In this document: piece by piece, positions 1 to 64,000 of the stretch
Numbering within the stretch: the first letter of the stretch is position 1
Layout of the letters: each line of letters opens with the position of its first letter
Origin: Candidatus Koribacter versatilis Ellin345
Lineage (GTDB): Bacteria > Acidobacteriota > Terriglobia > Terriglobales > Acidobacteriaceae
DNA: 64,000 bases
Direction: 5' to 3'
Assembly: GCF_000014005.1 (NCBI RefSeq)
Contig: NC_008009.1
Coordinates: 1,860,001 to 1,924,000, forward strand
Notes under the pieces: generated by a model
What the model was told of the DNA's origin: nothing
Databases searched by the model: none
What the model saw: only the letters and a program-made list of their open reading frames with translations
Position numbers and translations under genes: made by a program

Positions 1-2
1 TG

Positions 3-2183
3 GTGGCATTGGAGAAGGACCCGGAAGAAAAGGACCTGCTGGCCTCAATCTTCCGTGCGATCCACACCGTGAAGGGAACGAGCGGGGTGCTGGGTTTCCC
101 GAAGATCGAGTCGGTGGCCCACGTGGGGGAGAGCCTGTTGAGCCGGTTGCGTGACGGCAAGATGCGGCTCGATCCGCAAATCACAAGTGGATTGCTGGCG
201 ATGGGGGACGTACTGCGGGAACTCCTCGGAAACATTGATGCGTTGGGAGTCGAGGGCGATCGCAATGTAGAGCCGGTGGTGACGCGGCTGTCGGCCTTGC
301 TGGAGAGGACCGATTCCTCGAAGGCGGCAGACGCGGCGACCGCCGACACTGCGCCCGAGGCGCGGAAGAAGACGACAAAGCGCGTTGCAAAGAAGCGGTC
401 TAAGGCGGCCGTAGAACCGTTGAGCGTGGCGGAGGCGTCGCCCGCACCTGCGTCGACATTGGCGGCGGACGAAGCCGCGCAATCTGGCGCGAATTTGGAG
501 ACCAGTGAAGCGCGGGGCCCAGCGGTGTCGGCCAATAACATCCGCGTGGATGTTGGTCTGCTCGACAAGATGATGAACCTGGTCGGGGAACTGGTGCTGG
601 CGCGCAACCAGATCCTGCAATACACGGGAAGCCAGCAGGACAGCGGATTTGTCAGCGCCGCGCAGCGGCTGAACCTGATCACGACCGAGTTGCAAGAGAG
701 CGTGATGAAGACGCGGATGCAGCCAATTGGGAACATCTGGAACAAGCTGCCGCGGCTGGTGCGCGATTTGGCGTTGTCGTGCGGAAAACAAGTACGAGTG
801 GAGATGGACGGGGCCGAGACCGAGCTCGATAAAACGATTATCGAGGCGATCAAGGACCCATTGACGCACATCGTGCGCAACGCCGTGGATCACGGTCTCG
901 AGATGCCGGAGGAGCGTCGCTCGACGGGCAAAGAAGCAGAGGGAAGGCTGCTGCTGCGCGCGTATCACGAAGGCGGGCAGGTGAATATCGAGATTAGCGA
1001 CGACGGTAAGGGTGTTGATCTCGAGGCAGTCCGCGAAAAGGCGCGGCAGCGCGGACTGGTAAGTGCGGAACAAGCGGCACGGATGAGCGAGCGTGAGCTG
1101 CTCAATGTGCTATTCCTGCCGGGATTCTCAACCGCGAAACAGGTTACCAACATTTCCGGCCGCGGTGTCGGGATGGACGTGGTCAAGACGAACATCGAGA
1201 AGATTGGCGGCACGGTTGATCTGCAAAGCGTGGAGGGGAAGGGAACAGCGCTGAAGATCAAGATTCCGCTGACACTGGCCATCATTCCCGCGCTGATTGC
1301 CACGAGTGGTGGCGAGCGCTTCGCGATTCCGCAAGTGAGCCTGCTGGAACTGGTGAGGCTCGAAGGCGATGGAGTTGGAAAAGGGATTGAGTACATCCAC
1401 GGAGCGCCGGTATACCGCCTGAGAGGGAGTTTGCTGCCCCTGGTGTCCTTGAACGGCGTGCTCGGCCTCGACCGTAAGAAGCAACAGGAGATCGCGAACA
1501 TCGTGGTATTGCAGGCCGACGACCGGACCTTTGGGTTGATCGTGGACGAGATCAACGACACCGAAGAGATTGTCGTGAAACCCCTCAGTAATCTGCTGAA
1601 AGGCCTGCTCTGTTTTGCCGGGGCGACGATTATGGGAGACGGTACGGTAGCGTTGATCCTCGACGTGATGGGACTCGCACAACAGGCGAGCGTAGTGACG
1701 GAGTTGCGTGACCGTGCGGTGAAACAGATGCACGCCCGCAACGAAGACGGCCGGATGGAGTCGGAGGCATGGCTGTTGACTCGGGTGGGCGAGGAAGGCC
1801 GCATCGCTGTGCCGCTCTCGAACGTCAATCGGCTCGAAGAGTTCAAGCTTTCGAGCGTGGAGCACTCCGGGGGACTCGAGGTGGTGCAATACCGCGGACA
1901 GATCATGCCGCTGGTACGGTTGTCGCAACTTCTCAACCTTCCGGGAACGGACGCCGGCGAAGTATTGCCGGTCATTGTCACTTCACAACAGGGCCGGAGC
2001 CTTGGATTGGTCGTGGACAAAATTGAGGATGTGACCGAACAACAGATCGCAGTGAACCGTTCCAACGATCGGATGTACTTGCAAGGCTCCGCGGTGCTGC
2101 AACAACGCGTCACCGACTTGCTCGATGTGCATGCGGTGATGGCGTCTGTGTGCACTGAATTCAAGGAGGTCGTGAATGCCTGA
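3..2183 (+). CDS. cheA: Chemotaxis histidine kinase CheA (5' truncated)
   Basis: Autophosphorylating kinase of the chemoreceptor array; it passes phosphate to CheY and CheB. The visible 726 residues start inside the HPt domain. The phospho-acceptor is His21 in AIHTVKGTSG, so about 25 N-terminal residues lie outside the window and the GTG at 3 is not the true start. An Ala/Lys-rich linker (about 105-175) is followed by the dimerisation helices (about 178-245), the GHKL ATPase domain (N box HIVRNAVDHG near 289, DDGKG, then GRGVGMD near 386) and two CheW-like domains in tandem (about 430-565 and 590-720). Most CheA proteins carry only one CheW-like domain. The gene overlaps cheW by 8 bp and heads a seven-gene chemotaxis operon. 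The assignment is certain; only the second CheW domain is unusual. Confidence 0.97.
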   Translation: MALEKDPEEKDLLASIFRAIHTVKGTSGVLGFPKIESVAHVGESLLSRLRDGKMRLDPQITSGLLAMGDVLRELLGNIDALGVEGDRNVEPVVTRLSALLERTDSSKAADAATADTAPEARKKTTKRVAKKRSKAAVEPLSVAEASPAPASTLAADEAAQSGANLETSEARGPAVSANNIRVDVGLLDKMMNLVGELVLARNQILQYTGSQQDSGFVSAAQRLNLITTELQESVMKTRMQPIGNIWNKLPRLVRDLALSCGKQVRVEMDGAETELDKTIIEAIKDPLTHIVRNAVDHGLEMPEERRSTGKEAEGRLLLRAYHEGGQVNIEISDDGKGVDLEAVREKARQRGLVSAEQAARMSERELLNVLFLPGFSTAKQVTNISGRGVGMDVVKTNIEKIGGTVDLQSVEGKGTALKIKIPLTLAIIPALIATSGGERFAIPQVSLLELVRLEGDGVGKGIEYIHGAPVYRLRGSLLPLVSLNGVLGLDRKKQQEIANIVVLQADDRTFGLIVDEINDTEEIVVKPLSNLLKGLLCFAGATIMGDGTVALILDVMGLAQQASVVTELRDRAVKQMHARNEDGRMESEAWLLTRVGEEGRIAVPLSNVNRLEEFKLSSVEHSGGLEVVQYRGQIMPLVRLSQLLNLPGTDAGEVLPVIVTSQQGRSLGLVVDKIEDVTEQQIAVNRSNDRMYLQGSAVLQQRVTDLLDVHAVMASVCTEFKEVVNA

Positions 2184-2634
2184 AGAACCGGGGATGGCAC
2201 AGCAGTTCTGTACTTTCTATCTCGACAAGCTTTTCTTTGGAGTGGAAGTGGAGAAGGTGCAAGAAGTGATTCGTTACCACGCGATGACCAGGGTTCCTCG
2301 AGCGCCAGAGGTGGTCGGCGGGCTGATCAACCTGCGCGGGCAGATCGTTACTGCCATCGATTTGCGCAAGCGCCTGGAGATGGCGGAACGGGCGGCCGAC
2401 CGGCAGCCGATGAATGTGGTGGTGCGCACCGATGACGGTGCTGTCAGCCTTCTGGTCGATGAGATTGGGGACGTGGTGGAAGTAGAGCCAAGCTCGTTCG
2501 AGCTTCCGCCTGAAACCCTGGCAGGAGAAACGCGAAAACTCATCAGCGGAGTTTACAAGCTTGACGGCCGATTGCTGCATGCCGTGGACCTGGGCGCGGT
2601 GTTGCAGATCGCCGAGGCGCGCAAGGTCAACTGA
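2176..2634 (+). CDS. cheW: Chemotaxis coupling protein CheW
   Basis: A 152-residue single-domain CheW adaptor that couples receptor tips to the kinase. The sequence shows the family pattern: FCTFYLDKLFFGVEVEKVQEV at the N-terminus, then VVGGLINLRGQIVTAIDLR, LLVDEIGDVVEV and LDGRLLHAVDL. It fills almost exactly the usual family length. The ATG at 2176 lies inside the end of cheA, preceded by the AAGGAGG-like sequence in ttcaaggaggtcgtg, which fixes the start and implies translational coupling. The receptor gene follows after 42 bp. Confidence 0.96.
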   Translation: MPEEPGMAQQFCTFYLDKLFFGVEVEKVQEVIRYHAMTRVPRAPEVVGGLINLRGQIVTAIDLRKRLEMAERAADRQPMNVVVRTDDGAVSLLVDEIGDVVEVEPSSFELPPETLAGETRKLISGVYKLDGRLLHAVDLGAVLQIAEARKVN

Positions 2635-2676
2635 GCTGCCTAAATTAAGACATCGAGCGGCCCTAAGCGAAAGGGG

Positions 2677-5259
2677 ATGGACATGCGGTGGTTCAACGAT
2701 CTGACAGTGGCAAAGAAACTGATGTGGAGCTTTTCCTTGATGGCTTTGCTCGCCGGTGTGGTGGGAGGGGTGAGTGTGTGGCAGTTGACGCAGAGTGAGC
2801 GCGCCCTTTCGCACATGCACAACAACGATATCAAGTCCATCATCCTGCTCGGAAAGGTCATCCAGAATAATTACATCAATCAGTTGCGGCTGCGCGACTT
2901 GGCGAAAACGACAGATCGCACGACCGATGCCACCCTTCGCCAAGCCATCGCCGAAACAGCAAAGGCGAACAGCGTCCTTCTCGAGGAATACTCGCGCACT
3001 GAGATGGAGGAAGATGAACGCGGCGCCTATGAGGATTACAAGCAATCGCGCCTGAATTTTCACGAGACCCGAAGTGCCTTCCTTGCTGCGAAGGAACGTG
3101 GGGACAACTCAGAAACAGAGAGACTGCTGCAAAAAGCCGATGAACAACAAGGCTACATGACCGGCAAGCTGGGCGCGATCATTGAGTCGAACAACGATTC
3201 GGTGACTCGCGTCAGTACGGCGAACACCGCCAACCTCAAGAGCGCCAGGGTCGAAATCGGAATCCTGCTGCTGATTGCGGTCGCCGCGGCGTTGATGATG
3301 GGGCGAATGATCGGAGCGCGTATAGCGCTCGCTTTGTCACAAGTTGCCGCGGCTGCGCAGCGACTGGCGGTGGGAGATGTTGATGTACGTGTGGACATAA
3401 AGACGAACGACGAGCCCGGACTTGTAGCTCGCGCCTTCGGCGAAATGGTGAGCGTGATACGCGAGCGGGCAGCGCAAGCCGAGCAAATTGCGCGCGGCAA
3501 CATCGAAATCGAAGTCAAAAGCCTGAGCGAAAAAGACAAGCTGGGCAATAGTTACCAGGCCATGTTGGCTTCCCTACGGACCTTGGTGCGGGAATCGCAG
3601 AAAGTGGCTGCCGCTACGAAAGATGGCCAGCTGGATGTCCGGGCAGAGTTAGGCGACACCCAGGGCGCGTATCGCGCGCTCTTGACGGCGCAGAATGAAG
3701 GTCTCGAGGTGGTCGCGATGCCGCTTAAACGCTCGATCGAACACTTGGTGAAATTGAGCAAAGGCGAGAACGGAACCCAGTTGAATCGACCTGATTATCG
3801 AGGTAGCTACGTTGAGCTAGTGGCTGGGTTCAATGGGGTGTTTGCTGCGATCGATCGGCTCTCTCAGGATACCAATACCCTTGTGAGCGCAGCGCTCGAT
3901 GGCAAGTTCGACGTTCGTGCCGACGCTTCGCGTCATGCCGGGATCTATCGCGAGGTTGTGGAAGGCGTCAACCGTACTCTCGACGCGATGATCAAGCCGG
4001 TGCAAGAAGGCAACCGCATTCTCTTCAAGATGAGCGTGGGGAACTTGAGCGAGCGGGTTGCAATCGAGTGCCGCGGCGATCACGAGCGAATGAAACAGGC
4101 GGTGAACGGCTTGCATGACGGCCTCTCGGGCCTGATGAAGGTCGCCACTGCATTGGCAAATGGCGAGATGTCGGTTGATGTGAAGGCGCGTTCGGCAGAG
4201 GACGAAGTGTCTTTACCGTTCGTGCACATGAAGGAGAACATCCTCGCGCTGCAACAAGAGATGAATGGCATCATCCAGGCAGCGGATCGTGGGGACCTAA
4301 CCTATCGTGCCGATGAGGCTGCGCTGCACGGAGCGTATGCCGAGCTGCTGGCGGGGATGAATCGCGTGCTCGAGATCGTGCGCTCTACGATGCTGCAGAT
4401 CTCAAAGATCGCCGCGCCACTCAAGCAGTCGTCGGACGAGTTGAGCCGCATCAGTCGCGAGATGGAGGCGACGTCGGAACAGACATCTGCGCAAGCGAAC
4501 ATGGCCTCCGCCGGATCCGAACAAGTGAGCAAGAACGTTCAGACAGTAGCCACGGGTGCCGATGAAATGGGTGCCAGCATTCGCGAGATCGCGAAGAGCA
4601 CTGGGGAGGCCAGCAAAGTTGCGACGGCTGCAGTACAGACTGCCGACCACACCAACGCGACCATCGCCAAGTTAGGCCAGAGCAGCGCTGAGATTGGCGA
4701 GGTCATCAAGGTGATTACGTCGATAGCGCAACAGACGAACTTGTTGGCATTGAATGCCACGATCGAAGCAGCCCGTGCGGGAGACGCAGGGAAGGGCTTC
4801 GCGGTGGTGGCCAACGAAGTAAAAGAACTGGCGAAAGAGACCGCCAAGGCGACCGAAGACATCAGCCAAAAAATAGTCGCAATCCAGGGCGACACCAAAG
4901 GTGCAGTCGGTGCGATCGGAGAAATTGGCGCGGTGATCGGGCAGATCAACGACATCCAGCACGGCATTGCCAGCGCGGTGGAAGAGCAAAGTGCCACGAC
5001 TTCGGAGATCAGCCGCAACCTTGCGGAGGCGGCGCGTGGCGCAGTGGACATCACCGCGAATGTCACTGCGGTGGCGAGCGCGGCGCGTGCTGCAACCCAG
5101 GGAGCGACCGAGACTGGCAAGTCCGCACAAGCACTGCAGAAGATGGCGGTGGACCTGGATGCCATGATCGCGCGTTTCAAATTGTCGGACGACGACGTCG
5201 CGAGCGATCGCAGATTCAACCTAACCAGGCAGTCGAGCGAGTACGCAGGGGTCATGTAA
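2677..5259 (+). CDS. Methyl-accepting chemotaxis protein with a poly-HAMP region
   Basis: Transmembrane chemoreceptor of 860 residues. TM1 lies at about 16-35 and a helical periplasmic four-helix-bundle-type sensor of about 150 residues follows. TM2 lies at about 192-215. A long cytoplasmic stretch (about 215-580) then holds a series of HAMP-like units, recognisable from recurring [40 protein letters not shown] and GDLTYRAD segments. The MCP signalling hairpin has its conserved tip [18 protein letters not shown] near 685. The C-terminus ends in SSEYAGVM, with no NWETF-type CheR tether. A second ATG at 2683 could be the start instead. It overlaps cheY as TAATG. The ligand is unknown; the small periplasmic part may sense through partner proteins. 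Confidence 0.93.
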
Positions 5260-5633
5260 TGCACGCACTGATCGTGGATGATTCATCGGCGATGAGGGCA
5301 TTTCTGAGGCTGGCCCTGAAGGGTGCCGGGTTCAGCACCGCCGAGGCACGCAATGGGAGAGAAGGGCTGCAGTCGTTAGAGCGCAGCAATCCGGACATCG
5401 TTCTGCTCGACTGGAACATGCCGGAAATGGACGGTTTCAGCATGCTCCGCGCCATGCGCGCCGACGCTCGCTGGAAGGACGTGAAGGTGATGATGGTGAC
5501 CACAGAGACCGAGATGGCAGAGATGGCGCGTGCTCTCGGCGCGGGAGCGGACGAATACGTAATGAAACCGTTCACGCGAGAAGTGATTCTTGAAAAGCTG
5601 GAAATTCTCGGCATGATGCCGCAGGCGCTATGA
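5259..5633 (+). CDS. cheY: CheY-like single-domain response regulator
   Basis: A 124-residue receiver domain with no output domain. The acidic pair Asp7-Asp8 (IVDDSSAMR), the phospho-acceptor Asp51 in [11 protein letters not shown], the Thr/Ser switch in MVTTETE and Lys in VMKPF are all present. It probably carries the phospho-signal from CheA to the motor or to another effector. The ATG overlaps the stop of the receptor gene (TAATG) and its own stop overlaps the cheB start (ATGA), so it sits firmly inside the operon. Confidence 0.95.
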
Positions 5634-6697
5634 ACCGTACACGCGTTTTGATCGTGGATGATTCGGTTGTGATCCGCTCTCTGTTGCGGCAAATCCTGGC
5701 ACAGGAAGCCGACCTTGAAGTCGCTGGTGTCGCGGCGAACGGGCACATCGCGCTGCGGATGCTGGACCAGTTGGCGCCCGACGTCGTAACTCTCGACATC
5801 GAGATGCCGGAAATGAATGGCCTGGAGACGTTGCGCGAGCTTCGCCGTACGCGGCCGCGGCTTCCGGTGATCATGTTCAGCACGCTCACCGAGCGTGGCG
5901 CGGTTGCGACGCTGGAAGCGTTCTCGCTGGGGGCATCCGACTATGTGACGAAGCCGTCCAACTCGCGACCAGGTGGCCAGGGGGTCGAGGCGATCCGCGC
6001 GCAACTGGTTCCGAAGATCCGGGCGTTGTGCCGCAAGGAGCGCCCAGCACTTCCCCCGCTGCCGCAAAAGTTCAATCGGGACACCTCCTTTCCAGGCGTA
6101 CCGATCACCGCCGTGGCGATTGGTACTTCGACGGGTGGACCGAATGCGTTGTCGCAAGTTCTGCCGCGCTTGCCGAAGGGTTTTCCGGTGCCGGTCTTCG
6201 TGGTGCAGCATATGCCTCCGATGTTCACGCGCTTCCTCGCAGAACGATTGAATCGAGAGTGCGCGATTCCGGTGCGCGAAGTCGAAGAGCAGGAAGTCGT
6301 GCAGCCCGGGACGATCCGCGTAGCCGCGGGAGATCACCACATGACAGTGGAACGGATGGGGCTCGGGTTCCAACTGCGACGCTCGCAGGGGCCTCCGGAG
6401 AACTCGTGCCGTCCCGCGGTGGATGTTCTTTTTCGTTCGGTAGCGCGGGCCTACGGAGCGGGCGTGCTCGCGGTGGTGATGACTGGCATGGGACAGGATG
6501 GCTTTCGTGGGGCGCAGACGATTCGAGAAGCCGGCGGTACGGTCATCGCTCAGGACGAAGCCACATCCGTGGTGTGGGGCATGCCTGGCTATGTCGCGAA
6601 TGCCGGGCTCGCGGAACGGGTGCTGCCGGTGACGGAAATTGGAAACGAGATAGTTCGCAGGGTAAGTCTGGGGGCGGCAATGCGCCGCGGAGCTTGA
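5630..6697 (+). CDS. cheB: Chemotaxis protein-glutamate methylesterase CheB
   Basis: Response-regulator-controlled esterase that removes methyl groups from (and deamidates) chemoreceptors for adaptation. The 355 residues comprise a receiver domain (Asp10-Asp11 and phospho-acceptor Asp56 in [10 protein letters not shown]) and a C-terminal methylesterase domain. The catalytic triad is visible: Ser167 in GTSTGGPNA, His194 in VVQHMPP and Asp290 in MTGMGQDG. Length and domain order are standard. The ATG overlaps the cheY stop (ATGA). cheR follows after 3 bp, so the methylation pair is co-transcribed. Confidence 0.97.
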
Positions 6698-6700
6698 GGC

Positions 6701-7522
6701 ATGGCGATCTCATTGAATGAATTTGACTATCTGCGGGAACTGGTGTTGACGCACTCGGCGATTGCCATCGAGAGCGGAAAAGAGTATCTCGCGGAGTCGC
6801 GCCTGGCCCAATTGGCATATGTCGAAGGCCAGACCTCTGTGAACGCATTGCTGACGAACATGCGCGGCAAGCCGTTCGGCACATTGCATCGCAAGGTGCT
6901 CGACGCGATGACCAACAACGAGACCTGGTTCTTTCGCGACCTGCATCCGTTCGAGATGATCAAGCGGAAGGTACTGCCGGAGTTGATCGTCAGCCGGGGA
7001 ACCTTACGCCGATTGAATATCTGGAGCGCGGCGTCGTCGAGCGGGCAGGAAGCCTATAGTCTCGCGATGATGATTGAGGATGAGTTTCCGGAGCTGCGAT
7101 CGTGGACCGTCCGGATACTGGGAACCGATATCTCGTCGGCGATTCTGAACCGCGCGCGCGGCGGTCGTTACACACAGATGGAAGTGAACCGGGGATTGCC
7201 GGCACCGCTGTTAACGCGACACTTTCGGCGCGAAGGGCTGGAGTGGGTGATCAAGGACAGCATTCGCAGCCGGGTAAGTTTCGAGGCGATCAACCTATCG
7301 AATCCGTGGCAGGCGATGGCGACGATGGACATCATCATGCTTCGCAATGTGCTCATCTATTTCGAAGTGCCAATGAAGAAGCAAATTCTAGCCCGTGCTC
7401 GAAACGTGCTTCATCCGGATGGGTACCTTTTCCTGGGCAGTGCGGAGAGCATGATGGGGCTCGACGACGGCTTCGAGCGGGTGGAGTATGGCAAAGCCTC
7501 TTGCTATCGGTTGAGGAGATGA
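6701..7522 (+). CDS. cheR: Chemotaxis protein methyltransferase CheR
   Basis: S-adenosylmethionine-dependent methyltransferase acting on receptor glutamates, the partner of CheB. The 273 residues contain the N-terminal helical CheR domain and the family signature TNNETWFFRD. The SAM-binding loop reads WSAASSSGQEAYSLAM and is followed by LGTDIS and LRNVLIYF. No C-terminal TPR extension is seen, so this is the short CheR type. Because the receptor lacks a C-terminal pentapeptide tether, CheR probably docks directly on the receptor. The stop overlaps the next start (ATGA at 7519). Confidence 0.96.
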   Translation: MAISLNEFDYLRELVLTHSAIAIESGKEYLAESRLAQLAYVEGQTSVNALLTNMRGKPFGTLHRKVLDAMTNNETWFFRDLHPFEMIKRKVLPELIVSRGTLRRLNIWSAASSSGQEAYSLAMMIEDEFPELRSWTVRILGTDISSAILNRARGGRYTQMEVNRGLPAPLLTRHFRREGLEWVIKDSIRSRVSFEAINLSNPWQAMATMDIIMLRNVLIYFEVPMKKQILARARNVLHPDGYLFLGSAESMMGLDDGFERVEYGKASCYRLRR

Positions 7523-8019
7523 TCGTGGCGATCCGACAGGAAGACTTAATTGCAATGAACGAACAAATGTGGGCGGCGATGCTTGGCATTCCCTTGGCCA
7601 GCACCGAATTCGGCGGCGCGGTGATCCATGGACAAGGTTACATCGGCGCATGTGTGCAACTGGTGGGAGCGTGGGAAGGCGCCGTGCGATTGGATTGCAG
7701 CACGGGCCTGGCGCAACTCGCGGCACGACGTTTTCTCGCGAAGACGCCGGAGGATTTGACCATCGACGATTTGCGAGACACCGTGGGGGAGCTTACCAAC
7801 ATGGTGGCGGGAAGCGTGAAGGCATTAGTGGCGCAGCCCACCCACGTCTCACTGCCGTCGGTAGCGGATGGGGCGGACTACGATCTTACGGTGCGCGGTG
7901 GAAGAGTGCTGTTGCAGTGCCCGTTCGAATGGGAGGGCAACTCCATGCTGGTTAGCCTTCTCGAACGCGATCCTGAAGCAGACCCGTTGCGAAACTGCAC
8001 GCCGTTCCGTGTTCAGTGA
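7519..8019 (+). CDS. CheX/CheC-like chemotaxis phosphatase
   Basis: A 166-residue protein at the end of the chemotaxis operon. It carries the CheC/CheX/FliY phosphatase helix pattern Asp-x3-Glu-x2-Asn, seen here in DTVGELTNMV. In CheX the Glu and Asn of this motif attack CheY-phosphate. Only one such helix is present, as in CheX. The start is chosen at ATG 7519 because it overlaps the cheR stop (ATGA) and follows TTGAGGAG; the longer upstream frame only shadows cheR. The proposed role is dephosphorylation of the CheY encoded four genes upstream. The exact subfamily (CheX or a CheX-like single domain) is not settled from sequence alone. Confidence 0.82.
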   Translation: MIVAIRQEDLIAMNEQMWAAMLGIPLASTEFGGAVIHGQGYIGACVQLVGAWEGAVRLDCSTGLAQLAARRFLAKTPEDLTIDDLRDTVGELTNMVAGSVKALVAQPTHVSLPSVADGADYDLTVRGGRVLLQCPFEWEGNSMLVSLLERDPEADPLRNCTPFRVQ

Positions 8020-8020
8020 G

Positions 8021-9466
8021 CTACGCGCCGAGGTTCATCACGAGTAACTTCGGCTCGGTCATTTCCTCAATCGTATAGCGCACGCCTTCGCGTCCGAGAC
8101 CTGAATCTTTGATCCCGCCGTAGGGCATGTGGTCAATGCGGAAGGTCGGTACGTCGCCTGCCACAACCCCGCCAACATCGAGCCCGTTAAAGGCCGTGAA
8201 GATGCGCTGCGCATCGCGAGTCAAAATGCCTGCTTGCAGACCGAATGGCGAATTGTTGACTTGCCTCAGGGCTTCGTTGAAGTCGTCGTATGCTTCCACG
8301 GTGACCACGGGGGCGAAGATTTCGCGGCAATTGACCAGCATCTCCGGGCGCGTATTCGTCAGCACGGTGGGCTCGAGCAAGCTGCCTTTGCGGGTCCCAC
8401 CGCAGAGCAAGGTCGCGCCCTGAGCCACCGCTTCCTTCACCCATGATTCCGCACGCAAGGCGTCCGATTCGCGAATGAGTGGCCCGACGTCGGTCGCCTC
8501 ATCGAGAGGGTCTCCGGTCTTTAGTTTTCCGGCTGCGTTTACGAGCATTTGGCGGAACTCGCTATAGACGCTCTTTTCCACCAGGATCCGCTGAACGGAA
8601 ATGCAGCTTTGACCGGCGTAACCGAATGCGCCGTGCGCGCATCGCTCGGCAGCGAACCTGAGATCAGCGTCGGAATGGATAATGATGGCGGCATTTCCGC
8701 CGAGTTCGAGGAGCACCCGCTTTTTGCCGGCTTTGCTCTTCAGGTCCCAACCAATGGAGCTGCCAGTGAACGTGAGTAGCTTGATGCGTTCGTCGGTGAC
8801 GAGCAGGCTTGCGTCTTCGTTCGACAGCGGCATGACGGTGAGTGCGCCTGCCGGCCAGCCTGATTCGTGAATCACGCGCGCGAGCTTCAGAGCGGTGATC
8901 GGCGTCTGCGGTGCGGGCTTTAGGATGACTGGGCACCCTGCGGCAATTGCAGGCGCGAGCTTGTGCGCCACGAGGTTCAGCGGGAAATTGAACGGCGTGA
9001 TCGCAAAGATCGGGCCGATAGGGAAGCGCCGCACAATTCCCCATCGCCCTTTTGTCGCCTCAATCGTATCGAGGTGAAGGTACTCTCCCTCGATGCGCGT
9101 GCTTTCTTCTGCCGCAACCTTGAATGTGTAAATCGCACGTTCGACTTCCTGCCGAGCCGTCTTGATTGGCTTGCCGGCTTCGAGTGCAATCGTGTGCGCA
9201 AAGTCTTCGCGCTGTTCGGAAAGCTTTTGGGAGATCGCACTCAGGATTCGTTCGCGCTCGTAGCTGCCCAGCTTTCGGGTGATCTGGAACGCCTCAACAC
9301 TTGCGCGGATGGCCGCTTCCACGTGAGCGGAAGAACCGTAGAAGACCTGGCCGATAACTTTGTGGTCAAAAGGCGAGTGGATCTCGACGGGACTACCGTC
9401 GGAGATCCACTCGCCGTTGAGCAGGAACGGATACGATGCCGCCGGGGCCGCGACGATCTCGCTCAT
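8021..9466 (-). CDS. NAD(P)-dependent aldehyde dehydrogenase (semialdehyde-type)
   Basis: ALDH-superfamily enzyme of about 481 residues that oxidises an aldehyde to a carboxylate. The oxyanion Asn region is ITPFNFPLN, the nucleotide-binding motif is FTGSSIGWDL, the general base is in LELGGNAAII and the catalytic Cys lies in GYAGQSCISVQR. The ATG at 9466 is preferred over one eight codons earlier because it sits 7 bp after the upstream aminotransferase stop. It is the last gene of the minus-strand catabolic operon and converges on the chemotaxis operon with a 1-bp gap. In context it is a candidate for succinate-semialdehyde or a related omega-semialdehyde; the substrate is inferred. Confidence 0.88.
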   Translation of the reverse strand: MSEIVAAPAASYPFLLNGEWISDGSPVEIHSPFDHKVIGQVFYGSSAHVEAAIRASVEAFQITRKLGSYERERILSAISQKLSEQREDFAHTIALEAGKPIKTARQEVERAIYTFKVAAEESTRIEGEYLHLDTIEATKGRWGIVRRFPIGPIFAITPFNFPLNLVAHKLAPAIAAGCPVILKPAPQTPITALKLARVIHESGWPAGALTVMPLSNEDASLLVTDERIKLLTFTGSSIGWDLKSKAGKKRVLLELGGNAAIIIHSDADLRFAAERCAHGAFGYAGQSCISVQRILVEKSVYSEFRQMLVNAAGKLKTGDPLDEATDVGPLIRESDALRAESWVKEAVAQGATLLCGGTRKGSLLEPTVLTNTRPEMLVNCREIFAPVVTVEAYDDFNEALRQVNNSPFGLQAGILTRDAQRIFTAFNGLDVGGVVAGDVPTFRIDHMPYGGIKDSGLGREGVRYTIEEMTEPKLLVMNLGA

Positions 9467-9473
9467 GCTGCGG

Positions 9474-10784
9474 CTATGCCTTGCCCGCAACGGCCGCGGT
9501 GCGGCCCACTACTTCGGTGATCGCGCCCTCCAACACATCGAGTGCGGTGTTGAGCTGTTCGTAGGTAATGACGAGCGGCGGCTGAAGCCGGAGAACGTTG
9601 GCATTCGTGCCGCCGACTCCGATCAGCACACCGGCTTTGAAGCAGGTGTCGCGCACGGCTTCCGCTTCGGCGGCCGCAGGTGTGAGATGGTCGTCTTTCA
9701 CCAGTTCCACGCCGATCATGAGGCCGAGCCCGCGAACCTCGCCAATGCCCGACTGCCGCCCCTGCAGCGCTCTTAAGCGGGTGAGCGCGTGTTGGCCCTT
9801 CTCGGTTGACTGATCACAGAGCTTTTCTTCTTCGAAGAATTCGATGTTGGCGAGCGCAGCCGCGCAACAAATCGGATTTCCACCGAAAGTCGACAGGTGG
9901 TCGCCAGGTTTGAATGCAGCCGCAATCTCATCACGCGTTGTGAACGCTGCGATCGGGTATCCATTGGCGATGCCCTTGGCGGTGACGAGGATGTCAGGTT
10001 CGACGTCGTAGTGTTCGATCGCAAACATCTTACCGGTGCGGCCGAAGCCCGATTGTACTTCGTCGGCAATGAACAAAATCCCATGGCGATCGAGGACTTC
10101 CTTCACCTCGCGGAAGTAGTTTTGCGGCGGGACGATGATGCCGCCTTCACCCATCACCGGTTCGGCGATGAATGCCGCGACATCGCCGGAGGTTGAGTAT
10201 CGGATTGTTTCTTCCACTTGTTTCGCGCAGTAGGAAGCGAACTTCTCTGGCTCATTAGGCCATGGCGAGCGGAAGGCATACGGTGCCGGCGCGAATGCGA
10301 TGCCCGGAGCATACGGGCCGCCACGCTTCTTGCGGCCTTGGTTGCCAGTGATGCTCAGCGTGCCCCAGGTGCGTCCATGGAAGGACTGCTGCAGCGAAAT
10401 GATCTCGTGCTTGCCGGTGAAGAGGCGCGCAACTTTCATCGCGCCCTCGATCGCTTCGGCGCCGCTGTTGGCGAAGAAGGACTTTTTCAACCGCCCCGGC
10501 GTGATCTTCGCCATCTTCTCCGCCAATTGCGCGGTCGGTTGGCTGTGATAGATGTACGAGCCACAATGCACGAGCTTATCAATCTGCGCCTTGGCAGCGG
10601 CGTTGATCTTCGGATTGCAATGTCCGGCATTCACCACCGAAATGCCGGCAAAGCAGTCGATGAACTCGCGCCCGCTGATGTCCTTAATGATCGCGCCGCT
10701 GGCGCTTTCAATAACGACAGGCTGCACGGCCTTCACGAAGCTGGTAATGACGTATTCCTGGTATTTCCGAATCGTATCGCTCAT
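9474..10784 (-). CDS. Class III omega-aminotransferase, GabT-like
   Basis: PLP enzyme of 436 residues that moves an amino group from an omega-amino acid to a keto acid. Visible motifs are FFANSGAEAIEGAMKVAR (phosphate and substrate site), FHGRTWGTLS, FIADEVQSGFGRTG with the Asp that binds the PLP ring nitrogen, and the Schiff-base lysine in DILVTAKGIANGYPIAA. Length and motif order match 4-aminobutyrate / beta-alanine aminotransferases. It lies 3 bp downstream of the methylmalonate-semialdehyde-type dehydrogenase. That pairing suggests beta-alanine or 3-aminoisobutyrate as substrate, with GABA as the alternative. Confidence 0.9.
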   Translation of the reverse strand: MSDTIRKYQEYVITSFVKAVQPVVIESASGAIIKDISGREFIDCFAGISVVNAGHCNPKINAAAKAQIDKLVHCGSYIYHSQPTAQLAEKMAKITPGRLKKSFFANSGAEAIEGAMKVARLFTGKHEIISLQQSFHGRTWGTLSITGNQGRKKRGGPYAPGIAFAPAPYAFRSPWPNEPEKFASYCAKQVEETIRYSTSGDVAAFIAEPVMGEGGIIVPPQNYFREVKEVLDRHGILFIADEVQSGFGRTGKMFAIEHYDVEPDILVTAKGIANGYPIAAFTTRDEIAAAFKPGDHLSTFGGNPICCAAALANIEFFEEEKLCDQSTEKGQHALTRLRALQGRQSGIGEVRGLGLMIGVELVKDDHLTPAAAEAEAVRDTCFKAGVLIGVGGTNANVLRLQPPLVITYEQLNTALDVLEGAITEVVGRTAAVAGKA

Positions 10785-10787
10785 GGT

Positions 10788-12260
10788 TTAGCTCCAGCGC
10801 TCGATGACGACTTTCTTGTCGGTGTAAAACTCGATCGCATCACGACCTTGGCCGTGGAGGTCGCCGAAGAAGCTCTCCTTCCAGCCGCTGAAAGGGAAGT
10901 AGGCGACAGGTGCAGGGACACCGATATTGATGCCAATGTTTCCAGCTGGCGCTTCATGGCGGAAACGTCGCGCGTGCGCTCCATTGGTGGTGAAGAGAGA
11001 TGCGGCATTACCGTACGCGCTCTTGGAAAGCAGCTCAATCGCATGCTCGAGACTGTCGGCGTGCACCAGGCTCAACACGGGGCCGAAGATTTCAGTCTGT
11101 GGCACATCGCTGTCGGCGGGCACTTCATCGAGAATCGTCGGCGCAAGGAAGTTGCCGCGCTCATGATTCGCAACCCTGTAGCCGCGGCCATCGGTCACGG
11201 CTTTTGCACCTTGCTTCACAGCATGGTCAATAACTTCTTCGATTCGTGATTTGCTCTGCGCGGTGATCACGGGCCCCATCTGTGTCCCTGCTTCGAGTCC
11301 GTTGCCGGTCTTGAGGTGCGCGGCGAACTCAGAGACGGCTTCGCGGAAACCCTTCTGGGCCTCACCGACAGTGACTCCAACACTCAATGCCAGGCATCGT
11401 TGTCCCGCACAACCGAAGGCGCTCTCGCCCACGATGTTCGTCGCCACTTTCATGTCGGCATCGGGCAGGATGACCGCGTAGTTCTTTGCGCCGCCCTGGC
11501 ATTGCACGCGCTTGCCGTTCTTTGCAGCGCGCTCGTAGATGTAACGGGCTACGGGCGTCGACCCGACGAAGCTGATGGCGCGCACCTCAGGGTGGTCGAG
11601 CAGAGCGTCCACCGCGGGTTTACCTCCGTTCAGCAGGTTGATGACGCCCTTCGGCAATCCTATCTGATGAATCAGTTCGAAAACCTTCTGCATTGTGAAC
11701 GGTACGCGCTCACTTGGCTTCAGGATGAAACAGTTCCCAGTAGCGATTGCGTAGGGCAGGTACCAGAAGGGAATCATTGCCGGAAAGTTGAACGGTGTGA
11801 TCGCGGCTACGACTCCGATTGGATGGCGATACATGATTTCGTCAATGCCACGCGATATGTTTTCGAGGTTGTAGCCCTGCATCATCAGCGGAATTCCGCA
11901 GGCGACTTCAACGTTCTCAATGCCGCGACGCACTTCTCCTCGTGCTTCGGTGAGCGTCTTGCCGTTCTCGATCGTCACCGTTCGGGCGATTTCTTCGAAG
12001 TGCTCCTCCATTAGCTGTTTCAGCTTGAAGATGTATTGAATGCGGTCGCCGGGCGGCGTCTCGCGCCACGCGGGCCACGCGGCAGCGGCCGCGCGCACCG
12101 CTTCATTCACTTCGTCGGCGCCGGAGAGGGGCACGTGCGCCAACGGCTCAGCCGTGGCGGGGTTATAAATCTCGAGAACATCGCCAGAGTGGCTGGTCCG
12201 CCACTCGCCGTTGACAAAATTCTGGACCTGGAGAAGCTCGGTTTGTGCTGTGGTACTCAT
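10788..12260 (-). CDS. mmsA: CoA-acylating methylmalonate/malonate-semialdehyde dehydrogenase
   Basis: ALDH-superfamily member of 490 residues. MmsA enzymes convert (methyl)malonate semialdehyde, CoA and NAD to propionyl- or acetyl-CoA, CO2 and NADH. The family replaces the usual ELGG general-base motif with a GAKN motif, seen here as [12 protein letters not shown]. The catalytic Cys is in [11 protein letters not shown], and [14 protein letters not shown] is typical of this branch. The ATG at 12260 is preferred over a GTG five codons upstream. Between two aminotransferase genes, the likely role is finishing beta-alanine breakdown (beta-alanine to malonate semialdehyde to acetyl-CoA). Confidence 0.9.
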
Positions 12261-12298
12261 CGTACAAATCACCAATTTCGACAGAATATGTTGCGTAA

Positions 12299-13660
12299 CT
12301 ATGAAACTCCGGTAGTCACACGAGAAGTCGCAAACTCGTGCGAGAGGGCCGATTCCATTACGTCGAGCGCTTCTTCGAATTGCGCATCGGAAATGACGAG
12401 CGGCATGAGAATGCGAATGACGTTGCTATACGTGCCCGCGTTGAGAGTAATCACGCCGCGCTCATAACAATATTGGATGATGTGCTTCGTCGCGGAGTCG
12501 TTGGGAGTTCGTGACTCGGCCGAGCGCACCAGTTCGATCGCCTGCATCCCGCCAAGGCCGCGCACTTCGCCAATCTGCGGCCACTGCGCTTGCCACCGCA
12601 GGGCACGGGCCCGGAAGCGTTCACCCAGTGCGTTAGCGCGCGCCGGAAGATCCTGGCGCTGCATGGCTTCAATCGTTGCCAGCGCGGCTTCGCACGCAAG
12701 AGGACTGCCTCCGAACGTTCCGCCGATGCCGCCCGGTATGGGCGCATCCATGATTTCTGCGCGGCCCGTGATGGATCCAATTGGCAAACCACCGCCGAGA
12801 GATTTCGCGCCGATCAAAATGTCCGGTTCAACGCCGTAGCGCTCGCAGGCAAACATCGCGCCGGTGCGGCCGAAGCCGGTCTGTACTTCGTCGGCGATGA
12901 AGACGATGCCGTGCTGCTTGCAGATGCCGTGCAGCTTTCGCAAGAAATCGCTGGGCGGGGTCACGAACCCACCTTCGCCGAGCACCGGTTCAATAATGAT
13001 CGCCGCCACGGATTCTGCTGCCACAGTGCGCTTGAAGACGCCTTCTAAAGCATCGGCACACGCAACTTCGCAACTCGGATACTTCTTCCCATAGGAGCAG
13101 CGATAGCAGTACGCGTAGGGGATGCGATAAATCTCGCTAGGGAATGGCTCGAACCCAGCTTTGTACGGATGCGTCTTGCTGGTGAGGGCCATCCCCAGCG
13201 TGGTCCGCCCGTGGAACGCATCTTCAAAGCAGATAACCGCGGGACGTTTGGTGTGATAGCGCGCGATCTTCACCGCGTTCTCGACGGCTTCCGCGCCGGA
13301 GTTCACGAAGAACGTACGCTTTGGAAATTCGCCGGGGGTGATCTCATTCAATTTCTCCGCAAGACGGATGTAGCTCTCGTATCCGACAACCTGAAAGCAG
13401 GTATGGAGAAAGCGGTCGGTCTGACGATGAATGGCTTCGACGACGGCAGGTGAGCGATGCCCAACATTGATTACGCCGATGCCGCCGGCGAGGTCAATGA
13501 AGGTATTGCCATCCACATCCTCGATCAGCGCGCCTTCCGCACGCGACACATAGATGGGCGTCGATGCGTAGATACCGCGAGGAACCGCGGCCGATCGGCG
13601 GCTCGCAAGCTCCAGCGCTTTCGGTCCCGGAACCTTGGTTCGCAAAACAATTGAGGCCAT
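12299..13660 (-). CDS. gabT: 4-aminobutyrate aminotransferase (GabT-type)
   Basis: Class III aminotransferase of 453 residues. It shows [51 protein letters not shown] and the PLP lysine in [34 protein letters not shown] is a Cys-rich segment also found in bacterial GabT enzymes. The start is fixed by an ATGA overlap with the stop of the upstream aldehyde dehydrogenase (13658-13662); an upstream in-frame extension only shadows that gene. Expected reaction: GABA plus 2-oxoglutarate to succinate semialdehyde plus glutamate. The operon position directly after an aminobutyraldehyde-type dehydrogenase supports a putrescine-to-succinate path. Confidence 0.92.
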
Positions 13661-15141
13661 CAGTACCACCCAATCGGCTGTTCGCTGAGGTTGATGTGCA
13701 CCTGCTTGGTCTCGAGGTATTCCTCTACTCCCCACGGGCCGAGCTCGCGTCCAAAGCCGGATTGCTTGTATCCGCCCCACGGCGCCTCGTAATACGTGGG
13801 TTGCATGTGGTTCACCCACACGATGCCGGCGCGGATCTTCTTCACCATGCGGAATGCCTTGAAGATGTCGCGCGTCCAAACCGCAGCGGCGAGGCCGAAG
13901 GGCGTGTCGTTGGCGATCTTCAGGCCATCAGCTTCGTTGTCGAATGGGATGACGGACGCCACCGGTCCAAAGATTTCTTCGCGCGCAATGCGAGCGCTAT
14001 TGTCCACGTCATAGAAGATCGTCGGTTCGACGTAATAGCCCTTAGCGAAGCCGCTGGGGCGATTGCCGCCGGATGCGACCTTCGCTTCTTTCTTGCCGAT
14101 CTCCTGATACTCGCGAACGCGCTCATATTGGTCTTTGCTGACCAACGGACCCATCTTCGTATCGCGATCGAGCGGCGCGCCGAGTTTTATCTTCTTGGCC
14201 TTTTCGGTCATCGCCTCCACGAACTTCTTATAGATCGGGCGCTCGACAAGAATTCGGCTGCCCGCGGAGCAGACTTCGCCCTGGTTGATGAAGACGCCGA
14301 AGAGTGCGCCATCAATCGCAGCTTCAAAGTCGGCATCGGCGAAGAAAATATTCGGCGATTTACCGCCGAGTTCGAGCGAGACGCGCTTCAGTGTGGCGCT
14401 CGCCTCGCGCATAATCAGCTTGCCCACGCTTCCACTGCCGGTGAAGGCAATCTTGTCCACATCTTTATGCGCGACGATGGGCGCACCCGCTTCTTCACCG
14501 TATCCGGTCACAACATTTACTACGCCATTCGGCAGCCCCACTTCTTCGAAGTGCTTCGCAAGTTCCAGCAACGTGAGGGGCGTCTGTTCGGCAGGCTTGA
14601 TGACAACGGTGCAGCCCGCAGCAATGGCGGGAGCAAGCTTCCACGCGGCCATCGCCAGCGGATAGTTCCACGGAATGATCTGCCCTGCGACCCCGATCGG
14701 TTCCTTTAGCGAAAGGCTAACTGCGTTGTCAGGAACCGGATTCACCTGGCCGGTGATCTTCGTCGCGAGCCCGCCGTAGTACTCGAAACAGGTAGCGCAA
14801 TCGGCAATGTCGTACTCGGCTTCGACGATGGGCTTGCCGGAATTGCGACACTCGATCTCGGCGAGTTCAGCCGTGTGCTGGCGGATCTTTTCAGCAATGC
14901 GGAAGAGGACGCGTCCGCGCTCCTGCGCGGTGGTTGCGTTCCAGGGGCCATCGTCAAAAGCCGTTCGGGCGGCGGCAACGGCACGGTCAACATCGGCAGC
15001 GTTTCCTGCCGGACACTCAGCAATCACTTCTTCCGTCGAAGGATCGTAAACGGGGAACAACTTTCCCGTGGCGCTTTCGACGAACTTGCCATCGATGTAC
15101 ATCTGGTAGGTTTTGGTGCTGGTTTTCGTAGCCGTATCCAT
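13660..15141 (-). CDS. Aldehyde dehydrogenase, betaine-aldehyde/aminobutyraldehyde type
   Basis: NAD-dependent ALDH of 493 residues, full length. It contains PWNYPLAMAAWKLAPAIAAG, FTGSGSVGKLI, SLELGGKSPNIFFADAD and the catalytic Cys in NQGEVCSAGSRILVE. The overall pattern fits the BetB/PuuC/PatD group that oxidises omega-amino aldehydes. In this operon the natural substrate would be 4-aminobutanal (or its gamma-glutamyl form), giving GABA for the aminotransferase translated from the overlapping ATGA. Neither a gamma-glutamyl-putrescine synthetase nor PuuD is present in the window, so the direct non-glutamylated route is more likely. The substrate is inferred from context. Confidence 0.9.
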   Translation of the reverse strand: MDTATKTSTKTYQMYIDGKFVESATGKLFPVYDPSTEEVIAECPAGNAADVDRAVAAARTAFDDGPWNATTAQERGRVLFRIAEKIRQHTAELAEIECRNSGKPIVEAEYDIADCATCFEYYGGLATKITGQVNPVPDNAVSLSLKEPIGVAGQIIPWNYPLAMAAWKLAPAIAAGCTVVIKPAEQTPLTLLELAKHFEEVGLPNGVVNVVTGYGEEAGAPIVAHKDVDKIAFTGSGSVGKLIMREASATLKRVSLELGGKSPNIFFADADFEAAIDGALFGVFINQGEVCSAGSRILVERPIYKKFVEAMTEKAKKIKLGAPLDRDTKMGPLVSKDQYERVREYQEIGKKEAKVASGGNRPSGFAKGYYVEPTIFYDVDNSARIAREEIFGPVASVIPFDNEADGLKIANDTPFGLAAAVWTRDIFKAFRMVKKIRAGIVWVNHMQPTYYEAPWGGYKQSGFGRELGPWGVEEYLETKQVHINLSEQPIGWY

Positions 15142-15159
15142 CTCAGGTTCTCCGTTGCA

Positions 15160-16653
15160 CTAGGCAGCTTGGTTGGCTGCGGATTGCGCAGCGAGGCGGG
15201 CCTTGCGGCCGCCATAAATAAAGAAGAAGAACGCGGCAAGCCCAATGAAGAACGCTGTGCCGCCAAACATTTTAAATTCGTACTGCGATACAGATTTGAT
15301 GGTTTGCGCCGGGAAAAAGGCGAGCGCAATTCCGAGCGTAGTCGTAATAAATCCACTGATGCCGGAGAGCAACAGCGCTGGACGCCCGTAAACGCCCTTA
15401 CCCGCTTCGTACTTCAACCCGAAGCGCACCAGCGCGCCAAACATATAAAGGAAGGGAACGAGTTGCAGGACGACTGCGAGCGAAAGCATCGTTTGAAACG
15501 TTTCCTGTACGCCGGCGCCGCCGAGGAAGTTCACGAGTACCAGCAACAGTGAGATCACAGCATGCACGATCAGAGCTGCGTACGGCGTGGCGTACTTCGG
15601 ATGCACGCGTCCGAGCCAGCTCGGCATGTAGTTGTCGAGGCCGGCAACGAAGGGAATTCGCGCTGATCCAGCGAGCCATGCGGATCCAATGCCGGCAATC
15701 GCCAGGCTGAGCATCAATGCAAATGGGACGATAATCCAGGTCACGTGTGCTTGCTCAGCAAGATGTCCGACGGCCTGCACGATCCCTTGCAGAACGCTGA
15801 TACCGTTTTTCCCTGCAGCAACGAGCAGGGTGAGCGTCACCGATATATAGAGCAAGCCGGAGATGACTCCGCCCCACAACACTGCGCCTGGTAGCGTTTT
15901 ACGAGGTTCCTGAATCTCGTCGCCCATAATCGAGGCGAGTTCGAGTCCGACCAATCCAAAGCAGATCACGCCAAAGGCGTTAAACAGAAATCTTCGATCG
16001 GTCGGGATGGCGAAGTTTACGTAGTGAATCGAAGCGCCCTGCTTCAATCCGACAACAAGTCCAAGGATCAGAAGTGTTGCGGCGGCGATGAAGGTTCCGA
16101 TCGCGCCGATGTTGTTGATCCACTTTCCAACGCCAAGCCCGATAACGTTGAGCACAACCAGCACGATCAGCAGCACTAAAGATGCGCTTAGCGCGAAAAC
16201 CTTGTTATCCGCAAGACCCTGGTGTGAAGGGCCAAGTACATACACAGACACGCCGACGAAGTAGAGCATCACCGTCGGAACGTAGAGCATGTTGTTGGTC
16301 CAGTAGCACCAGCCGGAAAGAAAGCCGTGGAAGTCGCCGAACACCTCCTTTGCCCACAGATACACGCCGCCCTCGCCGGGGTAGCGGTGAGCGAGTTCGA
16401 TGACCGCGATGCCTTGCGGCCAAAAGAAGAGCACCAGTGAAATAAGCCAGAGCCAGATCGTGACCCCGCCGTTGGCGGCAATCGAAGGAACCACATTCAG
16501 ATTGAAAACGGCAACCACGAACAGCAGCACCAGGTCCCATTTTCCAAGGACGCGCTTAAGGTGCGGGGTTTCGGTCTGGCTGTTCGTCAAGCGATTCTCC
16601 GGAGTCGGCCGATGGCGGCAGGGTAGAGGACGGGGCTGGTTGGCCCCGTCCAT
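15160..16653 (-). CDS. APC-family amino acid/polyamine permease
   Basis: Inner-membrane secondary transporter of 497 residues with about 12 hydrophobic segments. The N-terminal APC signature helix region reads LGKWDLVLLFVVAVFNLN. Later segments include GVICFGLVGLELASIMGDEI and GSARIPFVAGLDNYMPSWLG, the latter conserved in GABA/glutamate-type permeases. A TTG at 16590 preceded by CCGGAGA is a credible alternative start and would remove 21 hydrophilic, poorly conserved residues. It lies 21 bp after one aminotransferase and 18 bp before the next aldehyde dehydrogenase. Import of GABA, beta-alanine or a related amine is likely but not provable from sequence. Confidence 0.88.
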   Translation of the reverse strand: MDGANQPRPLPCRHRPTPENRLTNSQTETPHLKRVLGKWDLVLLFVVAVFNLNVVPSIAANGGVTIWLWLISLVLFFWPQGIAVIELAHRYPGEGGVYLWAKEVFGDFHGFLSGWCYWTNNMLYVPTVMLYFVGVSVYVLGPSHQGLADNKVFALSASLVLLIVLVVLNVIGLGVGKWINNIGAIGTFIAAATLLILGLVVGLKQGASIHYVNFAIPTDRRFLFNAFGVICFGLVGLELASIMGDEIQEPRKTLPGAVLWGGVISGLLYISVTLTLLVAAGKNGISVLQGIVQAVGHLAEQAHVTWIIVPFALMLSLAIAGIGSAWLAGSARIPFVAGLDNYMPSWLGRVHPKYATPYAALIVHAVISLLLVLVNFLGGAGVQETFQTMLSLAVVLQLVPFLYMFGALVRFGLKYEAGKGVYGRPALLLSGISGFITTTLGIALAFFPAQTIKSVSQYEFKMFGGTAFFIGLAAFFFFIYGGRKARLAAQSAANQAA

Positions 16654-16674
16654 GCTCGTACAGCGTTAGCTTGT

Positions 16675-18045
16675 TTAGTGCACCACTGCCTCGCGCGGTT
16701 CCTTCTGCGCGACCGCCAAGGCGGGAGCGATCTCGCCAAACACCGCGAGATGCTTCTCGGTATCCGCATCGGTGTGTGCGACGGACATGGTCCACTGCTC
16801 GTCCCACCAGTAAGGCTGTGGCATTACGCCGCGATTGACCATGGCGAACCAATACTGCTGCCAGAGACTCGCGTCGACTTCGAGCCAATCGCGATAGTTA
16901 CGCACGCGCTTCGGAGCGAACATCAGTACGCCGTTTGCGCCGGCAATTTCCAGGTAAGCGTCCAGCCCGACTTCTTCGACGACTCTGCGATAGCCAGTCA
17001 CGAGCTTGTGGCTGAGCTTCTCCACATGCGCGTAGTTCTCGCGAGTCAGGACTTCGCGGAAGGTCGCTAAGCCAGCGGCCATCGATACGGGGTTGGTGTT
17101 GTAGGTGCCGCCATGGAAGACCTTGTGATCGGAGATGAGTCCCATCACTTTCTTCGAGGCGCCGAACGCAGCGAGCGGCAGGCCGCCGCCGATCGACTTT
17201 GCCAGGCAGATGGCGTCGGGTATCACGCCGAAGTATTCGGACGCTCCACCCCAGCCCAGCTTGGCGCCGGTCTTCACTTCGTCGAAGATCAGCAGCGCAC
17301 CGTGCTTGTCGCACAATTCGCGCAGTCCTTCGAGGAAGCCCGGTTCCGGCATGCAGATGCCGACGTTCATCATCACCGGTTCGAGGATGATCGCAGAGAT
17401 CTCGTTAGGATGGGTCTTGAAGCGATGTTCCACGCTCTCAAGGTCGTTGAAGCTGGCAATCAGCACATTGGCCACTGCCGTCTTCGGGACACCCTGTCCA
17501 CCGGGAACGGCAATCGGAGCTTTGAGATCGCCGATCTGCTCCAGCTTCGGTTTCACACTGACTAGTGCAGCGTCATGCAATCCGTGGTAACCGCCTTCGA
17601 ACTTGATGATCTTGTCGCGACCGGTCGCCGCGCGGCAAAGACGCACGGTGTGCATTGTGGCCTCGGTCCCAGTCGAGGCAAAGCGCAACATTTCGATAGG
17701 GAAGCGGGCGCAGATCTCTTCCGCGAGTTCCCACTCCATGTCGTGCGGCATGCCAAACATCGTGCCGGTGGTCAGGCGTTTCTCCACCGCCTTCATTACT
17801 GCCGGGTGGCAATGGCCCGCCATTAACGCGCCAAACGTGAGGTTGTGGTCAATGTATTCGTTCCCGTCGAGGTCGCGGAACTTCGAGCCGAAAGCGTCCT
17901 TAACAAAAATTGGATACGGATCGTAAGCGCGATAATTACTTGCAACGCCGAGCGGTAAACGCTTCAGGTTGCGCTTGTGGGCTTCGGCTGATTTGGGTGT
18001 GCGCTTTTCAAAAAGTTCGATTTCCTGCCGCAATGCGTCGTGCAT
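16675..18045 (-). CDS. Class III aminotransferase, glutamate-1-semialdehyde-aminomutase-like
   Basis: PLP enzyme of 456 residues of the HemL-like branch. It has YIDHNLTFGALMAGHCHP, RFASTGTEATMHTVRLCRA, FEGGYHGLHD, LLIFDEVKTGAKLGWGG and the PLP lysine in CLAKSIGGGLPLAAFG. True HemL enzymes serve tetrapyrrole synthesis. Here the gene is the first enzyme of a catabolic operon, directly behind a TonB receptor and ahead of a permease, so a role on a diamine or omega-amino acid is more likely than 5-aminolevulinate formation. The start ATG at 18045 follows an AAAGGAG-like site. The exact substrate is unknown. Confidence 0.85.
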   Translation of the reverse strand: MHDALRQEIELFEKRTPKSAEAHKRNLKRLPLGVASNYRAYDPYPIFVKDAFGSKFRDLDGNEYIDHNLTFGALMAGHCHPAVMKAVEKRLTTGTMFGMPHDMEWELAEEICARFPIEMLRFASTGTEATMHTVRLCRAATGRDKIIKFEGGYHGLHDAALVSVKPKLEQIGDLKAPIAVPGGQGVPKTAVANVLIASFNDLESVEHRFKTHPNEISAIILEPVMMNVGICMPEPGFLEGLRELCDKHGALLIFDEVKTGAKLGWGGASEYFGVIPDAICLAKSIGGGLPLAAFGASKKVMGLISDHKVFHGGTYNTNPVSMAAGLATFREVLTRENYAHVEKLSHKLVTGYRRVVEEVGLDAYLEIAGANGVLMFAPKRVRNYRDWLEVDASLWQQYWFAMVNRGVMPQPYWWDEQWTMSVAHTDADTEKHLAVFGEIAPALAVAQKEPREAVVH

Positions 18046-18091
18046 AGTGCGGTACTCCTTTTTCCTATTCGCGAAGAGTGCATCCGCAAGA

Positions 18092-18127
18092 CTGCCGCCG
18101 TGGCGCGGAGAGCAACCACGGCGGCAG
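18092..18127 (-). promoter_or_regulatory. Perfect 12-bp intercistronic stem-loop
   Basis: Arms CTGCCGCCGTGG and CCACGGCGGCAG pair perfectly around a 12-nt loop, just after the TonB-receptor stop and 47 bp before the first enzyme gene. There is no T-run on the minus strand, so it looks less like a full terminator than an attenuating or mRNA-stabilising hairpin. It could set receptor and enzyme expression at different levels within one operon (inference). Confidence 0.6.
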
Positions 18128-18136
18128 AGCTACGGG

Positions 18137-21100
18137 CTAAAAGAGAATCTTGAAGGCAAACTGGATGAGGCGCGGGTCGCGAGTGCTCTTGATGCGTCCG
18201 AAGTCGCTTCCATCCGTGATGTTGCCATCGGGGTTATAGAACTGGGTGTGGTTGAGAATATTGAAGAACTCAGCGCGGAACTGCGTGTCCCAACGCTCGC
18301 CGAATTTCGTGTTCTTCACGAACGTCATGTCCCAGTTGGCAATTCCGGGACCACAGCAGATGGTACGGCTCGCGTTACCGACGGTTCCCAAGGCGACGTT
18401 ATCCGTGAAGATTTGGCCGTCGGTACCATCGAAATAGTAGCCGCCGTGCGACCGGGGATCCCAAGTGGTGAATTTTCCGACCTGGTTCGGTTGCCCAACG
18501 GTTTCGAAATCGAAGCTGCTATACAACTCGTTGTCGTTCTGGTCGGTTATGCGGATCGGGAATCCGCTCTGGATCGTCACGATGCCCGAGGTCGCCCAGC
18601 CGTTGAGCGCTTTGCCTGCGAAGCCTTCGAACTTGCGGATCGGCAGTTCCCAATCGTAGCTGGCGACAAAGCGATGTCGCGCGTCGAAGAGCGAAGCGGC
18701 ATAGCTGCGATGAATGTCGACCGGATTGACGATACCTTCGAAGCTCGAGCCTTCATCGAGAGATTTGCTGTAGGTGTACGCCAGCTGGAACTGCAGACCA
18801 GCGGAGAACCGCCGTTGCAGCATTGCCTGGAACGAGTTGTAGTTCGAATTGCCGACCGTGTCCTGCGCAAAGATGCTCGAGAAGACTGGTACTTGGTCCG
18901 CCGGGCAACCAACGCCCGTCATCGGATGGCAATTGGGGGAAGAGTAGGGGCGAAGACCAACGAGAGTGATGCCGTTCGGCCCAACCACGGTACCGCCAGG
19001 AATAAAGGTTGAGCCATCCGGATTGTAGGGAAGGTTCAAGCCCTGCGGAGCGATGACCGTGCCTTCCGGGATGTAGAAGGAGCTGTCGCCAAAGTACTGC
19101 GCGCACGTCCCGTCACCCATGGTGGCGTTTAGGTCGAGACACGTTTGCGGATTCGCATAGTTGATGTCATGCGTAACCAGCAGGCGGTGAGCCTGTGAGC
19201 CAACGTAACCGAGTTGCAGCACGGTGTCTTTGCCGAACTCGCGCTGGATATTCAGGTTGTACTGCTCGGAGTACTGCGTCCGGATGTGCGGCTGCATATC
19301 GCCGTAGAGAAGGATCGGACGGAACGAAGACCAGTCGATCGACGTCCCTGGCTTCGGCGTCAGGATCCCGTTGAACGGGTTCGGGTACTGGTTGCCCGCC
19401 GTATCCTGGAACGGCGTATTGAACATGGAATCGTAGATGTAGTTGCTACCGCCGAACGGAGGCTCGGCGCCGAACTGCTCAAGCACAAGCTGCTCAATCG
19501 GGTTGTAGAACAAGCCAAAGCCTGCGCGGATACTGGTCTTCCCGGGGCCTCCGAACAGGGCCTTGCTCAGCCCGCTATCGGCATTCGGACTGTATGCGAT
19601 ACCGATGCGCGGCGCCCATCCCTTGTAATAGGTGTCCGTCATACCCGGTGGTACACCTTTATCTCCGGGGAATACCAACCCGACAGGGAAGAAGGCGTTG
19701 TCCGGAGCGTTGGGTCCGCAGGTGCATGGATACTTGTCCGTAACCTGCCCGGGGCGGTACGTTTGCACGTGGCCAAGTTGGTCAGCAAGCGGTGTATTCA
19801 ACTCCCAGCGCAATCCATAGTTCAACGTGATGTTCGGTTTGATCTTCCAGCTGTCTTGCGCGAACAGATACAGAGATGTGCTGCGGACGTTTTCGCGCTG
19901 CGCTGAACCCTGCGAATAGCTCGCCGGCAATCCGAGGAACCAGTCCGCCAACGGTAAGCCGGTGGTCGTCGAATCGGAATAGTACGAGTAGTAGCCGTTG
20001 ACGTTGTAGTACAGCGTCTGGTCGAAGCGCATGCGGCGAACATCGCCACCAAACTTCAGCGTGTGATTGCCCCACACCTTGCTCAAGTTATCGGACCACG
20101 CAAAGCTATTGCCCACCTGTGGCAATTGGCCTTCGAAATTGTTGCCGATGTTGAACGCGCCGGATACCGAGATGAATGGAACACCTTCGACGCTCGCACC
20201 GAGGTTCGGCGTGATTCCGAGCTTCGGATTCGTCGGGTCGCTGAAGCACATTGTCGGATCAACCAGCCCCTGGCACGAATTCTGCACAATGTCAGTCCGT
20301 GCGGGCTTCTCGAATCCTCGCTGGCCTTCACGCATGTAGGTGAAGCGCGCTTCGTTCACCACCGTGTTGCTAATCGTCCACGTATGCGACAGGTTGTATT
20401 GCTGCACACGCGTCGGAATCTGCGCGCCAAATCCGGGCACGTTCGCGCCTGCCGCCTGGAAGAACGACAACGCCTGTTGCGTGGTGGAATCGTCCATGTA
20501 CCAGTAGAAGTTCAGGTTCTGGTTGTTCGTGAGGCGATGATCTATCTTTATAGAACCTTCATTACCGTTGATGATTTGCGGAGGCGCGCTCTGGTAGTAG
20601 CCGCCCGGCTGGTTAGGCAGCGGGACGTAGAGCTTGGTGAGCGCCGAGGCGGTTGGATCGAGACACTGCGACGGCACCATTCCACCTGGGAACACATCGG
20701 CCCAAGCCTCTCCTCCGACGACCGGTCCGTTCGCAAGATACGGGCCGCAACGAGAGTTCAGCGTGTCCGCCATCAGCGAACTTCCATCTTCCGCGGAGTT
20801 CACATTGCCTGTGAATTGCGGCATGTTTACAGGGTCGAGCAGGGAGCTGAAGTCACCATTGCGCATTGCCGAATCCGGCATGAAGCTCAGGTCCGTCGGC
20901 GTGCCTTGTTTCACTCGACGCCCTTCGTACGAGACGAAGAAGAACGTCCGGTCTTTAACGATCGGTCCGCCCAACGTTCCACCAAACTGGTTCTGCTGGA
21001 AAGCGGGCTTAAAAGTATTGAAGTAGCCCTGCGCATTCAGGACTGCATTTCGAAAGAATTCGTAGGCGCTTCCATGCCAATTATTGGTGCCCGACTTGGT

Positions 21101-21835
21101 CACCACGTTGATCACGGCGCCGGAGTTGCGGCCATATTCAGCGTCGAAAGTGTTAGTGATAACGCGGAATTCTTCAATGCTGTCAGGATTCGGCTGGATG
21201 GTCGGAAGGTTCGCGAACAAGTCGTTTGCGTCGCCGCCATTCACATTGAAATTGTTCGAACGGCCGCGGCCGCCGTTCACGGAGACCACACCCGGCTTAT
21301 CCGATCCGTACGCCACCGTGTTGCTGCCGCCAACGTTCGACATTACGCCCGGCTGCAACTGCAGAAGTTGATAGGTATCGCGAGAGTTCAGCGGAAGCTG
21401 CTCCACCGAGCGCGATCCCATCACTGCACCCAACTGCGTCGAAGTCGTATCAACGATAGGTGCTTCCGAACTGACGTCGACCACTTCCTGCTTCTGGCCT
21501 AACTGCATCGTCTGGTTCAGGGTCATCGCCTGGTTCAAAATCACCGTGACGTGGTGCAGCACGTTCTGCTTGAAACCTGTGGCCGTATATTCAATGCCGT
21601 AATCGCCCACCGGCACGCTCGGGAAGCCGTAATTGCCGTCCTTATCGGACTCCGTGGTATTCGCCACGCCGGTCGCTTCGTTGGTGAGCGTCACGGTGGC
21701 GCCGGGTATGACTGCGCCGCTGGGATCTGAAATCTTGCCGAGGATACGGCCGCCAGTGCTTTGCGCAATTGCCGATGCGGCGAGCACCGCAATGATGAAC
21801 AGCGCAACGAAACATCGGTTCCAGAAACGGTACAT
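18137..21835 (-). CDS. Oar-like TonB-dependent outer-membrane receptor
   Basis: A 1232-residue outer-membrane protein. A signal peptide (about 1-25, ending ASAIAQ) is followed by a carboxypeptidase-regulatory-like Ig-fold domain (GRILGKISDPSGAVIPGATV through YGIEYTATGFKQ). A plug-like region comes next (VVDVSSEAPIVDTTSTQLG, SVEQLPLNSRDTYQLLQLQPG), then a long beta-barrel ending in the aromatic C-terminus FAFKILF. This architecture is the expanded acidobacterial Oar/TonB-receptor family. It is the promoter-proximal gene of the minus-strand operon, so it probably brings the substrate of the downstream enzymes through the outer membrane. Ligand specificity cannot be read from the sequence. Confidence 0.9.
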   Translation of the reverse strand: MYRFWNRCFVALFIIAVLAASAIAQSTGGRILGKISDPSGAVIPGATVTLTNEATGVANTTESDKDGNYGFPSVPVGDYGIEYTATGFKQNVLHHVTVILNQAMTLNQTMQLGQKQEVVDVSSEAPIVDTTSTQLGAVMGSRSVEQLPLNSRDTYQLLQLQPGVMSNVGGSNTVAYGSDKPGVVSVNGGRGRSNNFNVNGGDANDLFANLPTIQPNPDSIEEFRVITNTFDAEYGRNSGAVINVVTKSGTNNWHGSAYEFFRNAVLNAQGYFNTFKPAFQQNQFGGTLGGPIVKDRTFFFVSYEGRRVKQGTPTDLSFMPDSAMRNGDFSSLLDPVNMPQFTGNVNSAEDGSSLMADTLNSRCGPYLANGPVVGGEAWADVFPGGMVPSQCLDPTASALTKLYVPLPNQPGGYYQSAPPQIINGNEGSIKIDHRLTNNQNLNFYWYMDDSTTQQALSFFQAAGANVPGFGAQIPTRVQQYNLSHTWTISNTVVNEARFTYMREGQRGFEKPARTDIVQNSCQGLVDPTMCFSDPTNPKLGITPNLGASVEGVPFISVSGAFNIGNNFEGQLPQVGNSFAWSDNLSKVWGNHTLKFGGDVRRMRFDQTLYYNVNGYYSYYSDSTTTGLPLADWFLGLPASYSQGSAQRENVRSTSLYLFAQDSWKIKPNITLNYGLRWELNTPLADQLGHVQTYRPGQVTDKYPCTCGPNAPDNAFFPVGLVFPGDKGVPPGMTDTYYKGWAPRIGIAYSPNADSGLSKALFGGPGKTSIRAGFGLFYNPIEQLVLEQFGAEPPFGGSNYIYDSMFNTPFQDTAGNQYPNPFNGILTPKPGTSIDWSSFRPILLYGDMQPHIRTQYSEQYNLNIQREFGKDTVLQLGYVGSQAHRLLVTHDINYANPQTCLDLNATMGDGTCAQYFGDSSFYIPEGTVIAPQGLNLPYNPDGSTFIPGGTVVGPNGITLVGLRPYSSPNCHPMTGVGCPADQVPVFSSIFAQDTVGNSNYNSFQAMLQRRFSAGLQFQLAYTYSKSLDEGSSFEGIVNPVDIHRSYAASLFDARHRFVASYDWELPIRKFEGFAGKALNGWATSGIVTIQSGFPIRITDQNDNELYSSFDFETVGQPNQVGKFTTWDPRSHGGYYFDGTDGQIFTDNVALGTVGNASRTICCGPGIANWDMTFVKNTKFGERWDTQFRAEFFNILNHTQFYNPDGNITDGSDFGRIKSTRDPRLIQFAFKILF

Positions 21836-21911
21836 GTCTATCTCCCCGAACGAGCGAATGGGAATTCAGTCCGCTACAGCTTGTCTTTGAAATGGGCCCC
21901 GAAGTTGACGC

Positions 21912-21939
21912 TTGCAACGAAAACAAACCTTGCTATAAT
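21912..21939 (+). promoter_or_regulatory. Sigma-70-type promoter of the regulator/pot operon
   Basis: A TTGCAA hexamer (21912-21917), a 16-bp spacer and a consensus TATAAT (21934-21939) lie about 40 bp upstream of the regulator start. The -10 hexamer falls inside the spacer of an inverted repeat, so a bound regulator would cover it. The matching minus-strand promoter for the receptor operon was not resolved. Confidence 0.6.
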
Positions 21940-21950
21940 CGCGCAAGGTT
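21926..21950. promoter_or_regulatory. Inverted-repeat operator overlapping the -10 box
   Basis: Perfect 8-bp arms AACCTTGC (21926-21933) and GCAAGGTT (21943-21950) flank a 9-bp spacer that contains TATAAT. It lies in the only divergent intergenic region of the polyamine island, directly upstream of a MerR-XRE-cupin regulator. Autoregulation, and coordinate control of both arms, is the natural reading. Binding is inferred; only the symmetry is seen. Confidence 0.6.
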
Positions 21951-21979
21951 ATTGAATCCCTCTCTCTCTGTCAAGCATT

Positions 21980-22858
21980 TTGGCCACGAAAAATTCAATT
22001 CGTTCCGTTCACAAGAACGGCGGTCGCGGCGTAGCGATCGTGCCCGCGGATGCCCCGGCGAACGCGAACGACGCGCCCCTGCTGAAGATCGGTGAAGTGG
22101 CCGACACCGTGGGTATCTCCGCCTCAGTCATTCGCTCGTGGGAAAAGCTCGGACTCATCGCGCCGCAACGTACCGGCAGTAAATACCGGCTCTATTCGCA
22201 GGAAGATGTACGTCTGCTTCAGCGCGCTCGCTATTTAAGCAGGGTTCGCGGCATGAACGCGCCGGCGATCATCGAATTGATGCGCACCAAGGGCGAGATC
22301 AAGGCTAGCCGCAACGGATCGGCCGACAACGTTGGACTCCGCTTGCGATTAGTGCGCACTTCGCGTGGTCTCTCACTGGCTCAGGTCGCTGAAGCGGTAG
22401 GAATCTCGGTTGGGTTCTTAAGCGCGATTGAACGCTCGGCCATGAGCGCATCAGTTGCGACCCTCCGCAAACTCGCGAAGTTCTACAAGCTCAACATCCT
22501 CGATCTCTTCGACCAAAGTGGTGGTCGTCAGTATCTTGTACGCCCTGCAGAACGCCGCCAACTCGATGCCAGCGACGGTGTGCGCATGGAATTGCTTGCG
22601 TGGGGCAATCCCGTCATGGAGCCGCATCTGTTCCACGTCGCGCCTGGCGCCGGTAGCGGCGACGAGGAGTACTCGCACGAAGGCGAAGAGTTTTTGTTTG
22701 TGCTTACCGGCCTGCTCAACCTGGTAGTGGATGGCAAAGAGTACCGCCTGCAGAAAGGCGACAGCTTCTACTTCGAGAGCTCCACGCCACATCGCTGGTC
22801 GAATACAGGATCGAAAGAAGCCGTAGTCTTGTGGGTAAATACGCCGCCGACGTTCTAG
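21980..22858 (+). CDS. MerR-XRE-cupin fusion transcriptional regulator
   Basis: A 292-residue protein with three recognisable modules. A MerR-type winged HTH spans about 34-100 (LLKIGEVADTVGISASVIRS, WEKLGLI, YRLYSQEDV). An XRE/Cro-type HTH spans about 112-172 (LRLVRTSRGLSLAQVAEAVG, SVGFLSAIERS). A C-terminal cupin spans about 195-290 (YSHEGEEFLFVLTG, GDSFYFESSTPHRW). XRE-cupin proteins such as PuuR control putrescine catabolism; an added MerR DNA-binding head is unusual. The start is a TTG at 21980 with a poor ribosome site; a GTG about 20 codons later is possible. It leads the potDABC-like operon (18-bp gap) and faces the catabolic operon, so it probably senses a polyamine or derived amino acid through the cupin pocket. 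Confidence 0.88.
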   Translation: MATKNSIRSVHKNGGRGVAIVPADAPANANDAPLLKIGEVADTVGISASVIRSWEKLGLIAPQRTGSKYRLYSQEDVRLLQRARYLSRVRGMNAPAIIELMRTKGEIKASRNGSADNVGLRLRLVRTSRGLSLAQVAEAVGISVGFLSAIERSAMSASVATLRKLAKFYKLNILDLFDQSGGRQYLVRPAERRQLDASDGVRMELLAWGNPVMEPHLFHVAPGAGSGDEEYSHEGEEFLFVLTGLLNLVVDGKEYRLQKGDSFYFESSTPHRWSNTGSKEAVVLWVNTPPTF

Positions 22859-22876
22859 CGGCAAGGAGCGGTTTGC

Positions 22877-23938
22877 ATGTCCAAACGCTTTGCCCTCGCG
22901 CTGCTGGTTGTCTGTACTTTGTTTCTCGGCTCATGCTCGAAGAAAGTGCCGACGCTCAACCTTCTCGTATGGGAGGGCTATGCCGATCCCTCTTTCGTGA
23001 AGGGCTTCGAAGAGAAATATCACTGCAAGGTCGCAGCAAGCTACATGGGGTCAAGCGATGAACTCGTCGCCAAGCTGCGTGGCGGTAGCGCGTCGAACTA
23101 CGATGTAATCTCGCCGTCCAGTGACGTCGCGACTAGTATCGCGAAGAATGGTCTCGCCGCTGAAATCGACACTACGCAAATCCCCGACTACAACAGTCTC
23201 TCGCAGCAGCTTCGCGATCTCCCTCTCGTCAAAGCAAATGGCAAGACCTATGGAGTCCCATTCATGTGGGGCCCGAATCCTCTGCTTTACGACACTTCTT
23301 ATTACAAGACGGCGCCGCAAAGCTGGGCTGACTTGTGGGACCCAAAGCTGAAGTCGAAGATCTCCGTCTGGGATGATCTCTCCACCGTCTATATGGCGGC
23401 ACAAGTGCTCGGCTACGACAAGCCCGATCCAGCGCACCTCTACAATCTCACCGACGACGAACTCGAAAAAGTCAAAGCAAAGCTTCTCGAATTAAAGCCA
23501 AACGTTCGCAAGATGTGGTCTACCGGTGGGGAACTGACCAACCTTTTCCAGAACCACGAGGTCGTCGCCGCGATGGGCTGGCCGCTGATGACGAATCAAC
23601 TTCATAAGGCCAACTTTCCAATCGGCGAAACCATTCCGAAGGAAAACACGACCGGCTGGATCGACCATTTGATGATCACCGCCGCCAGCGACAACAAAGA
23701 TCTCGCGATGAAATTCCTGGCATACATGGTCGAAGCGAAAACGCAGAAGGCCGTTACCGACGTGACCGGCTACACACCGGCCAATCCCACTGCCGCGCAA
23801 CTCATGACCGACCAGGAGAAGAAGAGCCTTCACCTCGCTGATGTCGAGGGCTACCAGAAGCACATCTATTTCTGGCAGGATGTTCCGCGCCGTGCGAAGT
23901 ACAACGAAATCTGGAACCAGGTGAAAGCCGCGCAATAG
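22877..23938 (+). CDS. potD: Spermidine/putrescine-binding lipoprotein PotD-like
   Basis: Periplasmic solute-binding protein of 353 residues and an ABC-importer component. The lipoprotein signal peptide ends in the lipobox LGSC with Cys20. The mature part starts LNLLVWEGYADPSFVKGFEE, typical of PotD/PotF. It continues with the PYDV-like NYDVISPSSDV, VPFMWGPNPLLYDTSYY and SWADLWDPKLKSKISVWDD. The family binds putrescine, spermidine or related cations between two lobes. Four ABC genes are contiguous, and the regulator lies 18 bp upstream. Confidence 0.92.
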   Translation: MSKRFALALLVVCTLFLGSCSKKVPTLNLLVWEGYADPSFVKGFEEKYHCKVAASYMGSSDELVAKLRGGSASNYDVISPSSDVATSIAKNGLAAEIDTTQIPDYNSLSQQLRDLPLVKANGKTYGVPFMWGPNPLLYDTSYYKTAPQSWADLWDPKLKSKISVWDDLSTVYMAAQVLGYDKPDPAHLYNLTDDELEKVKAKLLELKPNVRKMWSTGGELTNLFQNHEVVAAMGWPLMTNQLHKANFPIGETIPKENTTGWIDHLMITAASDNKDLAMKFLAYMVEAKTQKAVTDVTGYTPANPTAAQLMTDQEKKSLHLADVEGYQKHIYFWQDVPRRAKYNEIWNQVKAAQ

Positions 23939-23946
23939 CGCTCCGC

Positions 23947-25011
23947 ATGACGACCTCATCCGTTCCGGAAAACGTCTCAGTCGGGCAGGCGCTGCTCGCG
24001 GTGGACTGCGTCGCCAAGCGCTTTGGAAAGAACATCGTTCTTCGAGACGTTTCCCTTACGGTCGCGCAAGGTGAGTTCCTCAGCATCCTCGGCGAGAGCG
24101 GTTCCGGCAAAACGACGCTGCTGCGTCTCATCGCGGGCTTCGAGCAACCGGACGGCGGTACCATCACCATGGCCGGCGAGCGCATCGAGAACCTCCCGCC
24201 TTACAAGCGCCGCGTAAACACGGTCTTCCAAAGCTACGCGCTCTTCCCACATCTCAACGTGGAAGAGAACGTCGCCTACGGATTGAAGGTCAACAAAACT
24301 TCCAAAGGTGAAATCCCCAAGCGTGTGCAGGAAGCGCTCGCCATGGTGAAGATGGAGAGTTTCGCAAAGTCGAAACCATCCAAGCTCAGCGGCGGACAGC
24401 AGCAGCGGGTTGCGCTCGCGCGCGCATTGGTAAATCGTCCCAAGCTCCTATTGCTCGACGAACCGCTGTCCGCGCTCGATGCCAACCTGCGGCGCGAAAT
24501 GCAATTCGAATTGAAATCGCTCCAACGCGAAGTCGGCATCGCCTTCGTCTTTGTCACGCACGACCAGGAAGAGGCGATGACCATGTCCGATCGCGTCGCC
24601 CTGCTGCGTTACGGAGCACTGGAGCAGATTGCCAGTCCGCGGGAAATCTATGCCAAGCCCGCCACCGCGTATGTCGCGCAGTTCATCGGACACAGTAACC
24701 TCTTGCGCTGTACAGTGAGCCGCGGCATCGCTCGCTGCGGTAACCTGATGTTCACAACCTCGGCGCCCGACGGCCCCGCGGTCTTCTCGCTCCGGCCAGA
24801 AGCAATCCGCATCGCCAGCACGGCGAGCGATCAAGTCAGGTTCAAAGGCACCGTCGCTCGCCAGGTCTTCCAGGGCGCCACTGAGCTGTACGAACTCGAC
24901 GCCGGCGGTTTTCGGCTGAATGCGAAGATCTATGGTTCGGGAGTTCCCTCGGGCGAGAGCGAATTCGAGTGTTCTCCCGCTGACATCGTTGTCGTGAAGG
25001 AGAGCCTCTAG
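23947..25011 (+). CDS. potA: Polyamine ABC transporter ATP-binding protein PotA-like
   Basis: ATPase subunit of 354 residues. It has Walker A GESGSGKTT, Q-loop VFQSYALFPHL, ABC signature LSGGQQQRVALARAL, Walker B LLLLDEPLSALD and switch His in FVTHDQEEAM. A C-terminal TOBE-type regulatory domain (about 240-354, including VFSLRPEAIRI) follows, as in PotA/MalK-type subunits. The gap after potD is 8 bp, and its stop overlaps the GTG start of the first permease. It drives import of the substrate delivered by the PotD-like lipoprotein. Confidence 0.94.
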   Translation: MTTSSVPENVSVGQALLAVDCVAKRFGKNIVLRDVSLTVAQGEFLSILGESGSGKTTLLRLIAGFEQPDGGTITMAGERIENLPPYKRRVNTVFQSYALFPHLNVEENVAYGLKVNKTSKGEIPKRVQEALAMVKMESFAKSKPSKLSGGQQQRVALARALVNRPKLLLLDEPLSALDANLRREMQFELKSLQREVGIAFVFVTHDQEEAMTMSDRVALLRYGALEQIASPREIYAKPATAYVAQFIGHSNLLRCTVSRGIARCGNLMFTTSAPDGPAVFSLRPEAIRIASTASDQVRFKGTVARQVFQGATELYELDAGGFRLNAKIYGSGVPSGESEFECSPADIVVVKESL

Positions 25012-25856
25012 TGTTCTCCCGCGCCTACAAAGCTGCGGTGGCATTGCCCCCGATCTTTTGGGTCGCGGCGTTCCTGCTCACGCCCTATTTGCTCTTGTTC
25101 TGCAATAGCTTTTGGAGCGTGCAGGACGGTCAAGTGATCGTCCATAACTGGGGCCTGCAGAATTACAAACAACTCGCCAGTGTTCCCGTTTACGTGCAGG
25201 TATTGCTGCGCTCTATGAAGATCGCGGGCGGCGTTACGCTGCTCGCGCTGCTGCTCGGTTATCCGCTTGCGTATTACGTTGCGTTCTACGCCAAGCACAA
25301 GCAGTTGCTCTACCAGCTCGTCATCATTCCGCTGTGGGTGAGCTACCTCGTCCGCGCCTATGCGTGGAAGACGATCCTTGGCAGCGATGGAGTCCTCAAC
25401 ACGCTGCTGCAATACCTGCATATCACCCACGAGCCCGTCGGCGCGCTGCTCTACAGTCCGTTCGCCGTCGTACTTACATTGACGCATATCTATACGCCGT
25501 TCACGTTCCTGCCGATTTATGCGGCGCTCGAACATATCCCAAAGAATCTCGTGGAAGCCTCGCAAGACCTCGGCGCCTCGCGCGTAAAGACCTTCTGGCG
25601 TGTGATCGTCCCGCTTTCCATCCCCGGTGTCCTGGCCGGCGCGACGTTCGCCTTCGTGCTGAGCCTCGGCGACTTCCTCGCACCGCTGCTGCTCGGTGGG
25701 CCGAGCGGCATAATGATCTCCAACGTAGTGGTTACGCTCTTCGGCGCTGCCTATGATTGGCCGCTCGGCGCCGCGATATCCGTCTGCATGATGCTCATCG
25801 TTCTTGCCCTTCTTTTCCTCACCGAGCGCCTCGAAAAGAAATGGAGCTTCTCCTGA
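25011..25856 (+). CDS. potB: Polyamine ABC transporter permease PotB-like
   Basis: Inner-membrane permease of 281 residues with about six hydrophobic segments (for example PIFWVAAFLLTPYLLLFCNS). The cytoplasmic EAA loop that docks on PotA is LVEASQDLGASRVKTFWRVI, followed by PLSIPGVLAGATFAFVLSLG. The GTG start overlaps the potA stop. The second permease gene begins at the stop codon (TGATG), implying coupled translation and a heterodimeric PotB-PotC channel. Confidence 0.93.
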   Translation: MFSRAYKAAVALPPIFWVAAFLLTPYLLLFCNSFWSVQDGQVIVHNWGLQNYKQLASVPVYVQVLLRSMKIAGGVTLLALLLGYPLAYYVAFYAKHKQLLYQLVIIPLWVSYLVRAYAWKTILGSDGVLNTLLQYLHITHEPVGALLYSPFAVVLTLTHIYTPFTFLPIYAALEHIPKNLVEASQDLGASRVKTFWRVIVPLSIPGVLAGATFAFVLSLGDFLAPLLLGGPSGIMISNVVVTLFGAAYDWPLGAAISVCMMLIVLALLFLTERLEKKWSFS

Positions 25857-26683
25857 TGAGCACGAGCAGCGAGAAGCGCCCACTGTGGCTGCGCATTCAC
25901 ATGATCGCGGTCTTTGCGTTCCTCTATTTGCCGATCACAATCCTGGTCATCTACTCGTTTAATGGCGGCGGTGTCGGCGGGTTCCCGCCGCGCAACTTCA
26001 CCCTCAACTGGTACCGCATGCTGCTCGACGACGGCGCACTCTGGGATGCCGTGCTCAATAGCCTTGAAGTCGCGTTCGCCGCTGTCATCATCGCTGTCAG
26101 CCTGGGCCTTCCGGCCGCGCTCGCCCTCGATCGCGTGAACTTTCCCGGCAAAGTCCTGTTCCGTCGGCTGGTGCTTCTACCGTTGATTCTTCCGGGCATC
26201 ATTACAGGCCTTTCGCTGTTGATGCTCGTGGTCGCCGTGCATCTGAAGCTCAGCCTGGTAACGATCATTCTCGGTCACGGTACCGCTCTCATCTCCGTCG
26301 CGACGACAGAAATCTTCGCAGGTCTGCAAAAGGCCCAGCGCTCGCAGGAAGAAGCCTCACTCGATCTCGGCGCGAATTATTGGCAAACATTCTGGCGCGT
26401 CACGCTTCCGAACCTGAAGCTTGCAATCATCGGCGCTGCGCTGCTCATCTTCACGCTCTCCATGGACGAGATCGCCGTCAGCTTTTTCCTTATCGGGCGC
26501 GACAACACTCTGCCACTCGAGATCTGGTCGCGCCTGCGCCGCGGCATGACCCCCGAGATCAACGCCATTTCAACCATCATCTTTGTCTTTTCTCTGGCAC
26601 TCATTTTGTTCTGGTATCGCTTGCGCAAGCCCGGCTCTGAAGAATGGGAGACCGCGGCCCACGCCGTCGAAGGGGAAGCATGA
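25856..26683 (+). CDS. potC: Polyamine ABC transporter permease PotC-like
   Basis: Second permease, 275 residues, with an N-terminal FAFLYLPITILVIYSFNGGG typical of PotC/PotI. Its EAA loop reads QEEASLDLGANYWQTFWRVT. The ATG at 25856 is chosen because it overlaps the potB stop (TGATG) with GGAG 9 nt upstream; the longer frame extends only into potB. The stop overlaps the amine-oxidase start (ATGA). It completes the PotDABC transporter. Confidence 0.93.
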   Translation: MSTSSEKRPLWLRIHMIAVFAFLYLPITILVIYSFNGGGVGGFPPRNFTLNWYRMLLDDGALWDAVLNSLEVAFAAVIIAVSLGLPAALALDRVNFPGKVLFRRLVLLPLILPGIITGLSLLMLVVAVHLKLSLVTIILGHGTALISVATTEIFAGLQKAQRSQEEASLDLGANYWQTFWRVTLPNLKLAIIGAALLIFTLSMDEIAVSFFLIGRDNTLPLEIWSRLRRGMTPEINAISTIIFVFSLALILFWYRLRKPGSEEWETAAHAVEGEA

Positions 26684-28194
26684 GCACCAATCGCAGAGAT
26701 TTCATCCGTTTCGTCGTGGCGGGGGCAGTTGCCGCCGGCTGTCCAATTCCTCTGAGGGCCGTGCCTGCAGAGGCGAAAACTGAAGTAGATGGTGAGCACA
26801 ACGAGATTTGTCACCAGGTCCGCGACGGCCACGCCTTCGCGAAGCCCGCGTCGTCGGCGAAGTACGACGTCGTAATTGTTGGCGGTGGCGTGAGCGGCAT
26901 GACCGCTGCCTATCTCCTCCGCGATAAGAATTTCCTCCTGCTCGAGAAGGAACCCCATTGGGGCGGCAACTCTTACATGGAGGAATACAACGGCGTCGGC
27001 TATGCCACGGGCGGAGCCTTCCTTGAACTAGGAGAACGCGCGTCGGAATTCTCAAAGTCGCTCGGGTTGGAGCAGCTTCCCATCGAGAACTGGGACGGCA
27101 TGATTCTCAATGGCAAGTTCGTTGCTGATTGCTGGGGCGATGGCATCGACAAGATTCCGTATTCAGCCAGCGTTCGCGAGAGCTTTAAAAAATGGCGCGA
27201 AGAGATATTGAAGATCGACGTGCTCTCGCGTGCCGCCGAACTCGACGCGCTTCCGCTGACGCATTTCACCAAGGGCTATCCGCAAGAGCTCACGGAGTGG
27301 TGGGACAACTACGGGCCATCCAACTGGGGCGCGAAATCCGCGGAAACCTCGGCGCTGATCGTCCTCTACGAAATGCAGCAGATCGCGGGAAAGACGCGCA
27401 AAGACCGGCGCTGCACATTGCCGGGAGGAATCGGCGCCTTGAACCGCCGCTTGTCGGAAGTTCTAACCGAAAAGCACAAAGAACACATGCAACTGTCTGC
27501 AACCACCGTCGCGGTCGCGCAGAAAAAAGATGGCGTGGACGTGACCTACATCGTGAACGGGGAACCGAAAACCGTTTCCGCGAAAGCCGTCATCATGGCC
27601 ACACCAAAGTTCATCACCGCGCGCCTCGTCGAGAGCATGCCCGCCGCGCAAAAGGCAGCCATCGCGAAAATGCACTACGTCCCGTACTGCGTGGTGAACT
27701 TGATGTATGACAAGCCGGTGTTCAACAGCGGTTACGATACCTGGTGCCCGGGCAATCGCTTTACCGACTTCATCGTCGCCGATTGGACAGTTCGAAACCA
27801 GCCTGGCTACAAGCAGAAGTACAACATCATCACTTGCTATACGCCGCTCGAAGAAGAAGAGCGTGTGTTGCTCCTGACGGAAGACGGCGCGAAGAGCGTG
27901 GCGGAAGATGTTTTGAGAGACTTCAAAAAACTTCTGCCCGAAACAAACGCCGATCCGCTCGAAGTGCACATCTACCGGCGCGGCCATCCGATGTACAAAT
28001 CGCTGCCCGGCAACTTCACCAAGGTCCAACCGCAAGTCCGGATCCCGATGGAGCGCATCGCCTTCGCAAACACCGATTCAGAAGGCCCGGTCTCCGCCAC
28101 CGGCGAGGGAATCAAGGCCGCACATCGCGCCGTGAATGAAGTGAACAAGATGCTCGCCGGTATCTCCGCAAAAAGCGCATCCGCTAACGGCTAG
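26680..28194 (+). CDS. Tat-exported FAD-dependent amine oxidase family protein
   Basis: Flavoprotein of 504 residues. The N-terminus carries a twin-arginine signal (STNRRDFIRFVVAGAVAAG), so the folded FAD protein is probably exported. After about residue 60 comes the Rossmann FAD motif VVIVGGGVSGMTAAYLL, then LLEKEPHWGGNSY. The C-terminus has the amine-oxidase-type second FAD contact region (GPVSATGEGIKAAHRAVNEV). The ATG at 26680 overlaps the potC stop, so it is co-transcribed with the polyamine importer. The likely substrate is a polyamine or amino acid amine, giving an aldehyde, ammonia and peroxide. The specific reaction is inferred. A strong hairpin follows the stop. Confidence 0.82.
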   Translation: MSTNRRDFIRFVVAGAVAAGCPIPLRAVPAEAKTEVDGEHNEICHQVRDGHAFAKPASSAKYDVVIVGGGVSGMTAAYLLRDKNFLLLEKEPHWGGNSYMEEYNGVGYATGGAFLELGERASEFSKSLGLEQLPIENWDGMILNGKFVADCWGDGIDKIPYSASVRESFKKWREEILKIDVLSRAAELDALPLTHFTKGYPQELTEWWDNYGPSNWGAKSAETSALIVLYEMQQIAGKTRKDRRCTLPGGIGALNRRLSEVLTEKHKEHMQLSATTVAVAQKKDGVDVTYIVNGEPKTVSAKAVIMATPKFITARLVESMPAAQKAAIAKMHYVPYCVVNLMYDKPVFNSGYDTWCPGNRFTDFIVADWTVRNQPGYKQKYNIITCYTPLEEEERVLLLTEDGAKSVAEDVLRDFKKLLPETNADPLEVHIYRRGHPMYKSLPGNFTKVQPQVRIPMERIAFANTDSEGPVSATGEGIKAAHRAVNEVNKMLAGISAKSASANG

Positions 28195-28211
28195 CTGGCT
28201 CCGCAATTAAA

Positions 28212-28236
28212 AAGGCCGTCCTCGTCGGACGGCCTT
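28212..28236. terminator. Bidirectional intrinsic terminator
   Basis: The stem AAGGCCGTCC / GGACGGCCTT (10 bp, 5-nt loop) lies between two convergent genes. Read on the minus strand the hairpin is followed by a run of five T, a good intrinsic terminator for the receptor gene. On the plus strand the T-tract is weaker (CATCTTT), but the hairpin still ends the pot operon. Confidence 0.85.
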
Positions 28237-28251
28237 CATCTTTACATCTGC

Positions 28252-31200
28252 TTAGAACGAGAACCGCAGCCCAAACTGAATCACGCGCGGTCCGCCGCCG
28301 CCCAAGCCAGGGTTACCTTGCGCCACATCCGGCGTCTGTGTTACCTGTCCCGCAGGCGTCAGGATCGCATGGCTCGCCGGATCCACGACCGACGGATCAA
28401 GCGTGCCATCCGCCAAATACGCAGGGTTCAAAGTGCCACCCGGCAATGCGAAGTTCGGGTGGTTAAAGATGTTGAAGAACTCCGCGCGGAACTGCACGTT
28501 CACCTTCTCGGTGATCGGCATGTTCTTCGTGATGGAGAAATCCACATTCGTATAGTGCGGACCGTAGATCGAGTTACGCTGCAAATTGCCGAAAGTTCCG
28601 TCCGCAGGTTGCTGGAACGCGAGCGGGTTGAGGTAGCCGGTCACCGGATTCCAGTGGTCGAGTACCGGGTTCACGCCGGGCACACGATCCGGCCGCTGGT
28701 GATAGTTGTAGGTTCCGCTGGTGTCGTTCGAAGTCAGAATCGGAATCGGTCGCCCGGACTGGAAAGTCGCAATGGTATTCAACTCCCATCCTTTGCCGAG
28801 CACCGGAGGCAGTGCCTTCCACTGCGGCACCGCATAATTCATCGAGCCAGTAAAGCGATGCCGCGTATCAAAGGTCGAGGGCCCATGCTCGCACGCCACA
28901 GGGCAATCCGAGTTCTGTGGGAACGCCGCCGACGCGAAGTTGAAGTCGATGCCGTCCGACGCATCATCCAGCGACTTCGCCCAAGTGTAATTTGCGAATC
29001 CCGAAATCCCCTTCCACGAGCGTGCCGTCAGTGTCGCCTGCAGCGCGTTGTAGGTGGAATCGGAGATCGTTGCCAGCACATCAATCGCGTTGTAGTTCGA
29101 ATTGGTGTAGTCCTGGTTCGCGTCGTACAGCCGCGTCAGCCGCGTACCCTTGCTGCCCACGTAGCCAATTTGCATGGAGGCAGCTTTGCCGAGTTCCTGC
29201 TCCACATTCACGTTCCAGCTCTGCGTGTAAGGCGTAGCAAAGTTCTGCGGTACCGCGAAGATGCTCTGCGCGCCGGTACTGGGCGTGAAGACCGCCGCGC
29301 CCGCATCGCTGCCGTTGAACGCCGACTGGTTATAGTCCATCGACGTGACCGCCTTCGGCCCGATCGGGTTCGTCACCAGTCCGGCGGTATTGGTGTAGTT
29401 GGCGATCATGTTGTTCTGCGGAACGTAGTCGAAGTACACGCCATATCCCATGCGAACTACGGTGCCACTGAACACGTTCCACGCCAGCCCAACGCGAGGC
29501 GCCACGTTGTTCCAGTCTTTGTTGTATGGCTGGTCGGTCATGTGCAGCAGACCATCGGTGCCGAGGTTCGAGATCAACCCATTGCTCTCGCCAAGCGGTC
29601 CAAAGTATTCCCAGCGAACGCCGAGATTCAAAGTGAGCTTCTTAGTCGCGCGCCAATCATCCTGCGCGAAGAAGCTGAAGCCGTTGTTAAAGGTATTGCG
29701 CTGCGTGTTGCCGGTGTTGGCCGCGGTGCCCCAGTCGAAAATGCCAAGGTAGAAATTCGTCAACATCGCCGTTTGGTCGTCGCCCGGCCATGGGCCGTTG
29801 GTGAGTTGGTACGGATCCAGCGCGAGCAATCCGCGCTCGAGGTTATCGTTGAAGTTCTCGATCGTCGCGCGGCGGAACTCGCCACCGAATTTGAAGGTAT
29901 GCGCGCCGTGGATCTTCGTAAGGTTGTCGAGCACCTGGTAGGTCTGGCTCGTGCGTCCGCGCGGAATGCTGTAAGCCGACGCGCCCAAATTGTCGTACAG
30001 CGCGAAGAAGTCAATTTCCGGGACGCCCGTCTTGCCCGTGCCCATGTTCAGTCCGAAGGCGCTGTTCGGATCGACCGTGCCGTCGAGCGTGTTGAACGAA
30101 GTGTTATAGCGCGAGTAGCCGAAGCGCAGTTCGTTCAGGAACGTCGGACTGAAGGTTGAAAGCAAACTTGCGGAGACGACATTCACCCGCGTAGGCGAAG
30201 TCTGTGCGAATCCCGCCAGTCGCGATCCATTGCCATAGGTGCCGAGCCCGCCGAGCGGAAAGACCTGGTCGCTATTGCTGATGGCGTAGCGTGCCGAGAA
30301 CTGCTCCGTCTGCGTGAAGTAGTGATCTACCTTAATAATGCCGTTGTCGAGGTCGTTGCGGTCTTCCACTGCGCCCGCCACGGTTCCGGCGCCTCCAATG
30401 CAACCGGTGGCCGCCGGCGTGCCGCCATTACTGCAGCCCGTTGCGGCGGGGAAGTAGCCGAGCAGTGCGTCAATCCCCGGATTGATCGCGTTGATCACCG
30501 GCACTTCTGACTCGCCATCCGAAGTCGTCGCTGCCAGTGCCGCCGCGCGCGCGTTGGCCTTCTGCATCTCCGTCGGGACAAACAGCGTGTAGCTCGATGT
30601 CACGCGCTCGCGCTGGCCTTCGTAGGCGGCGAAGAAGAACGTTTTGTCCTTCACAATCGGGCCGCCGATCGAAGCGCCGTACTGGTTGTTCTTAAAGCCG
30701 CCCTTCGGGTTCGGACTGCCGTCAGGATTCGTCGTGGGATCGAAGTAGTTGCGCGCGTCGAGTGCCGAGTTGCGCAGGAAATAAAACACGCTGCCGTGGA
30801 ACGCGTTGGTACCAGACTTCGTCAGCACGTTCACCGCACCGCCGGAGTTGCGTCCATACTCCGCGCCGTACTGCGTTTGCAGGTTGAATTCCTGGATGGC
30901 GTCAATCGGTAGCAGGGAAGCCGGCGCGCCAGTGATACCCACCTGGTTCAACGCGGAGTTGTTGAAGAACGGATCGTTGTTGTCCGTGCCGTCAAGCATG
31001 TAGTTGTTCGAGCGGTCGCGGTTGCCATTGATGTTGAACTGGCCAAAGCCCTTCTCGGTTCCCGCCACGCCGGAGCCTTCGACCGTCACGCCCGGTGTGA
31101 GCGCGACGAGTTTGCCGAAGTCGCGGCCATTCAGCGGCAGTTCGACGACGAGCTTGTTGTCCACGATCTGGCCAAGAACATCGCGAGTGTCTTCCACAAG

Positions 31201-31569
31201 GGGAGCCGTGGACTCGTTGACCTCTACCGTATCTCCACCGGCGACCATCATTGTGATATCCACGGTACTGTCGTGACCGACGTCAACCAACACATTGCGT
31301 GCGAAGGTTCGGAAGCCCGTCACGGGGACGGAGAGCCGATATTCGCCGGCAGGCAGCTCAGCGATCACATAAAGTCCTTCACCGTCGGTGACTGCACTAC
31401 GCTCCAGTCCAGTGGCCGAGCTCTTTACCGTCACCGATGCACTGGGTATCACCGCCCCGCTAGCGTCTGTCACCACCCCGCGTATCGATCCGCGATAGCT
31501 CTGTCCCATCGCAAACGTAGACAAGAAAAACAGGAATACAGCGATCCCAACTGATCGTAAGGTGCTCAT
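28252..31569 (-). CDS. Oar-like TonB-dependent outer-membrane receptor
   Basis: A 1105-residue receptor with an N-terminal signal peptide (FLFFLSTFAMGQ) and a carboxypeptidase-regulatory-like domain (YRGSIRGVVTDASGAVIPSA). The plug region includes VEVNESTAPLVEDTRDVLGQ and LVVELPLNGRDFGKLVALTP. A large barrel ends in FGLRFSF. It belongs to the same family as the other two receptors here but is clearly divergent from them. It lies 48 bp downstream of a secreted SAM-hydroxide adenosyltransferase-like gene on the same strand, so the two may form a unit. The ligand is unknown; the family is often linked to uptake of glycans, peptides or small organic molecules. Confidence 0.9.
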   Translation of the reverse strand: MSTLRSVGIAVFLFFLSTFAMGQSYRGSIRGVVTDASGAVIPSASVTVKSSATGLERSAVTDGEGLYVIAELPAGEYRLSVPVTGFRTFARNVLVDVGHDSTVDITMMVAGGDTVEVNESTAPLVEDTRDVLGQIVDNKLVVELPLNGRDFGKLVALTPGVTVEGSGVAGTEKGFGQFNINGNRDRSNNYMLDGTDNNDPFFNNSALNQVGITGAPASLLPIDAIQEFNLQTQYGAEYGRNSGGAVNVLTKSGTNAFHGSVFYFLRNSALDARNYFDPTTNPDGSPNPKGGFKNNQYGASIGGPIVKDKTFFFAAYEGQRERVTSSYTLFVPTEMQKANARAAALAATTSDGESEVPVINAINPGIDALLGYFPAATGCSNGGTPAATGCIGGAGTVAGAVEDRNDLDNGIIKVDHYFTQTEQFSARYAISNSDQVFPLGGLGTYGNGSRLAGFAQTSPTRVNVVSASLLSTFSPTFLNELRFGYSRYNTSFNTLDGTVDPNSAFGLNMGTGKTGVPEIDFFALYDNLGASAYSIPRGRTSQTYQVLDNLTKIHGAHTFKFGGEFRRATIENFNDNLERGLLALDPYQLTNGPWPGDDQTAMLTNFYLGIFDWGTAANTGNTQRNTFNNGFSFFAQDDWRATKKLTLNLGVRWEYFGPLGESNGLISNLGTDGLLHMTDQPYNKDWNNVAPRVGLAWNVFSGTVVRMGYGVYFDYVPQNNMIANYTNTAGLVTNPIGPKAVTSMDYNQSAFNGSDAGAAVFTPSTGAQSIFAVPQNFATPYTQSWNVNVEQELGKAASMQIGYVGSKGTRLTRLYDANQDYTNSNYNAIDVLATISDSTYNALQATLTARSWKGISGFANYTWAKSLDDASDGIDFNFASAAFPQNSDCPVACEHGPSTFDTRHRFTGSMNYAVPQWKALPPVLGKGWELNTIATFQSGRPIPILTSNDTSGTYNYHQRPDRVPGVNPVLDHWNPVTGYLNPLAFQQPADGTFGNLQRNSIYGPHYTNVDFSITKNMPITEKVNVQFRAEFFNIFNHPNFALPGGTLNPAYLADGTLDPSVVDPASHAILTPAGQVTQTPDVAQGNPGLGGGGPRVIQFGLRFSF

Positions 31570-31617
31570 CGAACTCCCTCCAGATACCGCAGCGCGGCGC
31601 GAAGCCGCGAAAGAGAA

Positions 31618-32514
31618 CTACTTTTTGGCCGGAATGGTGAAGCTCGCCGGCGGCTTGATGTTGTAGGTTTTTGCGAAATCGTTTTGGTTCAGTGCGAAAC
31701 TCAGCCGCCCACGTGAATCAATGAAGAGTAGAGGCTTGCCGATCTCGACGTCGCTGAACGTCTTCACGATCGGAATCTCCATCTCCGTCGCGCCCAGCGT
31801 GACCGGAACTGTATCGCCGACCTGGTAGCCAAGTTTCGCCCAGTCGTCCCGCGATACATTCGTAATCAGGTTGCCAAACGGCACGTCGATGCCGATGATC
31901 TTGCCCGCGAGCTTGCTGTCTGCAACCGTCGCCTGGGGCACATTCAAACGCACCAGTTGCGACACCGGAACTTCCGGCCCCGCTTTGGTCCAATCATCGC
32001 CCTTCGCTACGTGCGCCCCCGCGGGCGAGAAGATGTCGCGGCCATGGAACGTCGACGACATCCCCGATCCGATCATGAAATCTTTGCTCGTGATCTCATG
32101 CACGCCTTCAATGCCGTCGCGGTCCTGCACAAAGGTCAGCAGCCCGTTGTCCGGCAGAATGAAGTACTGGTTCTTTTTCGATTTCGCGACGATCGCCTTG
32201 CGCGTGCTGCCGACGGTGGGATCAATCACCACGACAAAAACCGTGCCTTCCGGGTAGTAGGGCGAGGTGCCAGCCAGGAAGCGCGCTCCATCAATAATCG
32301 AGAACGGCGTCACATCGTGGGTTAGGTCGATGATCTTCGCGTCTGGCGCCACCTGCCACATCACGCCCTTGCAGATCGGCACCGCGTCGTTATTACTACC
32401 GAAGTCGGTCATGAACACGATCTCGGCGGTCTTAGGGCCGGCGGCAAAGGCCAGCATAGGAACAAGAAAAACGAATAGCAAAGCGGCTCGGCGAATGGTC
32501 GCGCGAAAAGACAT
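31618..32514 (-). CDS. Secreted SAM-hydroxide adenosyltransferase (DUF62) family protein
   Basis: A protein of 298 residues in the S-adenosylmethionine hydroxide adenosyltransferase / chlorinase-fluorinase family. These enzymes split SAM to adenosine and methionine, or halogenate it. Family motifs seen are FMTDFGSNNDAV, KIIDLTHDV, VVVIDPTVGSTRKAIV, LPDNGLLTFV and STFHGRDIFSPAGAH. The Asp, Arg and His positions of the DUF62 active site appear present. The ATG at 32514 (AGGAG 8 nt upstream) starts a clear signal peptide (ALLFVFLVPMLAFAA), which is odd for an enzyme of a cytosolic cofactor. It is followed by a TonB receptor gene. The physiological substrate is uncertain. Confidence 0.85.
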   Translation of the reverse strand: MSFRATIRRAALLFVFLVPMLAFAAGPKTAEIVFMTDFGSNNDAVPICKGVMWQVAPDAKIIDLTHDVTPFSIIDGARFLAGTSPYYPEGTVFVVVIDPTVGSTRKAIVAKSKKNQYFILPDNGLLTFVQDRDGIEGVHEITSKDFMIGSGMSSTFHGRDIFSPAGAHVAKGDDWTKAGPEVPVSQLVRLNVPQATVADSKLAGKIIGIDVPFGNLITNVSRDDWAKLGYQVGDTVPVTLGATEMEIPIVKTFSDVEIGKPLLFIDSRGRLSFALNQNDFAKTYNIKPPASFTIPAKK

Positions 32515-32613
32515 CCTGAAGGCTCCTGGGATTGTGAGTACTCCAACATTGTCGCCCCAATGCCTTAGTACCTGCAATCCGCCACGACGTAGAATGGCTC
32601 AGGGCGTTCCTGA

Positions 32614-33891
32614 ATGGAAGAAATCACGGGTCGAAATTCGGCGGCTGCGGACCCTCGACGCGTCATTTTTCACGTCGACATGGATGCCTTTTTTGTCTCC
32701 GTCGAAGAGTTGTTCGACCCTTCCCTCAAGGGGAAAGCCGTCGTGGTAGGCGGCCATCGCGACGAGCGTGGTGTCGTCTCAGCGGCCTCGTATGCGGCAC
32801 GCAAGTTCGGCGTACACTCGGCAATGCCGCTCCGGACCGCGGCCAAACTCTGTCCTGACGCCATCTTCGTGAACGGACATCCCGAACGCTACCGCGAATA
32901 TTCCGGCAAAGCTTTTGAGGTACTGAAGAAGTTTTCGCCGAAAGTCGAAATGGCTTCCATTGATGAGGCCTACCTCGACATGACCGGTACCGAGCGCCTG
33001 CACGGGCCGCCGCTCAAGGCCGCGCATGCTCTCCACCAGTTCATGAAGTCTGAAACTAAGTTGAACTGCTCCATCGGCATCGGCACCTCGCGGCTTATCG
33101 CCAAGGTCTGCAGCGACCAGGCCAAGCCCAACGGCGTCCTTTATATCGTGCCAGGACAGGAGGCCAGCTTCCTCGCCCCACTAAGCGTGCGTAAAATTCC
33201 GGGCGTCGGCAAGGTCTTCGAACAGAAGCTCAATGAAATCGGCATTAAGAAGGTCGGCGATCTCGCCAAACTCGATGACGCATTCCTACGCGAGCGCTTC
33301 GGCGAGTGGGGACTCGCGCTGGCAGGGAAGTCCCGCGGCCTCGACGCCGGCGGATACTTCGATCGCGATGTCGCGGTGGACGAAGGACCGAAGTCGATCA
33401 GCCACGAGCATACCTTCAACACCGACACGCGCGATCAAGAGAAACTCGAAGCCATGATCGCGCGACTGAGCGAGATGGTCTGCCGCAGGGTGCGCGAGCA
33501 CGAGCTCCATGCCCGCACGGTGCAGATCAAGTTGCGCTATTCCGATTTCACCACCATCACGCGCGCCCACTCACTCGAACAGCCCACGCAACTCGATACG
33601 GTCGTTGCCGAAACTGCGCGCACTCTTTTTCGCGACAACTGGCAGCGCGGCCGAACCATTCGCCTCATCGGCGTACATGTCGCCGGCTTTGACGATGTTC
33701 CTCAGCAACTCGATCTGCTTACTCAGACGCACGACGACAAAGTCAGCAAAGCTCTTTCGGTAGTTGATCGAATGCGCGACAAGTTCGGCGAAAACGCGGT
33801 CTCGCTTGCCACCGGCCTGAAATCGCGTTTCCGCGAGAAGACCCACGAGAACCCAGCCAGCCTTCCGGGGAAATCGAAGAAGAAAGAATAG
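32614..33891 (+). CDS. dinB: DNA polymerase IV (Y-family, DinB)
   Basis: Translesion DNA polymerase of 425 residues. The catalytic carboxylates are visible in FHVDMDAFFVSVEE (palm, metal A/B) and MASIDEAYLDMTG. YAARKFGVHSAMP (fingers), the helix-hairpin-helix region VRKIPGVGKVFEQKLNEIG and the little-finger domain follow in the normal order. A QLDLL segment in the little finger resembles a beta-clamp-binding peptide. The C-terminus is Lys-rich (GKSKKKE). No LexA box was recognised upstream in the 100-bp divergent region. Confidence 0.95.
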   Translation: MEEITGRNSAAADPRRVIFHVDMDAFFVSVEELFDPSLKGKAVVVGGHRDERGVVSAASYAARKFGVHSAMPLRTAAKLCPDAIFVNGHPERYREYSGKAFEVLKKFSPKVEMASIDEAYLDMTGTERLHGPPLKAAHALHQFMKSETKLNCSIGIGTSRLIAKVCSDQAKPNGVLYIVPGQEASFLAPLSVRKIPGVGKVFEQKLNEIGIKKVGDLAKLDDAFLRERFGEWGLALAGKSRGLDAGGYFDRDVAVDEGPKSISHEHTFNTDTRDQEKLEAMIARLSEMVCRRVREHELHARTVQIKLRYSDFTTITRAHSLEQPTQLDTVVAETARTLFRDNWQRGRTIRLIGVHVAGFDDVPQQLDLLTQTHDDKVSKALSVVDRMRDKFGENAVSLATGLKSRFREKTHENPASLPGKSKKKE

Positions 33892-33893
33892 AG

Positions 33894-34307
33894 CTACGGC
33901 AACACGATCATTACTTCCGTGGATTTGATCAGCGCTGCGGCGGTTTGTCCCTTCTTCAAGCGCAGTTCTCGAACGGCGTCGGCCGTAATGATCGAAGTGA
34001 TGTGCTGCTCGCCGATGGACAACGTTACCTGCGCCATCAGGCCGCTGATTTTAATGTCGATCACTTTGCCTACGAGTTGGTTGCGTCCGCTGATTTTGCG
34101 AAAGTTCTTGCGGCGCACCTCTGGCGCGGCCACCTTTGTCGCAGCCGGCAATAAGCGGTCGATCTCCGATTCCGGAATGCGGTAGTGCCCGCCCTGCGTC
34201 TTTCCAGTTTTCAGTCGCCCCCGGTAAATCCACTGCTTCACCGTTGGGTAGCTAACTCCCAGGATCTTCGCGGCGTCACGTGGAGTCAGCATTTTTATGC
34301 GTTCCAT
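33894..34307 (-). CDS. HTH-TOBE (molybdate/oxyanion-type) regulator
   Basis: A protein of 137 residues with two domains. The first is an excisionase/MerR-like HTH (LTPRDAAKILGVSYPTVKQW, then GGHYRIPESEIDRLL, about 7-60). The second is a C-terminal TOBE/Mop domain (QLVGKVIDIKISGLMAQVTL through STEVMIVLP, about 75-137). TOBE domains bind molybdate or tungstate. The ATG at 34307 is preferred to an upstream TTG because GGGAGACGAGGG precedes it. It is divergent from a TonB receptor across a 22-bp palindrome, so control of itself and the receptor is likely (inference). It converges on dinB with a 2-bp gap. Confidence 0.85.
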   Translation of the reverse strand: MERIKMLTPRDAAKILGVSYPTVKQWIYRGRLKTGKTQGGHYRIPESEIDRLLPAATKVAAPEVRRKNFRKISGRNQLVGKVIDIKISGLMAQVTLSIGEQHITSIITADAVRELRLKKGQTAAALIKSTEVMIVLP

Positions 34308-34374
34308 CCCTCGTCTCCCGAGACGCGATTCTACCAAGGGTTTTGCCAATTCAAACCGGCTTATATTATCTTGC

Positions 34375-34396
34375 TTATACGAGTTAACGCGTATAA
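34375..34396. promoter_or_regulatory. 22-bp near-perfect palindrome, putative operator
   Basis: Arms TTATACG (34375-34381) and CGTATAA (34390-34396) surround a central GTTAAC, giving 20 of 22 symmetrical bases. It sits mid-way in the 128-bp divergent region between the HTH-TOBE regulator and the TonB receptor, next to the only AT-rich promoter-like sequence (TTATATTATCTTGC). It could be the regulator's operator. It does not clearly match the Escherichia coli ModE box. Confidence 0.6.
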
Positions 34397-34435
34397 AAGC
34401 GTCTATCGTTCACTCGAAAACCCCGGAGGTCTTGC

Positions 34436-37400
34436 GTGTCCCCTTTGCGAACGCTCTGCGTCGTTCTCCTGCTCTCTTTTTCTGCGTTCGCACAGGTCTC
34501 TGCGAATCTCTCGGGCTTTGTCACCGATCCCAGCGGCGCCGCCGTGGCCGGCGCAGAAGTACGCGCCATCAACAATGAGACCGGTGCGGTTCGCGTCTCC
34601 GCGACCAATGCCTCAGGACGCTACGATATTGTCGCGTTGCCCGTTGGACAGTATGAAGTCCACGCGAGGAAGCAGGGCTTCGCCGAACAAGTGCGCACCG
34701 GCATCCTTCTCGTAGTCGGGCAGGATGCTACCGCCGACCTCAAACTCCGCATCGGCGACGTAAGCGAGCAGGTGAAGGTGAGCGCCGACGCCGAAATGGT
34801 CGGCGTTACCAACCAGGACATCTCTGGCCTGATCGGCGAAAAACAGATCAAAGCGCTTCCCCTGAACGGCCGCAGCTACGATTTGCTCGTTACGCTCAAT
34901 CCCGGCATCGTTAACTTCACGTGGGAGAAAACGGGCGGCACCGGCGTTTCCAATTCCACGACCGGCAACAACTTTTCAGTCTCGGGGAATCGTCCGCAGC
35001 AAAATCTGTTCCTGATGAATGGCGTCGAGTTTTCGGGCGCGGCGGAAAACAACATGCAGCCCGGCGGCCCGAGCGGCAACGTGATCGGTGTGGAAGCCGT
35101 CCGCGAATTCAACGTTCTTCGCGACAACTACGGCGCGCAATACGGCAAGCGTCCCGGCGGACAGGTCGTCATCGTCACGCAGTCCGGCTCAAATCAGTGG
35201 CACGGCTCCGCCTATGAATACCTGCGCAATAACGTCTTCGACGCCCCCAACTACTTTGATCAGGGCGACGCTCCACCGTTCCAGCGCAATCAGTTCGGCG
35301 CGTCGTTAGGCGGTCCGCTCCGCCATGACCACACATTTTTCTTCCTGAACTTTGAAGGCGTAATCCAGAACTTGCATCAGACCTCCGCCGCGTTCGTACC
35401 CGGCCTCGACTCCCGCGCCGCCGCCGTTCCCAGCGTGCAGCCGTTGCTCAATCTCTGGCCTACGCCATCGGCGAGCGCTCCGGAATTCAACGGCATCGCG
35501 CAGGTCTTCAGTAGTCCTCTTCAAACCATCCGCGAATATTTCGGCAACGCGCGCGTAGACCACACCTTCTCTTCGCGTGATTCGCTCGCAGCGTCGTACG
35601 TCATCGACGACGGCCACGATCTCACCGCCACGGTTGCCAATCCTTTTAGCTCCGACATCCTCACGCTACGCGAGCAAGTGCTCAGCCTCAACGAGACGCA
35701 CGTCTTTTCGCCGTCGCTCTTGAACGTCGCGCGTGTCGGCTTCACGCGCGCCGGATACTACTTCGCCGGTGAACCCACACCCGGAACCCCCGCCGCCGAT
35801 GTCCCCGGCTTCCTCCTCGGACATCAGGTCGGCGCGGTTGTCGTCGGCGGCAGCGCCGCATCCAATCCGCAGGCGCAGGTCGGATTAGCCGGCAGCAACA
35901 ACGGCAGCAATCTCAGCATTGCGCGCAACATCTTCACGTACGAAGACCAGCTCAGCCTCACCCGTGGCCGCCACCAGATCACCGTCGGCGCATGGTTCCA
36001 GCAGTTCCAGTCGAACGAGAACATCGCGCTCAGCCAGTACGGTCAGGCCACCTTCGCGAGCCTGACCACGTTCCTGCAAGGCACCATCGGCACCTTCTTG
36101 TACGATCCCGCGCCGAGCAACATGAACTGGCGTTCGCTCTTCGGCGCCGGGTACGCCGAAGATGTCTTCCGCGTCTCGCCGAAGTTCACGCTCACCCTCG
36201 GCTTCCGCGGCGAGTTCTCCACCGGATGGAACGAAGCTCACGGTCGCGCCGCGAACTACACTTACAACAACGGCATCATCTCCGATCAGCCGCGCATTGG
36301 CGATAGCGCCTTCACCGAAAACAATTACAAGTTCCTGGCACAACCGCGCGTCGGCGTCGCGTACAGCCCGTTTAGCGGCACGGTGTTCCGCGCCGCGTTC
36401 GGCATCTACAACGAACTCCAGGACGCCCTCGGCTACCGCATGGACCAGAACGCTCCGTTCAACCCGGTGTACAGCCTCGCGAACTATAAAGTCTCGAACC
36501 TGCCGCTCGATCCCACCGCCCCTGTGCCTGCCGCAGCGTTGCTAATTCCCGGTGGCACCCAGCCCGATCTCAAGGCTCCCACGCTGTTCTCCTGGACCTT
36601 CGGCATCGAGCAGGAACTCTCGCACAATACGTCGTTGAACCTGCGCTACGTGGGCTCGCACGGATACCACGAACTCGTCGGCGTTGACGCCAACGTGCCC
36701 TCGAATCCGATCATCTGCCCCGCCGATCCATGCCCCGCGGTCTATCCGGCGACTTTCCCGGTAGGCCTCGCGGGAACGCCGATTCCCGCCGGAAGCTACT
36801 ACATCCCGAAAGGCACGCCGAAAGGGAATCCCACGATCAACAACACGTGGACGTGGTTCTCTGTCGGTACGAGCAGCTACAACGCGCTGCAACTCGACGT
36901 GAACCATCGCTACAGCAACGGCCTCTCTCTGCGCGGCGTGTACACATGGTCGAAGACGCTCGACGACGGTGACTCGCTCAACCAGACCACCGCCAACAAC
37001 GCACCGGGGCTGGTGTCGAATCCGTATGACATCAAGGCCGACTGGGGACCTGCGACCTATGACGTGCGCAATCTCGGCGTAATCAGCGCCGTTTACGAAT
37101 TGCCATTCGGACGCGGCAAGCGCTTCCTCGCGTCATCGAATTCGTTTGCCAACTGGACGGTCAGCGGATGGTCTGTGAACAGCATCGCCGTAATGCAGAG
37201 CGGCTTCCCATTCACGCCGCAACTCAGCTACAACCCATCGAACACCGGCGACACGCGCAATCCCGTGCGGCCCTTTGCGAACCCGAACTTCACCGGACAG
37301 ATCGTCACCGGCAATCCAATCCAGTGGTTCAATCCCGCCGCATTTCTGGCACCTCCGGCGAACAGCGGCTTCTGGGGAAATCTCGGACGCAACACGCTTA

Positions 37401-37633
37401 CCGGGCCGGGGCTCGGTACGTGGGACTTCTCCGCGATCAAAGATTCGAAAATCAACGAGCGGATGAGCCTGCAATTTCGCGCCGAAATCTTCAACCTGCT
37501 CAACCGCGCGAATTTCAATACGCCGAACTTGATCGTCTTTACGCCGACGGGCGTATCCGGAACCGCAGGCGCAATCAGCAGCACGTCCACCACCTCGCGC
37601 CAGGTACAGTTCGCCCTCAAACTGCTTTTCTAG
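34436..37633 (+). CDS. Oar-like TonB-dependent outer-membrane receptor
   Basis: A 1065-residue receptor. The GTG start at 34436 is supported by GGAGG 7 nt upstream. It has a signal peptide (VLLLSFSAFAQ), a carboxypeptidase-regulatory-like domain (SANLSGFVTDPSGAAVAGAE) and a plug region (VKVSADAEMVGVTNQDISGL, IKALPLNGRSYDLLVTLNPG). The barrel ends in QFALKLLF. It is divergent from an HTH-TOBE regulator with a palindromic site between them. If that regulator senses molybdate or another oxyanion, this receptor may import the corresponding chelate (speculative). Confidence 0.9.
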   Translation: MSPLRTLCVVLLLSFSAFAQVSANLSGFVTDPSGAAVAGAEVRAINNETGAVRVSATNASGRYDIVALPVGQYEVHARKQGFAEQVRTGILLVVGQDATADLKLRIGDVSEQVKVSADAEMVGVTNQDISGLIGEKQIKALPLNGRSYDLLVTLNPGIVNFTWEKTGGTGVSNSTTGNNFSVSGNRPQQNLFLMNGVEFSGAAENNMQPGGPSGNVIGVEAVREFNVLRDNYGAQYGKRPGGQVVIVTQSGSNQWHGSAYEYLRNNVFDAPNYFDQGDAPPFQRNQFGASLGGPLRHDHTFFFLNFEGVIQNLHQTSAAFVPGLDSRAAAVPSVQPLLNLWPTPSASAPEFNGIAQVFSSPLQTIREYFGNARVDHTFSSRDSLAASYVIDDGHDLTATVANPFSSDILTLREQVLSLNETHVFSPSLLNVARVGFTRAGYYFAGEPTPGTPAADVPGFLLGHQVGAVVVGGSAASNPQAQVGLAGSNNGSNLSIARNIFTYEDQLSLTRGRHQITVGAWFQQFQSNENIALSQYGQATFASLTTFLQGTIGTFLYDPAPSNMNWRSLFGAGYAEDVFRVSPKFTLTLGFRGEFSTGWNEAHGRAANYTYNNGIISDQPRIGDSAFTENNYKFLAQPRVGVAYSPFSGTVFRAAFGIYNELQDALGYRMDQNAPFNPVYSLANYKVSNLPLDPTAPVPAAALLIPGGTQPDLKAPTLFSWTFGIEQELSHNTSLNLRYVGSHGYHELVGVDANVPSNPIICPADPCPAVYPATFPVGLAGTPIPAGSYYIPKGTPKGNPTINNTWTWFSVGTSSYNALQLDVNHRYSNGLSLRGVYTWSKTLDDGDSLNQTTANNAPGLVSNPYDIKADWGPATYDVRNLGVISAVYELPFGRGKRFLASSNSFANWTVSGWSVNSIAVMQSGFPFTPQLSYNPSNTGDTRNPVRPFANPNFTGQIVTGNPIQWFNPAAFLAPPANSGFWGNLGRNTLTGPGLGTWDFSAIKDSKINERMSLQFRAEIFNLLNRANFNTPNLIVFTPTGVSGTAGAISSTSTTSRQVQFALKLLF

Positions 37634-37759
37634 GTTGTCATTTCCAAAGAAACAGGGAAGGTCCTGGGAAAACTTTCCACCGAAGCCGTGCCGACCGTAC
37701 TATGTGCATAACGGGTACGCTCTCCGGTGTCCAATCCGGTTCCGTGATATAGAGAATCA

Positions 37760-38773
37760 GTGCGAACTTTCGAGAAAACGCGGACGGATTTCCTGGAAAT
37801 CCTCGACAAACCAATTCGTTCGTTCGGGCTCAAGCTCGAAGGCTCTCCCGTCGAACATTTCGTCCAGCAGCTTTATCGCGAGCTGGAAAACAAGGGCCTG
37901 CACAAGTTCCGCCCAGCCTGCTATCTCAGTGATGAATGGGGATGCCCATCGGGCGAACCGATCATCGGGATTCCGTTCTACCTCGCCGACCCCAAGCTGG
38001 CGCAGCTTGAGGGCGAAATGAACGATCTCGAAGACGCCCGCGAGATCATGATGTACCTCCGCCACGAAGCCGGCCATGCGTTGAACTACGCTTACCGTCT
38101 CTATCAGTCCTCGGAATGGCGCGAACTCTTCGGTCCGTTTCGCCGTGCTTACCGCGACAACTATCGGCCAATCCCATTTTCCCGGAAGTTCGTTCGCCAC
38201 ATGGCCGGGTGGTACGCGCAAAAGCATCCGGATGAAGACTTCGCCGAAACCTTCGCGGTCTGGCTCACGCCGCGATCGAATTGGCGCACCCGCTACCAGG
38301 GTTGGGATGCCCTGAAAAAGCTTCAGTACGTCGACCGGTTGGCGCGAAAGATCGGCAAGGTCGATCCCGTCCGGCGTCGCGGCCACACTGACATCACCGC
38401 CGACGAGATGGAATCGACGGTCGGCGAGTTTTATCGGCTCAGTCTGCAGGAAGACATTCCGCTGCAGGAGCTCGCCGTAGACACCGACTTGGCAGACATC
38501 TTCAACGTCTCGCCCAAGCGGCAAAAGAATGTTCGACTCGCGTACGAGATGCTGGGCCAGCATCGTAAAGCGATCGTCGACAAGATCGCGTATTGGAGTG
38601 GCGTGCAGCGGCCCATCATCAAGCGCCTGGTCGAATCCATTTGCGAGCGGGTGGAGGAACTCGGTCTGCGCGTCGACGTCCGGCGCGAGTCCGATTACCT
38701 CACAGAGTTCACGGTCTATGCCACTGCGCTCGCTATGAATTACTTAACACGTGGGAAGTTCGTTCATCCGTAA
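37760..38773 (+). CDS. Putative zinc-binding metallopeptidase (HEAGH)
   Basis: A protein of 337 residues with the gluzincin-like motif YLRHEAGHALNYAY (His102, Glu103, His106). A conserved downstream DEDFAETFAVWLTP (about 158-171) could give the third zinc ligand. There is no signal peptide, so it probably acts in the cytoplasm. It resembles the uncharacterised putative zinc-binding metallopeptidase family (Peptidase_Mx type). The start is a GTG at 37760. An ATP-grasp ligase gene follows 38 bp later and is probably co-transcribed, suggesting a make-and-break pair acting on the same amide or peptide bond. The substrate is unknown. Confidence 0.72.
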   Translation: MRTFEKTRTDFLEILDKPIRSFGLKLEGSPVEHFVQQLYRELENKGLHKFRPACYLSDEWGCPSGEPIIGIPFYLADPKLAQLEGEMNDLEDAREIMMYLRHEAGHALNYAYRLYQSSEWRELFGPFRRAYRDNYRPIPFSRKFVRHMAGWYAQKHPDEDFAETFAVWLTPRSNWRTRYQGWDALKKLQYVDRLARKIGKVDPVRRRGHTDITADEMESTVGEFYRLSLQEDIPLQELAVDTDLADIFNVSPKRQKNVRLAYEMLGQHRKAIVDKIAYWSGVQRPIIKRLVESICERVEELGLRVDVRRESDYLTEFTVYATALAMNYLTRGKFVHP

Positions 38774-38811
38774 GCGTGCCGGCACCCGCCGCTGCGCCCA
38801 TTGGAGGTTGC

Positions 38812-39846
38812 ATGAAGATCACGGTTCTGTACGAGGCGCCTGAAGAAGAGCAGGTAGAAGTGCAGGAAGAGCCTGCGCCGCGCAAGCGTAAGGGACAGAA
38901 GAAGCGCAAGAAGAAGGTGGAGAAGGAAGATCGCGAAGAAATTTTCGCGGCCCTGGAAAAGCTCGGCCACGAGCCGTCGTACCACATTCTCGACGGCCAC
39001 CAGCAGTCCTTATTCGCTCTCGCCAAGTCCGGCACCGACCTCATCTTCAACCTCACCGAGTCCTATGACGGCGACGACACCAAGGAGATGCACGTCACCG
39101 CCTTCCTCGACCTCGTCAATATCCCTTACACCGGCACCGGACCGCACGGCCACATGCTGGCGCAGGACAAATCGCTGGCGAAAAAGATGTTCGCATTCCA
39201 CGGCATCCAGTCACCCTATTTCGCCACCGCCTACCGCGGCATCGTTGACCACGCCCACGACGTCTCCTTCCCGTTAATCGTGAAGCCGACCTCGGAAGAC
39301 GGATCGATCGGCATCGATGCCGCCGCCGTCGTCAGCAGTGTGAAGGAGCTGATGGAGCGCGTCGCCTACATCCAGGCCGAGTTCGATTCCCCGGCCCTCA
39401 TCGAGGAGTACATCGAAGGCCGCGAGATCTATTCCGCCATCCTCGGCAGTTACGAGACGGCCAATGCGCTCCCGCTGGTCGAGCTCGATCTTTCCAAGCT
39501 TCCCAAAGGCATGCCCAAAATCGCCAGCCAGGACGTAAAGTTCGAGAAGGACACGGAAGCCTACAAGAAAACCAAATCGGCAGTCGCCGAGGACCTCGAC
39601 GAAGAAACCGAAACCAAGCTAACCGCGACCGCGATCAAAGCCTACCGCGCCGTGAAGCTCCGCGACTACGGACGCATCGACATGCGCCTATCGACCAAGG
39701 GCGAGGTCTACGTGATCGAAGCAAACCCCAACCCATGGCTCTCCAGCGGACAGGAATTCGCCATGGCCGCCAAAAAATCCGGCCTCTCATACACGCAAAT
39801 GATCGGCGAAATCGTAGACCACGCCATAGCCCGCTCCGGCAAATAA
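38812..39846 (+). CDS. ATP-grasp ligase, D-alanine-D-alanine-ligase-like
   Basis: ATP-grasp protein of 344 residues. Ligase motifs include FNLTESYDGDD, YTGTGPHGHMLAQDKSLAKK, PLIVKPTSEDGSIGI (ATP-binding lysine and glycine-rich loop), ALIEEYIEGREIYSAI and the metal-binding EANPNP. It resembles Ddl-type enzymes, but residues about 14-45 form a highly charged Glu/Lys/Arg-rich insertion not seen in housekeeping Ddl. The ATG at 38812 follows GGAGG. It is paired with the upstream metallopeptidase, not with mur/fts genes, so a role in peptidoglycan is doubtful. It probably ligates two amino acids or a peptide; the product is unknown. Confidence 0.75.
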   Translation: MKITVLYEAPEEEQVEVQEEPAPRKRKGQKKRKKKVEKEDREEIFAALEKLGHEPSYHILDGHQQSLFALAKSGTDLIFNLTESYDGDDTKEMHVTAFLDLVNIPYTGTGPHGHMLAQDKSLAKKMFAFHGIQSPYFATAYRGIVDHAHDVSFPLIVKPTSEDGSIGIDAAAVVSSVKELMERVAYIQAEFDSPALIEEYIEGREIYSAILGSYETANALPLVELDLSKLPKGMPKIASQDVKFEKDTEAYKKTKSAVAEDLDEETETKLTATAIKAYRAVKLRDYGRIDMRLSTKGEVYVIEANPNPWLSSGQEFAMAAKKSGLSYTQMIGEIVDHAIARSGK

Positions 39847-40202
39847 AAGCAGCTGCCGCCGATATCCCGCTCTGTATCAGGCCAGCGCTTCAGCGCCGCC
39901 GATATCCCGCTCTGTATCAGGCCAGCGCTTCAGCGCCGCCGATATCCCACTCTGTATCAGGCCAGCGCTTCAGCGCCGCCGATATCCCGCTCTGTATCAG
40001 GCCAGCGCTTCAGCGCCGCCGATATCCCACTCTGTATCAGGCCAGCGCTTCAGCGCTGCCGAACTGCCGCCCTGATATTTTCGGGGGCTTAAGCCCTGCC
40101 GCCTGTTCACGCAACTCTAAATTCAGCGCCGCCGATATCCCACTCTGTATCAGGCCAGCGCTTCAGCGCTGCCGAAAACCCGCTTTGTATCAGGGCAGCG
40201 CT
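39847..40202. repeat. REP-rich intergenic region, left side of the transposase
   Basis: A stretch of 356 bp with no credible gene. It contains the 40-bp array, a type-B module at about 40061-40105 (CGGGGGCTTAAGCCC hairpin) and a further 40-bp unit at 40134-40173. The variant unit at 40174-40213 carries TTTGTATC in place of TCTGTATC. Reading frames through it are repeat artefacts. Confidence 0.85.
39861..40060 (+). repeat. Five perfect-period 40-bp tandem repeats
   Basis: Five contiguous 40-bp units (39861, 39901, 39941, 39981, 40021). Each reads GATATCCCRC, then TCTGTATCAG, then GCCAGCGCTT, then CAGCGCYGCC. Only two positions vary among the five. The 3' half forms the REP-like hairpin AGCGCTtcAGCGCT. 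Because there are no unique spacers, this is not CRISPR. The array begins 14 bp after the ATP-grasp stop and leads into the RAYT element. Confidence 0.92.
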
Positions 40203-40790
40203 TCAGCGCTGCCGAACTGCCGCCCCAATATTTTCGGGGGCTTTAGCCCCTGCCGCCTTCTGCCTCGCCAAAAATGTAAAACAATACGCAAACTCCTCTC
40301 CCTCGCGAACCAACCCATCATTCACGGGATTTTTCGCAATATACTCCCGATGCCGCAAATAACTCTCCCTGTCCTCCACCCGAACCTCTGAAAATCCCTT
40401 CTGCCAAACATCTCCGGGATACCCGAAATCCTTTTTGATCCGATACGAAAATCCGCCCTTGATAAATTGCACCGCCTTCTCGATCGAAGTCTCACCATCG
40501 ACCGTCAGCAGAAGGTGCACATGATCAGGCATCACAACGAAGTCGTGGATCTCGAACTTCTGCTCTCGCGCGTAGTGCCGCAGTACCTCAATCAACAAAC
40601 TTGCATTCCTCTCTGATTGCAGCAGTCGTTTCCCGCTCGCCGTTTTCGTAGTCACAAAAAACGTTCGCGCTCCACTCAAAATCGCATTCGCATCCGCATT
40701 TCTAGACGGCCTGGCCATTCGCAGGGGCTGAAGCCCCAAACCTTTCGAGTAGCTCTCTCCGGCAGCGCTGAAGCGCTGCCCTGATACAAA
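40184..40790 (-). mobile_element. RAYT element bounded by exact 30-bp inverted repeats
   Basis: The 30 bases at 40184-40213 (starting TTTGTATCAGGGCAGCGC) recur exactly in inverse orientation at 40761-40790 (ending GCCCTGATACAAA). Both carry the rare TTTGTATC variant, while nearly all neighbouring copies have TCTGTATC. Inside them are inverted type-B hairpins (GGGGGCTTTAGCCCC at the left, GGGGCTgaAGCCCC at 40724-40737). The 607-bp unit contains one RAYT gene. This looks like a discrete REP-transposase unit (REPtron-like), here found in a probable acidobacterium. Confidence 0.78.
40203..40718 (-). CDS. REP-associated tyrosine transposase (RAYT, IS200-like)
   Basis: Y1-type HUH transposase of 171 residues. 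The HUH metal site is MPDHVHLLL, and the catalytic Tyr is in HREYIAKNPV. The family segments FFVTTKTASGKRLLQ, FIKGGFSYRIKKDFGYPGDV and WQKGFSEVRV are all present. The ATG at 40718 is chosen; the longer frame translates REP sequence. About 20 C-terminal residues (QKAAGAKAPENIGAAVRQR) are encoded by REP sequence, and the TGA stop lies in the TTCA loop of a REP hairpin. RAYTs cut and move REP hairpins as single strands. The surrounding REP field suggests it has been active here. Confidence 0.9.
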   Translation of the reverse strand: MARPSRNADANAILSGARTFFVTTKTASGKRLLQSERNASLLIEVLRHYAREQKFEIHDFVVMPDHVHLLLTVDGETSIEKAVQFIKGGFSYRIKKDFGYPGDVWQKGFSEVRVEDRESYLRHREYIAKNPVNDGLVREGEEFAYCFTFLARQKAAGAKAPENIGAAVRQR

Positions 40791-40978
40791 CCGTCTCGCA
40801 CCGCGACCATCTCGTAACATCCCCCGATCCGGTATTGCCCCTCTCCCCAGCTCAAAACGGGAAAACCTCGTATGCGCCGCCCGCCCCATGGTTCGAAGCA
40901 GGGCAGCGCAAAAGCGCCGATCTCCCGCTCCGTATCGCCGACATCCCGCTCCGCGCCGCCGACGTCCCGCTCCGCGCC

Positions 40979-41645
40979 AACATCCCGCTCTGTATCAGGG
41001 CAGCGCTTCAGCGCTGCCGAACTGCCGCCCCTGATATTTTCGGGGCTTCAGCCCCTGCCGCCCCGTCCCGCACACTCTAAATTTCGCGCCGCCGACATCT
41101 CGCTCTATATCGCCGACATCCCGCTCTATATCGCCGAAAAGCCGCTCTGTATCAGGGCAGCGCTTCAGCGCTGCCGAACTGCCGCCCCTGATATTTTCGG
41201 GGCTTCAGCCCCTGCCGCCCCGTTCACGCAAACCCTAAGTTTCGCGCCGCCGACATCTCGCTCTATATCGCCGAAAAGCCGCTCTGTATCAGGCCAGCGC
41301 TTCAGCGCTGCCGAGCTGCCGCCCCTGATATTTTCGGGGCTTCAGCCCCCTGCCGCCTTTTCACGCAAACTCTAATTTCGCGCCGCCGACATCCCGCTCT
41401 ATAACGCCGACAACCGGCTCTGTATCAGGGCAGCGCTTCAGCGCTGCCGAACTGCCACCCCTGATATTTTCGGGGCTTCAACCCTGCCTCCTTTTCACGC
41501 AAACTCTAATTTCGCGCCGCCGACATCCCGCTCTATAACGCCAACATCCCGCTCTGTATCAGGGCAGCGCTTCAGCGCTGCCGAACTGCCGCCCCTGATA
41601 TTTTCGGGGCTTTAGCCCCTGCCGCCCCGTTCACGCAAACTCTAA
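40979..41645 (+). repeat. Composite REP array, five ~136-bp units
   Basis: Type-A hairpins (GGCAGCGCTTCAGCGCTGCC or close) start at about 40999, 41156, 41292, 41429 and 41563. The spacing is 157, 136, 137 and 134 bp. Each is followed about 10 bp later by a type-B module (CCCCTGATATTTTCGGGG, then GGGGCTTCAGCCCC) and a variable linker (CGCAAACTCTAA, CGCCGACATC, GCTCTATA). All copies share one orientation. The degenerate lead-in (40915-40980) repeats shorter GCCGAYRTCCCGCTC units. No gene is credible here. Confidence 0.88.
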
Positions 41646-42023
41646 ATTTCGCGCCGCCGATCTCTCGCTCCAATCCCCGAACCACTCTCAAAATTTCACC
41701 CCAAAACTCTAAAAAATCCCCGTGCCCACGCAATTTCCACCTTCCCCCACGCGTTTTTTTCGCCCTTTCCCCCCAATTTTCCGCCCCTAATCACACTCAT
41801 TCGTGCTCCCAATCACATCCCGCCACGACCAAATCGTCTAACGTCTCTCTCGCACCACGATCTTTGAAATCCCCAACCCTCCGTGTCTCCGCGTCTCCGT
41901 GGAAGGTGTAACTCCTACGGGCAGAGGAATTTACCTATAACTCCTACGCCGAGAGGAATTTGCAGAGATTGCATAGCCTAAGCTGCTGAAAACACAAGAG
42001 GGTGGGGGAGGGGGGATACACCC
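41646..42023. other. Non-coding stretch after the REP array
   Basis: About 380 bp of C- and A-rich sequence without a supported gene. Only a 24-bp imperfect direct repeat is recognisable: TAACTCCTACG..AGAGGAATTT at 41909-41932 and again at 41938-41961, period 29. It probably also holds the promoter of the downstream hypothetical gene, which follows GGTGGGGGAGGGGGG. Confidence 0.6.
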
Positions 42024-42806
42024 ATGAAGTTCCAGGAATGTCAGCACGTTTTATCCGACGGCGATACCTGCCGCGCACCACGCCTGCGCCATGAGCAGTT
42101 CTGCTATTTCCACGTCGCCACCCGCGATCGCGTTAAGCGCCAGCAGCGCGCCGCCGCTCGACGTCTCCCCCTTCAGGTCCCCGTCCTCGAAGATCCCTGG
42201 ACCGTCCAACTCGCTCTCGGCGACATCGTTAATGCCATGCTCAACGATCGCATCGACCACAAAAAAGCCGCGCTCGCGCTCTATGCGCTGCAAACCGCTT
42301 CCGCCAACATGAAAAACCTCAGCAATCTCGGACGTCCCCAGTCCTACGCCGAGTACACTCCCGAACTCCAGGCCTCCATGCCCGAAGACGTGGTCGCGGA
42401 AACTGTCCGCGAAGAAGTTGCGTGCGAAGATGCGCCGATGACTTCTGCTCCCACCGTGATAACTCCGGAAGCGCGCCCCGAGATGCCGCACTGCGTCGAG
42501 TCCGCCCCGAGGAAACTGCGCAAACACAAAATTCCTCCCAAGAAACCCGTCGCATCCATCAAGCCGCCCCGCTACCGCACTCCGCTCGACCGCATCCGCG
42601 AGTTCGAAGTTGCCGCGAAAAAAGAGGAGATCTGGGCCGTCAAGCAATACACCAAGGCCTATAAGGAAGGACGTGCCGAACCGCTCCAGTGGGCCATCGA
42701 CGAAGCCCTCGAGGCCCCCAGGAAACTCCAGGAAGATCGCGACTTCGTCGATACCGAAATGGCTGCGCTCCGGAATCGTATGAAGAACAACCGTCGCCGC
42801 GCCTGA
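42024..42806 (+). CDS. Hypothetical protein with N-terminal Cys/His motif
   Basis: A 260-residue protein not assigned to a known function. The first 30 residues hold a possible zinc site: Cys6, Cys16, Cys27 and His30 (ECQHVL, DTCRAP, FCYFH). A basic helix (RVKRQQRAAARRLPL) and a helical segment that repeats in related-looking proteins (LALGDIVNAMLNDRIDHKKA) follow. The C-terminal half is Lys/Arg/Glu/Pro-rich and low in complexity. The strong purine-rich ribosome site upstream supports the ATG at 42024. Nucleic-acid binding is plausible from the zinc-like head and basic tail but unproven. Confidence 0.7.
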   Translation: MKFQECQHVLSDGDTCRAPRLRHEQFCYFHVATRDRVKRQQRAAARRLPLQVPVLEDPWTVQLALGDIVNAMLNDRIDHKKAALALYALQTASANMKNLSNLGRPQSYAEYTPELQASMPEDVVAETVREEVACEDAPMTSAPTVITPEARPEMPHCVESAPRKLRKHKIPPKKPVASIKPPRYRTPLDRIREFEVAAKKEEIWAVKQYTKAYKEGRAEPLQWAIDEALEAPRKLQEDRDFVDTEMAALRNRMKNNRRRA

Positions 42807-42941
42807 CGTCGGCACTGTTGCATTCTTCAGCAGCCCGATTGGGGTGAATCACGCTTCGACGTGACCCCCTTCCTTCAACTTCCGCGAGCATCGTCCGATG
42901 ATGTGTCCAGCACGTTTAGCTCGTAGCAGCGGGAGTTGGCC

Positions 42942-43409
42942 ATGTCGAAGATTTTGGTAGTGGGTTACGGGAACCCCTTGCGCGCGGACGATGGGCTCGG
43001 ATGCCATGTCGCTCGCCAGATCGGGCACCATTTGCGCGGGGATGAACGGGTCGAGGTCGTCCCTTGCCACCAGTTGGCGCCGGAGATTGCCGAACAGATC
43101 GCTAAGGCGGAGTTCGTGATCTTTGTCGACGCCTCGACCCAGGGCGAGCCGGGGACGATTACGCAGTCCACCGTGCCGGCGGACAAGGAGTTCGCAGGGA
43201 AGCTTGCGGATCCGACAACGCCAGGAATGTTGCTGGCAGCAGCGCAGACGATGCATGGAGCGTGTCCGTCGGCAGTGATGTTCGCGATGACGGGGTGGTG
43301 CTTCGAGTTCGGCGAGCAAATGTCGTCGATTGTGAGTGAGCGCTTCGCGGCGCTGGTTCAGATGATCGAAAAGACAATCGCGGAGAACGAGGCCGCGATG
43401 GTATCGTAA
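42942..43409 (+). CDS. Hydrogenase maturation protease (HycI/HybD family)
   Basis: A protein of 155 residues with the family N-terminus ILVVGYGNPLRADDGLGCHVA; the Asp is in the nickel-binding position. FVDASTQGEPG and a later MTGWCFEFGEQMS correspond to the second and third conserved regions. The family clips the C-terminal tail of the [NiFe]-hydrogenase large subunit after nickel insertion. The ATG at 42942 (GGGAG upstream) is preferred to a TTG six bases earlier. A hypA-like gene follows 21 bp later. No hydrogenase structural gene is in the window, so its target lies elsewhere. Confidence 0.85.
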   Translation: MSKILVVGYGNPLRADDGLGCHVARQIGHHLRGDERVEVVPCHQLAPEIAEQIAKAEFVIFVDASTQGEPGTITQSTVPADKEFAGKLADPTTPGMLLAAAQTMHGACPSAVMFAMTGWCFEFGEQMSSIVSERFAALVQMIEKTIAENEAAMVS

Positions 43410-43430
43410 GGCCCTCTTTACGGAGGCGTT

Positions 43431-43793
43431 GTGTACGAATTAAGCGTGGCGCAGGAGTTGTACACGGTGGCGCGGGCGCGCGCCGATGAGATGGAAGTGC
43501 GCGAGCTGGAGAGCGTGCGGGTGGCCGTCGGAGAACTCGCCGGGGTCACCCCCGACCTCCTCCGCTCAGCCTGGCGGTTTGTGACCGCGGAGAGCGCCGA
43601 CGAGAACTCGCGCCTCGACATCGATCTGCGTAGCGGACGCCAGATCTGTCCGCAATGCGGGGCCCTGCCGGGGCCGGACGTGATCGCCTACCCGGCCCAC
43701 TGCGAGCGCTGCAAGTGCCACATGCGGGTGGAGAGCGGAGACCGCGTGGAACTGCTGGAAATTCGGTTCCAGCAGGAGCTGGCGCTGGCGTAG
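43431..43793 (+). CDS. hypA: HypA-like nickel-insertion protein with Tyr2
   Basis: A 120-residue protein of the HypA/HybF family, which delivers nickel to hydrogenase. The zinc-finger cysteines are intact (CPQCGALPGP and CERCKC) and the N-terminal ELSVAQELYTVARARADEM is typical. The start is a GTG with GGAGG 4 nt upstream, giving Met-Tyr-Glu-Leu. Almost all HypA proteins begin Met-His-Glu, where His2 is an essential nickel ligand. Here that residue is Tyr, so nickel binding may be altered. It probably forms an operon with the maturation protease. It converges on the E1-like gene. Confidence 0.85.
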   Translation: MYELSVAQELYTVARARADEMEVRELESVRVAVGELAGVTPDLLRSAWRFVTAESADENSRLDIDLRSGRQICPQCGALPGPDVIAYPAHCERCKCHMRVESGDRVELLEIRFQQELALA

Positions 43794-43811
43794 GTCGTTA
43801 TACGATATTGT

Positions 43812-44561
43812 TTACTTCTTGAGATTGTTCTTCCAGAAATTTCTCGCGCGTAGCTGTTCTTCCATGTAGCTGAGCGCGTCCCCTTGCACCCACGGACGCA
43901 TTCGCGGCAGAACCTTCCCCTTCGAATAAGTCTTGCACTCAATCAAAGTCGGCCCCGCATCGTGGCGCGCGCGGAACATCGCCTCCTGCGCGACACGATA
44001 GACCGCCATCGCGTCGCTGCCATCCACGGTCATTCCCGCCAATCCAAGCCCGAGGATTTCGTGGGTCAGATCGGAAGGCGATCCGGTCTTGAGGCGAGCG
44101 AGATTATGCTGCACAACGACGACGAGCGGAAGTTTGTGCGTCGCCGCAAAGGTCAGCGTAGCCCGCGCATCCATGAGCGAATCAGCTTCCCCTGCGAACG
44201 CCAGCACCAGCCCAGGACGATGATGCAATGCACGCTCGAGTGCGTAGCCAGCGGCGACCGCGATATGCGCCGCAGCCGAGAGTTCGGGAGACTTGCGTTC
44301 AAGAGGCGCAAGGTCGAGCAGTTCCGGACGCGACTTCTTCGTGTACAAGGTCTTCGTGAGCGAGCGGGCATGCGCGATGGTCAGCGAGTCTTCCGGCAGC
44401 AGGCCCATGAGCGAGCCGACCAGCGTCGCTTCAAGGCCGCGATGCTCTGCACGGAGTTGCGCCAGCAGTGAGTACATGCGCCGCATCAGCACCGGGTTGC
44501 GCGACGGCGGAGTGTTGACGGCTTCGTGGGCTTGTTGGTGTTTGGGCTTTCGGGTCGGCAT
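43812..44561 (-). CDS. Short, degenerate dehydrogenase E1-alpha-like protein
   Basis: A 249-residue protein whose C-terminal half resembles the thiamine-diphosphate E1-alpha subunit of 2-oxoacid dehydrogenases (LAGMTVDGSDAMAVYRVAQE, AMFRARHDAGPTLIECKTYS). The usual ThDP motif GDG-x(about 26)-NN appears as GEA...QHN, so cofactor binding is doubtful. The length is well below the usual 320-360 residues. No E1-beta or E2 gene lies nearby. It may be a decayed or repurposed paralogue. It is downstream of lon on the same strand, separated by a terminator-like hairpin. Confidence 0.6.
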   Translation of the reverse strand: MPTRKPKHQQAHEAVNTPPSRNPVLMRRMYSLLAQLRAEHRGLEATLVGSLMGLLPEDSLTIAHARSLTKTLYTKKSRPELLDLAPLERKSPELSAAAHIAVAAGYALERALHHRPGLVLAFAGEADSLMDARATLTFAATHKLPLVVVVQHNLARLKTGSPSDLTHEILGLGLAGMTVDGSDAMAVYRVAQEAMFRARHDAGPTLIECKTYSKGKVLPRMRPWVQGDALSYMEEQLRARNFWKNNLKK

Positions 44562-44595
44562 GAGAAGCGATGCTCGATTCTACCTGAGCAATAGG

Positions 44596-44618
44596 AAAGC
44601 CCGCACGCGGCGGGCTTT
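44596..44618 (-). terminator. Intrinsic terminator-like hairpin after lon
   Basis: Perfect 9-bp stem AAAGCCCGC / GCGGGCTTT with a 5-nt loop, 19 bp past the lon stop. On the minus strand it is followed by TCCTATTGC, only a modest T-tract, so termination may be partial. Confidence 0.7.
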
Positions 44619-44636
44619 GGGTAAGAGCGAGCGTTG

Positions 44637-47033
<2,397 letters not shown>

Positions 47034-47229
47034 CGGAAGGGTCCCCCGTACTGAGGATTAGACACGCAGCCTTACCCCAGTGATTCAAGGATAACACGCG
47101 AAAATCGGGGGGCTGACCAGTACGAAAGGGAGAACGGGGTGGCGGAATGGTAACTGTGGAAAAGATTTCGTAGTGGGAATGAGTTGGTATTACAAAAGGG
47201 GAGAGCGAACGCTGCGGTGCGGGGATAGG

Positions 47230-47276
47230 GATCCTTCGACTTCGCAGCGCTTGGCGCTGCTTCGCTCAGGATGACA
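47230..47276. repeat. Dispersed intergenic repeat with GCAGCGC hairpin
   Basis: Sequence beginning GGATCCTTCGACTTC and ending GCTCAGGATGACAG encloses a perfect hairpin, GCAGCGC ttg GCGCTGC. It has the shape of the short CCTTCGAC..CTCAGGATGACA repeats that I recall from intergenic regions of acidobacterial genomes. Its core is the same hexamer pair as the REP type-A hairpin. Only one copy lies in this window. Confidence 0.55.
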
Positions 47277-47286
47277 GAAAAAAACC

Positions 47287-47310
47287 AAACCCCAGCTTTC
47301 GCTGGGGTTT
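47287..47310 (-). terminator. Rho-independent terminator of clpX
   Basis: The stem AAACCCCAGC / GCTGGGGTTT with tetraloop TTTC lies 21 bp after the clpX stop. On the minus strand it is followed by GGTTTTTTTC, a strong T-tract. Confidence 0.88.
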
Positions 47311-47331
47311 GTGGTGGAACGTTGAGAAAGT

Positions 47332-48603
47332 TTAGCTGGCTTGTTTCTCGATCAGGCTGATGGAGACGTCGCGTTTTTGGACCATTTCGGCAGTGACCTC
47401 GAATTCCTTGACGCGCTTTTGGCTTGGCAAGCTATACATCAAGTCGAGCATCAACTCTTCGAGGATCATGCGGAGACCGCGGGCGCCGACCTTTCGCTGC
47501 ATGGCTTCGCGGGCGATGGCGCGGACGGCTTCGTCACTGAACTTCAGCTTTACGTTTTCAAATTCGAAGAGGCGCTGGTACTGCTTCACGATTGCGTTCT
47601 TGGGCTTGGTCAAGATTTCCACAAGCGCGTTTTCGTCGAGGTCGTTGAGGACTCCCATGACGGGGAGGCGTCCGACAAATTCGGGAATGAGACCGAACTT
47701 GATGAGGTCCTGCGGTTCGGATCTCTGGAGCATCTCGGAGTCGCGGTTGTTGGCGCTGGTGAAGTTCTTTTCTTTTTCCTCGTCGCGGAAGCCGAGGGCG
47801 CGCTTGCCGAGGCGACGGCCAACGATCTTCTCCAAGCCGACGAACGCGCCGCCGACGATGAAGAGAATGTTCGTCGTATCGACGGGTGTGAACTCCTGAT
47901 GCGGGTGCTTACGACCGCCTTGAGGCGGAACGTTTGCGACGGTGCCTTCGAGAATCTTGAGCAGCGCTTGCTGCACGCCTTCACCGGAGACATCGCGGGT
48001 GATGGACGGGTTCTCGTCTTTGCGGCCGATCTTGTCGATTTCGTCGATGTAGATGATGCCGGTCTGGGCGCGGGCGACATCGCCGTCGGCAGCCTGGAGC
48101 AACTTGAGGATGATGTTCTCGACATCTTCGCCGACGTAGCCGGCTTCGGTGAGAGTTGTCGCGTCCACAATCGCGAAGGGAACATCGAGCATCTTGGCCA
48201 AGGTTTGGGCCAAAAGCGTTTTGCCGGTTCCGGTGGGACCGACTAAGAGGATGTTCGATTTCTGGAGTTCGACTTCGCCGCTACGCTGGCGATTCATGAA
48301 AACGCGCTTGTAGTGGTTGTAAACAGCGACGGAGAGCTTCTTCTTGGTCTGGTCCTGGCCGATGACGTATTCGTCGAGGAAGGTTTTGACTTCCAGCGGC
48401 TTGGGAAGATGGTTCGGAGCGGCCGACGGACTGGCTTCGGCGCGATCATCTTCGAGAATCGAATTGCAGACCGCGACACATTCGTCGCAGATGTAAGCCC
48501 GCGGATAATCGCTCGGCGAAGAGATTAGCTTCGCGACGGCATCCTGGGATTTATGGCAGAAAGAACAGCGAAGTACTTCTTCGTTACCAGTCCTGGTTCT
48601 CAC
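47332..48603 (-). CDS. clpX: ATP-dependent Clp protease ATPase subunit ClpX
   Basis: AAA+ unfoldase of 423 residues that feeds substrates to ClpP. The N-terminal zinc-binding domain has CSFCHKS and [10 protein letters not shown]. Walker A is [15 protein letters not shown], Walker [11 protein letters not shown], followed by the [20 protein letters not shown] pore/sensor region. A ClpP-docking IGF-type loop is expected near the [14 protein letters not shown] segment; the exact tripeptide is not obvious. clpP lies upstream on the same strand, 216 bp away, with hairpins between, so the two genes are probably both linked and separately tuned. Confidence 0.98.
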
Positions 48604-48725
48604 AGCTCACTCCTTGAACCGCAGCGGGCTACAAGGCGCCTGTCTTTGCAGGCTGCGCTTACTTCTTCCGGTCTGGAGAGACTGGAAGGTAGCACGCTCC
48701 CCCCATGCGTTGTGTTCAAAGTTTA

Positions 48726-48757
48726 CTCCGCCTTTCGGAAATTTTCCTAAGGCGGAG
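48726..48757 (-). promoter_or_regulatory. Extended hairpin between clpP and clpX
   Basis: CTCCGCCTT (48726-48734) pairs with AAGGCGGAG (48749-48757), and an inner GGAAA/TTTCC extends the stem. A second hairpin, GCGCCTG / CAGGCtGC, lies at 48636-48656 in the presumed clpX leader. Neither has a clear T-run, so partial termination or mRNA processing between clpP and clpX is more likely than a full stop. Confidence 0.5.
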
Positions 48758-48819
48758 CCATTACTTTGGTGGGATCACTGCACGTAAGTAACAGCGAGCA
48801 ATGCGTAGTCCCACCGGTC

Positions 48820-49404
48820 CTACTTGTGTTTGTAAATGATGTCGTCCACCAAGCCGTACTCTTTGGCTTGCTGGGCGTTCATGATGAAGTCGCGTTCTAC
48901 GTCTTTTTCAACTTTCTCGAGACGCTGGTTGCAATGCTTCGCGAGGAGTTGGTTGGTGATCTCGCGCATGCGCAGGATCTCGCGGGCGTGGATGTCGATG
49001 TCCGTGGCCTGGCCGCTGAGTCCGCTCATGAGCGGTTGGTGGATCAAGATGCGCGAGGTGGGCAGGGCATAGCGTTTGCCGGGAGCTCCGGAGGCCAGCA
49101 GCGTGGCCCCCATGCTGGCGCATTGGCCGATACAGATGGTGGCGACATCCGGGCGAATGAATTGCATGGTGTCGTAGATGGCCATGCCGGCGGTGATGGA
49201 GCCGCCCGGAGAATTGATGTAGAGCGAAATGTCCTTCTCGGGATCTTCGGCCTCAAGGAACAGCATCTGGGCGATGATCAGGTTGGCGACGTTGTCGTCA
49301 ATCGGAGTGCCGAGGAAGATGATGTTGTCCCGCAGCAGGCGGGAATAAATATCGTACGCGCGCTCGCCCCTGCTGGTTTGTTCGATCACCATGGGCACAA
49401 GCAT
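48820..49404 (-). CDS. clpP: ATP-dependent Clp protease proteolytic subunit ClpP
   Basis: Serine peptidase of 194 residues forming the tetradecameric Clp chamber. The triad is visible at Ser97 in [10 protein letters not shown], His122 in [11 protein letters not shown] and Asp172 in [26 protein letters not shown] is the oxyanion and handle region. Length is standard for mature ClpP, with a short N-terminus ([19 protein letters not shown]). It lies between tig (90 bp upstream) and clpX. This gene order is common in bacteria. Confidence 0.98.
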
Positions 49405-49494
49405 GTTTGCCGCTCCTTGTGAGTCACCTGAGTCACACTCCTGCCGAAAACCTGGCGGGGCTAAGAGCTGCGATTCAGGAGAAAGCCGTCCGCC

Positions 49495-50808
49495 CTATGC
49501 GGAGCGGCTGTACAGTAAGTCGAGAGTTTTCTCGTTGCGAATTTGAGTCCGGATTCTATCCAGCGACCCATCCTGCGTCAAACGTGCGCGCACCTGCTCA
49601 GGCGACTGCTGCGACTGCCGGGCAAGGCCTGCGATCTGCCGGTCCAATTCCTCGTCGCTGACTTCGATTTTCTCGGCGTCGGCGATCTTTTCCAGGAGTA
49701 AAGATGCTTTCACTTCGCGAGTAGCTGCCTCGCGCTGGCCTTCACGGAGCTTGCCGAAGTCCATCTTCTTCATGTCTTCGGTGCGCATGCCCTGCTGGGC
49801 GAGTGCGCGAAGTCCGCGTTCGAGGCGAATTTCGATCTGGCTATTCACCATGGACTCGGGGACCGGGAAGTCGTTGAGTTTTACGAGGGCGTCCACCAGC
49901 TTGTCTTTACCTTCGTGCTCGGCGTGGTGCTTTTTCTCGTGTTCGGCGCCTTCGCGGATCTTGGCGCGAAGCTCGTCGGGCGTCTTGACGTCGGCACCCA
50001 ACTCGGAGATGAAAGCTTCATCGAGCTCAGGGAAGATCTTCTTCTTCAGTGACTTCACCGAGACGTGGTATTCGACGCTCTTACCGGCAAGGCGCTGATC
50101 GCCGTAGTCGGCGGGGTAGACGACGTCGAAGGTTTTCTCATCGCCAGCCTTGGTGCCGCGGAGGTTTTCGGTGAACTCCTGCACGGTGTTGCTGCCGCCG
50201 AGCTCAACCATGATGGAAGGAACTTCCACGGGCTTGGCTTCCGGATCGGACTTGTCGCGGCCTTCGAAGCTGATCTGCACGAAGTCGCCATCTTCGGCGG
50301 CGCGGTCTTCGATCGGATCGTAGGTAGCGCGCTGTTCCTGAAGACTCTTGATCGTGTCTTCGATCTCGGCGTCGGTAACTTCGACCGGCGGGTGCTCGAC
50401 CTTGATGTTCTCGTAGCCGGTGGTTGGGATCTCGGGGAGGATCTCGAACTCAGCAGTGAACTTCAGCGGCTCGCCATCATGGAGATGGAGGTCCGTGACC
50501 TGCGGCTGCGAGACAGGCTGGAGGTTCTGCTTGCCGGTCTCCTCGCGGAAGTAATGGGGGATGAGGGTGCGGACGATCTCTTCATTAATATCCTGCGCGA
50601 AGCGGGTGCGGATGACGCTGGGCGGAACCTTGCCCTTGCGGAAGCCGGGAACGCGCGCAAGCTTGGCGTACTGCTGAACGTGCTTGTTGCGTTCGGCGTC
50701 CACAACGTCGGAGGGAATCTCGACGGTCACGCTGCGGAGGAGGGGGTTCACGGGAACTGCAACTTCAGCAGTTGCGTTTACTTCAGGATTGCTAGCTTCG
50801 GTCGTCAA
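49495..50808 (-). CDS. tig: Trigger factor, ribosome-associated chaperone
   Basis: A 437-residue chaperone that meets nascent chains at the ribosome exit. The N-terminal ribosome-binding domain holds a signature-like VPGFRKGKVPPSVIRTRF. The central FKBP-type prolyl isomerase domain includes GDFVQISFEGRD and VDYGD-like VVYPADYGDQRLAGKSVEY. A long helical C-terminal domain ends in LDLLYSRSA. It heads the tig-clpP-clpX-lon cluster. The N-terminal tail (TTEASNPEVNATAEVAVPVN) is somewhat longer than usual. Confidence 0.96.
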   Translation of the reverse strand: MTTEASNPEVNATAEVAVPVNPLLRSVTVEIPSDVVDAERNKHVQQYAKLARVPGFRKGKVPPSVIRTRFAQDINEEIVRTLIPHYFREETGKQNLQPVSQPQVTDLHLHDGEPLKFTAEFEILPEIPTTGYENIKVEHPPVEVTDAEIEDTIKSLQEQRATYDPIEDRAAEDGDFVQISFEGRDKSDPEAKPVEVPSIMVELGGSNTVQEFTENLRGTKAGDEKTFDVVYPADYGDQRLAGKSVEYHVSVKSLKKKIFPELDEAFISELGADVKTPDELRAKIREGAEHEKKHHAEHEGKDKLVDALVKLNDFPVPESMVNSQIEIRLERGLRALAQQGMRTEDMKKMDFGKLREGQREAATREVKASLLLEKIADAEKIEVSDEELDRQIAGLARQSQQSPEQVRARLTQDGSLDRIRTQIRNEKTLDLLYSRSA

Positions 50809-50901
50809 CGGAATGCCTTCAAAAAGTTAAGTGTGAGTGCAGATAAAAGCGACGAAAGGACGGGATTCTGAACAGAAAGCCCGGTCGCAGAACCGCAACC
50901 T

Positions 50902-51408
50902 TTAAGTGTATGAGAGGCGGCGATAGCGGTCAAACGAGGCGAGCCACTCGAGCTGCTCTTCGGTCTCTGGACAATTGAGGCCGCGGGCCAAACTGACTCG
51001 GTCAATCGCGTCTTCCATGGGGATGCCGGCAATCATGAGCAAACCGACGGTGGCTATGCCGGAGCGCCCGATTCCGGCGAAACAGTGGGCGACGACGCGT
51101 TCGCCGGCTTTGAGGCGGGCTTCGACTTTGGTGAGAACGTCTACGACTTTTTGCATTTCGTCGGGCCTGGGGACGGAGTGGTCGCGAATGGGAAGGGAAT
51201 AGAAGTTAATGTCGAGTTCGTTGCAGATTTCGCCTTCGTTGTCCCAGCCGGGACGTTCGCCGGGGGTGAGGAGCGAGAGGATCGTTGTGATGCCAATCTT
51301 CTGCCAACGTTCGAGGGCTCTTACGAGGCGTGGTTCGGGTGGTGGTGCAGGAGCGATGGCGAGAACACCGGACCAGGGACCTTCGATTGCAAAGAGTGGA
51401 GACAACAT
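50902..51408 (-). CDS. Dual-specificity/tyrosine protein phosphatase
   Basis: Cysteine phosphatase of 168 residues. The P-loop HCFAGIGRSG matches HCxxGxxRS, and the general-acid Asp is probably in YSLPIRDHSVPRPDEM. The layout matches small DSP-like bacterial phosphatases. There is no signal peptide. It lies alone between tig and a divergent gene, so the substrate cannot be inferred from context; a phosphoprotein, phosphoinositide-like or phospho-sugar substrate is possible. Confidence 0.85.
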   Translation of the reverse strand: MLSPLFAIEGPWSGVLAIAPAPPPEPRLVRALERWQKIGITTILSLLTPGERPGWDNEGEICNELDINFYSLPIRDHSVPRPDEMQKVVDVLTKVEARLKAGERVVAHCFAGIGRSGIATVGLLMIAGIPMEDAIDRVSLARGLNCPETEEQLEWLASFDRYRRLSYT

Positions 51409-51452
51409 AATTGGGTTACTTCAACCAATATACTGATTTTCGAGACGCGACG

Positions 51453-51767
51453 ATGTGGCACATCTTGTGGGAATTTCGAGTTGCTCCGGAACGACGCGCG
51501 GAATTTGAGCGCGTGTATAGCGCCGCGGGCGAATGGGCCGCGCTTTTCGCGAAGTCGCAGGAATTTCGTGGGACGACATTATTGCGGGATCCGCAAGTCG
51601 CGGGACGATATGTGACTGAAGATGTGTGGAAGAGTGCAGAGGCGTTCGAGCGATTGAAGGAAGAGTTTGCTGCTGAATATAAGAGGCTCGATGAGCTGTG
51701 CGAGGCGCTGACGGAATACGAGATGAAGATCGGCGGGTTTCAAGAAGTTGGCGGGGAAGAGCGCTGA
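51453..51767 (+). CDS. Small ABM/ferredoxin-like fold protein
   Basis: A 104-residue protein. WHILWEFRVAPERRAEFERV, followed by a short helix, FRGTTLLRDP and YVTEDVWKSAEAFERLKEEF, fits the dimeric alpha-beta-barrel (antibiotic biosynthesis monooxygenase-like) pattern. The ATG at 51453 is chosen over an upstream TTG (51411), although its ribosome site is weak. The stop overlaps the uracil-DNA glycosylase start (TGATG), so the two are translationally coupled. No catalytic role can be assigned. Confidence 0.65.
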   Translation: MWHILWEFRVAPERRAEFERVYSAAGEWAALFAKSQEFRGTTLLRDPQVAGRYVTEDVWKSAEAFERLKEEFAAEYKRLDELCEALTEYEMKIGGFQEVGGEER

Positions 51768-52453
51768 TGCGATCGGCGCTGAGCGTGCTGAATCACGAGG
51801 TGATTGGCTGCCGGCTTTGTCCGCGGCTGGTGGAGTATCGCGAGCAGATCGGGGTTGAGAAGCGGAAGGCCTATCGTGAACAGGAATATTGGGCGAAGCC
51901 GGTAGCGGGATTTGGTGACGAGAAGGCGCGGGTTCTGATCTTGGGATTGGCGCCGGGCGCGCATGGGTCGAATCGAACGGGAAGGCCGTTTACGGGCGAC
52001 AAGAGCGGCGATTTTATGTACCCCATCCTTCACAAGACGGGCTTTGCGTCGCAGCCAACGGCGGTGAATCGCGAAGATGGATTGAAGCTGCTGGATTGTT
52101 ACATCACTGCCGCGGTGCGGTGCGCTCCGCCGGACAACAAGCCGCTGCCGCAGGAGATCGCGAACTGTGCACCGTATCTCGATCGCGAAATTGCTGCGCT
52201 GGACGCAGTGAAAGTTGTCGTTGCGCTGGGAAAGATTGGGTTTGATGCGTACCTTGCGCATCTACAGCGGGCAGGATTTTCGTTCCGCAAAGCGGAATAT
52301 GGGTTCGGGCATCTGGCGGAGTACAAGATGCCGAACGGTATCGTGCTGCTCGGCTCCTATCATCCTTCCAACCAGAACACGGCGACGGGCAAACTGACGC
52401 CTGAGATGTTCGAGCAGGTGTTTCGTCGCGCTGCAAAAATCGCGCGCGGCTAG
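51767..52453 (+). CDS. Uracil-DNA glycosylase, family 5 (UdgB-like)
   Basis: A 228-residue base-excision-repair glycosylase that removes uracil or other deaminated bases. Motif A reads GLAPGAHGSNRTGRPFTGD, as in family 5. Motif B includes LLGSYHPSNQNTATGKL with the conserved His. CRLCPRL and two later Cys (AAVRCAPP, IANCAPY) can ligate the 4Fe-4S cluster found in family 4/5 enzymes. The ATG at 51767 overlaps the preceding stop; a longer frame only extends into that gene. The stop overlaps the convergent deacetylase gene by 4 bp. Confidence 0.88.
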   Translation: MRSALSVLNHEVIGCRLCPRLVEYREQIGVEKRKAYREQEYWAKPVAGFGDEKARVLILGLAPGAHGSNRTGRPFTGDKSGDFMYPILHKTGFASQPTAVNREDGLKLLDCYITAAVRCAPPDNKPLPQEIANCAPYLDREIAALDAVKVVVALGKIGFDAYLAHLQRAGFSFRKAEYGFGHLAEYKMPNGIVLLGSYHPSNQNTATGKLTPEMFEQVFRRAAKIARG

Positions 52454-53418
52454 TAGGGCTGCGCGCCGGACTTGCGGTACTTCTCGGAGATGTCCTCTAC
52501 CCACCTTGGGAATTCTGGTTGGCCAGTGGGGATTTTGCCCTGGGTGATGGCCCACTGGTCGATCCAAGTTTGGCCGTCGTCGCCAACCCACGTGTTGGGG
52601 AGACTGTAGGCGGAGTCGGTGAGGGCTTCGTCGAGGGTTACGAATTTGTAGCCGCGCTTGCGGAGGGTGGCGATGAGTTCGTTGATGTGTTCGGCTTCGA
52701 GCCAGTTGCAGTGGAGAAGCAGGACCTGCTTGGGTTCATAGCCGAGGAATTGTTTGGAGAACTTCTCGTAGTAATCGAAGACCTGGTTGGTGTACTCAAG
52801 ATAGGAATCCACTAGCTTGCGCTGCATGGCGGTATCGCCTTGTTCGCGGGCGGCATCGTAGGCGCCGGAGTACATCCAGTCCCAGGCGTCCATGGTGACG
52901 GGAGCGATTTTGTATCCACGCTGCGCGAGGAAATTCTCGGCTTGGCGGCGGGTATCGAGATCGCGGCCGACGATCAAGTATGGATGACGCAGGTAGCGGA
53001 TCTTCATCTTCTTTTCAGCAAGAAGCATGGAGGTGACGGTCTCGCCGCGCACGACGTTCTCTTCCCAGGCTTGCAGGGTGTTGGTGTCGAGCGACATGTG
53101 GCTGAAGGTGTGATTGCCGAGCTCGAAACCGTTGTCGACCCACTGGCGCAGAGCGCCGATGCGATCGTCGACCTCACCTTTGACGTAGAGTTTTTGCTCG
53201 TTCACGAAGCCAATCGCGGGAACCTGCTCCTGCTTGAGTGTGGCGAGTAGCTTCGACGTGAGTTCGTTCATCTGCTTGCCGCTGAGGCGCGGATTGGCGG
53301 CGGGAAGATCGTCGATGGTGATGGCGACTTCGCGCTGTTGGGCGAGCAAAGAGCAGGAAAGTAATAGGGAAGATGCGAGGAGACGAAGGAGCGCTTTTCC
53401 GATTTGCATTAGGGCCAT
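52450..53418 (-). CDS. Secreted polysaccharide deacetylase family protein
   Basis: A 322-residue NodB-type carbohydrate esterase. The signal peptide (LLRLLASSLLLSCSLLAQ) is followed by motif 1 AITIDDLPAAN (Asp-Asp) and motif 2 NHTFSHMS (His-x3-His metal ligands). PVTMDAWDWMYSG and VLLLHCNWLEAEHI match later family motifs. Such enzymes remove N- or O-acetyl groups from peptidoglycan, chitin or exopolysaccharide. The Cys in LLSC could make it a lipoprotein instead. There is no neighbouring glycan operon, so the substrate is open. Confidence 0.86.
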   Translation of the reverse strand: MALMQIGKALLRLLASSLLLSCSLLAQQREVAITIDDLPAANPRLSGKQMNELTSKLLATLKQEQVPAIGFVNEQKLYVKGEVDDRIGALRQWVDNGFELGNHTFSHMSLDTNTLQAWEENVVRGETVTSMLLAEKKMKIRYLRHPYLIVGRDLDTRRQAENFLAQRGYKIAPVTMDAWDWMYSGAYDAAREQGDTAMQRKLVDSYLEYTNQVFDYYEKFSKQFLGYEPKQVLLLHCNWLEAEHINELIATLRKRGYKFVTLDEALTDSAYSLPNTWVGDDGQTWIDQWAITQGKIPTGQPEFPRWVEDISEKYRKSGAQPY

Positions 53419-53512
53419 TTCTGCGACCGAACGGATTTTACACGCGCGGCGCAGAATCGCACTCCGATACTTGGAGCGGCTTTTCCATCTTGATACGGCG
53501 GGGAGCCTGAGT

Positions 53513-55729
53513 TCAGGGTGTGGTTGCTCCCGACTGGCGCGATGCTTCCAGGATGTGCTGCCGGATTGCTTGCGCGAGTTGGACGTCGGAGTTCTTTTGG
53601 ACGCGCATCAACTGATCTGCTTCTTTCAAGGCCATCAGGGCCATGGAGTACTCGCGGCGTTTCAGCAGCACGAAACCGAGAGTGTCGGTGACTGCCGGAT
53701 CCACGGGATTTGCCTCGCGCGCACGCTGGGCGAGTTCCAGGGCGCGGTCGAGATTGCTGCCTTGCTCGGCATAAAGCCACGCGAGGTTGTTGGCGGCGAC
53801 ACCGGTATTCTCGCCTTTGCTCAGGGCGGCTTCGTAGTTGCGAATAGCTGCATTCAGGTCGCTGCGATCCTGGGCACCGAGTCCGCGAATGAGCAGTGAA
53901 TTCGATGCGCTGATGGCCGCGGCGGCGCTCGCTGCATCCGTCGAACTACCATCCTGCGCCTGGAGCTTGGCGAGTTCCACGGCGGAGCTGCTGCGTTGGG
54001 GCTCCATAGCTAAAGCGGCGCGGAAACAGCGGGCAGCGTCATCGTTCCAATGATGTTCTGAGTAGAGCCGACCGGCGAGTTCCATGAGTGATGCGGATTT
54101 CGGAGGGGCGGCTGCGCTCATCTCCATGCGCTGCAGCATTGGCTTGGTGATGGTTCCGGAGCGATAGACGCGAACGAGCCCTTCCTGAGCGGCGGTTGAG
54201 TTCGGATCGAGCAGAACAGCTTGCTCATATTCAATCAGCGCATAGGCGAGGTGGTGCTGGGCGAGAGCGGCGTCGCCTTTAAGAAGGTGCGCTACAGGAC
54301 TTGTCTTGTCGATTTGCTGATAACGCACGGCAATGCTGTTCGCGGCACCGAAATCTTTCTCGGCGATCAACACTCGGCCGAACAATTCCAGAGCACCGAG
54401 GTTTGCCGGTTCCTGACGAACGACGGGAACAACCATCTGCTCGGCATCGGCGATATTGCCTTCCGAGAGCGAAAGCTGTGCGAGAGAGAGCCGGGCCGGC
54501 ACTGAGGTCGTGTCATTGTCGAGGATGGTTTGCCACTCGGCGCGGGCTTCTGCGTTCTTTCCCATACGGGAGAGTGCGAGACCGAGAACGTAGTGGGCGG
54601 AGTTGTTGTCGGCGTGCTCGTCAACCACCGATCGCGCAAGGGCGGCTGCGGTGGCTGAATCACCCTCAGCCAGAGCGATTTCAGCAGCCAGGACTGCCGT
54701 GGTTTCTTCGCCAAATTCTGCGCGATGGATGCCGAGGGCACTCTTGGCTTCCAGAAGCGACTGGGTGCGCTTGCTGCCACTCTGACCGTTGGCAACGGCG
54801 AGTTTGGCTTCGATCGCGCGGGCGGCGATCGGAGTGGCGGTGTTCCCGTCGCGCTTGTTATCCCGATTCAGGAGAAGCTTTAAGTACTGCTGCGAAGCGG
54901 CACCGTCGCGTCCTGAAATCAACTGGAAATCGGCGAGGGCATAGGGCTTCGCGGGAGTGAGCCCATCCACTCGACGAAGCACGGTTTCGGCTTCCGGGAC
55001 ACGGGCGCTGCGTTCGAGGAATTGGGCAAGCTTAAGATTCGTGGGGCCGTCATCCTGAAGCGTCACGGCTTTGCGATAGGCGGCTTCGGCGGCAGGGAGT
55101 CGACCCTGCTCTTCTTCGAAGTGCGCGAGTGCGAGTTGGATGACGGAACTTTTGGGGGCCTTCGCAGCGGCAGTTTCGAGCACGTGGCGTGCTTGATCGA
55201 TGCGGCCACTGGCGGAATAAATCTGCGAGAGCGTTACCGCAGCATCTTCTCGGGCGGGATCACGGTCGAGAACATCCTGAAAGCGTTTCGTCGCGGCGGG
55301 GATGTTGCCCTGGAAGGCGTAGGCACTGGCTTCAGCAGCCATGGCATCAAGATCGTTGGGATTATGCGACAGGACGATTTGGGCGAAGATGAGCGCTTTG
55401 TCAGGAGCCCCAGCGGCGAGGAAGAGTTGTGCGAGATGGAGATGCGCAGAACTGTTTGCGGGATCGAGTTCCGCGGCCTTTAAGAAAGCATTGAGGGATG
55501 GACCCTGCTGCTCAAGCGTCCATTCGCACTCGCCGATTCGGACGAACAATTGCGATTGCGCCTTATGGCTGCGCGTCCGGACTACGAGGTTCTCGTAGAT
55601 ATCGAGGGCTTCCTGCGTCTTGCCCGCTTTTTGAAGTGCAGAGGCGCGCTGGAATTGCTTGTTAGCGGTGCAGCCGAGAGAAAGGCTGAGGGCGAGCAGA
55701 GCTACGATCAGGGCCGAACGAGTGGGCAC
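53513..55729 (-). CDS. Large TPR-repeat lipoprotein
   Basis: A protein of 738 residues. The N-terminus is a lipoprotein signal (LLALSLSLGC, lipid Cys at about 19). The rest is made of many tetratricopeptide repeats, recognisable from repeated Ala-x-Tyr/Leu...Pro spacing (QKAGKTQEALDIYENLV, FLKAAELDPANSSAHLHLAQ, YEQAVLLDPNSTAAQEGLVR, ELAQRAREANPVDPAVTDTL). TPR lipoproteins of this size often serve as scaffolds for exopolysaccharide or pilus export (PEP-CTERM/PrsT-like). No such system is adjacent; rlmN lies 72 bp upstream. Confidence 0.8.
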   Translation of the reverse strand: MPTRSALIVALLALSLSLGCTANKQFQRASALQKAGKTQEALDIYENLVVRTRSHKAQSQLFVRIGECEWTLEQQGPSLNAFLKAAELDPANSSAHLHLAQLFLAAGAPDKALIFAQIVLSHNPNDLDAMAAEASAYAFQGNIPAATKRFQDVLDRDPAREDAAVTLSQIYSASGRIDQARHVLETAAAKAPKSSVIQLALAHFEEEQGRLPAAEAAYRKAVTLQDDGPTNLKLAQFLERSARVPEAETVLRRVDGLTPAKPYALADFQLISGRDGAASQQYLKLLLNRDNKRDGNTATPIAARAIEAKLAVANGQSGSKRTQSLLEAKSALGIHRAEFGEETTAVLAAEIALAEGDSATAAALARSVVDEHADNNSAHYVLGLALSRMGKNAEARAEWQTILDNDTTSVPARLSLAQLSLSEGNIADAEQMVVPVVRQEPANLGALELFGRVLIAEKDFGAANSIAVRYQQIDKTSPVAHLLKGDAALAQHHLAYALIEYEQAVLLDPNSTAAQEGLVRVYRSGTITKPMLQRMEMSAAAPPKSASLMELAGRLYSEHHWNDDAARCFRAALAMEPQRSSSAVELAKLQAQDGSSTDAASAAAAISASNSLLIRGLGAQDRSDLNAAIRNYEAALSKGENTGVAANNLAWLYAEQGSNLDRALELAQRAREANPVDPAVTDTLGFVLLKRREYSMALMALKEADQLMRVQKNSDVQLAQAIRQHILEASRQSGATTP

Positions 55730-55801
55730 AAGTTGATCCAGCCGCTCGGTAGAGCGGTATTAAGGAGATGCTTGGGAGGGGAGGAGCGTTGCAGGTGAGA
55801 C

Positions 55802-56902
55802 TTAGCTGAGAGTGACGAGTTCCGTGCGCTTCAACTGTCCGCAGGCGGCGAAGATGTCTCGTCCACGCGGCTTGCGGATGAATGTGGGGATGCCGGCGTC
55901 GATGAGGATCTGTTGAAAGGCTTCCACGTGCTGGGGATCGGGCGTGGAGAAGGGGATCTCGGGGCCGGGGTTCCAGGCGATGAGATTTACCTTGGCGCGG
56001 AGGCCGCGCAGCAGTTGAACCACTTCGCGGGCATTCTGCTCGCTGTCGTTGACGCCACCCAGGAGAACGTACTCGAAGGTCATGCGCTCGCGGTTGCGGA
56101 GAGGGAACTCGCGCGCCGCGGACATCAGCTTTTCGAGCGTCCACTTCTTGGTGATCGGCATGAGTTCGCGGCGGGATTCGTCGTTGGAGGCGTTGAGCGA
56201 GATTGCTAGTTTGGGACGGATCGCGAGCTGACCGAAATCGACGATGCGCGGGACGATACCGGAGGTCGAGACGGTCATGCGGGATTCGGGAATCCCAACG
56301 GCTTCAGCAAGAAGCGTGACAGCCTTCACGAAGTTGTCGAAGTTCAGGAAGGGCTCGCCCTGGCCCATGAAGACGAGATTGATGCGGCTTTTCTCGACAT
56401 CCACGTTCTCATCTTTGAGCACGGCGAGGATTTGGCCAACGATTTCTCCGGCGGAAAGATTACGGAGAAGGCCGAGCAAGGCGGTCATGCAGAACTGGCA
56501 ATCAACGGCGCAGCCGACCTGGCTGGAGACGCAGATGGTGGCTCGGTCGTAGGAGGGGCCGTCTTCGGAGCCGTCGCCTTGCTCGCCACCGTCGCCCTCG
56601 GGCATCCAGACGGTCTCGACGGATTGGCCGTCGGAGAACTGCAATAAGTAACGTACGGTGCCGTCGGTGGAGGTGAAACGCTTCTGGACGAAGGGAAAAG
56701 CGATGGCCCAACCTGAGGATTTGAGCTCCTCGCGGAGGGGGATGGGGAGGGTGGTGAACTGGTCGAGTGAAGCGATTCGGTCGCGGTAAAGGCCTTGCCA
56801 AAGCTGCCGGGAGCGGTAGGCGGGCTGGCCAAGACGCTCCATAAGGGCGCTAAGCTCTTGTAAAGAAAGGCCTAAAAGTTCGAATTTGTTAGTTTCCGCC
56901 AC
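55802..56902 (-). CDS. rlmN: 23S rRNA/tRNA (adenine-C2) methyltransferase RlmN
   Basis: Radical-SAM methyltransferase of 366 residues that modifies A2503 of 23S rRNA and A37 of some tRNAs. The 4Fe-4S cluster cysteines are Cys131, Cys135 and Cys138 (GCAVDCQFC). The two dual-function cysteines are expected at Cys124 (ICVSSQ) and in AACGQLKR near the C-terminus. VFMGQGEPFLNFDNF, STSGIVPRI and LAISLNASNDESRRELMPI complete the family pattern. A Gly/Asp-rich insertion (about 102-115) before the cluster is longer than usual. It is divergent from the M16 peptidase. Confidence 0.96.
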   Translation of the reverse strand: MAETNKFELLGLSLQELSALMERLGQPAYRSRQLWQGLYRDRIASLDQFTTLPIPLREELKSSGWAIAFPFVQKRFTSTDGTVRYLLQFSDGQSVETVWMPEGDGGEQGDGSEDGPSYDRATICVSSQVGCAVDCQFCMTALLGLLRNLSAGEIVGQILAVLKDENVDVEKSRINLVFMGQGEPFLNFDNFVKAVTLLAEAVGIPESRMTVSTSGIVPRIVDFGQLAIRPKLAISLNASNDESRRELMPITKKWTLEKLMSAAREFPLRNRERMTFEYVLLGGVNDSEQNAREVVQLLRGLRAKVNLIAWNPGPEIPFSTPDPQHVEAFQQILIDAGIPTFIRKPRGRDIFAACGQLKRTELVTLS

Positions 56903-57068
56903 TCATCTAATCCAGTGTCTGCAGTGTTAGATTTTAAAGGACGGCCCAAAAAGGTGCACCTCTAAGGTGAACCGACGTGGGATTCCTGACGTCTTATGTC
57001 AGGTATAAAGCTGGAAGAGAGTCTGGGGTAGAAGTTTCTTGGCGACACAAATTCAATTGGAGAACCCA

Positions 57069-58346
57069 ATGGCGAGCGCGCTCCGCAACGTTCGGAAAGA
57101 AGTGCTTCCGAACGGCCTTACGGTGTTGACCGAAGAGATGGACCACATCCGCTCGGTCTCGATCGGCATCTGGGTGAAAAATGGGTCGCGGCACGAAGAC
57201 CCGCAAGTTAACGGCATCTCGCATTTTATCGAACACATGGTGTTCAAGGGTACGACCACGCGCAATGCGGAGGCGATTGCCCGGGAAGTGGATTCCATCG
57301 GTGGCAATATGGACGCCTTCACGGGCAAAGAGATGGTCTGCTTCAACGTGAAGATCCTAGATGAGCATGTGCCGGTGGCGATGGACGTGTTGTCGGACAT
57401 GGTGCTGAATCCGGTCTTCGATGGCGCAGAGATTGATCGCGAGAAGGGCGTGATCCAGGAAGAGATCAAGATGGATGAGGACAATCCGGATTATCTCGTC
57501 CACGAGATATTCACGCAGAACTTCTATAAGGACCATCCGCTGGGAAAGCCGATTCTTGGAACGAAAGAGACGGTGAAGGGCTTCGACCGCGACATCGTGT
57601 TGGGGAATTACGGGCGCAAGTTCGCGCCGGGGAACTTGATTGTTGCGGCAGCGGGAAATATCAACCACAAGTCGTTCGTGGACGAAGTGCGGCGGCGGTT
57701 TGAGCACTTAAAGCCGAGCCTCAATGGATTCCACCAGGAGCCACCGAAGACGCACGCGCGCATCATTATGCGAAATAAGAAATCGCTGGAACAGGTGCAG
57801 ATCTGCCTGGGAGTGCCGGCGTATTCGATTTCGGACAAGAGGCGTTATGTCTGCTACATCTTGAATACGCTGCTCGGCGGCGGGATGAGCTCGCGGTTGT
57901 TCCAGGACATTCGTGAGAAGCAAGGGTTGGTGTACTCGATCTTCAGTGAACTGAATCCGTTCCAGGATTCGGGATCGCTGGCGGTATATGCGGGAACATC
58001 GCGCGAGTCAGCGCCGAAAGTCGTGACGCAGGTGGTGAAGGAGTTCGGCAACTTCAAGCGCGAGATGGTGAGCGTTGAGGAGTTGCAGCGCGCCAAAGCC
58101 CAGCTGAAGGGCAGCCTGATGTTGGGGCTGGAGTCCTCCACGGCGCGGATGTCGAACCTGGCACGGCAGGAGATGTATTACGACCACTTCCACACCATGG
58201 ACGAGATCATCGCGAAGATCGAAGTGGTGACGCGGGAAGAGGTCTGCGAGATGGCCAACGAGATCTTCCGGGCGGAGGATATCGCGGTAACGGTCCTTGG
58301 AAATATGAACGGGGTGAAGATCTCGCGCGACCAACTGGCGTGTTAG
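57069..58346 (+). CDS. M16-family zinc peptidase (processing-peptidase-like)
   Basis: A 425-residue inverzincin. The zinc motif HxxEH is ISHFIEHMVFKGT (His52, Glu55, His56), with the third ligand expected in IDREKGVIQEEIKM. The C-terminal half (LLGGGMSSRLFQDIREKQGL) contains the R/Y pair region that completes the active site. It resembles bacterial PqqL/mitochondrial-processing-peptidase beta relatives. The ATG at 57069 is favoured by TTGGAG 7 nt upstream over a TTG at 57039. No signal peptide is seen, so it is probably cytoplasmic. Confidence 0.92.
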   Translation: MASALRNVRKEVLPNGLTVLTEEMDHIRSVSIGIWVKNGSRHEDPQVNGISHFIEHMVFKGTTTRNAEAIAREVDSIGGNMDAFTGKEMVCFNVKILDEHVPVAMDVLSDMVLNPVFDGAEIDREKGVIQEEIKMDEDNPDYLVHEIFTQNFYKDHPLGKPILGTKETVKGFDRDIVLGNYGRKFAPGNLIVAAAGNINHKSFVDEVRRRFEHLKPSLNGFHQEPPKTHARIIMRNKKSLEQVQICLGVPAYSISDKRRYVCYILNTLLGGGMSSRLFQDIREKQGLVYSIFSELNPFQDSGSLAVYAGTSRESAPKVVTQVVKEFGNFKREMVSVEELQRAKAQLKGSLMLGLESSTARMSNLARQEMYYDHFHTMDEIIAKIEVVTREEVCEMANEIFRAEDIAVTVLGNMNGVKISRDQLAC

Positions 58347-58745
58347 GAGTTGGAATTTACTAAGGTAAACCCCGAAGATTGCTAGTGTTATCTTTCCCTA
58401 AGTCGCCTCTCGGCTGACATTTTTTGCAATTTTCGGTTGACAGATTTTGTCAATACAGACAATCTTGTTCCACCGCAAACGTCGCTCAACTTCCCTAAAG
58501 TTCGTTCAAGGCTTGGTAAGGCCATGAGACGAATGGAGTTGGGTTTCAATTACCTTCGTAATGTGAAAGTCCGCGGCTTGGAATCCGAGTTGCACCATAG
58601 ACAGCAACATCGGGACGACGGCTGTACGGACCAGATGGTGAGGGGGCCAGAGTAGCTCCCGAAAGTTTCAGGGACATCCGGTTTGAACCGGATATGGATT
58701 CAAAAATCACAACCAAACCTCAAATGGGAGAGGGAAAGAAAACAA
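58347..58745 (+). promoter_or_regulatory. Long structured leader/promoter region of the first pilin
   Basis: A 399-bp stretch without a convincing gene. TTGACA (58437-58442) begins a short dyad, TTGACA..TGTCAA. Downstream are potential hairpins: CTTGG/CCGAG (58577-58589), GTTGC/GCAAC (58589-58608), an enclosing GTCCG/CGGAC (58570-58574 with 58627-58631), and ATCCGG/CCGGAT (58676-58693). A strong ribosome site (GGGAGAGGGAAAG) precedes the pilin ATG. The structure suggests an untranslated leader with possible riboregulation. The second pilin lacks a similar leader. No known riboswitch class could be matched. Confidence 0.5.
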
Positions 58746-59234
58746 ATGCGTAAACAGAAGGGTTTCTCGCTGATTGAGTTGTTGATCGTTGTCGCGATCA
58801 TCCTGATCATTGCCGCGATCGCAATTCCGAACTTGCTGCGTTCCCGCATGGCTGCCAACGAAGCATCGGCTGTCGGCTCGGTCCGCACCATCAACACGGC
58901 GGAAGTTACATATTCGTCCGCGTATCCTGACGTGGGCTTCACGCTCACCCTGGCCAACCTGGGTGGCCCGACCGGCACGTGCGCCACTGGCGGCTCCGGC
59001 GCGACCTCGACCCAGGCTTGCTTGATTGACAACGTGCTCGGCGCCGGCACCAAGAGCGGCTACACGTTTGCTCTGAGCGGCACGGCTGCGACTCCGCAGA
59101 CGACTTTCACCCTGAAGGCCACTCCGGTAACGGTTGGCTCCAGCGGTCAGCGTGGTTTCTACACCGATCAGACGGGCGTCATCCGCTACAACCAGAGCGG
59201 TTCGGCGACCTCGACCGACAACCCGTTGCAGTAG
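58746..59234 (+). CDS. pilA: Type IV pilin (PilA-like), copy 1
   Basis: Prepilin of 162 residues. The leader MRKQKG is followed by the cleavage site and the hydrophobic helix FSLIELLIVVAIILIIAAIA, with Glu5 of the mature chain. The C-terminal globular domain is short, Gly/Ser/Thr-rich and has two Cys (GTCATGG and TQACLID) able to form the D-region disulphide. Prepilin peptidase would cleave after KG and N-methylate Phe1. The ATG at 58746 is fixed by its own ribosome site and by the leader-peptide length. It is followed by an almost identical second copy. Confidence 0.94.
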   Translation: MRKQKGFSLIELLIVVAIILIIAAIAIPNLLRSRMAANEASAVGSVRTINTAEVTYSSAYPDVGFTLTLANLGGPTGTCATGGSGATSTQACLIDNVLGAGTKSGYTFALSGTAATPQTTFTLKATPVTVGSSGQRGFYTDQTGVIRYNQSGSATSTDNPLQ

Positions 59235-59254
59235 TACAAAGGGTTTCATCGAAG

Positions 59255-59283
59255 AGGAGCCGCAAACTGCGGCTCCTTTTTTC
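59255..59283 (+). terminator. Terminator after pilin copy 1
   Basis: The stem AGGAGCCGCA / TGCGGCTCCT (10 bp, loop AAC) is followed by TTTTTT. It is a strong intrinsic terminator 21 bp after the stop, duplicated after copy 2. Confidence 0.92.
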
Positions 59284-59453
59284 TTCTCGATAAGCGCGGC
59301 TGAGTTTCCTTGCCCCTTTCCGATCGAACAACGGAGGTACCACGCTTCGATCCGGGCTTGAGCTGCAAAGAAACTTAAGCATTGCTCGTGAAACACTCCC
59401 CTCGGCTTCGCGGGCGGATTGCGAATCGAGAAACTGCAAGAGGGGAGCATTTC

Positions 59454-59942
59454 ATGAAAAGACAAAAAGGTTTTTCACTAATCGAGTTGCTGATCGTCGT
59501 GGCGATCATCCTGATCATTGCCGCGATCGCAATTCCGAACTTGCTGCGTTCCCGCATGGCTGCCAATGAAGCATCGGCGGTGGGCTCGGTTCGCACCATC
59601 AACACGGCGGAAGTTACATATTCGACCGCATATCCTGACGTGGGCTTCACGCTTACCCTCGCCAACCTGGGTGGTCCGACCGGCACGTGCGCCACTGGCG
59701 GGACCGGCGCGACTTCGACCCAGGCTTGCCTGATTGACAACGTGCTCGGCGCCGGCACCAAGAGCGGTTATACGTTTGCTCTGAGCGGCACGGCTGCGAC
59801 TCCGCAGACGACTTTCACTCTGAAGGCCAGCCCAGTAACGGTTGGCTCCAGCGGTCAGCGTGGTTTCTACACCGACCACACGGGCGTGATCCGCTACAAC
59901 CAGAGCGGTTCGGCGACCTCGACCGACAACCCGTTGCAGTAG
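59454..59942 (+). CDS. pilA: Type IV pilin (PilA-like), copy 2
   Basis: A 162-residue prepilin differing from copy 1 at only six residues: RK/KR in the leader, S/T after TYS, S/T in GGSG/GGTG, T/S in KAT/KAS, and Q/H in YTDQ/YTDH. The ATG at 59454 follows GAGGGGAGC. The upstream region differs from that of copy 1, while the coding region and downstream terminator are duplicated. Either recent tandem duplication or ongoing gene conversion keeps them alike. It could be differently expressed pilin or a minor variant. Confidence 0.94.
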   Translation: MKRQKGFSLIELLIVVAIILIIAAIAIPNLLRSRMAANEASAVGSVRTINTAEVTYSTAYPDVGFTLTLANLGGPTGTCATGGTGATSTQACLIDNVLGAGTKSGYTFALSGTAATPQTTFTLKASPVTVGSSGQRGFYTDHTGVIRYNQSGSATSTDNPLQ

Positions 59943-59963
59943 TAAGAAAGGGTTTCATCGAAA

Positions 59964-59994
59964 AGGAGCCGCAAACTGCGGCTCCTTTCCTTTT
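59964..59994 (+). terminator. Terminator after pilin copy 2
   Basis: The stem AGGAGCCGCA / TGCGGCTCCT with loop AAC is followed by TTCCTTTT. It is a copy of the copy-1 terminator with a slightly interrupted T-tract. Confidence 0.88.
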
Positions 59995-60072
59995 CTGCGC
60001 GAGGTTTGACTGTGCTTCTCATTGCGTGTTCGCGAATGACCTTCGTACTCTCCTCTGCACAAAGCACTTTTG

Positions 60073-60078
60073 TATAAT
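60073..60078 (+). promoter_or_regulatory. -10 box upstream of the ABC operon
   Basis: A consensus TATAAT lies 36 bp before the ABC ATPase start, after the pilin terminator. No convincing -35 was found at 16-18 bp, so the promoter is tentative. Confidence 0.4.
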
Positions 60079-60113
60079 CAGCGACGTCAGCGTTTTTTCC
60101 CAACGAAGCTCGC

Positions 60114-61043
60114 ATGTTTGCGATTGAGACCGTAGCTCTCGAAAAGATCTACCAGACTGGTTTCTGGCGAAGGGCGACTCGTCGGGCCCTTTGGCCTCTC
60201 AGCCTTTCGGTTCCAGAACACGAAGTGTTCGGTTTTCTTGGCCCAAACGGCGCGGGAAAGACGACCACCCTCAAGCTGCTCATGAGCTTGATCTACCCGA
60301 CGTCGGGCGAGGCGCGAATTCTCGGCCTGCCTGTTGACGACCCAAACTTAAAACGCCAGATTGGCTACTCACCGGAGCAGCCGTACTTCTACGATCACCT
60401 AACAGCCCACGAACTGCTGAAGTATTACGCTCAACTGACCGGAGTTCCGGCGAAAGAGCAATCGAAGAAAGTGGAGGGTGTGCTCGAGCGAGTGGGGTTG
60501 CGCGATATCAAGAAGCTGCAACTCCGCAAGTTTTCAAAGGGTATGCTTCAGCGAGTGAGCATCGCGCAGGCGATCGTGCACGATCCACGTATTGTGTTCC
60601 TGGACGAACCGATGTCGGGGCTCGATCCGATGGGCCGGCGCGAGGTGCGCGACCTCATTCAGGAACTGAAGGAAGAAGGGAAGACCATCTTCTTTTCGAC
60701 CCACATCCTCTCTGACGCTGAGACACTTTGCGACCGGGTTGCTGTGGTCAATAAGGGTGAGCTAAAGGGTGTCGGATCGATTGCCGAACTGAAGTCTCGT
60801 GGCACCGGCGAAAGCGAGATCCTGTGGGAATCGGCGGGAGAGATTGCTGAACTGAAGAAGCGTGCCAAAAGCTTTCATCGTTCCGCCGAGTTCTGGCGAG
60901 CGGTGGTGCCGGATGCTGAGGTGTACACGGCGATCGATTGTATCCGGCAAGCGAAGGGGCGTTTAATTTCGGTGACGTCGGTCCGTGAGACCTTGGAGGA
61001 CTATTTCTTCGAAAGGCTGAATGCGCCGGGGGCGGAGCAATGA
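60114..61043 (+). CDS. ABC transporter ATP-binding protein, pilin-linked
   Basis: ATPase of 309 residues. It has Walker [16 protein letters not shown]-loop YSPEQPYF, a signature of the form [15 protein letters not shown] (SKGM in place of SGGQ, usual in ABC-2 exporters), Walker [13 protein letters not shown] and switch His in FFSTHILSD. The C-terminal extension after about 220 is typical of the CcmA/NatA-like group. The gene pairs with the permease by an ATGA overlap. Its position after pilA recalls Myxococcus PilH, needed for pilus assembly; this parallel is inferred from order. Confidence 0.9.
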
Positions 61044-61816
61044 TCAACCGTCTCTGCGCGATTGCGTTTAACACCTATCGTGAGGCGGTACGGGACCGCG
61101 TACTCTACAACCTCATCGTGTTCGCGCTGATTTTGACGGGATCGTCATTGGTCTTCGGCCAGATTTCGATTGGCGTTGGCAAGATCGTTTTGGTCAACCT
61201 GAGTCTGACGGCAATCTCGATCTTCGGCGTCGTAATCGCGGTTTTCATTGGCATTGGTCTCGTCTCGAAAGAGATGGAGAAGAAGACCCTCTACACCGTG
61301 TTGACCAGGCCGGTCCGACGCTGGGAGTTCATTGTCGGGAAGTTCACGGGATTGGTGGGCACGCTAACCGTAAATGCAGGGCTGATGGCGGTCGGATTTT
61401 TCATCGCCTTGCTAATTGAGCAGCACAAGTTTGTGCATTCGGATTCCTATTTACTGGTGGCGCTCTATTTTCTGCTGCTGGAGTTTGTGATCGTCACCGC
61501 CGTGGCGATTCTGTTCTCGTCGTTCTCGACTCCGATTTTCTCGGCCATCTTCTCGTTCGCTCTGTTTGTAGCCGGAACCTTTGGTAATGACCTGCGTGGA
61601 TTTGCCGCTTCGACGCATGGTTTTACCAAGTTTGCCGTCACTGCGGCTGCCTACCTGGTTCCGAACCTCGCCACTTTCAATGTCATTTCGCTGGTAGCCC
61701 ATGAACAAGCCATTCCTGCACGGCTCGTTGTCCTCAACACTGGATATGCGGTCTGTTATTCGGCTTTGGTTGTGGCAGGTGCTGTGATGATCTTCGAGCG
61801 AAGGAACATGAAGTAA
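61040..61816 (+). CDS. ABC-2-type permease, pilin-linked
   Basis: Membrane protein of 258 residues with about six hydrophobic segments (LYNLIVFALILTGSSLVFGQ, FGVVIAVFIGIGLVS, LFVAGTFGNDL). It has the conserved KEMEKKTLYTVLTRPVRRWE region of ABC-2 permeases of the NosY/PilI type. The start overlaps the ATPase stop, and its stop overlaps the next gene (TAATG). It makes an exporter with the preceding ATPase. The substrate is unknown. Confidence 0.88.
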   Translation: MINRLCAIAFNTYREAVRDRVLYNLIVFALILTGSSLVFGQISIGVGKIVLVNLSLTAISIFGVVIAVFIGIGLVSKEMEKKTLYTVLTRPVRRWEFIVGKFTGLVGTLTVNAGLMAVGFFIALLIEQHKFVHSDSYLLVALYFLLLEFVIVTAVAILFSSFSTPIFSAIFSFALFVAGTFGNDLRGFAASTHGFTKFAVTAAAYLVPNLATFNVISLVAHEQAIPARLVVLNTGYAVCYSALVVAGAVMIFERRNMK

Positions 61817-62826
61817 TGAATCGCACCGGGATTGTCGCTGCGCTCATCCTGCTCGCTGGAATGGCGGGCACGGTTGCTTCTTCGCGGCAACTCGACAAGA
61901 TGACCGACCAGATCGCGGTGCAGGAGGTGTTGTATCTACCCTCGGCGAACACGGTGAAAGCAATCAGCCTTGGCTACGACGGTTTGATGGCCGACATCTA
62001 TTGGACGCGCGTAGTGCAGTACTTCGGCCGGAAGCACCTGGAAGAGGCGCAGGCCTATAAGCTGCTGCCGGGACTTCTGGATATCACGACGACGCTCGAT
62101 CCACATCTCGTGGTGGCTTATCAGTTCGGGGCGTTCTTCCTTTCGCAGAAGCCGCCACAGGGCGCTGGTTCTCCCGATGCAGCCATCGCGCTGGTGAAGA
62201 AAGGGATTGAAAACAATCCTGAATATTGGCGCCTGTATTACGACCTGGGATTCATCTACTGGCTGGAGAAAAAGGATCCTAAATCGGCGGCTGATGCATT
62301 TGAAGCGGGCTCGAAGGTTCCCGGAGCTCAGCCGTGGATGCGTACTATGGCAGCTTCCATGGCCACTGGGGCGAACGATCTTGCGACTGCCCGCACACTG
62401 TGGACGGAGATTCTGAACGATACGAAAGATCAGGATATCCGCGCGAATGCAATAAAGCGGTTGATGTGTGTGGATTCCGATGAGGTTGTGATCCAGATCC
62501 AGAAATATGTGGATATGTTCAAAGAGCGTTCCGGACACAGTGCGTCCAGCATGCGAGAACTGGTCGATGCCGGTATATTCAATCGAGTTCCGGTCGACCC
62601 TACGGGCAGGCCGTATGAGATCGATTCTTACGGCCGGGTTGTGGTCAAGGATCCCAAAGCCCTTCCATTCATCACCCAAGGGTTGCCGCACGGGCAGGAA
62701 GTGAACTACATCTTCGACATCTACGCAATGCAGGAGCGCGGTAAGCGGCTTGAGGAAGAGAAGCGGAAAAAAGAAGCGGAAGAGAAATCCTCGGGCTCCG
62801 CATCGCGTCCAAATAATCAGCAATAG
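61816..62826 (+). CDS. TPR-like membrane-anchored protein of the ABC/pilus operon
   Basis: A 336-residue protein. The N-terminal hydrophobic segment (IVAALILLAGMAGTVASSRQ) could be a signal peptide or anchor. Helical repeat-like segments follow: AISLGYDGLMADIYWTRVVQ, YYDLGFIYWLEKKDPKSAAD and TARTLWTEILNDTKDQDIRA. A Lys/Glu-rich C-terminus (EEEKRKKEAEEKSSG) ends it. It is translationally coupled to the permease gene. By order it corresponds to the Myxococcus PilG position (pilG-pilH-pilI), but homology is not shown here. It may be a periplasmic scaffold. Confidence 0.72.
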   Translation: MNRTGIVAALILLAGMAGTVASSRQLDKMTDQIAVQEVLYLPSANTVKAISLGYDGLMADIYWTRVVQYFGRKHLEEAQAYKLLPGLLDITTTLDPHLVVAYQFGAFFLSQKPPQGAGSPDAAIALVKKGIENNPEYWRLYYDLGFIYWLEKKDPKSAADAFEAGSKVPGAQPWMRTMAASMATGANDLATARTLWTEILNDTKDQDIRANAIKRLMCVDSDEVVIQIQKYVDMFKERSGHSASSMRELVDAGIFNRVPVDPTGRPYEIDSYGRVVVKDPKALPFITQGLPHGQEVNYIFDIYAMQERGKRLEEEKRKKEAEEKSSGSASRPNNQQ

Positions 62827-62839
62827 CTCAGGAAGCCCA

Positions 62840-63499
62840 TTGAAATCTCTCTTCAAAAGCCTTGTATTCCTGCTCTTGGCATCGTTGGCATTCGCACAGA
62901 CTGATATTAAGAAACTGGCCGAGGGCGTGGACCACCGCTACAACGACCTCCGCTCCATGAGTGCGCAGTTCTCCGAGCGCTACTCCGGCAACGGGATGGA
63001 ACGAGAAGAGACTGGCACACTGTCGTTGAAGAAGCCGGGGAAAATGCGCTGGGAGTACCAAAGTCCACGCGAAAAGCTGTTCGTTTCTGACGGCAAATTG
63101 GCCTGGTTTTACGTGCCCGGCGAGAAGCAAGTCCGCCAGGCGCAGGTCAAAAAATTGGACGATCTGCGATCGCCGCTACGCTACTTACTCGGACATACCA
63201 AGCTGGAAAAGGAATTCACGGGACTTTCGCTGGCGCCGGACGTCAAACCAGCGGTGGCGGGCAATACGGTTTTGCGCGGCATTCCTGTATCAATGGCGGA
63301 CCGCGTGAGCCAGGTGCTTCTCGAGATCACTCCGGAGCATCGTATTGCGCGCATCGTGGTGAGCGAACTCGACGGCTCGACAACGGAGTTCACGTTCAGC
63401 CAGGAACAGGACAATCCCTCACTGGCGGACAGTAGTTTCGAATTCAAGCCGCCGGCGGGAGTGGAGATACTGCAAGGCAGTGAATTGACTGCGCCTTAA
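62840..63499 (+). CDS. lolA: Outer-membrane lipoprotein carrier LolA-like protein
   Basis: A 219-residue periplasmic protein. The TTG start at 62840 with AGGAAG upstream gives a clean signal peptide (SLFKSLVFLLLASLAFAQ). The longer in-frame extension would overlap the preceding gene and begin with a Lys/Arg-rich stretch. LolA-type features include DLRSMSAQFSERYSG, TGTLSLKKPGKMRWEY, FVSDGKLAWFYVPGEKQV and FSFS-like DSSFEFKPPAGVEIL. Chaperones of this fold move lipoproteins across the periplasm. It lies between the pilus ABC genes and pilC, so it may serve pilus secretin lipoproteins. Confidence 0.86.
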   Translation: MKSLFKSLVFLLLASLAFAQTDIKKLAEGVDHRYNDLRSMSAQFSERYSGNGMEREETGTLSLKKPGKMRWEYQSPREKLFVSDGKLAWFYVPGEKQVRQAQVKKLDDLRSPLRYLLGHTKLEKEFTGLSLAPDVKPAVAGNTVLRGIPVSMADRVSQVLLEITPEHRIARIVVSELDGSTTEFTFSQEQDNPSLADSSFEFKPPAGVEILQGSELTAP

Positions 63500-63576
63500 C
63501 AGTGCAAGAGATTCAGCAGCAAAGGCTTGCGGCTCAAGGTGGTAGACTGAACAGAGCAGCTTAACCCCGGAAAAAC

Positions 63577-64000
63577 ATGGCGGAATACGTCGTAAAGCTG
63601 GCCGACGAACGCGGCCGCATCCAGGAAAAAACCGAGAGCGCACACTCCGAGGCCGAGATCCGGGACCGCTTTTCGCAGGCCGGATACCTGGTGTACTCGG
63701 TCAAGGCGAGGGGTACAGCCGTTGGCATCCGCCTGCCGTTCCGCCGCAAGGTGAGCGCGCAACAGTTCCTAATCTTCAACCAGCAATTCCTGACATTAGT
63801 TCGCGCCGGACTGCCGATTGTGCAGTCGATGGAACTCCTGATGCGCCGGCAGAAGAACCAGTACTTTCAAAAGGTTCTTGAAGACGTTCGGGATCGGCTG
63901 AAGGGCGGCTCGTTGTTGTCGGAGGCGTTCGAGGCGCAGGGAATTTTCCCGAAGATCTATACGACGACTCTGCTCGCCGGCGAGAAGAGCGGCAACCTCG
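63577..64000 (+). CDS. pilC: Type IV pilus inner-membrane platform PilC/GspF (3' truncated)
   Basis: The first 141 residues of a T2SSF-family protein, running off the window. The N-terminal domain (AEYVVKLADERGRIQEKTES) is followed by FRRKVSAQQFLIFNQQFLTL, VRAGLPIVQSMELLMRR and LEDVRDRLKGGSLLSEAFEA. The last part matches the first T2SSF repeat (LLAGEKSGNL) in order and spacing. The ATG at 63577 follows CCCCGGAAAAAC. It confirms that the downstream region continues the type IV pilus locus begun by the two pilins. Confidence 0.93.
   Translation, partial: MAEYVVKLADERGRIQEKTESAHSEAEIRDRFSQAGYLVYSVKARGTAVGIRLPFRRKVSAQQFLIFNQQFLTLVRAGLPIVQSMELLMRRQKNQYFQKVLEDVRDRLKGGSLLSEAFEAQGIFPKIYTTTLLAGEKSGNL

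Follow-up and report, generated by a model that had tools for sequence, protein, structure and literature searches.

Genes at the locus

The window analysed here is a 64,000-nt stretch of DNA from Candidatus Koribacter versatilis Ellin345 (NC_008009.1, positions 1,860,001 to 1,924,000), and all positions below are counted within it. The features of the locus are listed in table 1. The regulator gene opens a plus-strand unit, regulator–potD–potA–potB–potC–flavin amine oxidase, with gaps of at most 18 bp. A divergent minus-strand unit runs from the receptor gene through the dehydrogenase genes with gaps of at most 91 bp. Judged by the family names of the products, the gene set probably serves the uptake of polyamines and their conversion, by way of aminoaldehydes and GABA, to central metabolites (succinate). 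A preliminary description of this DNA had placed the regulator in a polyamine context, which agrees with the potDABC importer, amine oxidase and GABA genes adjoining it, and had correctly delimited the intergenic region (21836–21979). On the other side of the cluster, a second very large outer-membrane-receptor-like ORF (named by eye) lies at 28252–31569 on the minus strand.

Table 1. Features of the regulator locus (positions in the 64,000-nt window).
Feature	Position	Strand	Basis or remark
MmsA-type semialdehyde dehydrogenase, class-III aminotransferase, aldehyde dehydrogenase	8021..12275	-	operon membership by spacing
4-aminobutyrate aminotransferase GabT	12299..13600 (start not settled)	-	TIGR00700 562 bits vs NCBIfam cut-off 507
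Aldehyde dehydrogenase, betaine-/aminobutyraldehyde type	13660..15141	-	domain matches
Amino-acid/GABA permease (APC)	15160..16653	-	domain matches
Class-III aminotransferase, glutamate-1-semialdehyde-aminomutase (GSAM) type	16675..18045	-	domain matches
TonB-dependent-receptor-like outer-membrane protein, divergent neighbour	18137..21835	-	named from sequence by eye
Forward promoter TTGCAA-16-TATAAT	21912..21939	+	10/12 consensus matches, 0.1 expected
Candidate operator, perfect palindrome AACCTTGC-TATAATCGC-GCAAGGTT	21926..21950		8-bp arms, N9 spacer
Predicted reverse promoter TTGACA-17-TAACCT	21946..21974	-	conservation of both hexamers
Conserved asymmetric right flank A(G/T)(A/T)GAA, here ATTGAA	21951..21956		GAA in 31/32 orthologues
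Regulator ORF, MerR HTH - XRE HTH - PuuR-like cupin	21980..22858	+	292 aa, TTG start
MerR winged HTH, aa 36-102	22085..22285	+	Pfam MerR_1 6.1e-17
Cro/XRE HTH, aa 122-175	22343..22504	+	Pfam HTH_3 6.4e-14
Cupin sensor domain, aa 217-286	22628..22837	+	Pfam Cupin_2 3.6e-22; PuuR alignment
potD, potA, potB, potC: spermidine/putrescine-type ABC importer	22877..26683	+	domain matches; gaps <=18 bp
Flavin amine oxidase	26644..28194	+	Pfam Amino_oxidase 1e-20

Domain organization of the regulator

The Pfam search confirms the three modules announced in the preliminary description, a MerR HTH, an XRE HTH and a cupin in one chain, all with scores above the curated cut-offs. The same three domains (MerR_1, HTH_3 and Cupin_2) are matched in all 28 aligned relatives. 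Across these 28 sequences, residues R52, W54, E55, R64 and R70 are invariant in the MerR HTH and R126 and E151 in the XRE HTH; the linker after the MerR HTH varies in length. The chain ends in NTPPTF. The N-terminal 33 or so residues lie outside every domain match and are absent from most of the relatives, and no clear ribosome-binding site was seen before the TTG codon at 21980; the true start of the protein is therefore uncertain.

An AlphaFold2 model built from a four-row alignment has low overall confidence (mean pLDDT 69, pTM 0.37). It shows both HTHs and the cupin as three separately folded units, joined by floppy linkers at residues 110–116 and 177–193. The idea that only one HTH is folded, named beforehand as what would count against a two-headed protein, thus finds no counterpart in this low-confidence model, and the two HTHs are about equally conserved. 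After the MerR HTH, the model has only helix 94–103 and a floppy linker, and a long dimerization helix is absent. The best solved match found by Foldseek is 1y9q, a regulator of the HTH_3 family, which by sequence matches the XRE part and the cupin part. A sequence search of the PDB returned chains of XRE, MerR or cupin type and no chain extending across all three modules.

The last 174 residues, from the XRE HTH through the C-terminus, align colinearly with the XRE HTH and cupin of Escherichia coli PuuR (32% over 183 columns, 9e-27). This end-to-end alignment bears out the PuuR-type cupin sensor proposed earlier. PuuR likewise belongs to an amine pathway with aminotransferase and aldehyde dehydrogenase, that of putrescine utilization, but it has no MerR head. 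With the PuuR equivalog model NF007408 (NCBIfam), the regulator scores 87.9 bits, below the cut-off of 211; it is a MerR-headed PuuR-like variant outside the PuuR equivalog.

Like other XRE-cupin (PuuR-like) proteins, the regulator has HTH_3 followed by Cupin_2, adjacent metabolic genes and a palindrome beside its own gene, a site recognized by sequence only. According to PMC7901475, the Pseudomonas XRE-cupin proteins ErfA, PauR, PsdR and PA4987 are local inhibitors with palindromic motifs beside their own genes, and they serve the uptake or processing of amino acids and small molecules. The proteins described there consist of XRE and cupin only, whereas our regulator adds a MerR head; nowhere does the text of that paper use the term MerR. 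With the MerR family, the regulator shares the N-terminal winged HTH. It differs in its promoter geometry, in the lack of a coiled-coil helix in the model and in its effector part, which is made up of XRE and cupin.

Occurrence of the architecture

The genome of Ellin345 contains one full-length copy of the regulator. Among 396 genomes of Acidobacteriota, 30 have a match at 1e-15; in 15 of these the match covers all three modules, and in the other 15 essentially the XRE-cupin part only. There are matches at 1e-50 in 111 of 398 genomes of the same family, a few of them partial and cut at contig ends, and some of these genomes carry a second paralogue, 41–49% identical to the regulator. At least 80 per cent of the query is matched by 126 of 72,556 plasmid records, none with more than 60 per cent identity. 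The plasmid matches at 1e-25 are mostly from Sinorhizobium, Shinella, Ensifer and Agrobacterium, with Paracoccus, Microvirga and Arthrobacter also among those listed. A scan of genome contigs found only three loci, of which one (L036) is full-length with a broken frame. No relative was found in the virus contigs searched, and 16 phage records had a match, none reaching 80 per cent of the query.

Given these counts in the phylum, the family and the plasmids, and the three domains found in all 28 relatives, the MerR-XRE-cupin architecture is widespread rather than rare. The annotated relatives are mostly labelled just ‘MerR family’, and a search of the titles and abstracts of the open-licence PMC literature found no published description of such a protein, the study nearest to the subject being that of the Pseudomonas XRE-cupin inhibitors (PMC7901475). 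The architecture is thus common yet uncharacterized as far as these searches show; of the earlier proviso that it might prove both common and already characterized, only the first half holds. At the present locus, an operator and its regulon can be put to the test for a regulator class that carries no database label beyond ‘MerR family’ and that adjoins genes for GABA and polyamines, both in Acidobacteriota of soil and in plant-associated rhizobia.

A conserved palindrome in the intergenic region

The palindrome AACCTTGC-N9-GCAAGGTT lies between the regulator operon and the divergent receptor operon. We inspected 33 orthologues, from four loci and 29 more taken from the best 30 of the 111 matching genomes. 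The palindrome is kept in 32 of them; the exception (L094) is a contig that begins only about 80 bp ahead of the coding match, too close to reach the site. Across the 32 sequences, 21 of the 25 positions are invariant, and substitutions at the remaining four are seen in 1, 9, 1 and 2 sequences. The positions around the palindrome mostly vary freely. The right flank is conserved, at 0.84–1.00 per position compared with 0.41–0.62 for the six bases on the left, and the elements of neither promoter account for it.

With at most one mismatch, the palindrome occurs in four of the 396 genomes of the phylum, once in each. These are exactly the genomes of the same family whose regulator is 60–100% identical, a joint presence that partly reflects the shared neighbourhood. 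In the Ellin345 genome, no site with fewer than three mismatches was found besides 21926–21950, and sites with three mismatches show no excess (18 compared with 25 in the control). With a sole exact site and three-mismatch sites at control frequency, the regulator looks dedicated to its own locus.

The palindrome might instead be the site of another regulator, or mere promoter sequence, with the three-module protein acting elsewhere. TATAAT does form part of it, but almost every position of the arms that is not part of a promoter hexamer is the same in all 32 loci, the site is restricted to the four close-orthologue genomes among 396 and the genome has no second copy. We consider this reading quite unlikely, and we infer that the regulator binds the palindrome.

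Two predicted, overlapping promoters at the palindrome

The forward promoter is the only match of the consensus scan in the intergenic region. All 32 orthologues keep the TTG of its -35, and its -10 TATAAT falls within the palindrome. On the other strand, the -10 TAACCT has five of its six bases in the right arm of the palindrome. TAACCT and TGTCAAG (the reverse -35 read on the plus strand) are both present in 32 of 32 orthologues, with a spacer of 17 or 18. As TAACCT keeps only three of the six -10 consensus bases and falls below detection by a standard consensus scan, the reverse promoter is a prediction only, backed by the -35 at a near-fixed distance and by the receptor gene, found on the opposite strand in all 32 orthologous loci.

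Both predicted promoters fit into about 63 bp, where they overlap and have the one palindrome in common. Their predicted start points (about 21946 on the plus strand and 21939 on the minus strand) are each at or inside the -10 of the opposite promoter. The promoters are therefore predicted to be interlocked, with polymerase serving one at a time, and since both -10 elements lie under the same palindrome, one bound dimer would block both units. This supports the earlier view that the two divergent transcription units are probably controlled together. It does not favour the mechanism suggested with it, in which each head sits on a separate promoter and the two units are linked by looping. The presence of two HTH classes and of two divergent operons had invited that proposal; with overlapping promoters, one palindrome for both and no second equally conserved intergenic block besides the promoter elements and the small flank, it appears very improbable.

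The position of the site over the -10 elements suggests repression by the regulator and fits it better than MerR-type activation. In canonical MerR activators, the operator lies within a -35/-10 spacer of 19–20 bp and a long dimerization helix follows the HTH. A classical activator of this kind would bind an over-long spacer and untwist the promoter when its ligand is bound. The N-terminal position of the MerR HTH is as expected for such a protein, as is the half-site ACCTT of the palindrome, which we take to resemble those of CueR-type operators. The spacers, however, are 16 bp (forward) and 17 or 18 bp (predicted reverse), the palindrome lies over the -10 elements and not within the spacers, and in the low-confidence model the place of the long dimerization helix seems to be taken by helix 94–103 and a floppy linker. 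Classical MerR activation is thus unlikely here.

We propose that the regulator probably acts locally to repress the catabolism of polyamines and GABA until a ligand releases it, and that it would shut both interlocked promoters through one operator. A dimer would occupy the 25-bp palindrome (21926–21950) and so cover both the -10 of its own promoter, which serves regulator–potD–potA–potB–potC–amine oxidase, and the predicted divergent -10, which would serve the receptor, the aminotransferases including GabT, the permease and the dehydrogenases. Binding of a pathway amine in the cupin (putrescine, spermidine, GABA or an aminoaldehyde) would cause the dimer to leave the DNA. Gene context points to putrescine or a related amine as the ligand. 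The mode of action would resemble that of XRE-cupin repressors of the PuuR and PauR type with a MerR head added. If so, this pair of interlocked promoters, whose -10 regions overlap, would illustrate cleanly how a single natural site can control two divergent operons.

Gene context and dyads in the wider family

Counting somewhat against the proposed role, potD is found within the fetched downstream flank in only 18 of 32 orthologues. In several relatives, the place of potD immediately after the regulator is taken by an ORF of about 580 aa (L036 883–2622, L054 10220–11953 and L056 10926–12659); by Pfam it is an amidohydrolase in both of the loci searched, L036 and L056. Of 15 Acidobacteriota loci whose fetched stretches were searched by tblastn, 11 have a gabT-like gene close by, and three of the four without one lie on short contigs (3 to 7 kb).

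Several rhizobia have gabT or gabT-gabD divergent from the gene of the regulator relative. These proteins, annotated as ‘MerR family transcriptional regulator’, have the same three domains and 36–44% identity, and differ from the present system in their dyad (YTRCA-N7-TGYAR) and in that no polyamine importer was seen in the annotated stretches. One Shinella and one Sinorhizobium copy adjoin etf-folD-purU genes instead, and the Paracoccus and Arthrobacter copies adjoin other genes.

The dyad YTRCA-N7-TGYAR, written by eye from the rhizobial intergenic regions, is sometimes present there in two copies. It was applied to 25 Acidobacteriota loci outside the set used to write it. Twelve of the 25, with clades repeated among them, reach at least 9 of 10 positions, compared with 1.77 expected from dinucleotide shuffles; the other 13 miss it (L016–L018, L105–L107, L110, L111 and L113–L117). 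There are 12 perfect dyads in 19 loci: nine upstream of the regulator, two before the etf operon of S. chiapasense and one elsewhere. In S. chiapasense (L069 2439–2481), the tandem dyads precede the etf-purU-folD operon adjoining the regulator, not the regulator itself. Each of them is followed by GGTTTG and hence contains the arm GCAAGGTT of the window. The palindrome of the window itself scores at best 8 of 10 on this motif, with TTGC...GCAA common at equal spacing.

CTTGC-N9-GCAAG was also tried as a universal operator and rejected. It fails for the family as a whole, since only five of 25 loci other than close orthologues reach p < 0.05 (L019, L041, L071, L072 and L074), and four of these five are rhizobial and related.

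The second MerR-XRE-cupin paralogue carried by some Acidobacteriaceae (loci L105–L117, about 41–49% identical to the regulator) in some cases adjoins other receptors and gab-like genes. A palindrome with 8-bp arms like that of the window is absent from the 230 bp upstream of the paralogue in these loci; L108, L109 and L112 have CTACA-N7-TGYAA in its place.

Possible contributions of the two DNA-binding heads

In the 28 sequences, the recognition helix has a mean column entropy of 1.14 bits in the MerR HTH and 1.31 bits in the XRE HTH. As both helices are conserved alike, conservation gives no choice of the HTH that reads the site. A dyad of at least 9 of 10 positions is present in 24 of 41 loci with a MerR-headed protein, the window included, and in none of four loci of MerR-less XRE-cupin relatives, although this group of four is small, includes related loci and has different XRE domains as well. 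This contrast leans towards MerR as the reader of the palindrome, and we slightly favour that assignment.

If there is a second contact, the right flank is the likeliest place for it, since it is conserved on one side only and no promoter element accounts for it. The earlier alternative to bridging, in which one protein reads two different half-sites, may apply here. In a composite operator, one type of head would contact the symmetric core and the other the conserved flank, with MerR on the core and XRE on the flank or the two exchanged; this would refine the one-site repressor proposed above and not oppose it. Several observations are in keeping with such an arrangement: the conservation of both recognition helices, the asymmetry of the flanks, the dyad contrast between MerR-headed and MerR-less loci and, in several rhizobial loci, a further TGCAA-like half-site (seen by eye) about 8 bp after the dyad. 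On the other hand, the flank might be conserved as initial transcribed sequence or as some feature of a promoter, and the small, partly related MerR-less sample with its different XRE domains weighs on this point too. We put the composite operator forward tentatively, inclining somewhat against it. If both heads do bind, two unrelated DNA-binding folds would share one operator in a compact system. The still broader possibility of a widespread class of two-headed amine sensors, in which the MerR and XRE heads of one dimer sit on a composite operator, a genome-unique site controlling two mutually exclusive promoters, is doubtful at present.

One of the MerR-less XRE-cupin relatives counted above, from Phaeobacter (L122 3856–5546), is encoded divergently from etf-folD-purU-gabT, the type of target seen with MerR-headed relatives. 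The MerR head may possibly have been gained or lost within one regulatory role in this case.

Follow-up and report, generated by a model that had tools for sequence, protein, structure and literature searches.

Candidatus Koribacter versatilis Ellin345 carries a transposase gene between two inverted palindromic repeats. The question is whether this locus is a REPtron of an acidobacterium and, if so, whether the gene and its repeats travel together. The locus lies in the window (the whole stretch of 64,000 nt analysed here, 1,860,001-1,924,000 of a 5,650,368-bp single contig); positions are those of the window unless given for the genome (G000:C1).

A RAYT gene between two inverted twin-hairpin elements

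The gene runs from 40718 (ATG) to 40203 on the minus strand and encodes 171 aa. Its product is a Y1 HUH protein with DHVH at residues 65-68, WQ at 105-106 and the catalytic Tyr126 in REYIAKNP, and it matches Pfam Y1_Tnp (E 2.4e-14). We assign it to the RAYTs rather than to the IS200 transposases because it scores 107.9 bits with the NCBIfam equivalog REP_Tyr_transpos (NF047646; cut-off 80) and 43.3 bits with the IS200 profile, under the cut-off of 55, and because the solved structure that it matches best, both by sequence and by predicted fold (pLDDT 81.6), is 4er8, the complex of E. coli TnpA-REP with a REP hairpin. As judged from these comparisons, the gene is confirmed as a RAYT/TnpA-REP of an acidobacterium lying between inverted repeats, as an earlier note on this DNA had proposed.

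There are four Y1 transposase genes in the K. versatilis genome. Besides this one, two score above the RAYT cut-off, and no A/B hairpin pairs (see below) were detected within 500 bp of them. One of the two (G000:C1:5294690-5295067; 97.5 bits) has only a terminator-like hairpin within that distance.

The RAYT gene is enclosed by an exact inverted repeat of 31 bp, TTTGTATCAGGGCAGCGCTTCAGCGCTGCCG, at 40184-40214 (+) and 40760-40790 (-); the earlier note had the identity and the inversion right but gave the length as 30. Each copy comprises a foot, TTTGTATCAG, and hairpin A (GGCAGCGC-TTCA-GCGCTGCC). Inside these lie two inverted copies of a second hairpin, B, as had also been noted. The left one, GGGGCTTTAGCCCC (40237-40250; 40236-40253 on the plus strand with its right-end TGC), starts 22 nt past A within the 3' end of the gene. 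The right one, GGGGCTTCAGCCCC (40724-40737; 40721-40737 on the minus strand with its TGC), has its final C 5 nt ahead of the ATG. Each flank is one element of ~70 bp, in which the foot, hairpin A, 19-22 nt, hairpin B and TGC follow one another and both hairpins point in the same direction. Two details had escaped the earlier note: the left B hairpin is wholly overlapped by the coding sequence, and the TGA stop falls within the left A hairpin. The symmetric A-B-gene-B'-A' arrangement that it described is real and, as shown below, recurs around related RAYTs.

The arrangement has the inverted palindromes flanking the gene that characterize a REPtron, and these palindromes are dispersed through the genome. 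Several near-identical full-length copies, as an IS200/IS605 element would have, are not found: the 607-bp unit occurs once in the K. versatilis genome. We conclude that the locus is very probably an acidobacterial REPtron ('TIRtron'), i.e. a Y1 HUH RAYT enclosed by a pair of cognate elements in inverted orientation.

The dispersed element and its constraints

We counted element copies by pattern search and from genome stretches. The earlier note had suggested a genome-wide search; the 27-mer core of the repeat gave 70 copies at <=3 mismatches, 36 of them exact, against 0 for a reversed control, so the repetition is not due to chance. With a stem-neutral pattern there were 133 A-type hairpins at <=1 mismatch (control, 0). 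A lack of other copies had been named as grounds for giving up the reading; they are in fact abundant.

Among 42 non-redundant dispersed A-B copies, the conserved stretch begins at GnTTTGTATCAGGG and closes with CCCCTGC; it takes in both hairpins, and the 19-22 nt between them are poorly conserved. At position -7 relative to TATC, and again 15 nt past the start of the B core, conservation has dropped almost to 0 bits; ends as sharp as these are as for discrete inserted elements. Hairpin A is under constraint, since paired changes in its stem exceed both controls: double changes occur in 5 of the 8 A pairs, with 28 such cells against 7.9 when shuffled and <=5 when slid.

For orientation and sequence variants we used a catalogue of 76 copies (13 in the field beside the RAYT gene and 63 elsewhere). 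The right flanker is the sole copy opposed in orientation to its close neighbours; all other close neighbours are same-oriented, so inverted REP doublets, the dispersed units expected of REPINs, were not found among the 76. A crude midpoint split gave no evident replication-strand bias (12/12 and 23/16). The element also occurs in the genome with GGCACGAC and GGCATCGC stems (e.g. G000:C1 50622, 97328 and 3155259-3155737), and the GGCATCGC form additionally makes up a tandem array at about 3,155,250-3,155,740. None of the four Y1 genes was seen to bear either stem.

RAYT loci and hairpins in relatives

A foot-A-B unit precedes the start codon in 9 of 10 named acidobacterial RAYTs (51-68% identity), and in most of them an inverted unit follows the gene too; Ns mask the sequence in the tenth. 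Hairpin B ends 4-5 nt ahead of the ATG in 9 of 10 genes compared, the K. versatilis RAYT included. RAYT loci in more distant genera have the same block design with other stems, and some more distant relatives have a GTRG-AAG foot in place of the GTAT-CAG of Koribacter. The exact A stem was found once, in 1 of 40 relatives, and is essentially private to the K. versatilis genome; conservation of the repeats in relatives that have no RAYT, which would have counted against the proposal, was not seen.

Genomes with a strong RAYT homologue hold a median of 23 generic hairpins and those without hold 0, and within the family alone the correlation has P = 0.019 (both uncorrected for phylogeny). The pairing of RAYT and stem is not one-to-one, since the flanking stem differs from the commonest dispersed stem in several relatives (e.g. 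G013, G014 and G010). We accordingly dropped the idea that the two match in every genome. In G001, a genome of the same genus, the RAYT is decayed and is accompanied by an AB unit of GGCACGGC stem.

In G039, from another family of the same class, the same foot and the GGCACGGC stem occur in ~27 inverted A-B..B'-A' pairs 100-140 bp apart, some of which lie within larger repeated DNA. The RAYT of this genome is at a contig end. We had considered this as proof of multiple copies and discarded it, because a chance assembly break could explain it.

Does the block move as a unit?

The earlier note took the 607-bp structure for one transposable module. The recurrence of the block in relatives agrees with this; since the unit is single-copy in K. 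versatilis, its transposition would have to be read from those relatives. Their RAYT loci share no flanking gene in synteny with the window or among themselves. In both G001 and G016 (same family), the sequence read to the right of the orthologous D-Ala ligase contains no RAYT and no REP field. Conversely, the decayed RAYT of G001 sits between two genes that are adjacent, without a RAYT, in K. versatilis. That the block stands at unrelated sites in every genome compared, with reciprocal absence between congeners, hints at movement as a unit; divergence, gene loss, transfer or rearrangement could be alternative causes. The comparison with relatives lacking the insert, from which target-site boundaries had been hoped for, gave no clean junction, either beside the ligase of G001 and G016 or at the G001 RAYT site in K. 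versatilis, the intergenic DNA being too diverged.

At the RAYT-free counterpart of the G001 site (G000:C1, about 2750280-2750320) there is a lone GGCACGGCTTCGGCCGTGCC hairpin followed by ATTTTTATT; the hairpin is either terminator-like or an element relic.

These comparisons bear most directly on an account that treats the entire A-B-gene-B'-A' block as an IS-like element still able to change sites in one piece. Its terminal repeats would be the AB elements, and the dispersed copies would be solo ends or derivatives lacking the gene. The absence of synteny, the RAYT-free ligase neighbourhoods, the G001 site and the inverted pairs of G039 speak for this account, but synteny decay or horizontal transfer would look alike at 50-68% protein identity, neither RAYT-free site aligns cleanly enough for a precise junction, the genome has one copy only, and the literature states that there is no evidence for tnpA-REP mobility (PMC8266576). 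We think this account possible, with the odds somewhat against it. The wider proposition, that in Acidobacteria the two inverted twin-hairpin ends travel between sites together with the RAYT that they enclose, such that tnpA-REP there would be a mobile element and not a domesticated immobile gene, is tentative and in our view rather unlikely.

The opposite account is that the RAYT is domesticated, immobile and host-serving, with hairpins that spread long ago and whose main use today is to signal in transcription or at mRNA ends. RAYTs have been described as domesticated single-copy genes without evidence of mobility (PMC8266576), and the single copy and conserved catalytic motifs here fit that description. 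It is harder to square with a block present in unrelated contexts, a decayed same-genus copy (G001) and 36 exact 27-mers among the dispersed copies, which suggest recent spread or conversion; we regard it as doubtful. A third account, that the RAYT lies by chance among ordinary terminators or repeats amplified by recombination, draws on the recombination-type amplification of the local tandem arrays but is extremely improbable given the unique opposed orientation of the right flanker and the recurrence of the block around RAYTs in many genera, with B 4-5 nt from the ATG in 9 of 10.

For a REPtron, the enzyme would most likely, by analogy with TnpA-REP (PMC8266576), recognize the foot TTTGTATCAG and hairpin A, perhaps also B, as single-stranded DNA, cut at the element edges through Tyr126, and would over time have spread the gene-less element through the genome. 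First candidates for the cut sites are CT dinucleotides close to either end of the element. It is on this analogy that we infer that the RAYT binds and moves these hairpins. The A stems differ among RAYT lineages, which co-evolution of enzyme and hairpin would predict. Given its position near the start codon, hairpin B may in addition restrain translation of the RAYT.

Relation to known systems

The earlier note held REPtron-like units to be mainly proteobacterial. Acidobacterial cases, K. versatilis among them, were described in 2013: as far as its main text goes, Di Nocera 2013 (PMC3733652) defines an acidobacterial TIRYT group, lists three K. versatilis TIRYT genes (1552, 2776 and 3477) and reports that only the TIRs of ORF1552 form a repeated family. 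ORF1552 is very probably the gene studied here, since the Y1 gene positions fit the genome order of the three listed ORFs, and we take the locus as reported then. What the two descriptions share is an acidobacterial RAYT-like gene whose inverted flanking repeats make up a repeated family in K. versatilis; that paper also speaks of 'double palindromic TIRs'. The anatomy of A and B, the boundaries, the covariation and the relocation were not found in its main text.

Like the gammaproteobacterial REPtrons of E. coli and Stenotrophomonas (PMC2817692, PMC8266576), the Koribacter RAYT lies between inverted palindromes dispersed genome-wide, and there too stems vary through compensatory changes and group 3 has perfect palindromes. 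In contrast to the canonical GT[AG]G at the stem or 1-2 nt off, the Koribacter foot is GTAT with CAG before the stem, and not GTAG/GTGG. Koribacter further differs in having an additional hairpin, B, which is almost constant and oriented like A, and in element ends that overlap the gene start and stop regions. The protein shares the DHVH, WQ and YIxxNP motifs of TnpA-Y1 subclasses 2.5 and 2.7 (Quentin et al. 2018, PMC6006769), although, compared by motifs alone, YIAKNP fits neither signature exactly. REPINs, as outlined in PMC3116915, are likewise RAYT-associated short mobile hairpin elements, and the inverted pairs of G039 look REPIN-like, whereas the copies in Koribacter are same-oriented A-B units with a close inverted pair only at the RAYT.

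The pairing of a RAYT with dispersed hairpins is of a known kind, and this locus itself had very probably been reported already. New are the family-wide twin-hairpin architecture, the placement of B 4-5 nt ahead of the start codon and the block at unrelated sites in every genome compared. With the enzyme gene, its start and stop codons and the hairpin ends packed into one block that occurs in unrelated contexts, the view of RAYTs as immobile could be put to a direct test, and the stem variants found in nature next to their own RAYTs offer a ready-made panel for how the enzyme reads its hairpin.

The local tandem field

Two tandem arrays adjoin the RAYT gene. The left one (39850-40215, +) has a 40-bp unit in 9.3 copies, with A-type hairpins on the foot CTCTGTATCAGG, mostly without B. 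The right one (40985-41660, +) has units of 134-157 bp with A and B in each. The bases before TATC are TCTG in 11 of the 13 field copies and in 2 of the 63 elsewhere; TTTG precedes TATC in 2 of the 13, both of them flankers, and in 43 of the 63. The flankers therefore match the form common across the genome, and the field consists of a local variant amplified in tandem. The earlier note had called TTTGTATC rare, which is so in the local field only; as the majority form elsewhere it is no private mark of the two flankers, and we abandoned it as such. The proposal that the unit is the source of the surrounding REPs is also weakened, since most of these belong to tandem arrays in which the TCTG variant has diverged and which presumably grew through local duplication.

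Just right of the field, window positions 41924-42017 and 42101-42308 each have matches scattered over the same-genus G001 at many places. A further dispersed repeat thus lies there, as does a repeated part of the ORF at 42024-42806, which has no Pfam match.
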